Source of the DNA: Macrocystis pyrifera | Lineage: Eukaryota; Sar; Phaeophyceae; Laminariales; Laminariaceae | Assembly (NCBI GenBank): GCA_031763025.1 | Contig: JASSKH010000041.1 | Span: 1,860,001-1,924,000 of the forward strand | DNA length: 64,000 nucleotides | Reading direction: 5' to 3' | Part shown: piece after piece, positions 1 to 64,000 of the stretch | How positions within the stretch are numbered: position 1 is the stretch's first letter | Layout: every line of letters starts with the position of its first letter | Notes under the pieces: model-generated | Databases searched by the model: none | The model's input: the letters and a program-made list of their open reading frames with translations, nothing else | What the model was told of the DNA's origin: nothing | Position numbers and translations under genes: made by a program

Positions 1-1400
1 TCTCTCCCCCTCTCCCTCTCCTTCGCCGTCCCTCGGGCATGTCGCTGGGTGTATGGGCGCGCGTTTTTGTGCCTGCGCCCGCGACTGCGTCTTTCACGCC
101 CTCTCTCTTTCTTTCGCGCCACCGCCCGACAGCCGACCGAAGATCGAGCTAGTCCGGGGTCCATCTTCAACTGTAGCCGCGCGCAACACCGGCTCACCTG
201 TCTTGGTGGGGTCGGCTTCGGAGCTTCAGGGGGGTTGATGGACGAGGAGCGTCTTACACTATTGCTCCGGGGTGGCGATTCTGGAAGCGCTCGTTCTAAG
301 CGGGGGAGGATGAGCGGGATGCCGCTGGGGGACGTTGTTCTAGGCCAGCGGCACTTTGGAAAAACTAACCCACTTAGCTCGGCAGCAGCACTACGACTTT
401 GCAGGAGTTCATTGTTTTGGTAGGCGCCAGGTGATTGCTATGTTGAAGTTATGCAAACAAAGACCCTGTCATCTCGCATTACCGTCGCGATCTGTGTATC
501 TATGGCGGGTGTATGGGGCAATAGGAGACTATTGTCCGAAGAAACGGGGTTCCTTGCGATCTCTGACATTCTGTTTTTGCCTAGTTTTCACCTTGGAGGC
601 GCGACGATTGTGATCTTTCCTATCGATAGGCACAATAGTGTTAGGTGGTACCGGTATTGTACGTTGGGGGAACTGTCGTCAGTTTTTGAGTCAAGAGAGC
701 ACTCAGGAACGTAGTTGGAGGGGGCGTAACAGTGTACGCCGCGTTAAGAGAGCAAGGCAACGCATGTAGTGAGCGTAGTGGGGGGAGGCCTTTCCTATCG
801 GAAAAAAAAAATAGCCGGGTTTTCTTCCCTCAGTTTGGCGGGGGCATAGAATACCTCGGGTCCACCGTATGGGATGTCGCGTGGCTTGCCTTATCCGGCT
901 AAACCAGCTGGGGAAGATGTTACGGTAGTAATCCAAGTATCCGAGGGGTTTCCAGAAGTGGACACGGCATGTAGGCAAAAGGGGATAATGCGAATTGAAC
1001 CCGAAGACTGTGGGGATGTGAGCAGACGGTCACAACCCTTTTCCACTCCTTCAGCTCCTTATAGCTCGTCCTGTTGCCGGCAGTGTTCCTCTACACCAAA
1101 ATAATACCGAGTGAGCCAACTAGGAGGTGGCTCAGGCGTATGTTCCGCAGGCTGGGTGGAACAACGGGAATGCAAGTGGCAGTCTTTGCAACGAAATATA
1201 ATATCTTGGGCGTGTGAATGTGTGTCAGACGGCCTATGGCCCTGTTTGTTCTGAGAACGAACTAATACATGGTGTTTTAGAGTGTGAGTATATCTGAGCA
1301 GCCTTTCGAAGAACACAAGCTATATCGGCCGGAGAGCCCGACGAGACTACGCCATCATGCATGACACGCGCACCGCTCGACTCTTATGACACAGCCCCGC
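1..1400. other. No gene recognised
   Basis: No ORF here resembles a known family. The longest open frames (about 80-125 codons) are arginine, serine and leucine rich and overlap on both strands, as expected for non-coding GC-rich sequence. I see no repeat shared with the rest of the window until the LINE fragment that begins near 1,400. Confidence 0.5.
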
Positions 1401-2130
1401 TTAGTCTGAAGTTCGCATGTTGAAGGCCAGGTGATTCGGAGCCTGCTGTACGGATGTGTGGCGTGGACTCTCAGTGCGCAATACTTTGCCAGGCTCCGAT
1501 CGGTGTACCACCAACTCCTCCTGCGAGTCCTTGGTTTCCAGCGCCGATAGCGTGGCGACTACACGACGGCCTTCTTGTAAGCGAAGGCCGCCAAGGAGAT
1601 ACGATGCGAGAGCATCGAAACGACCATCCATAAACGGAGGCTCTTCTTTGCGGGGGCCGTGGCGCGGCAAGGCATCAAGCGCGATTACCCTATCGGGTGA
1701 TGTTTGCGACAATGGCCGGTGAAGAGGGCCGGGTCGGAGACCAGGCGGGCAGTCAAAGACTTGGCATAGATGCCTTGTCGAGGACATCGTCGAGGTGTTG
1801 CGAGCCAGCGAGGGGTCGACGGGACATACATACCCCGTTGGTGTTTGGAGTAGAGACCTCGTGTGGATCGTTGCAGCAAAGAAGGCGGGCAAGTAGTACC
1901 GGGGGGTCCTCGAAGCAGCCGAACGGTCCATGGTCAAGCGGCGCAAGGATGAAGCGGAGCTGATTAGACAGCGCCATGCATCCGTTGGTGTCCGTTGTGA
2001 GTGATGACGAGCCTGCGTTGTTTGTATTGTATTGCCTGACGCATTCTCTCCAGGAGTGGGGCACCGTTGACGAAAGCAGGGAGGAGACGGCAGGCAGGGT
2101 AGCAAGGTATCAGACCGACTATTAATGGCA
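1400..2130 (+). pseudogene. LINE ORF, C-terminal fragment
   Basis: Read on the plus strand, this segment matches the C-terminal part of the LINE protein coded on the minus strand at 8,047-8,900. It shows the same LLYGCV-WTL block near 1,440-1,465, the FQRR block near 1,540, and the closing lysine/arginine-rich tail that ends R-Y-x-x-D just before 2,125. Several frameshifts and stops break it, so it is a dead 5'-truncated copy. The 234-residue open frame on the opposite strand (1,401-2,105) is only a shadow of this fragment. The function was in the C-terminal region downstream of reverse transcriptase, which has no enzymatic motif of its own. Confidence 0.75.
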
Positions 2131-3100
2131 GGTGAAACGTGTCTATGCTACTCGTACCGCAAACTCCTGCGGCTTCCTGGAGGATGCTTTTTGTATGGTT
2201 TTTTGTTGTGTGTTTCGGTTTGCCAGTTCATATGTGGTGGTTTTGTTTCTTTCGCCTGTTTTCGTATTGTCTGCCACATCTTCTGGGGGGGACGGCACTT
2301 TTTTGCTTCTTGTTTCTGTTTTTTTTTTTCCCGGTTTGTTTTCTTTCATAGAATATGTTCGTCGCGCCTGTCGTATCCAATACGATGGCATGGCACGGGG
2401 GGGTAACATGATGAGTGGCAGGAACAGGAGGAGTAGAAGGGAAACCGCGGTGGACGAAAGTAGGAAGGAGATGGCAGACAGGGTAGCAAGGCACCAGGCC
2501 GACTAGGAAGTAAAACATGCCTATGCTTCTCGTGCCGCCAACTGGTGGAGCAGCTGGTTCGAACGTGGACTTCCTATGTCTTCTTTTTTCTTCTTGCGCT
2601 TGATCCTCTGTGATTTTTATTTTCTTTTATTTCATTCTCTGCCTTTCTTCTATTGATAACCTTAGAAAAGGAGTCGTGTGGCTGGGGTGGATGACGAGCC
2701 TGCTTCGCTTGTTTCGTATTGCCTGTTGTTTTCCCTTCGTTCTTAGTCTCACTCTGTTTATAAGTAGTGGCGTTTTTCCATTTACTCGTTATTTTCAAGT
2801 GTCTGCCATATCCCCAGCGGGGAGGCACGCCAGTTGTTTTCTCTTCTTTTTTCCTTTTTCCTTTTCGATTAGTTTTCTTTGTGTCCTTTGTTTCCTTTGT
2901 TTTTCTCTGTTTTCTTTTGTTTTCTCTCTTTCATAGAATACATATGTCGTGCCTGTCATATTCAGCATTGTGATACCTGGTATGTCATTATTGCATCCTC
3001 TGTGATTTTCATTTTATTTATTTCTCTTCCTTCTGCTATTGATAAGCCTCGTGTGGCGTGGGTGGATGACGAGTGAGTCTGCTTTGCTTGTTTCGTGTTG
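2130..3100 (+). repeat. LINE 3' UTR copies with second ORF tail
   Basis: Plus-strand 3' UTR sequence of the same LINE. A recognisable start (a cytosine-rich word, then CTCGTACCGCAAACTCC) is followed by long pyrimidine tracts and the word GTCTGCCACATC. A second ORF tail (peptide VDESRKEMADRVARHQAD, near 2,446-2,503) marks the start of another truncated copy, whose UTR runs to about 3,090. Several 80-120 codon open frames here are phenylalanine-rich translations of the T-tracts and not genes. Confidence 0.65.
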
Positions 3101-3104
3101 TCTT

Positions 3105-3770
3105 GCGCCGAGGAGAGGGGCAAAGTTGACGAATTCAGGACGGAGACGGCAGACAGGGTAGCAAGGTACCAGGCGGACTATTACGGGGGTCCATAGTTAA
3201 CGGGACCAAATTTTGTTAGTAAAAATAGGTAAATATATAGGTTTTTATGTATACCGTAGGTCCTATTAACTATGTACCCCCGTAGTAGCAGAGAAAACCT
3301 GGCTATGTTACGTGTACCACAAACTGATGCCGCTACCTGGAGGGTGCTTTGTGCTTCGGGTTGCCTGTGTTATTTTCCGTTGGTTCTTAGTCTCACTCTG
3401 TTTACAAGTAGTTGTGTTTTCATTTTTTTTTTCCAGCTCATTTTTTTCATGTGTCTGCCACATCCCCTGCGGGAGGGCACGACAGCAGTTTGTTCTTCTA
3501 TTTTTTTCCTTCTCTTTTTCTCTTTCAATTTGTCTCCTTTGTTTTCTTTCGTTTATGTCTTTCATATAATATGTGTGTCGTGCCTGTCGTATCGAGTATA
3601 ATGAACATGGCATTGCATTGTCCACTGTTGTGCGTACTGCATATCAGGTACGTCGCAACGCAGTGTCTGTGTGGAGGAGTTTCGTGACCACAGAATTTGT
3701 ATCTCTTTAGGATTGAAGAATCGGCACGGACACTGGTTGTGCTGGATGTGTGTGTGTTCTTCACGTTCTT
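3105..3770 (+). repeat. LINE 3' end copy interrupted by a MITE
   Basis: A third plus-strand LINE tail begins with peptide ADRVARYQAD near 3,145-3,180. It continues after an inserted MITE (3,182-3,284) with the UTR start near 3,285, pyrimidine tracts, and the conserved 3' end near 3,700-3,770 (ATCGGCACGGACACTGG and a CTGGATGT word). The MITE lies exactly between ORF tail and UTR, so it is a later insertion. Confidence 0.65.
3182..3284. mobile_element. MITE, copy 1 of 3
   Basis: A 103-bp non-coding element with imperfect terminal inverted repeats of about 25 bp. The left end begins TACGGGGGTCCATAGTTAA and the right end is the near reverse complement, ending CCCCCGTA. The flanking TA fits a TA target duplication, as made by Tc1/mariner-type transposases. 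Related copies lie at 22,738-22,840 and 35,871-35,967. No transposase is encoded here. Confidence 0.8.
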
Positions 3771-4745
3771 CTACTCGTCGACATCCAGCAAGCCCAGTGT
3801 CCGTGCTGATTCTTCACCCTAGAAAGATACGAGCTCTGTGGTCACAGACTACGACACAGAGATAACACACCGTAATGCATTAATAGCCTACGCAATACCA
3901 TGCCTTCGCACTAGGTGCGGCCGACACAACGTACACATACATGCGCCAGCAACCTAAATACACTATAAAGAAAGAGAAGCAACGAAGAAGCCAAACCGAA
4001 AAAGAAAAAGAAAAAGGAGAAGAATCCCAAATAATTAAATGAAATGGGAAGCCAAAGCTCAGACACATACATACTTACCCCGAGCATACGCCAAAAGGGA
4101 CGTGCAAGGGGGAAGAAACGAGAAGGAAAAAGGGAACTATGCATCCCGGGTGAACACTTAACTAAGTAAAAAAGAAAAAAAAATGAGTGGGCCAAAATAC
4201 GCTCGTCACCCACCCACTATGTAGTACCTCTTCATAAGGATAAGAAGGGGAAAATATAGAAAAAGTCAAGTCATAGAAAAAAAACAAAGCACCAAGCCAA
4301 TACATACCGAACGGCCGCAGCAGTTGGCGGTACGAGTAGCAAAGAGACGTCCAACCTATTAGTCGGCCTGGTACCTTGCTACCCTATCTGCGGTCTCTCT
4401 GCTACTCTCTTCTACCGTGGTTTCCCTTCTACTCCTCCTGTTCCCCCCCTTGCCCCCATACACTTGTACGGTGTTTCTTCCACCCCTCCAGCTGTTACCC
4501 TTCCCCCCATTCCCTCCAACACTACCCGCAGCGGATGCACGGCGCTGTCTACTCAGCTTTGCCTCTCAGCCTCGTGCCACCTGCCCATGAACTGTTCAGC
4601 TGCTTCGAGGATTCCCCGGTACCACTTTCCCGTCTGTTTTGCTGCAGTGGGCCACAGTGCGGTCCCAACTCCAAAGACTAAGGGGGAGTCCTCCTTTGAT
4701 CCCTCGGTGGCTTTGAACACTCTAAGGTCCTCGGCAATGGCCCTA
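3770..4745 (-). pseudogene. LINE C-terminal fragment plus 3' UTR
   Basis: A minus-strand copy facing the previous one tail to tail. From 4,745 down to about 4,370 the minus strand encodes the end of the LINE ORF: a PGGQ-K-W block, LVFGV-TALWPTAAK near 4,660, then KWYRGILEAAE near 4,610. From 4,360 to 3,770 follow the purine-rich UTR and the 3' end motif. Frameshifts are present and the copy is 5'-truncated. Confidence 0.7.
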
Positions 4746-4975
4746 GGCCAAGTCTTGGGCTGCCCGCCTGGATGTCGACGGGTAGAAAGAACGGTTTAAT
4801 GTGAAGAACACACGCCCTGTGCTTACTGCATGACGTAACAATGTAGTATCTCTTCTGTGGAGTAGTTTGTGACCACAAAACTTGCATCTCTCTGGGATTG
4901 AAGAATCGGCACGGACACTGGTTGTGCTGGATGTCGACGGGTAGAAAGAACGGTTTAATGTGAAGAGCACACACA
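4745..4975 (+). repeat. Two LINE 3' tail fragments in direct order
   Basis: Two copies of the 3' terminal LINE motif (a GGATGTCGACGGGTAGAAAG core followed by AACGGTTTAATGTGAAGA) at about 4,768-4,808 and 4,888-4,972. The second includes the upstream GAATCGGCACGGACACTGG part. They are 5'-truncated insertions or a local duplication. Confidence 0.7.
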
Positions 4976-5344
4976 TTATTGTCTACTCTCTTTACTGCAT
5001 AAACAGCACAATATACTATACCGCTGTACAGCAGTAGTAGCATCTCTGTGTCGTAGTTTTATTTTTTTTGTGCCTCACAGCAGTCTTGTGACCACAAAAT
5101 TCAAATGCATCTCTCTGGGCCGTGGGGTAAGGAGTCAGGACGAACACTGGATGTTGTTGCGTGATGATGCTGATGATGATGACGTTCTCACATTCACTCA
5201 CTTCCCTGAAATCCTGCCTGTGGTCACGAAAAAGGCTGCAGCAAAAATGCATCTCGACGGGAGAAAACAAATATATAACAACACGAAATAGTGCGAATGG
5301 CGGTACCATACCAGTCCGTAAGGGAAATGGGAACATTAACGACG

Positions 5345-5840
5345 AGCTGTGGTACTGCTACGCCTACTAGAGGGTGCTTTGTGCTTCGGTTTGCTTGTTA
5401 CTTTTCCTTTGCTCTTGATCTAACTCTGTTTATAATAGTATAGTAGTGTTTCTTCTTTTTAGCTCGTTATTTTCAAGTGTCTGCCACATCCCCTGCGAGG
5501 AGGCACGCCATTTTTTTTCTTTCTTTTTTTCCTTCTTCTCTTTCCGTTTGTTTTCTTTGTTTCCTTTGTTTTTGTTTGTTTTTGTTTTCTTTCGTTTTCT
5601 CGCTTTCATATAATATGTATGTCGTGCCTGTCATATCCAGTATGATGACATGGCATTGCATTGTCTACTATTAGTATCTGTGTGTGCTCACTGCTGTGCA
5701 TACGTGGCAACGTAGTATCTCTATGTGGCGTAGATTTGTGAGCACATAACTTTTATCTCTATTAATAGGACATACATTGAATCGGCACGGACACTGGTTG
5801 TGCTGGGTGTCGACAGGTAGAAATAACGGTTTAAGCAGAA
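5345..5840 (+). repeat. LINE 3' UTR copy
   Basis: Plus-strand copy of the LINE 3' UTR. It starts at the GAGGGTGCTTTGTGCTTCGG word (5,371), runs through pyrimidine tracts and a GTCTGCCACATCCCC word near 5,480, and ends at the conserved 3' motif near 5,778-5,838. No coding part is attached. Confidence 0.65.
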
Positions 5841-6640
5841 ATTGACACACGACACGAAATTGGAACGTGGAAGTGTAGTTTATTTTTTATTTTTACCAAT
5901 CCGCCGGAGGATACAAAAAAGAAGAAAAAAGAAGAACACACAAGCATACCATCCCGTATGACTTGAAACCAAATAACACCAAAACCAACCATGGTAATAT
6001 ATGTACACTCGAAAAAAAAAAAAAAGGAAGAAGAAAAAAGACAATCACGAAGAGAGAAAATTAAGAAGAAATAAGGTAGATCCTGTGCTCGTCGTTCGTA
6101 CCGATGTAGTCGCAGAGACGCCGCCGGGAAGAGGTCGCGGACAAGTGGCCGCGGTGAGGTCACGAGGCGAGGGTCCCTTTTGTAGCCGTCGGTACGGCCG
6201 ACGTAAGCCGAGCAGAATTCTCGCGTTGATATTTAGGAAGGAGATGCTAGACCTATTCTGACTCGGTGGGGAGGACTTAGGTCCCCCCAGAGTCTTGCAG
6301 CGGAATAATCTCCCGATAGCTATCTCCCGGGGACGGGTAAACACCGTCAATGACGTGAGACCGCTCGTGATGCGAGATCTGATATTGTTTGGGCGGTGAC
6401 GTGTTCTTTCGCGCGTGCGTGTTACGAGATCTACAATAGGTACATCCGACCCTGTCTTCCACAACAATAAAGGAAAGCCATATATTAATACAAGGTAATA
6501 AGAAAGAAAAACGAAGCAAACATGCGCTCAAGGCGCAGGCCGAGTCCGAAGGACAAGGTTTGCTGTTGGCTGGTACGATTATTAATAGTTGTATTACATG
6601 TCCAGCTGATGTACCAATGTAAGGACGAACGACAACACAC
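5840..6640. other. No gene recognised
   Basis: Unique-looking sequence with an A-rich tract at 6,009-6,090. A 140-residue minus-strand open frame (6,045-6,467) contains a FLNINAR peptide that faintly resembles the start of a LINE endonuclease, but no catalytic motif follows, so I do not call it. Confidence 0.4.
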
Positions 6641-7180
6641 AAAGAGCTTGTCGTATCTCTCTACGATTGAAGAACCGGCACTGACACTGATTTTTGTGCT
6701 GGATGTCGACGGGTCGACGGGTGAACAAAACCAGGGCTCTTGGTCATGGCCCGACCCGCAGTTTGTGTCAGCAATTTTTCGAAATCTCACCGATCAGGTC
6801 GGGTCGGGTCGGGTCGGGAGGTTTTCAACTCTCACGGATCGGGTCGGGTCACCCTTACTTACTCGACCCGACCCGACCTGACCCTAGAGGTTTAATCCGA
6901 CTCGTGAACAGCACTGGAAAAAACAGACACTCACAACACTGCAACACACAAGTGACGAACTCATCCAAATTGTGTTTCTCCTCAGCTTGTTTCCCTCGCG
7001 TGAAAATATACCGGGTACGTCAGCTGTACGAAAGTTGCCAATCGTCGGATAAATGCGTGTTGTGTGTTCTTCGTTTTTTCTGCCCGTCGACATCCAGCAC
7101 AACCAGTGTCCGTATCCATTCTTCAATCCTGCGAGATGCAATCTCTGTACTCACAAATGTGATGTGGTAGTGGGAGAGCA
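6640..7180. repeat. LINE tail fragments flanking a GGGTC inverted repeat
   Basis: Fragments of the LINE 3' end occur on plus (about 6,655-6,725) and minus (about 7,085-7,140) orientation. Between them, four GGGTC-type units (6,797-6,820), a short pair at 6,838-6,848 and their complements (6,860-6,886) form an inverted repeat of pentanucleotides that could fold into a hairpin. Confidence 0.6.
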
Positions 7181-8046
7181 GTAAGTTGTTGTTGTTGTTG
7201 TTTTCTTCACATTAAACCGTTCTTTCTACGCGTCGACATCCAGCACAACCAGTGTCCGTGCCGATTCTTCAAACCTAGAGAGATACAAGTTCTGTGGTCA
7301 CAAAGCTACGCCACAGAGATACTACGTTGCCACGTATGTAATGCAATGCCATGTCATCATACTGCGTACGACAGGCACGACATACACATTCCATGACCTA
7401 GAGAAACAAAAACGAAACAAAGAGGAAAAACAAAAACAAAAACAAAGACAATTCGAAAGAGAAAAGAAACAAAAAAAGAAACTAGATATACCTGGTATAT
7501 GTATATACTTCAGTATAGCAGCAAACCATCGTACCCCCACGTAGGGGACGTGGCAGACACTTGAAAAGAACGAGCTGGAAAAAAAAAAAAAGAAAAAGAA
7601 GAAAACACCACTAGTCGTCAACAGAGTAAGACTAAGAACCAAGGGAAAAATAACAGGCAAACCAAACAAAGCACAAGGCATGCTCCAGGTAGCGGCAGCA
7701 GTTTATGGTACGAGTAGCACAGCCAGGGTCTCCCTGCTGGCCCGCATGGTACCTTGTTACCCTGTCTGCCACCATCGTCCAGCGTTCGTCAACTATGCCC
7801 GGCCCCTCGGCGTCAGACAGTACGAAACAAGCAGAGCAGGCTCGTCATCCACCCACGCCACACGACTCCTTCAATAAGGCTTATCAATCGGAGAAAGGAA
7901 GAGAAATGAAAATCACATAGGGTCACCGCAAAGAAGACAATAAAATGAAATAAAAATAAACAAAAACAACAGGAATACAAAGGAAGACCACGTTCGAACC
8001 AGCTGCACCAGTTGGTGGTATGAGTAGTATAGGCATCTTCTACTTC

Positions 8047-8991
8047 TTAGTCTGCCCGGTACCTGGCTACCCTATCTGCCATCTCCTTCCTACTTTCGTC
8101 CACTGCAGTTTCCCTGCTACTCCTCTTCCCCCCCCTCTCCGCATTCCCTTGGTCGGGTTTTCTGCTACTCCTCTTGTTGCCCCTCCTCCCCCCATTCCCT
8201 TGGACACCACCCACGGCGGATGCGCGGCGCTGCCTGCTCAGCTCAGCCTCAGCCTCGTGCCACCTCACCATGAACCGTTCGGCTGCTTCCAGGATCCCCC
8301 GGTACCACTTCCCCGCCTTTTTTGCAGCAGTGGGCCACAGTGCGGTCTCAACTCCAAACACCAAGGGAGCAAGTTCCGTTGACCCTTCGGTGGCGCGGAA
8401 CTCCCTAAGGTCTTCGACTACGCATCTATGCCAAGTCTTAACCTGTCCGCCAGGTCTCGGGTTCTCCCCACCAGCAATCGTCCCGAACATCACCCGGCTG
8501 GGTAATCGATCCTTGCTTTGCCGTGCCACCCCCCCCGCGAAGAAGAGACGCCGTTTGCGGATGGTCGTTTCGATGCTCTCGCAACGTGTCATCTTGAGGG
8601 CCTTCGCGTACGAGAGGGTGGCATGGTCAGTACGAAGTCGGCGTTGGAAGCCAATGGCTCGCAACAGGACTTGGTGGTGAGCCGTTCGAAGCTTGGCAAA
8701 GTGTTCCGCTCTGAGGGTCCACGTCACACACCCGTAGAGCAGGGTCTCAATTACCTCGGCCTTCAGCATTCGGACTTTCAGGCTAAGGGGGGCGGTCGTC
8801 CTATCATACAGCTCCGGGCCGAACCGTTTGAGGCATGCTCGCATGAGACGGATCCGTCGGTCGATTTCGAGCGAGAGGTCAGCATTTTCGTGGATAACGC
8901 CGCCTAGGTACAAGAACTGGGCCGTCTGCTTATACCTCTGGCCTGCTGCTTCGATAACGAGCGGTGGTGCGAGGGTTTTCTGGTCTGGCGT
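8047..8991 (-). pseudogene. LINE ORF C-terminal part after an in-frame stop
   Basis: Continues in the same frame as the reverse transcriptase after a single TAA. Residues visible include FLYLGGVIHENADLSLEIDR, LLYGCVTWTL, RKRRLFFAGGVAR and KWYRGILEAAERF, then a lysine/arginine-rich tail ending YRAD. This region follows the RT thumb in RTE/L2-like LINEs and has no known catalytic motif here. Its tail peptide is the marker used to recognise the truncated copies elsewhere in the window. Confidence 0.8.
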
Positions 8992-10890
8992 TTATAGAAG
9001 CATAGTCTCTGTCTTCTTTTCCGACACCGTAAGGCCTGCTGCTTCGAAGACAGTCACGATGACTGTCATCATTTTCGAGAGCCCTTCAGCCGACTTCGAG
9101 ACAATCCCTGCGTCATCGGCGTACAACATGCCCCATACAGCCCTTCGCACGTACGCCAACGGCTCCTGCTCCTTCGTCCCGACTACTCCAGCATCACTAA
9201 GTTGGACCAAATCCCTTACGATTTCTTCGTCATGGCTAAAGCGTACTAGTACGACGTGCAACGCAGCAGCGAAAAATACGTTGAACAGTAACGGTGACAG
9301 CACACAGCCTTGCCGCAGCCCCTGCGTGACATCAAACCATTCCGAGTGCTCGCCGTCATCCGTACGCACGCGAGCCCGCATGCCATCGTGGAAATTACGG
9401 ATAATTCTCAGCATCTTGGTTGGTACGCCAAAACGTGTGAGTACTTCCCATAACAGCTCTCGGTCGACAGAGTCGTACGCTTTCTGCAGATCGATGAAGC
9501 ACAAGTACAGGGGGATTTTCCTCTGTCTTCCAAGCTCTTGCAACCGGCGCACGACGAACAACATATCAATCGTTGATCGTGCGGGGCGGAAGCCGCACTG
9601 TTCCTCCGGGAGTAATTCCTCGGTCTCGCAGTAGTTGCTGAGGCGCGACGCGACGATTTTCAACAAGACTTTGCCTGCGTGGGCAACCAGCGAAATCCCT
9701 CTGTAGTTGTTGCAATCAGTTCGGTCCTTCTTTTTGTGAAGGACCTTGATGATCGCGTCTTTCCATTGCTGGGGGACTTCTCCTGTTACCCAAACATTGA
9801 CAAGGATGTTGTGAAAGCACTGGGCGAATGCGGGGTGGTCGATTTTCAGGAGTTCGGCCGGGAGACCATCTGGCCCGACAGCTTTCCAGTTTGACATCCC
9901 CTTAAGTGCTTCCGTCATCTCGTCCATGGATGGTTCATCTCCGAGCGACAGTTTAAGCGGTCGTGGTGGCAAGAGGTCGATGATCGTGGAATCGAGTTTA
10001 AGCGATTTCGTGTTCAAAAGTTTGTGGTAAAACCTCCCCCACCGTTCACGAATTCGCACCTTATCCCGCAACAGCGTGCCATCCTCGTCCCTAATGAACT
10101 GTTCGCTTCTCGCTTTAGTCCCTTCCAATCCTACCGTACTCTTAAGGTGCTTGTAAAAGCCTCTCTGGTCGTTGTTCGCTAGTAGTCGTTCGGTTTCAGC
10201 GAGGTACGCTTCGAAGTACGCATGCAGTCCTGCGGCAATCACCTTCTGCAAGTTCGCACACGCAGATCTCAGTGTCTTCCACGCGGTTCTATTCTGGGGG
10301 TGGGCACGCAAGAATTGCCGTGCATCCTCCCTCGCTGTCCATGCTAATATGAATGCGGTCACGGTTTCGGCAGACTCACACCATCCATGTCTGCGGTGGC
10401 GACGTGGAGGGGGTGGTACCTCTTTTTCGACCGCATCAATAATAGCCGCAGTGAAAAACTCAACCATGCCAGACGTATTACGGGGCTGGTTAGGCTGGTT
10501 GAGAGTGGAGATGACCCTCGCGACTACTCGTTCACGACACTTTCCATCGGACATAAAAAGCTGCCTGTCGAACTCTCGGCGTTTTGTCGGTCTACGTATT
10601 TGTCTGTTGGACGCAAAGTGACCACTGAGTCGGACTTTGACATACAAGATGTTGTGGTCTGAGTCAGCCTTAGCTGGGGCAGGAGGCTGTGGGACGACTT
10701 TAACATCTTGTACTCTAGGTCGATGGGCTTGACGGGTTAGGATGTAGTCGATCCGCTTACGGTCACTCGGGCTGGTGCCGTTGTGTGTATGCGAAATCCC
10801 ACCCTTGCGCGTGCTGAAAAACGTGTTGGTGAGAGCTAACTTGCAATTGGTGGCGAACGACAGGAGTCGTCTGCCATTATAAGGGTTCCA
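8992..10890 (-). CDS. LINE endonuclease end and reverse transcriptase
   Basis: Encodes the machinery for target-primed reverse transcription. The upstream end (about 10,890-10,650) carries the C-terminal APE endonuclease signature: a RIDYIL block followed about 27 residues later by SDHN, whose histidine is catalytic in this family. The 551-residue stretch from 10,647 then shows the reverse transcriptase blocks in order: [60 protein letters not shown] and the catalytic [10 protein letters not shown]. There is no start codon: the endonuclease N-terminus is missing because the copy is 5'-truncated. The frame ends at a TAA (8,992-8,994), but the same frame resumes directly after it with conserved residues, so this stop is a recent point mutation. 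Confidence 0.85.
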
Positions 10891-11099
10891 CGGGATGATG
10901 ATCCACAGAAGAAGTGTGACACAGGTGTCTGTGCTTGGTCAAACTCAGACCTAGTTCTTATTGGAGTTCTCTTCTTTTATTGGTGCGAGGCTTGCTCAAA
11001 AGGGGCAATTGAGAAGAGTGAGGAGAGGGGGGGGGGGGGGGAGCACGTGCTTTTTGAAGCCAGGAGAATCCTCTGGCTTCAACCTGCTATATTCTACTG

Positions 11100-11408
11100 G
11101 CAAGGGTGCATGCGCCACCCTCACTTCAATAGTGCAACGTCCCGTAAAAGTGCATGCGTTGCCCTCAACTTCAATAGTACAACGCCCCGTAAGGGTGCAT
11201 GCGTTGCCCTCAACTCCAATAGTACAACACCCCGTAAGGGTGCATGCGTTACTCTAAACTTCAGTAATACAACACCCCGTAAGGGTGCATGCGTTACTCT
11301 AAGCTTCAATAGTACGATAACCCATGAGGGAACATACGATACTCTAAACTTCAATAGTATAACACCCCGTAAGGGTGCATGCGTTATTCTCAGCTTCAAT
11401 AGTACAAC
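11100..11408. repeat. 45-bp minisatellite, about 7 units
   Basis: Tandem repeat with a GCATGCG word at 11,108, 11,152, 11,197, 11,242, 11,287, then degenerate at 11,332, and again at 11,377. Spacing is 44 bp once and 45 bp otherwise. Because 45 is divisible by three, both strands stay open and give artificial repetitive ORFs. No sign that either is translated. Confidence 0.85.
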
Positions 11409-11459
11409 CTACTAACCTGTATACCAGGTACCAGATTCTACAGATATACCAGTCTGCGT

Positions 11460-11600
11460 GTCTACAGATATACTAACCTGCGTATCGACAGATATCAAAT
11501 GGTAAACAGGGTACGACCCGACTGGAACAATATTAGCCTGCGTATCTACAGATATCAAATGGTAAACGGGATACGACCCGACTGGGACAATAATATTTAA
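11460..11600. repeat. 60-bp tandem doublet
   Basis: The block CTACAGATATCAAATGG followed by a TACGACCCGACTGG word occurs twice with exactly 60-bp spacing (TACGACCCG at 11,512 and 11,572). It directly abuts the left terminal repeat of the Ty3/gypsy element. Confidence 0.75.
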
Positions 11601-11651
11601 CGGCCCCTACTGATGGTTGGTCTATTGACTACCAACCAAGGTACTCTATCA
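11601..11651 (-). repeat. 51-bp terminal direct repeat, 3' end of element
   Basis: Identical in all 51 bases to 21,879-21,929. Read in element direction it begins TGATAGAGTACC and contains a hairpin with 7-bp arms (GGTTGGT and ACCAACC) around a 9-base loop. The flanks differ completely from those of the other copy on both sides. Confidence 0.85.
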
Positions 11652-12706
11652 GCCACCCTGAATAGCCGTAGATGCAGATCCCACGACGATATAGAGATGG
11701 CTATTTAAGACATCAGAAAAATCGAAAGAGGGGGGTCGAAGATACTGCTATTCAAAACAAACGACAGACTAACGAGATCATAGACCAACCCACACCTCGT
11801 AAATGAGGCTAATACGCCTCTGGTAGGGGCAGCAGTCGTGCCAGAGATGGAGAACGTCAAGGAAACGCGGTAGTGAAGGCACAACGGGATGTTCGTCCTG
11901 GTACAATACGTAACTAGGAATACCAGGGGGGGGGGGGGGGGGGGCGGCAACTGAGGGCCCGATGCGACCCGTCGTGGCTACACGCGGTGTAAGCTACGAG
12001 AGAGGCGGGGGAGACCGAGCCAGGTAAGGTACGAACTAGTAAGCGGGAGAAAAATCCGGCAAAAATACTTGATATAGAGCGAAGTCTACATGAAGCTAGA
12101 GCGACAGGGACGCAACAAAGTCCCCATGGATTGGTTGTCAAACAAAGACTATGAAGAAGAAAAGAGAAGGGAGAAAAAAAAAAGAAGAGAAGCCTGGGAA
12201 GAAGAAATGGAAAAAGAAAAATAATGAAGACCGAAAAACCGCCCCTATGCAAAAGTAGAAGGAGGTATAACAGAAAGGTAGACCCTGGAGGTACAATAAC
12301 ACTTTCTGTTGCGAATTGCTTCCTAGCGAAACAGACGAAACGTGAGGTGTTAGATGGAATCAGCACACAAAGCGAACGCGTGTCAAAGACAGCGGACGCA
12401 CATAATATACCGGTCCCAAAGCTAGTACACTACAATCTAACGCATCCGTCGACCATCAGCTACTGTTAACTGGCCGGGCGGATGAGTGGTTGGGGGGGGT
12501 GCATTAGCATTACGTAGTACTCCGCGTGCTAGTCCTCCGGCCTGATGACGCTGAATGCACCAGGATCCTTGAGTGGCGCTCCGTGAAGTGGTGTAGAGGG
12601 ACGGAAGGAGTTTGATCTTGATCGGTCCCGGGTCGTCGAGGAAGCGGACGATGTAGAAGTGAGTGGAGGAGGTGTCGGTCGAGGCGCGCGGGGCAACTTT
12701 GCCCAA
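11652..12706. other. 3' untranslated region of the Ty3/gypsy element
   Basis: Between the integrase stop and the 3' terminal repeat. It holds a run of about 16 G at 11,928-11,943 and an A-rich purine tract at 12,150-12,225. Overlapping minus-strand ORFs here are low-complexity and match nothing I recognise. Confidence 0.5.
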
Positions 12707-14200
12707 TCACCAGAGACCATCGCGGGCCTTGTACCAGAGGTGTGCCCCGGCAGGTAAAGGTGAGGAGCTGAAACGGTGAAGCCAGAGGGTGCGTGGTACG
12801 AGGCTGTATCCGGGAGCGAGGAAGATTTCGCCCAGGAACCGCGAAAGTTCACGGTGAGCGGCCCCGATGCGCATCTGGCGGTGTAAACGGTTGGTCTGGC
12901 GATGCTGTGAAGGGTTTCCCGACCAATAGCGGAGGGTGTGGGGTCGGTGGAGCTGTAGGTCACGTTCGTGTTCCCAAGAAGGGCTAAGGAGCCCGGCCCA
13001 GTGTGTTTCGTACATCACGGCGAGAACGCCTCCCCGACCACGAACGAGTTGGTGTCCCGAGATCTGGTCGACCTCGAGGCGTTCGGGCGGTGGAGCGATA
13101 TCGTCGAAGGTGACGTGGAAGGGCGGGGACTTGGTGGAGAAGGAGCTGAGAACGTACTTGGTCAGGTCGGCCGGTAGGTGTTTGGGGAGATCGTCGATGT
13201 CGTCGGGGTTCCGGCAGGGCTTGCAGCGGAGGACGGAGACGCGGTGCTTGGAGTCCCGCCCCGGCATGTCCGAGGGAAGGTCGAAGTACAGGAGCTTGTC
13301 GTGAAGGGGCCGTCCGTCTGGAACGGCTGAGGCTGGTGCTGGGCCCACGGCAAGAATCTTGAACGGGCCAATCCAGTTGAAGGAGAGTTTGGTCTTAAGA
13401 ACGGTGGCGTCGGTGCCTTTCTTGGCGCCCTGTCGAATAGTGGCAGCTGTGTTGTAGATCCATGCCCAACCGCCGACAGAGAACGGAGGGGAAAGGCGGA
13501 GGGCGTCCATGATGGGTGCGTTGCGTCGGTCGAGGCGTGAGACGTAGACCGCGTGGAGTTCCCGGACGGCGCGGTAGGCGCGTTGCTGGCGAGCAGTAGT
13601 GAGGTAAATGTTAGCGAGCTGGTCCCGGTTGAGGCTTTGATGTCCGCCGATGTTGGGGAAGTCGAACACGGTGAGGGGGAAGCGAGGTAACTGGCCAATA
13701 TGTACTTCGTTGGGGGCCAGCCCGGTCGCGGCGCTGACGGAGTTGTTGTAGGCGCTTTCGACGTGAGGAAGATGCAAGTCCCAATCGTTTTGTAGTTCGT
13801 TTCCGACCATGGCGAGCATCAGGGCCATGGTGTGGTTAACACGTTCGACCCCGCCGTTGGTGCAGGGGTGGTAAGAGCTTGTGGAGATTTGGTTGATGCC
13901 GAGCCGCTCATAGAGGGCGCGGGAGAGTTTGGCGCAGAATTGTGGACAATTGTCGGAAAGGAGAGTAACGGGGCATCCCCAGAGAGGGATGTAGCGGTCC
14001 ATGAGGATATCGGCTGTGCCGGATGCGGTGAACTCGGCCTCAGTAGTGGCGTACATGTCGGCGTGGCGGCTGAAGCGGTCGGTGAAAAGTAGAATATAAG
14101 CTTTGCCCCGAGGCGTGATGGGTGAGGGGCCGAAATAGTCGACGCTGACGAGAATACCGGGGCCGTTTGGTAGCGGCAGGGAGAGGGTGGCCAACGAATT
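12707..14200 (-). CDS. Integrase catalytic core with chromodomain-like C-terminus
   Basis: Inserts element cDNA into the genome. In the frame ending at 12,707 the catalytic triad is visible: Asp in SVDYFGPSP (near 14,135), Asp in LLSDNCPQF (near 13,950) and Glu in GGVERVNHT (near 13,845), spaced as in retroviral-type integrases. A GPFKIL block (near 13,355) and basic stretch follow. The C-terminal part (about 13,080-12,910) reads as a chromodomain: QISGHQ at its start, YETHWAG, PSWEHERDL and LRYWSG, the pattern that defines chromoviruses. The frame opens upstream of 14,200, but upstream codons are the wrong frame: the zinc domain lies in the neighbouring frame, so a frameshift separates them near 14,180. 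Confidence 0.85.
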   Translation of the reverse strand, partial: NSLATLSLPLPNGPGILVSVDYFGPSPITPRGKAYILLFTDRFSRHADMYATTEAEFTASGTADILMDRYIPLWGCPVTLLSDNCPQFCAKLSRALYERLGINQISTSSYHPCTNGGVERVNHTMALMLAMVGNELQNDWDLHLPHVESAYNNSVSAATGLAPNEVHIGQLPRFPLTVFDFPNIGGHQSLNRDQLANIYLTTARQQRAYRAVRELHAVYVSRLDRRNAPIMDALRLSPPFSVGGWAWIYNTAATIRQGAKKGTDATVLKTKLSFNWIGPFKILAVGPAPASAVPDGRPLHDKLLYFDLPSDMPGRDSKHRVSVLRCKPCRNPDDIDDLPKHLPADLTKYVLSSFSTKSPPFHVTFDDIAPPPERLEVDQISGHQLVRGRGGVLAVMYETHWAGLLSPSWEHERDLQLHRPHTLRYWSGNPSQHRQTNRLHRQMRIGAAHRELSRFLGEIFLAPGYSLVPRTLWLHRFSSSPLPAGAHLWYKARDGLW

Positions 14201-17016
14201 GTTTGGCGTGAAGACTTTCGCGCCTGACACTTGAGGCAGCGGCGGAGCCACCAGCGGGTGGAGATGTCCATGCCGATCCACCAATAGAAGCGCATAAGCA
14301 TGCTGAGTGTCCGAGCAACACCCAGGTGGCAAGAGGTGGTGGAGTGGCAAGTGTGTAGGACCCACGGTCGCATCAACATTGGGACGTAAATGCGAGGTGG
14401 CGATGTGAGGGATTGCGGTGCAGTCGTACGAGGTTGGCCCAGGGGGGTTGTGTGTGGTCGGTAAACGAGAAGAACTGTGTCGTCGTCGGTTGTATGCAGC
14501 TGGCCTTTCGCGGCGAGGGCGAGGACCTCCGAGAGAAGTGGGCGACGGGTCGAGGGAATGTAGTCCAAGAGGTCGCCCGGTGGTGGTGAAGGTGAGCCCA
14601 AGGAAAGATATCGTATGGTAGCTGAGCAAAGGGGTTCGGTGCGTTGTTCGCGCGCCCAATCGGTGGAGGTATAACGCTCAACGCGGGAACAAAGGTGTGG
14701 GTCGTCAGCAGACCGGACAACGGGTTCAGGTAGAGGAAGTGGCTGAGTAGGGGAGGGCGGGGGAGAAGGCCCTGGGGCGGTAGACTGTGGTGGTGGCAGG
14801 GACAGTGGTGGCGTAGCGTCGGCTGGAGTCGCTGGTGAGGGCGAGTCTTGAGCGGCGCCGCGATGAGCTGTATCCGGTCGTCGCGGCAGTGGCCTGGGTG
14901 CGACGGCAGATGAGCGGCGGTGGGTTGGTGAGGGTCTTGTGACTGCCGTAGTTGACGATCGACGGCCAAATCCGTAGTCCGTAGGGGTAAGGGGGGTCCC
15001 AGCAGCAGCGGCAGAACGGCGACGGGTCCGAGAAGAAATTAGGCCTGACGAGGTACGAGGGGTGGCCGAAGGTACGACGCCCAAGGTGGGCGATGGCGAG
15101 ACGAAGGGTGGCCTGAAAGCCACACCAGCAGGAGCGCCAGCGGTCACGGCGGCTTTCTCGGAGCTGGGAGGCGATTCGGCGATGGAGTCGAGGATAGAGA
15201 GGTGACCGATGAAGGCGCTGCGAAGCGAGTTGACGGTGGGGTCTTGGGCAAGGCGGGGACCGGCGGGAAGGCTGCGAGGCGGTCCAGCGGCGGGATCTTG
15301 AGCAAGGCGGGGGCCGGCGGGGAGGCTGCGAGGCGATCCAGCGGCAGTGTCTTGAGCAAAGCGGGGACCGGCGGGAAGGCTGCGAGGCGATCCAGCGGTG
15401 GGGTCTTGGGCAAGGCGAGGACCGGCGGGAAGGCTGCGAGGCGGTCCAGCGGCGGGATCTTGAGCAAGGCGGGGGCCGGCGGGGAGGCTGCGAGGCGATC
15501 CAGCGGCAGTGTCTTGAGCAAAGCGGGGACCGGCGGGAAGGCTGCGAGGCGATCCAGCGGCGGGGTCTTGGGCAAGGCGGGGGTCGGCGGGAAGGCTGCG
15601 AGGCGATCCAGCGGCAGTGTCTTGAGCAAAGCGGGGGCCGACGGGAAGGCTGCGAGGCGATCCAGCGGCAGTGTCTTGAGCAAGGCGGGGGCCGGCGGGA
15701 AGGCTGCGAGGCGATCCAGCGGCAGTGTCTTGAGCAAGGCGGGGGCCGGCGGGAAGGCTGCGAGGCGATCCAGCGGCAGTGTCTTGAGCAAAGCAGGGGC
15801 CAGCGGGAAGGCTGCGAGGCGATCCAGCGGCAGTGTCTTGAGCAAGGCGGGGGTCGGCGGGAAGGCTGCGAGGCGATCCAGCGGCAGTGTCTTGAGCAAG
15901 GCGGGGGCCGGCGGGAAGGCTGCGAGGCGATCCGGCGGCAGTGTCTTGAGCAAGGCGGGGACCAGCGGGAAGGCTGCGAGGCGATCCAGCGGCAGTGTCT
16001 TGAGCAAGGCGGGGGCCGGCGGGAAGGCTGCGAGGCGATCCAGCGGCAGTGTCTTGAGCAAGGCGGGGGCCGGCGGGAAGGCTGCGAGGCGATCCAGCGG
16101 CAGTGTCTTGAGCAAGGCGGGGGCCGGCGGGAAGGCTGCGAGGCGATCCAGCGGCAGTGTCTTGAGCAAAGCAGGGGCCGGCGGGAAGGCTGCGAGGTGA
16201 TCCAGCGGCAGTGTCTTGAGCAAAGCGGGGCCCGGCGGGAAGGCTGCGAGGCGATCCGGCGGCAGGATCTTGAACGGTGGTAGAAGTTACAGTAGAGCAG
16301 GGGGTAAGAACCAAGTCCGAGTTGTCCATACGTGGTCCGTGTCGGCGGAAATCGCCAAAGTCGTTTTCGGTGCAAGGGAGTGGTCGGATGGTGTCGCAGG
16401 GGGCGGTTGAGGGTGGGACAAGCCCACCCAAGCCGATGCCCGGGGTGAAGGGGTCGACCGGAGTAAAACCGCAGGCTTGGATAAGGTAGATGCCGATGGT
16501 GTCGGGAGGGGTGAGGCGGTTGGGTCCGGTGCGGTCGAGATCGGTTGCTGGTTGTGGGAGTCGCGACAGGAAATCGGCATTGCCGTTAGCTGAGCCTTTT
16601 CGGTACTCCAAGGTGTAGGAGTAGGCGGAGAGGAATTCCAGCCAGCGCTGGACGCGAGCGTTGTGTTCGCCGACTTTAGCGATACTCGCAAGCGCCTTGT
16701 GGTCAGAGTAAATGTGGAACTTGGTGGACCAGAGGTGGCCGCGGAGGCGTTTGATGGCCCAGACGATGCTACCGGCTTCGAGGTCGAGGGGGGTCCAGGA
16801 TCGTTCGTTGCCGAGGGTGGTGCGGCTGATAAAGACGATGGGACGAACGGAACCGTCGAGTTGTTCTTGTTCGAGTGTCGCGCCAAAACCGTCGATGCTG
16901 GCGTCGCAGTAGAGGCGAAAAGGTCGGGAGTTGTCAGCAACGGCGTCCCAGTCGGGGTATACCAAGATCGGGGGGGTAGCGAGTTCGTGGAGGATCTGGC
17001 GAACGATTGTTTCCAT
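14200..17016 (-). CDS. Pol: RNase H, 18-residue repeats, integrase zinc domain
   Basis: One long frame (13,819-17,016). The N-terminal part is RNase H (about 16,930-16,550) with YCDASIDGFGATLEQ, a SWTPLDLEAGSIVWAIKRL block, YSDHKAL and a GSANGNADFLSRLP end, as in Ty3/gypsy. It is followed by about 19 copies of an 18-residue repeat (15,236-16,273), then a proline-rich stretch. The integrase H2C2 zinc motif comes last (about 14,360-14,210: LHTCH, CHLG, CLKCQARK). RNase H degrades the RNA strand during replication and the zinc motif supports integrase assembly. Codons downstream of about 14,180 are out of frame and only a shadow. The repeat insertion is unusual (see findings). Confidence 0.85.
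15236..16273 (-). repeat. 54-bp coding tandem repeat, about 19 units
   Basis: Near-identical 54-bp units, each coding 18 residues of the type AQDTAAGSPRSLPAGPR plus one variable residue in the Pol frame. Because 54 is a multiple of three, all frames are open on both strands, which creates a 332-codon plus-strand ORF and other artefacts. Units differ by a few substitutions (for example T/P after D), so the array has diverged since amplification. Confidence 0.9.
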
Positions 17017-17159
17017 TTCCGGGGTGAAAACGAACTTAACGCCTTGTTTGAGCAGGGCGTTAATGGGTCGGAGCCGAGTGGAGAGGTTCTTCAGGAATTT
17101 ACGGTAGTGCTGCCTCCGAGGAGTGAGCGCACTTGCTTGGTGTTCGTAGGCATGGGCAT

Positions 17160-18270
17160 CTAAGTTAGGGCGGCAACCTTGTCGGCGTTAGGGCTAACGC
17201 CGGAGGAGGAAATGGTGTGTCCCAAAAAGTCGGTGCTGGTAGCGCCAAGCTTGGCTTTGGACGGTGAGAGCTTGAGGTTGTGTTTTTGAAGGCGTTCGAA
17301 AAGGGAGCGGATATTGGCGACGTGGGCCGTGGGGTCGGGGTCGAAAACTATGACGTCGTCGAGGTAGGCCGCTACGCGGTTAAGGTCTCTGATGACCTCG
17401 TTGATGACCTTGACAAACCAGCCGGGCGCGGCGCTGCTGCCTTGGGGCATGACGAGCCACTCGAAGAGTCGGGTGGGCGTGCAGAAGGCAGTCAGGGGTA
17501 TGGTGTCCTTGTCGATGGTGATCTGGTGGAACGAAGACACGAGGTCGAACAGGGAGAAGATGCGGCCTTTACCGAGGGAGTCGAGAACCTCGTCGACGCG
17601 GGGGATGGGCAGTTGACCCAGGGAGCTGATGGCGTTAAGCTTTTTGTAGTTCACGGTTATCCGAACATTGCCGTCTTTCTTGGGAATGGCGACCATAGGG
17701 CTGGCGTACGGGGAAGTGGAGTGTTGGATCAGACCGGCAGCCAGATATTGGTCGAGTACAGCGTCGGCTTTTTTGGCGAGGATAGGGTTGATCCGGTAAG
17801 GGCGGGAAAATACGGGGGCGCTATCCGGGGGGATAGAAATCTTAAACGGAATAAGGGAGCACGAGCCGAAGTCGGTTTTAGACGTGGAGAAAACGTCGGG
17901 AAACTCGCAAAGAACGTCCCCAGAGCTGTGATGACCGAAGGGGACCAACCAGAACCGCGGAGGTCGAAGGAAATTTCGCGGAGGTGTAGCGGAAGTCGGT
18001 CCCAGAGGCGGAGGAAGCTTGTCCGTTGTCCGGCAGTTAGGCGTTCCAGGAGTTTGGGGCAAGGGGTCTTGGGGGGATCCGCGGGGGGGTGTACCGTCGT
18101 CATGCACGGGGATGTTGTCGTGCAGGGCGTGAATGTCGATAACAGCTGGGGCTGGAGGTGACGTTGCGGGGAGACCTTGCAGTGCTGATACCGGAATTTG
18201 TATGAGGGGAGAGGAGGTAGTCCCCAGAAGGTCGCCTGGTTCAAGATCAGTGAATCCCGAGAGCGGGATA
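17160..18270 (-). pseudogene. Pol: reverse transcriptase
   Basis: Copies element RNA into DNA. Diagnostic blocks in the frame ending at 17,160: FSRPYRINP, SPYASPMVAIPKKDG, RITVNYKKLNA, GRIFSLFDLVSSFHQI, TRLFEWLVMPQG, the catalytic AAYLDDVIVF (YLDD, near 17,350) and DFLGHTIS. This is a standard Ty3/gypsy RT. The frame stops (TAG, 17,160) after NADKVAALT, where conserved RT thumb sequence should continue into RNase H. The expected continuation resumes in other frames between 17,150 and 17,016, so at least one stop and one frameshift inactivate it. The first 90 codons of the open frame (18,533-18,260) are out of frame with the protease and probably not translated. Confidence 0.85.
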
Positions 18271-19668
18271 TTTTTGGTAGCCGTTGGCGACGAAGATTTC
18301 GGTTTCGGAGTCAAGGCCGTCGCGGGGAAGCATGTCAACGAGGTAGTGGCCGGTGGGTGTCGGAATGCCGGAGGGACGCACCAGATTAACCTGGACGAGG
18401 GACGGCGTAGCCGAAAGGGATATTGCGTGAGCGCCGGCGAACACGAGGTGTAGGGTGTCGAGAGAAGGTCGGTCGTCGTGGATGAAAGTGGAGAGACCAT
18501 TCTTGTAAGAAGTGGTAAGGGAAAGCTCGCCAAAGAGCGGTCGCGAGGGGAGGCGAGGCAGGGTTACGTACGTGCGTTGTTCGAACCGCATCCAGCTATC
18601 GCGTCCTAGTAGAACGGGGTGTTGCATAGTCCCATGTGACACGATGCACGCCCATACGGCGAGCTCGGCGGAGGGAGTGCTGTCGTGCAAGAACTGGATG
18701 CTGAGTCGGACGGAAGTCGACGTGAGGAGCGGAGCGGATTTGCCAAAGCCGCCCCAAGAACGTGGAGGGGCGAGTCGTTCGCAGATGTCCGACGCAGCGT
18801 TGTTGCGCTTCATACGGGCCCAAGCTTCAGCGGAGATGAAGGTCTGGGGGGAGCCGGTGTCCAAGAGAGCTATAAGGCCGTAGCGGTTGGATGCAGAGGG
18901 TCCACTGTGTACTCTGATCCTGGTCGTGAAGGAGGCGTCGTCGACGGTAACGATACCGCTCGAGAGGCCTGGTCCGTGTTCGGCAATGAGGGAGGGGAGC
19001 GCGGAAGGGAGAGCAGCTCCGGACGAAATGGCAGAGACCAATGCGTGCGGAAGAGTGGCCTCAGGAAGGAAAGGAGGCAGTAAGTGGTCCAACGTGGAGG
19101 GCGGTGTAGAAGCTGGAACGGGTGCGTTGATCTCGTGGATCCCATTTTCTGAAGGTGAGATGCGGGAGGCGCGGGGGGTGGGCGGGATTGGAGGGGGGGA
19201 GGCAAGCTGGTGGCGGATCCTCATGAGGATGTCGCCCAACAGGTTGAGTCCCGGCCAGTGTGGAGGTTGTAGGGCTCGTGTATCGTCACACCTGAGGCCG
19301 ATGCCCCAGACGAGGTCGTAAGGACTTGCTTCGGCGAGGAACTTGTCGTCGGTGTGTACGAGTTGTTGTAATAAAGGAGGAGCCGAAAACTTGGCGTTGC
19401 CCTTGAAAACGATGTCGTACCTATGCTGTATCCAAATATCTTGATTAAAATTGGAGATGGAGCGGCCGAGGCGTTTTTGGTGTGCGGGAGTCGGGGAGGA
19501 CATGATCTTCCGGCGAGTTGCTATGTCGCCAAAAAGTTTGGCCTTTTCCGACATCACGTACTGTTCCGCACAGTTGTAGTGCTCGTTGTCTACGGTGAAC
19601 GTCGAAGGATACCGCTGGGAAAAGACCGAGGAATGATCCCAAAAGAAAATAATTTGGGAGGGGCTCAG
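18247..19668 (-). CDS. NADAR-like domain fused to aspartic protease
   Basis: Two parts in one open frame. The NADAR domain (formerly DUF1768, YbiA-like) spans about 19,650-19,203: FFWDHSSVFS, CAEQYVMSEKAKLFGD, KRLGRSISNF, a KFSAPPLLQQL-T block, LAEASPYDLVWGIGL and LNLLGDILMRIRHQL, the full set of conserved blocks over a normal domain length of about 150 residues. Known NADAR proteins act on ADP-ribose adducts or related riboside metabolites; activity here is inferred. The protease part has the catalytic motif ALLDTGSPQTF (near 18,870) and a VLLGRDSW block near 18,610, as in retroviral-type pepsins. The frame is open upstream of the first ATG (19,557), which lies inside the NADAR domain, so the true start is further upstream. 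It ends about 290 bp inside the frame of the RT. Confidence 0.8.
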   Translation of the reverse strand: MSPSQIIFFWDHSSVFSQRYPSTFTVDNEHYNCAEQYVMSEKAKLFGDIATRRKIMSSPTPAHQKRLGRSISNFNQDIWIQHRYDIVFKGNAKFSAPPLLQQLVHTDDKFLAEASPYDLVWGIGLRCDDTRALQPPHWPGLNLLGDILMRIRHQLASPPPIPPTPRASRISPSENGIHEINAPVPASTPPSTLDHLLPPFLPEATLPHALVSAISSGAALPSALPSLIAEHGPGLSSGIVTVDDASFTTRIRVHSGPSASNRYGLIALLDTGSPQTFISAEAWARMKRNNAASDICERLAPPRSWGGFGKSAPLLTSTSVRLSIQFLHDSTPSAELAVWACIVSHGTMQHPVLLGRDSWMRFEQRTYVTLPRLPSRPLFGELSLTTSYKNGLSTFIHDDRPSLDTLHLVFAGAHAISLSATPSLVQVNLVRPSGIPTPTGHYLVDMLPRDGLDSETEIFVANGYQKYPALGIH

Positions 19669-20583
19669 GGTCGAAGGGAGTGGGGAGGGGGACGTTGTGT
19701 GGGACGTTGGCGGGGAAGGCGTGGGTAAGACGACTTTGCTCCCCGCAAACGTGTGGGGTGGGGTCGATTGTGACGAGGCCCCGGGAGGATGTACGTGACG
19801 GCGAGACGCTCGTGACGGAGCACCCTGGGAGTCCCCGCTATCAGCATTTAACGTATGCGGAGGGGGGGAGTAACTCGGAAGAACATGCAGTACCTGTAGT
19901 TGTCCGTGACCGGGGTGTGGGTGTCGGTACAGGTGGCTCCTGGCATAATCTTGGTGACTTGGTCGAGTCTTCTGCGGTTGAATCTGCGGGAAAACCGTCC
20001 CTTGGGCCCAGGGAGAGTGGTGTGGTCAGCACGGGGCAAGCAGCTACGAGTCCGGGAGACCTTCAGAACCAACGGAGGTCGAAGTATGTGCTGTCCGGGG
20101 TCGACGGACGCCGGTTGGCGTGTGCCGATAACATCGTTCGTCAGAGGACGTAGATGAGTTGTGAGTCGATGGCCCTGGGGGAGGAGCAGAGCCGGAGAGG
20201 GAGTGGATACCGCTGTTGGCCGTCGTTGTCGTGTCGCCCACAAGATTGGCAAGGTCCGCAGACATTTCAGCAATGTTGGGCAAGGCGCGGCGTCGCGCAT
20301 CGACTGGGGACACCGAGGGGAGCGTTGAGGGAGTGCTCGGTGTGCCCGCCTCCTCCTGCCCACACCTCAAACCAACCGCTTGAACAAGGGAGCCAACCCT
20401 AGATCGAGGGGTTGATATTGAAGATAGGTTAAAAGGGGGGGAAAAGGAGGGGGGGGGGTCGGGAGAGTAAGTAGGGCCGGCGGCTCCTAAACAATACGCT
20501 GTCCGAGGGTCCAGAGAGGTACCCGGCGCGATCGCGTGTAGTGCCGTTGGTGAAGTCGCGAGCGGTTCTTCACCATCGGCTGG
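19669..20583 (-). other. Spacer between Gag and the NADAR-protease frame
   Basis: Proline, serine and threonine-rich open frames on the minus strand (for example 20,044-20,370). No domain is visible. It may be a linker of the Gag-Pol polyprotein carrying frameshifts. Confidence 0.4.
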
Positions 20584-21867
20584 TCAGTTAGTACGGAAGG
20601 TGCCCGGTTGCCGGGAGTTTTGATTGCCTCCGTGTTGTGAAGGACCGAGACGCATGTTAGCTGGGGTAGTGGGGGTCTGGTTTGTGGGACCGGTTACGGT
20701 GAGGGCAGATGAGGGAGGTCCTTGAGGGGGGGGGGGGGTGAGCTGTGGTGCCGAATTATCCCGGGAGTGGTGCTTGTTGGGAGAGTAGTTGGTCCACTGG
20801 GAGCCTGTAGTACGGTTGGAGTTGCCGTGGGGGCGCTCGTTTTTAGAATGGGAGTTGGACCGGCGGTTGTTATTGGGATTACCGGCAGAGTTGTGTCCCC
20901 TCGAGTTGAAACGCTTGGAATAAGAGTTCGAGTTCCGATGAGCATGGCGTTCATATTGTCCCCGACGGTATGAGAGCATACGTTGTTGCCACTGTTGAAA
21001 AGCGTAGCCTCCGTCATTGAGCTGTCCGAGCCTGGGGTTGTGTATACCTGACTTGTTTATGAAGGGGCTTTGACACGTTTTTACGCTGTGGTCCTGTCCG
21101 CCGCAGTTGAGGCATACGCCACGCCATGTGCGAAGAGCAGTCGCTCTGGCAGTAGCGCCAAGGAGAGGGCTCCAGAGGGGGGGATCGGTGGTCGAAAAAG
21201 TGGTAGATACCATGTACACTTCGTCGAAGTGTTCGAGAGGCCAGTGGTTGTAACCCAGAGTGAAAGGGTCAATGTCTGGGGACGTAGAGACGTTCATGAC
21301 ATAGGGGTTGCGTTGGGAGCCTTGTTGGTTTGGATTTGAATGATTGCGCGAACGCGTCTGCTGAGCAGGAGCCGATGACGGCGGGGACGACGAAAACGTC
21401 GTGTGGCCTCCGGGGGAGGTATAAGAAAAATATTTTTCGCCATTTATGGCAGGTGTATTATTCGTAGCGTACACTTCGTGAGCCTGCCACATGGCTGAGA
21501 CCGAAGGGAAAGGTTCCACCGCAGTCATCAATTCACCCGGATACAAAACCGGGGTCAATGCAGGAAACTGTCTACTAACACTCGTCCGAACTACCTCTAA
21601 CACCATGGCGTCGCTAGGCTTGAAGACCTTTTCAGAACCTTGTACTACCGATGTCAACTCCCTCAAAGCCCGCAAATAAGTTGAATACACCGTTCCAGTT
21701 GGTACTCCGAATGCCTGAAGCTTCTCGAATGCGCGACCTTGGTCGCCGTGGTCGAAGTGCGTGCTCAGCAAACGCAAGAGTAAGCGAAAGGCAGATGGGC
21801 CGGCATTGTCCTTCTCCCGAAGGTGATCGCGCACCTGCTTAAAAAAGTTGTTGATAAGGAGGGACAT
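20584..21867 (-). CDS. Gag-like protein with CCHC zinc knuckle
   Basis: 427 residues from the first ATG (21,867). Structural protein of the retrotransposon particle. The N-terminal half has the helix-rich character of gypsy-type Gag. A single zinc knuckle, CLNCGGQDHSVKTC (C-x2-C-x4-H-x4-C, near 21,110-21,070), is the nucleic-acid binding motif. The C-terminal third is rich in Asn, Ser, Arg and Gln, then proline, suiting RNA binding. The start lies only 12 bases from the 5' terminal repeat and the frame continues a short way upstream into that repeat, so the N-terminus could be truncated. It is the least damaged ORF of the element. Confidence 0.8.
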   Translation of the reverse strand: MSLLINNFFKQVRDHLREKDNAGPSAFRLLLRLLSTHFDHGDQGRAFEKLQAFGVPTGTVYSTYLRALRELTSVVQGSEKVFKPSDAMVLEVVRTSVSRQFPALTPVLYPGELMTAVEPFPSVSAMWQAHEVYATNNTPAINGEKYFSYTSPGGHTTFSSSPPSSAPAQQTRSRNHSNPNQQGSQRNPYVMNVSTSPDIDPFTLGYNHWPLEHFDEVYMVSTTFSTTDPPLWSPLLGATARATALRTWRGVCLNCGGQDHSVKTCQSPFINKSGIHNPRLGQLNDGGYAFQQWQQRMLSYRRGQYERHAHRNSNSYSKRFNSRGHNSAGNPNNNRRSNSHSKNERPHGNSNRTTGSQWTNYSPNKHHSRDNSAPQLTPPPPQGPPSSALTVTGPTNQTPTTPANMRLGPSQHGGNQNSRQPGTFRTN

Positions 21868-21878
21868 CGGGGAGTTGG

Positions 21879-21929
21879 CGGCCCCTACTGATGGTTGGTC
21901 TATTGACTACCAACCAAGGTACTCTATCA
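21879..21929 (-). repeat. 51-bp terminal direct repeat, 5' end of element
   Basis: Identical to 11,601-11,651. It ends 12 bases before the Gag ATG, leaving no room for a usual leader. This suggests either a very short terminal repeat or a 5' deletion. Confidence 0.85.
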
Positions 21930-22445
21930 CACAAAACTACGACACGGAGATACTACACTGCTGTCTACTATGCGTACTGCATACCAGTATAGCAGTAGTA
22001 GTGCAACACCACGTCATCGTACTTGGTACGACAGGCACGGCGTACACATATGTGTAAAAGAGACAATAACCGAAAGGAACAAAGGAAATATAATCAATCG
22101 GGGAAACGAAAAGAAACAAAAAGGTGTCGTGCCCCCCAGAAGGAGATGTGGCAGACAACACGAAAAACACGTCACCAAATATATGCCCTCAAAATGAACG
22201 AACTCACCACATATAGCTGAGTACGACCACGAACGAACCCGAGGAAAAAAACAGGCAAGCCGAAGCACAACCAAACAAAACAAAAAACACGCTTGAGGCA
22301 GCCGCAGCAGTTTGTGGAACGAGTAGGATACACAGGTGTGTGTTCTTCACATTACGAGGTATACACTGTTCTTTCTATCCGTCGACATCCAGCACAACCA
22401 GTATCCGTGCCAATTCTTCAATCCTAGAGTACAAGTTCTGTGGTA
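21930..22445 (-). repeat. LINE 3' UTR copy
   Basis: Minus-strand copy of the LINE family 3' UTR. It spans the GTCGTGCCCCCCAGAAGG word near 22,122 and the GCAGCAGTTTGTGGAACGAG word near 22,304. A separate tail fragment with the GTCGACATCCAGCACAACC word lies at 22,381-22,440. No coding sequence. Confidence 0.6.
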
Positions 22446-22484
22446 ACAAAACTACGTTACAGAGATACTACTACAATAGTACAC

Positions 22485-22700
22485 TGTAAAAAAAAAAATA
22501 TTTCAAAAAAATAAATGAATTAAAATTTGAAAAAAATTAGAAATAAAATTATTAACATGTATAAATAAATTTTGAAACTTAAATAAAGCGTTGGCGGGGG
22601 CCCTTGCTCAATTTGCGAATAAAAGAAAAATAGTACCCCGGACAATTCCTACTTCAATAATAGTGCATTTTGTCTACAATTGAAGCTGTGTGTTAATTGC
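22485..22700. other. AT-rich stretch, no gene
   Basis: A strongly AT-rich block (22,485-22,590) unlike its surroundings, followed by ordinary sequence. No ORF, repeat or RNA gene is recognisable. Confidence 0.5.
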
Positions 22701-22737
22701 GAGTATCCAGACAAATTGGTTTTAGTGACAGTACTAT

Positions 22738-22840
22738 TACGGAGGAACATAGTAAATAGGACCAAATATTGTTTGTAAAAATAGGGAAATATGTAGGTTT
22801 TTGTGTGTACCGTAGGTCCTATTTATTATGCCCCCCCGAA
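22738..22840. mobile_element. MITE, copy 2 of 3
   Basis: Same family as 3,182-3,284: the internal AAAAATAGGGAAATATGTAG word and the right part ACCGTAGGTCCTATT are conserved, while the terminal repeats have drifted. It lies upstream of the decayed second LINE. Confidence 0.7.
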
Positions 22841-22969
22841 ATAATTGGATTTGTCCAGACACTTTGTTTCGGTGATTGTCTATGAATTGGAATTAATTGT
22901 CCAGACGATTATTTTCAAATACCATCTATTAATTGGAATTGTATTACAGTCGAACCACACTGCGTTGGG

Positions 22970-25270
22970 GGGAAAATGCCGGCCGGTTTGCGTGGGCATG
23001 GCATGGAGGAGACTCATCACCGCAGAGGTTATGCGACAGTGCCGGCCGCGGTTGGAAGAGGTAAGCCGAGAGGTGAGCGAGGCAGTTTGGGGGCAGTTTG
23101 GGGTCGCCGTACCCGGCGGAGTGGAGCATGTGGGATTGAGGGCTAGGACGCTACACAGTCGTTTTTCCAGGAGGGCAACTGGCTCGTTCGCACGGACTGC
23201 TCCAACGCTTTCAACACCGTAAAAAGGACGGCGGAGCTAGAAGAGGTGGCAAACCGCGTGCCAGCGCTCATGCCGTCAGTGGCCAAGTGCCACGGCACAA
23301 GACCAGCCGACGTGTTTTTCCGGATGGATTCAGGAGAAACCAGGACGATCGCTTGTTCCAGCGGTGTCCAGCAAGGAGACTCCATGACACAGGGACCAGC
23401 TGTTCTGCCTGGCGTTGCAACCGGGGCTAAAGCGATTCCGAAAATAATTCGAGGGAAAATGAGTGGAAGCCTTCGCATATATGGACGATGTCTCTCTCGG
23501 CCATACGGGGGATCACGGCCAACACGGTTAGAGCGTTCGCCTTCCTCGGCGAGAGCTCGGTATTGTGGTCCACGCCGCCCAAACAGTGGCACTTCCACCC
23601 AAAGGGCACGCCCCAACGGTGGAAGAGGTTTCGCTCCTGAAAAGTGTTGAAGTCTGCATCGCAGACGAAGGAGGGGTGACGGTGGTGGGTGTCCCGATCG
23701 ACACGGAACAATACGTGCGGGGGCGAGCAATGGAGGCAGTGAGGGATGGGGGTGCGGACCGCCTTGCGCACTGCCTCGCTAACATGCCCGACAAACAAGC
23801 AGCGGCCCTCATCGCCGTCGAATCTCCCGGGGCACAGACGAGCTACCTCGAAAGGGCTCTAGACTCGGGGCTGCCCCTCGAAGCATGTAGAAGGACAGAC
23901 TACGGGGCGCAGTGGGCGTACGAGAAAATGGCCGAGCTATCGGGAGCGGCCGGGGCACCATCGTTTTCCCAGGAGGGGTACCTGGATAGTCGGCTGACTC
24001 TCAAACCTTACCAGCAGGCCCAATCACACCTTTCTACGGGAGCGGGAGGGTTAGGACTGCCGTCGACAGAAGCGAGGAGAATGTTGGCCTCCATTGGCAG
24101 CAGGGTGGGGATCTTGCCGGAAGTTTTAGCAGACCCCACAGGCCCGTTAGGAGACAAAGTGAGGAGAGGGCTCCCGGAATCCAGCATGATTGCTCAACTA
24201 GGAGGTAGCTTGCGGGAGATTCGAGACACATGGGGGGTGACGAACGAAGCGATGGCGGGCATTCTCCCCGAATCTTGGCTGGAATGGGGTCTAGGCGCAG
24301 AGGAGGACCTGGCTCCAAGGCCCCTAGAGGCCGACATGCTGGCTGCGCACGACGCCGTGACCACTAGTTTGCGCAAAGCCCAACAGAAGTTGGGCAAGTT
24401 GGTGAATCAAGGTCGGCACGCTGCCCACACTGCTTTGTTGGAGCTACTGGAGACGGCACGCCCCCCGGACCGGGCGACCCGCTGGGTGGGACCGAGACCA
24501 AGGTCTTCGCCAAATTTTGCTATATGTGTCTACAGGGGGCAGAAGCCACGGCTTGATTTCGGCCTTGGCCACTCATTCCGTGTCATACCCGCATCAGAGT
24601 TCGTGGGGATGGAAGGCGTTTCATGGAGATTGAGGAGCAGGTGGCAGTGAGGTGCCCCTGCTGCGATGCAGTTGACGTGGACACCTGCCACGCGCGCATC
24701 TGTCCCAGAGCAGGGGCGAAGGTAAATCAGCACCAACTGCTTGTCCATGCGATGTCCCGTACGTTGAAGCGGCTAGGAATTCGACACCATACCAATTGGA
24801 GAGCGGCAAACCGTTCACCGCAGACCAAAATCTGCGGATGGACAATATCGTCAGGAGAGGAGGTCACCGGGGCGCTCCTAACAGGGAGTATAGGGAGAAG
24901 TCCATCCTGCTGGATGTCACCCATGCTGACTCTCAAGCGCAGGTACACCTGCGAGGAGGCAGTGCTGATCACGATGGATCAGCTGCCTCTACCTCCGAGG
25001 CGTGCAAACGCCAACACTACGCTCGTCCGGGACATGCGTCCTTTAACGAACGGAGTCACAGACTTGCCACATTAGCAGTGGAAAGCTATGGGCGTCTTGG
25101 GGTAGAGGGCAGTAAGTTCATCGACCAGCTGGCAGCTAGTGTTGTGGGGGGGAGGGTTGGTGGGTCGATGGGAAGGAAAGGGGTGGTGAAGGAATGCCTG
25201 CTTCAAATCGTCTCTGTGACTACACTGACAGGTCGCTATTTCGAGGAGGGTGTCGCGCTTTAAACTCCAG
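22970..25270 (+). pseudogene. Decayed LINE with RT remnants, zinc motif and likely restriction-like endonuclease
   Basis: A plus-strand retroelement protein broken across frames. In order: RT blocks with SGVQQGDSM (near 23,360) and the catalytic AYMDDVSL (near 23,475); a 361-residue open piece (23,565-24,650) with KTVALP-type RT end and LSTGAGGLGLPSTEARRM; a CPCC-x-C-x-H zinc-type motif (24,655-24,690); and DLRMD-type then KSILLDVTHAD residues (24,840-24,930), which fit a PD-(D/E)xK fold. The latter is the type of nuclease used by early-branching LINEs (R2/CRE/NeSL-like) for target cleavage. At least four frameshifts make it a pseudogene. Family placement by comparison from memory; a profile search would settle it. 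Confidence 0.7.
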
Positions 25271-27040
25271 CTTAGGGACCGCCAGGAATCGAGAAGGAGC
25301 AGGGGGGGGTGTACTCGATAGGAGGGATCTACTCGGTCTCAGGCATGGCCGTAGTCGTATGACCATAGACCCTCACATCCCTATAATGCCGGGACGTAAT
25401 ATGCCGGGTTTTCACCGATCCAGACATTGGTTGCACCAAGCGCGGAGCGCCGTCAAAAGCAGGGGGGGGGGGGGAACATAAACCCACACCGATGGCGCGG
25501 GGATGGAGCTAGAATAGAACGTAAAGAGCACATCTCGAGACGGAGGAGGAAGCAAGGACAACAAATGGAATATTATAGACCATTGAATTCGGAGACTGCC
25601 TATATATTGGAATTGTCTGGACAATAGGGCGAGGTTGGGATCATTTAATAGAAATTATCTGGACCGTAGAGCTCGATACGTTTCAATTATTAATAGTTGG
25701 AATTAGAGATCACTACTATATACCTGGTAGACAGTCAACTGCAATAAGAAAACAGCAGTTTGACAATAGGACTTGTCTTTTGTCCAGGGTGTAGGGGATC
25801 GTATGCAGAAAGCAGAGTAAACAATACAATACCATGTCATCATATCATGTACCCTGTCATTATATATGCTGGATACGACAGAGACGATATACACAATCTA
25901 TGATCGAGAGAGAGAGAAAAAAAGAAAACAACTTGGAAGAGAAGAGTGGGAACCTAAAATAAAATGTCGTGCCCCCCGTACGGGATGTGGCAGACATTTA
26001 TTAACAAGAACACTCCAGGTTGCGGCAGGCCCACTCCAGGTTGGGGCAGGCCGAAGCGGAGAGGTATTATTTTAGCTCATGCAAATACGTGGCGATATAA
26101 TTTATTACCTGGTATCGGCAGATCGCATGACTCCGATTCAAGTGTTGCGATCTGTTTGGTGGCGAATCAGTCTCGAAGCACAGAGAGGCGTCACCGAATA
26201 GTGAAGATTCGGGCATTTATTTTCCCTCCGTCAATGCGTTAAACATATACCTTGTACTCTTCTAGTAGTGAGCAGGTGAATATCTTACGTATCATTTTAG
26301 TTTTTCGATTATTTTGTTGCAAGAGGTCCTATTAATAAGATGTTGTATCCCGCCCTAATGCTATTACATAACCAGATAACAGGTTGCAGCAGCAGTGAGG
26401 ATCTGAGTTATCACATATAGGCGTGCGATCGTTACTTCAACAGCTTGGTTGACCCTGAGCATAATATATTTTTTTACACCTGGTAGGATTTAATGTTGTA
26501 CTCGGTGCTGAGCACATTTTCTTAATCCAATTTTGTTGGCATCTCTCAAAAAGTTAGCCTCATTTTCTTGGCTTATAAATCATTTCATAATAATTATTAT
26601 TTGTAGTAGTTGTCCTTCTCACGGTAGAACTTCTTCCCCTTTTTTACTCCTCACCTGCTGTGTTGACTCCTGGGTACCTACGAGGATGGCGCCTCATTAC
26701 CATGTCGCGCACCCTTACTTACATGTTTTGGAGGCTCCTTCCGCCCGAAACCACTTTTCGTTGGGCAGTCAGATCTGCGAGATTCCTTGACACCTCGTGG
26801 GCAGAGCAGGTGAGCATGTTCAGTGTTTTATCGCGCAGCCAGTCGAGCCACGGTCTGTGTGAGAACAGGGACCACGGTACTTACTATGATACCAAGCACC
26901 GTTTGGTAAACATTGATGCATGTACCAGAGGTACCAAGTATTATTGTAGTATTATTATTAATAATAGGATACTCAGTATATTATTACAATCTGCTCCCTT
27001 GTTTCGAGCATCATCGTGTATTTCTTGTCCCTCATAAATC
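25270..27040. other. Intergenic, LINE fragment and AT-rich words
   Basis: A G-run (25,461-25,472) and copies of an AATTGTCTGGACAAT-like word (25,607 and, before the LINE, 22,700-22,900). A minus-strand LINE 3' UTR fragment lies at about 25,810-26,050, with a GATGTGGCAGACATTT word. From 26,050 to 27,040 I see no gene. Confidence 0.45.
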
Positions 27041-27386
27041 AACCAGCGCCTGACGTTCTGTCAGCGGTGTGCGTGTGTAGTGCTGAGCGCTGAGAGTGAT
27101 GCGTGGAGGCTATTATTGCTCGCTCAGAACTGTTGTTGTTGTTGTTGTTGTGGCTGTCTATCGCTGAGTCCAGGTGGCTTCCGCTGTGAGGCAGGCTTGG
27201 CGAAGTGCGAATTGTCGGTGTGGTCTTCCGCTTTGGGAGGTGGAGAGGGCACACCACCACCAGCACAACCCCTGTCTGTGCGGGAAAAAAAAACGGCGAT
27301 CCACACTGCTGCTGTAGACTCAAACCTCGATTGATTGGTTGTGCTTGACAATTTGGTTGTGGTTTAAAACAAGAATAAAACCACCG
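27040..27386 (+). promoter_or_regulatory. Putative 5' region of the multidomain gene
   Basis: Upstream of the proposed start codon (27,387). It contains a GTT-type microsatellite (27,130-27,152) and ATTGG (reverse CCAAT) at 27,333 within a TTG-rich stretch. No TATA box is convincing. Transcription start is unknown. Confidence 0.25.
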
Positions 27387-63677
<36,291 letters not shown>

Positions 63678-64000
63678 GTGCGATGCCATGGTGTGGGGCT
63701 TGCAGCAAGGTTTTTTATTGCGTGTAGGAAGTATCGACGACGGGGTGTCACTGTGTAGATCGCACGAGATGACGCCGCGGGTGGCGTTACTGTTGCCACC
63801 GGCGCCATTGCAATGCCGTTGGTGTTCCTTCGGCTATTGACGGCAAGGTGTACCTAGCCAACAACATGTGAGGATTTGGAGTCTATAGCAATGCGGTATG
63901 TCTTAGCTCGTGTGGCGGTAGTTCCGTCTTCTTGTACTGCTGTACTATGATATTTGTTTCCTCTATTTCTTCTGTTAAGTCGGCCTCTGACTTGTACGAT
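63678..64000 (+). other. Intron or next exon region, unresolved
   Basis: After donor GTGCGA (63,678) the next part of the flavin domain (a G-D then G-P-x-G motif) is not visible before the window ends. Confidence 0.4.

Follow-up and report, generated by a model that had tools for sequence, protein, structure and literature searches.

A NADAR domain directly before the aspartic protease in the Pol of a degraded Ty3/gypsy retrotransposon from giant kelp

The window, i.e., the whole stretch of 64,000 nucleotides of Macrocystis pyrifera (giant kelp) DNA that was analyzed, carries on its minus strand a retroelement in which an ADP-ribose-related NADAR domain lies between gag and the aspartic protease (Table 1). 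Protease, reverse transcriptase (RT), RNase H and integrase follow one another, with RT, RNase H and integrase arranged as in Ty3/gypsy elements. The assignment to Ty3/gypsy, which had been made from the letters alone, is borne out by this gene order and by the LTR ends and target duplication of another copy (see below). The gag, NADAR-protease and RNase H parts were found in one frame that is broken by stops, and RT and the integrase core were found in other frames. A complete 5' LTR is missing as well; the window copy is dead and degraded.

Table 1. Parts of the element in the window, listed from its 5' to its 3' end (positions of the window)
Feature	Position	Strand	Evidence or remark
5' LTR remnant, first 53 bp	21879..21931	-	deletion joins the remnant directly to gag
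gag frame	20584..21906	-	one CCHC knuckle at 21073-21114; 5' sequence deleted in the window copy (by comparison with copy L062)
Same-frame stretch from the gag stop to the NADAR-protease frame	20044..20583	-	open-frame listing
Open frame with NADAR and protease	18247..20025	-	stop to stop, 592 aa
NADAR domain (PF08719)	19204..19647	-	residues 127-274 of the 592-aa frame; Pfam E 4.2e-39
Retropepsin-like aspartic protease	18583..19005 (outer limits approximate)	-	motifs and Foldseek; in the frame of NADAR
Reverse transcriptase (RVT_1)	17211..17687	-	Pfam E 1.5e-28; frame differs from that of NADAR-protease
RNase H	16621..17028	-	Pfam RT_RNaseH E 8.7e-29, RT_RNaseH_2 E 1.4e-19
54-bp (18-aa) tandem repeat array in the RNase H/integrase interval	15055..16380	-	coding frame open through the array
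Integrase zinc-binding domain (H2C2)	14209..14385	-	Pfam E 6.2e-13
Integrase core (rve)	13865..14167	-	Pfam E 1.7e-8
Chromodomain-like stretch 3' of integrase	12956..13069	-	by eye; no Pfam match up to E 1
3' LTR	10880..11651	-	corresponds to the 5' LTR in L061 and L062; last ~28 bp unrecognizable

The protease was recognized by the minus-strand motifs LLDTGS (18850-18867) and LLGRDSWMRF (18583-18612) and by its predicted structure; Pfam gave no protease match at E 0.01 in the 592-aa frame. The RT carries the motif YLDDVI (17349-17366, minus strand). The 54-bp array occupies 20 register positions, encodes an 18-residue repeat of SPRSLPAGPRLAQDTAAG type and is crossed by long open frames in several frames on both strands.

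The ends of the element were defined by comparison with other copies in the genome. A perfect 51-bp direct repeat is present at 21879-21929 and 11601-11651. That it represents a whole short terminal repeat was ruled out by the LTRs of three other copies (L061-L063), which are roughly 720-880 bp long. In a copy on contig C200, ∼1.6 kb lie between the 5' LTR and the point matching window position 21878, which indicates that, of the 5' LTR and leader of the window copy, deletion has spared only the first 53 bp. The LTRs of the C200 copy run from TGTG to CACA, and two segments of them that exclude the repeats are 97.0% (228/235) and 94.8% (237/250) identical; TTTG flanks this one copy on both sides, a target duplication within the 4-6 bp range. 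A 45-bp tandem array (11078-11437) lies within the LTR of the window; judging from alignments of other copies, it seems to vary in copy number.

To identify the domain upstream of the protease, we searched the 592-aa frame against Pfam. The PF08719 match scored 134.8 bits against a curated cut-off of 35.1 and covers profile positions 1-162 of 163; the domain is confirmed as a full-length member of the NADAR superfamily. The sequence-only reading had claimed a complete-looking NADAR domain at 19203..19668, with its motif blocks in order and upstream of an in-frame aspartic protease. The profile match falls inside that span, the blocks are present in the translation (three of the four located by position), and LLDTGS is encoded in the same frame. 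Among PDB sequences the only relative of the frame at E 0.001 was 8bau (E 8.3e-16), itself a NADAR. Residues 110-520 were modeled with AlphaFold from a 64-row alignment (mean pLDDT 79.2, pTM 0.47, linker of low confidence). Foldseek matched the model to 8bau, the Phytophthora nicotianae NADAR with ADP-ribose (E 1.9e-10, TMt 0.72), and to 2b3w, E. coli YbiA (E 1.4e-7, TMt 0.74); the matches of its protease part were retroviral proteases (retropepsins) or Ddi1 proteases. The profile search and structure prediction that had been proposed as checks thus agree with the earlier identification, and the predicted fold is that of NADAR/YbiA.

We next mapped the window NADAR onto 8bau. The equivalents of the active-site residues are all present (E154, K161, R188, W198, R202, E232, D237, and W240), and these are the positions described as ADP-ribose contacts in known NADARs (PMC11543638). 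In the same work, E43, K50 and the residue structurally equivalent to E125 were reported to be important for the removal of ADP-ribose from guanine, on the evidence of mutants of the E. coli C7 enzyme. The retro copies counted here are the 61 proteins with both NADAR and protease, plus a maximum of eight fragments that have NADAR only and closely resemble the window copy, P0089 included. They keep E43 in 38/39, K50 in 51/54, R79 in 52/56, W89 in 54/58, E125 in 64/66, D130 in 62/66 and W133 in 61/67 cases, so that most of the ADP-ribose-contacting residues are invariant. The R93 equivalent is split: of 58 retro copies, 27 have C and 26 have R at this position (C in 13/111 other NADARs), and substrate handling may therefore differ. 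For the sorting of proteins by domain content described below, 70 of the 119 full free NADARs were used. The E125 position is glutamate in the YbiA, aspartate in the BC4488 and histidine in the phage subfamily (PMC11543638, PMC11125620). With E232 at this position, the window NADAR is of YbiA type. It has the fold, the subfamily glutamate and the ADP-ribose-contacting residues in common with 2b3w and 8bau; these two are free-standing enzymes, whereas the window NADAR is a domain of a Pol polyprotein.

To estimate how widespread the arrangement is, we searched the host genome (537,376,219 bases, 223 contigs) and public sequence. All 150 NADAR candidates that were scored, out of 1264 in the host genome, pass the curated cut-off. 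The best 30 of these loci have a protease downstream on the same strand in 30/30 cases and in the same frame in 19/30, a few of them looking like mutual duplicates. By closest query they are mostly of the B type defined below, with L017, L018, L026 and L028-L030 of the A type, like P0002/P0007/P0008. At the DNA level, the 2.1-kb stretch 18300-20400 of the window has at least 42 matches in the host genome (40 of 446 candidates scored), and at least 34 of the 42, window included, cover it entirely, the others being 93-98% identical. A one-off capture or an assembly artifact is ruled out by these near-full matches and by the protease at all of the best 30 loci.

In public sequence, at least 79 proteins match the window frame, 61 with NADAR and protease, four with NADAR only and 14 with protease only. 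The two domains co-occur down to 34-40% identity with the window. NADAR comes first in 56 of the 61, and the match spans of the other five put NADAR elsewhere. In one relative, P0200, representing a cluster of 415 sequences, a single frame of 1616 aa holds NADAR, the LLDTGS protease motif, RT and RNase H with no stop. Since the NADAR-protease stretch recurs in the genome and in other public sequence, it is not a product of chance. The sequence-only reading had proposed looking for the same fusion in related elements, and had named a one-off capture as the finding that would speak against it; recurrence across families removes that objection. A profile search of public proteins returned at least 733 matches, and PF08719 was present in 117 of the 120 rows listed, a figure that is biased because the query itself held NADAR. 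Two of the remaining three rows have a NADAR stub, and P0272, without a NADAR match, seems to begin downstream of NADAR.

None of the 14 protease-only proteins shows absence of NADAR. By position, thirteen have their start at residue ∼246 of the frame or later, which places it within the C-terminal end of NADAR or further on, and P0056, P0065 and P0074 open with what appears to be the last NADAR helix. In the Undaria gene model P0072, gag is joined to protease and the position of NADAR is left out; annotation may hide NADAR in this way. We concluded that NADAR belongs to Pol as a regular component, in frame and immediately ahead of the protease, and is intact in most of the copies sampled. On viral contigs, neither of two candidate stretches was related to the element. 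One protein labeled as NADAR family from a Paracoccaceae metagenome-assembled genome (P0089) is 78% identical to the window NADAR over 61% of the domain, and is possibly algal retrotransposon DNA that was binned in a bacterial genome.

A fusion of NADAR to Gypsy has already been reported in Ectocarpus, and the kelp element is not the first. According to the description published in 2025, all families of one of four Ectocarpus Gypsy lineages, e.g., Gypsy-12_Ec32, share a conserved NADAR of the YbiA family in the N-terminal region of Pol (PMC12477816). What is added here is the kelp member, its scale, the constraint tests, the retention of the active site and the grouping of one retro clade (B) with free-standing brown-algal genes. 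The kelp element and the Gypsy-12_Ec32 lineage are both Ty3/gypsy elements of brown algae with a YbiA-family NADAR in that place, which in the window and in P0200 is before the protease. The hosts differ (giant kelp and Ectocarpus), and the likeness is one to the published description. The integrase of Gypsy-12_Ec32 is described with a putative C-terminal chromodomain (PMC12477816), and the window has a look-alike found by eye that falls below Pfam detection (Table 1). The window is best explained as a degraded copy of a brown-algal, NADAR-carrying Ty3/gypsy element of the Gypsy-12_Ec32 kind, as judged from domain content and order. Other parallels are a Tx1 LINE of Crassostrea gigas, also a retroelement with NADAR, in which the domain is divergent and lies in ORF1 of a non-LTR element (PMC12477816), and polyproteins of positive-strand RNA viruses, in which NADAR is likewise embedded in a genetic parasite that is an RNA virus and not a retroelement (PMC9503650).

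Ectocarpus Gypsy lineages are also described as carrying chromatin-reading domains (PMC12477816). By analogy, NADAR could be a binding module that recognizes ADP-ribosylated chromatin, protein or RNA and acts in targeting or packaging, with no hydrolysis; its fixed place before the protease would suit such a structural or targeting part. Against this, the residues kept in the retro copies include those relevant to catalysis, beyond those for mere binding (PMC11543638), and we regard a pure binding role as rather unlikely.

We then examined whether NADAR is under constraint. In six between-family pairs, NADAR dN was 0.42-0.46, compared with 0.72-1.06 in the linker and 0.29-0.43 in the protease. 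The corresponding NADAR dS was 2.7-2.9 or saturated, so that an exact dN/dS ratio cannot be given. These pairs are perhaps flattered because some of the loci (from L001-L030) were chosen by NADAR score. Between families, the constraint on NADAR nearly equals that on the protease. Close copy pairs gave NADAR dN/dS of ∼0.2 to 0.9, e.g., 0.018/0.020 for the window and L032.

Within the family of the window, variants were collected from 30 copies, i.e., the window plus 29 of the 33 further near-full matches. Singleton variants in NADAR numbered 62 nonsynonymous, 24 synonymous and five stops, which looks like neutrality (pN/pS 0.96), and shared, older variants numbered 29 and 20 with no stop (pN/pS 0.54). 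The shared ratio of 29:20 departs from the neutral 2.70:1 with a one-sided binomial P of 0.025, NADAR being one of five regions looked at. In these 30 copies shared and singleton variants did not differ significantly (Fisher P 0.13), nor did the shared variants of NADAR differ from those of the stretch before it (25:9, P 0.24). That stretch (pN/pS 1.24) is open in only 3/30 copies and may be non-coding. The protease showed stronger constraint (14:19, P 0.0006, pN/pS 0.30). The frame remains open through NADAR in 20/30 copies and through the protease in 27/30; the NADAR lesions in the other ten copies are each private, with none shared. This pattern suggests that copies decay after insertion while the source lineage kept NADAR, and the within-family numbers alone are no proof of it. 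Of the selection on NADAR that the sequence-only reading had proposed to look for, the between-family part is clear relative to the linker, and the signal within the family of the window is modest and weaker than that of the protease.

These data bear on whether NADAR is a captured gene that rides along as a neutral passenger without function. The weaker constraint on NADAR than on the protease within the family, the lack of a significant synonymous excess among shared variants relative to singletons, and the smaller number of copies with NADAR open than with protease open would all fit such a passenger. It is hard to reconcile with the persistence of NADAR and protease together in 61/79 proteins down to 34-40% identity, with low between-family dN relative to the linker, with the kept active site, or with 0 shared lesions among 30 copies. 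We consider a passenger highly improbable; NADAR appears to be kept by selection.

The origin of the domain was addressed with NADAR trees, the first of 78 rows. For the second tree, some of the free rows were dropped along with six B rows, and identical kelp rows were collapsed. The two trees took 44 and 27 other NADARs out of the at least 733 matches (120 listed). Retro NADARs formed two groups, A with the window (support 97/90; 92/86 with kelp rows added) and B. Three rows classed as free (P0080-P0082), which lack a protease match, were reassigned to group A on account of their position beside the window in the tree. Retro clade B and five free-standing NADARs (two of Ectocarpus, one each of Scytosiphon and Pylaiella, and one eukprot protein; P0083, P0084, P0098, P0109, and P0149) formed one clade with support of 99/94, or 100/94 with kelp loci, although AU tests did not reject a retro B without the host genes (p 0.41; 0.36 with kelp loci). 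Neither did they reject one clade for A, B and the host genes (p 0.43) or A with B without the host genes (p 0.33). Clade A stood apart from B in the NADAR trees, with no free-standing sister resolved. In the protease tree, a 13-row set with the A group of the window had 99 SH-aLRT and also held seven protease-only rows and P0014, which had been assigned to B by default; such a set around the A group is expected if NADAR and protease traveled together.

The five free-standing NADARs stand alone, with no protease match, although they group with retro clade B. An N-terminal zinc finger was found by pattern in P0083 and P0098; inspection by eye showed a similar finger in P0084 and P0109. A kelp exon at C192:4191627 (L068, G000 C192:4186200-4192200) carries the same zinc finger and the start of NADAR and ends at a GTAAGT donor; the rest of this NADAR gene was not found within ∼5 kb downstream. 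Three more zinc-finger matches of this kind are present on C211 (L065-L067), with no NADAR match nearby. Since the kelp host gene looks intron-bearing and the retro frames do not, the comparison leans to capture by the element. That the free-standing brown-algal NADARs and retro clade B share a close ancestor, through capture of a host mRNA or domestication of an element, is a proposal for which we see the chances as evenly balanced; the kelp copies indicate that one retro clade is related to brown-algal genes. It was reported previously that blast matches of the Ectocarpus NADAR outside Ectocarpus are almost all bacterial, and horizontal transfer was suggested as possible (PMC12477816); the free-standing relatives that join clade B here are, in contrast, brown-algal. 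A stress-induced free-standing NADAR gene of Ectocarpus, Esi0017_0056, is available for comparison (PMC7922944).

What the domain does may be considered from the known activities of NADARs. Our tentative preference, which falls somewhat short of an even chance, is that the NADAR of kelp and brown-algal Pol is a YbiA-type hydrolase that is freed by the protease and likely removes ADP-ribose from guanines of element RNA or cDNA, or of nearby host nucleic acid. If made within Pol, NADAR would be packaged together with RT and the genomic RNA, and the neighboring protease would release it to act as a YbiA-type ADP-ribose hydrolase. The most likely target would be guanine-ADP-ribose on element RNA/cDNA or on host nucleic acid nearby, with the outcome that ADP-ribosyltransferases of the host or of a parasite would not block reverse transcription or translation. 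A position within Pol would be a good place for cleaning of template or cDNA. Of three hydrolase families that were assayed, only NADARs reversed guanosine-linked ADP-ribose in RNA; their action extends to DNA (PMC11833690). In the kelp data, a hydrolase is favored by the shared frame with the protease, the fold, the layout of P0200, the protease at all of the best 30 loci, the kept active site, the private nature of the lesions and the between-family dN. The modest within-family signal, the dN/dS of close pairs, the 20/30 open copies and the C/R split at R93 count against it, as does the lack of a DarT match. DarT (PF14487) was not detected in the host genome (0/1) by a six-frame, intron-blind search whose control was positive in 1/14 genomes. 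In DarT1-NADAR systems, NADAR reverses guanine ADP-ribosylation; it is of the BC4488 subfamily, whereas the window NADAR is of YbiA type.

A small-molecule role should also be considered, in which NADAR cleaves free ADP-ribose derivatives or signals from host NAD-consuming enzymes, or riboside intermediates, and thereby quiets an alarm or supplies a metabolite. Phage NADARs have been argued to target mostly soluble ADP-ribose derivatives, and NADARs have also been described as N-glycosidases of riboflavin intermediates (PMC9503650). The same source favors macromolecular targets for the NADARs of eukaryotic RNA virus polyproteins, and the NADARs that were assayed reversed guanosine-ADP-ribose (PMC11125620, PMC11833690); we consider the small-molecule role unlikely, yet worth serious attention.

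A counter-defense role of the element NADAR had been suggested by the sequence-only reading, and it would be one extension of the de-ADP-ribosylating hydrolase proposed above. In its strongest form, which we regard as doubtful, the Gypsy NADAR is an eraser that shields element RNA/cDNA from nucleic-acid ADP-ribosylation by the host, and movement of the gene between element and host makes both sides of one conflict. If so, the free-standing brown-algal NADAR genes and the retrotransposon NADARs would be these two sides. Through an abundant and testable domain, the element connects the ADP-ribosylation of nucleic acids, a subject familiar chiefly from toxins of bacteria and from phage defense, to retrotransposons of a multicellular eukaryote. 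The kelp copies provide a large sample for constraint tests.

The surroundings of the element in the window were also inspected. A second RT frame, perhaps of a LINE, lies at 8992-10938 on the minus strand (RVT_1 E 2.1e-34) and adjoins the 3' LTR. Diverged direct and inverted repeats are common to 1400-8450 and 22000-22840, the latter bordering the element on its upstream side; the element would therefore seem to be embedded in other repeats.
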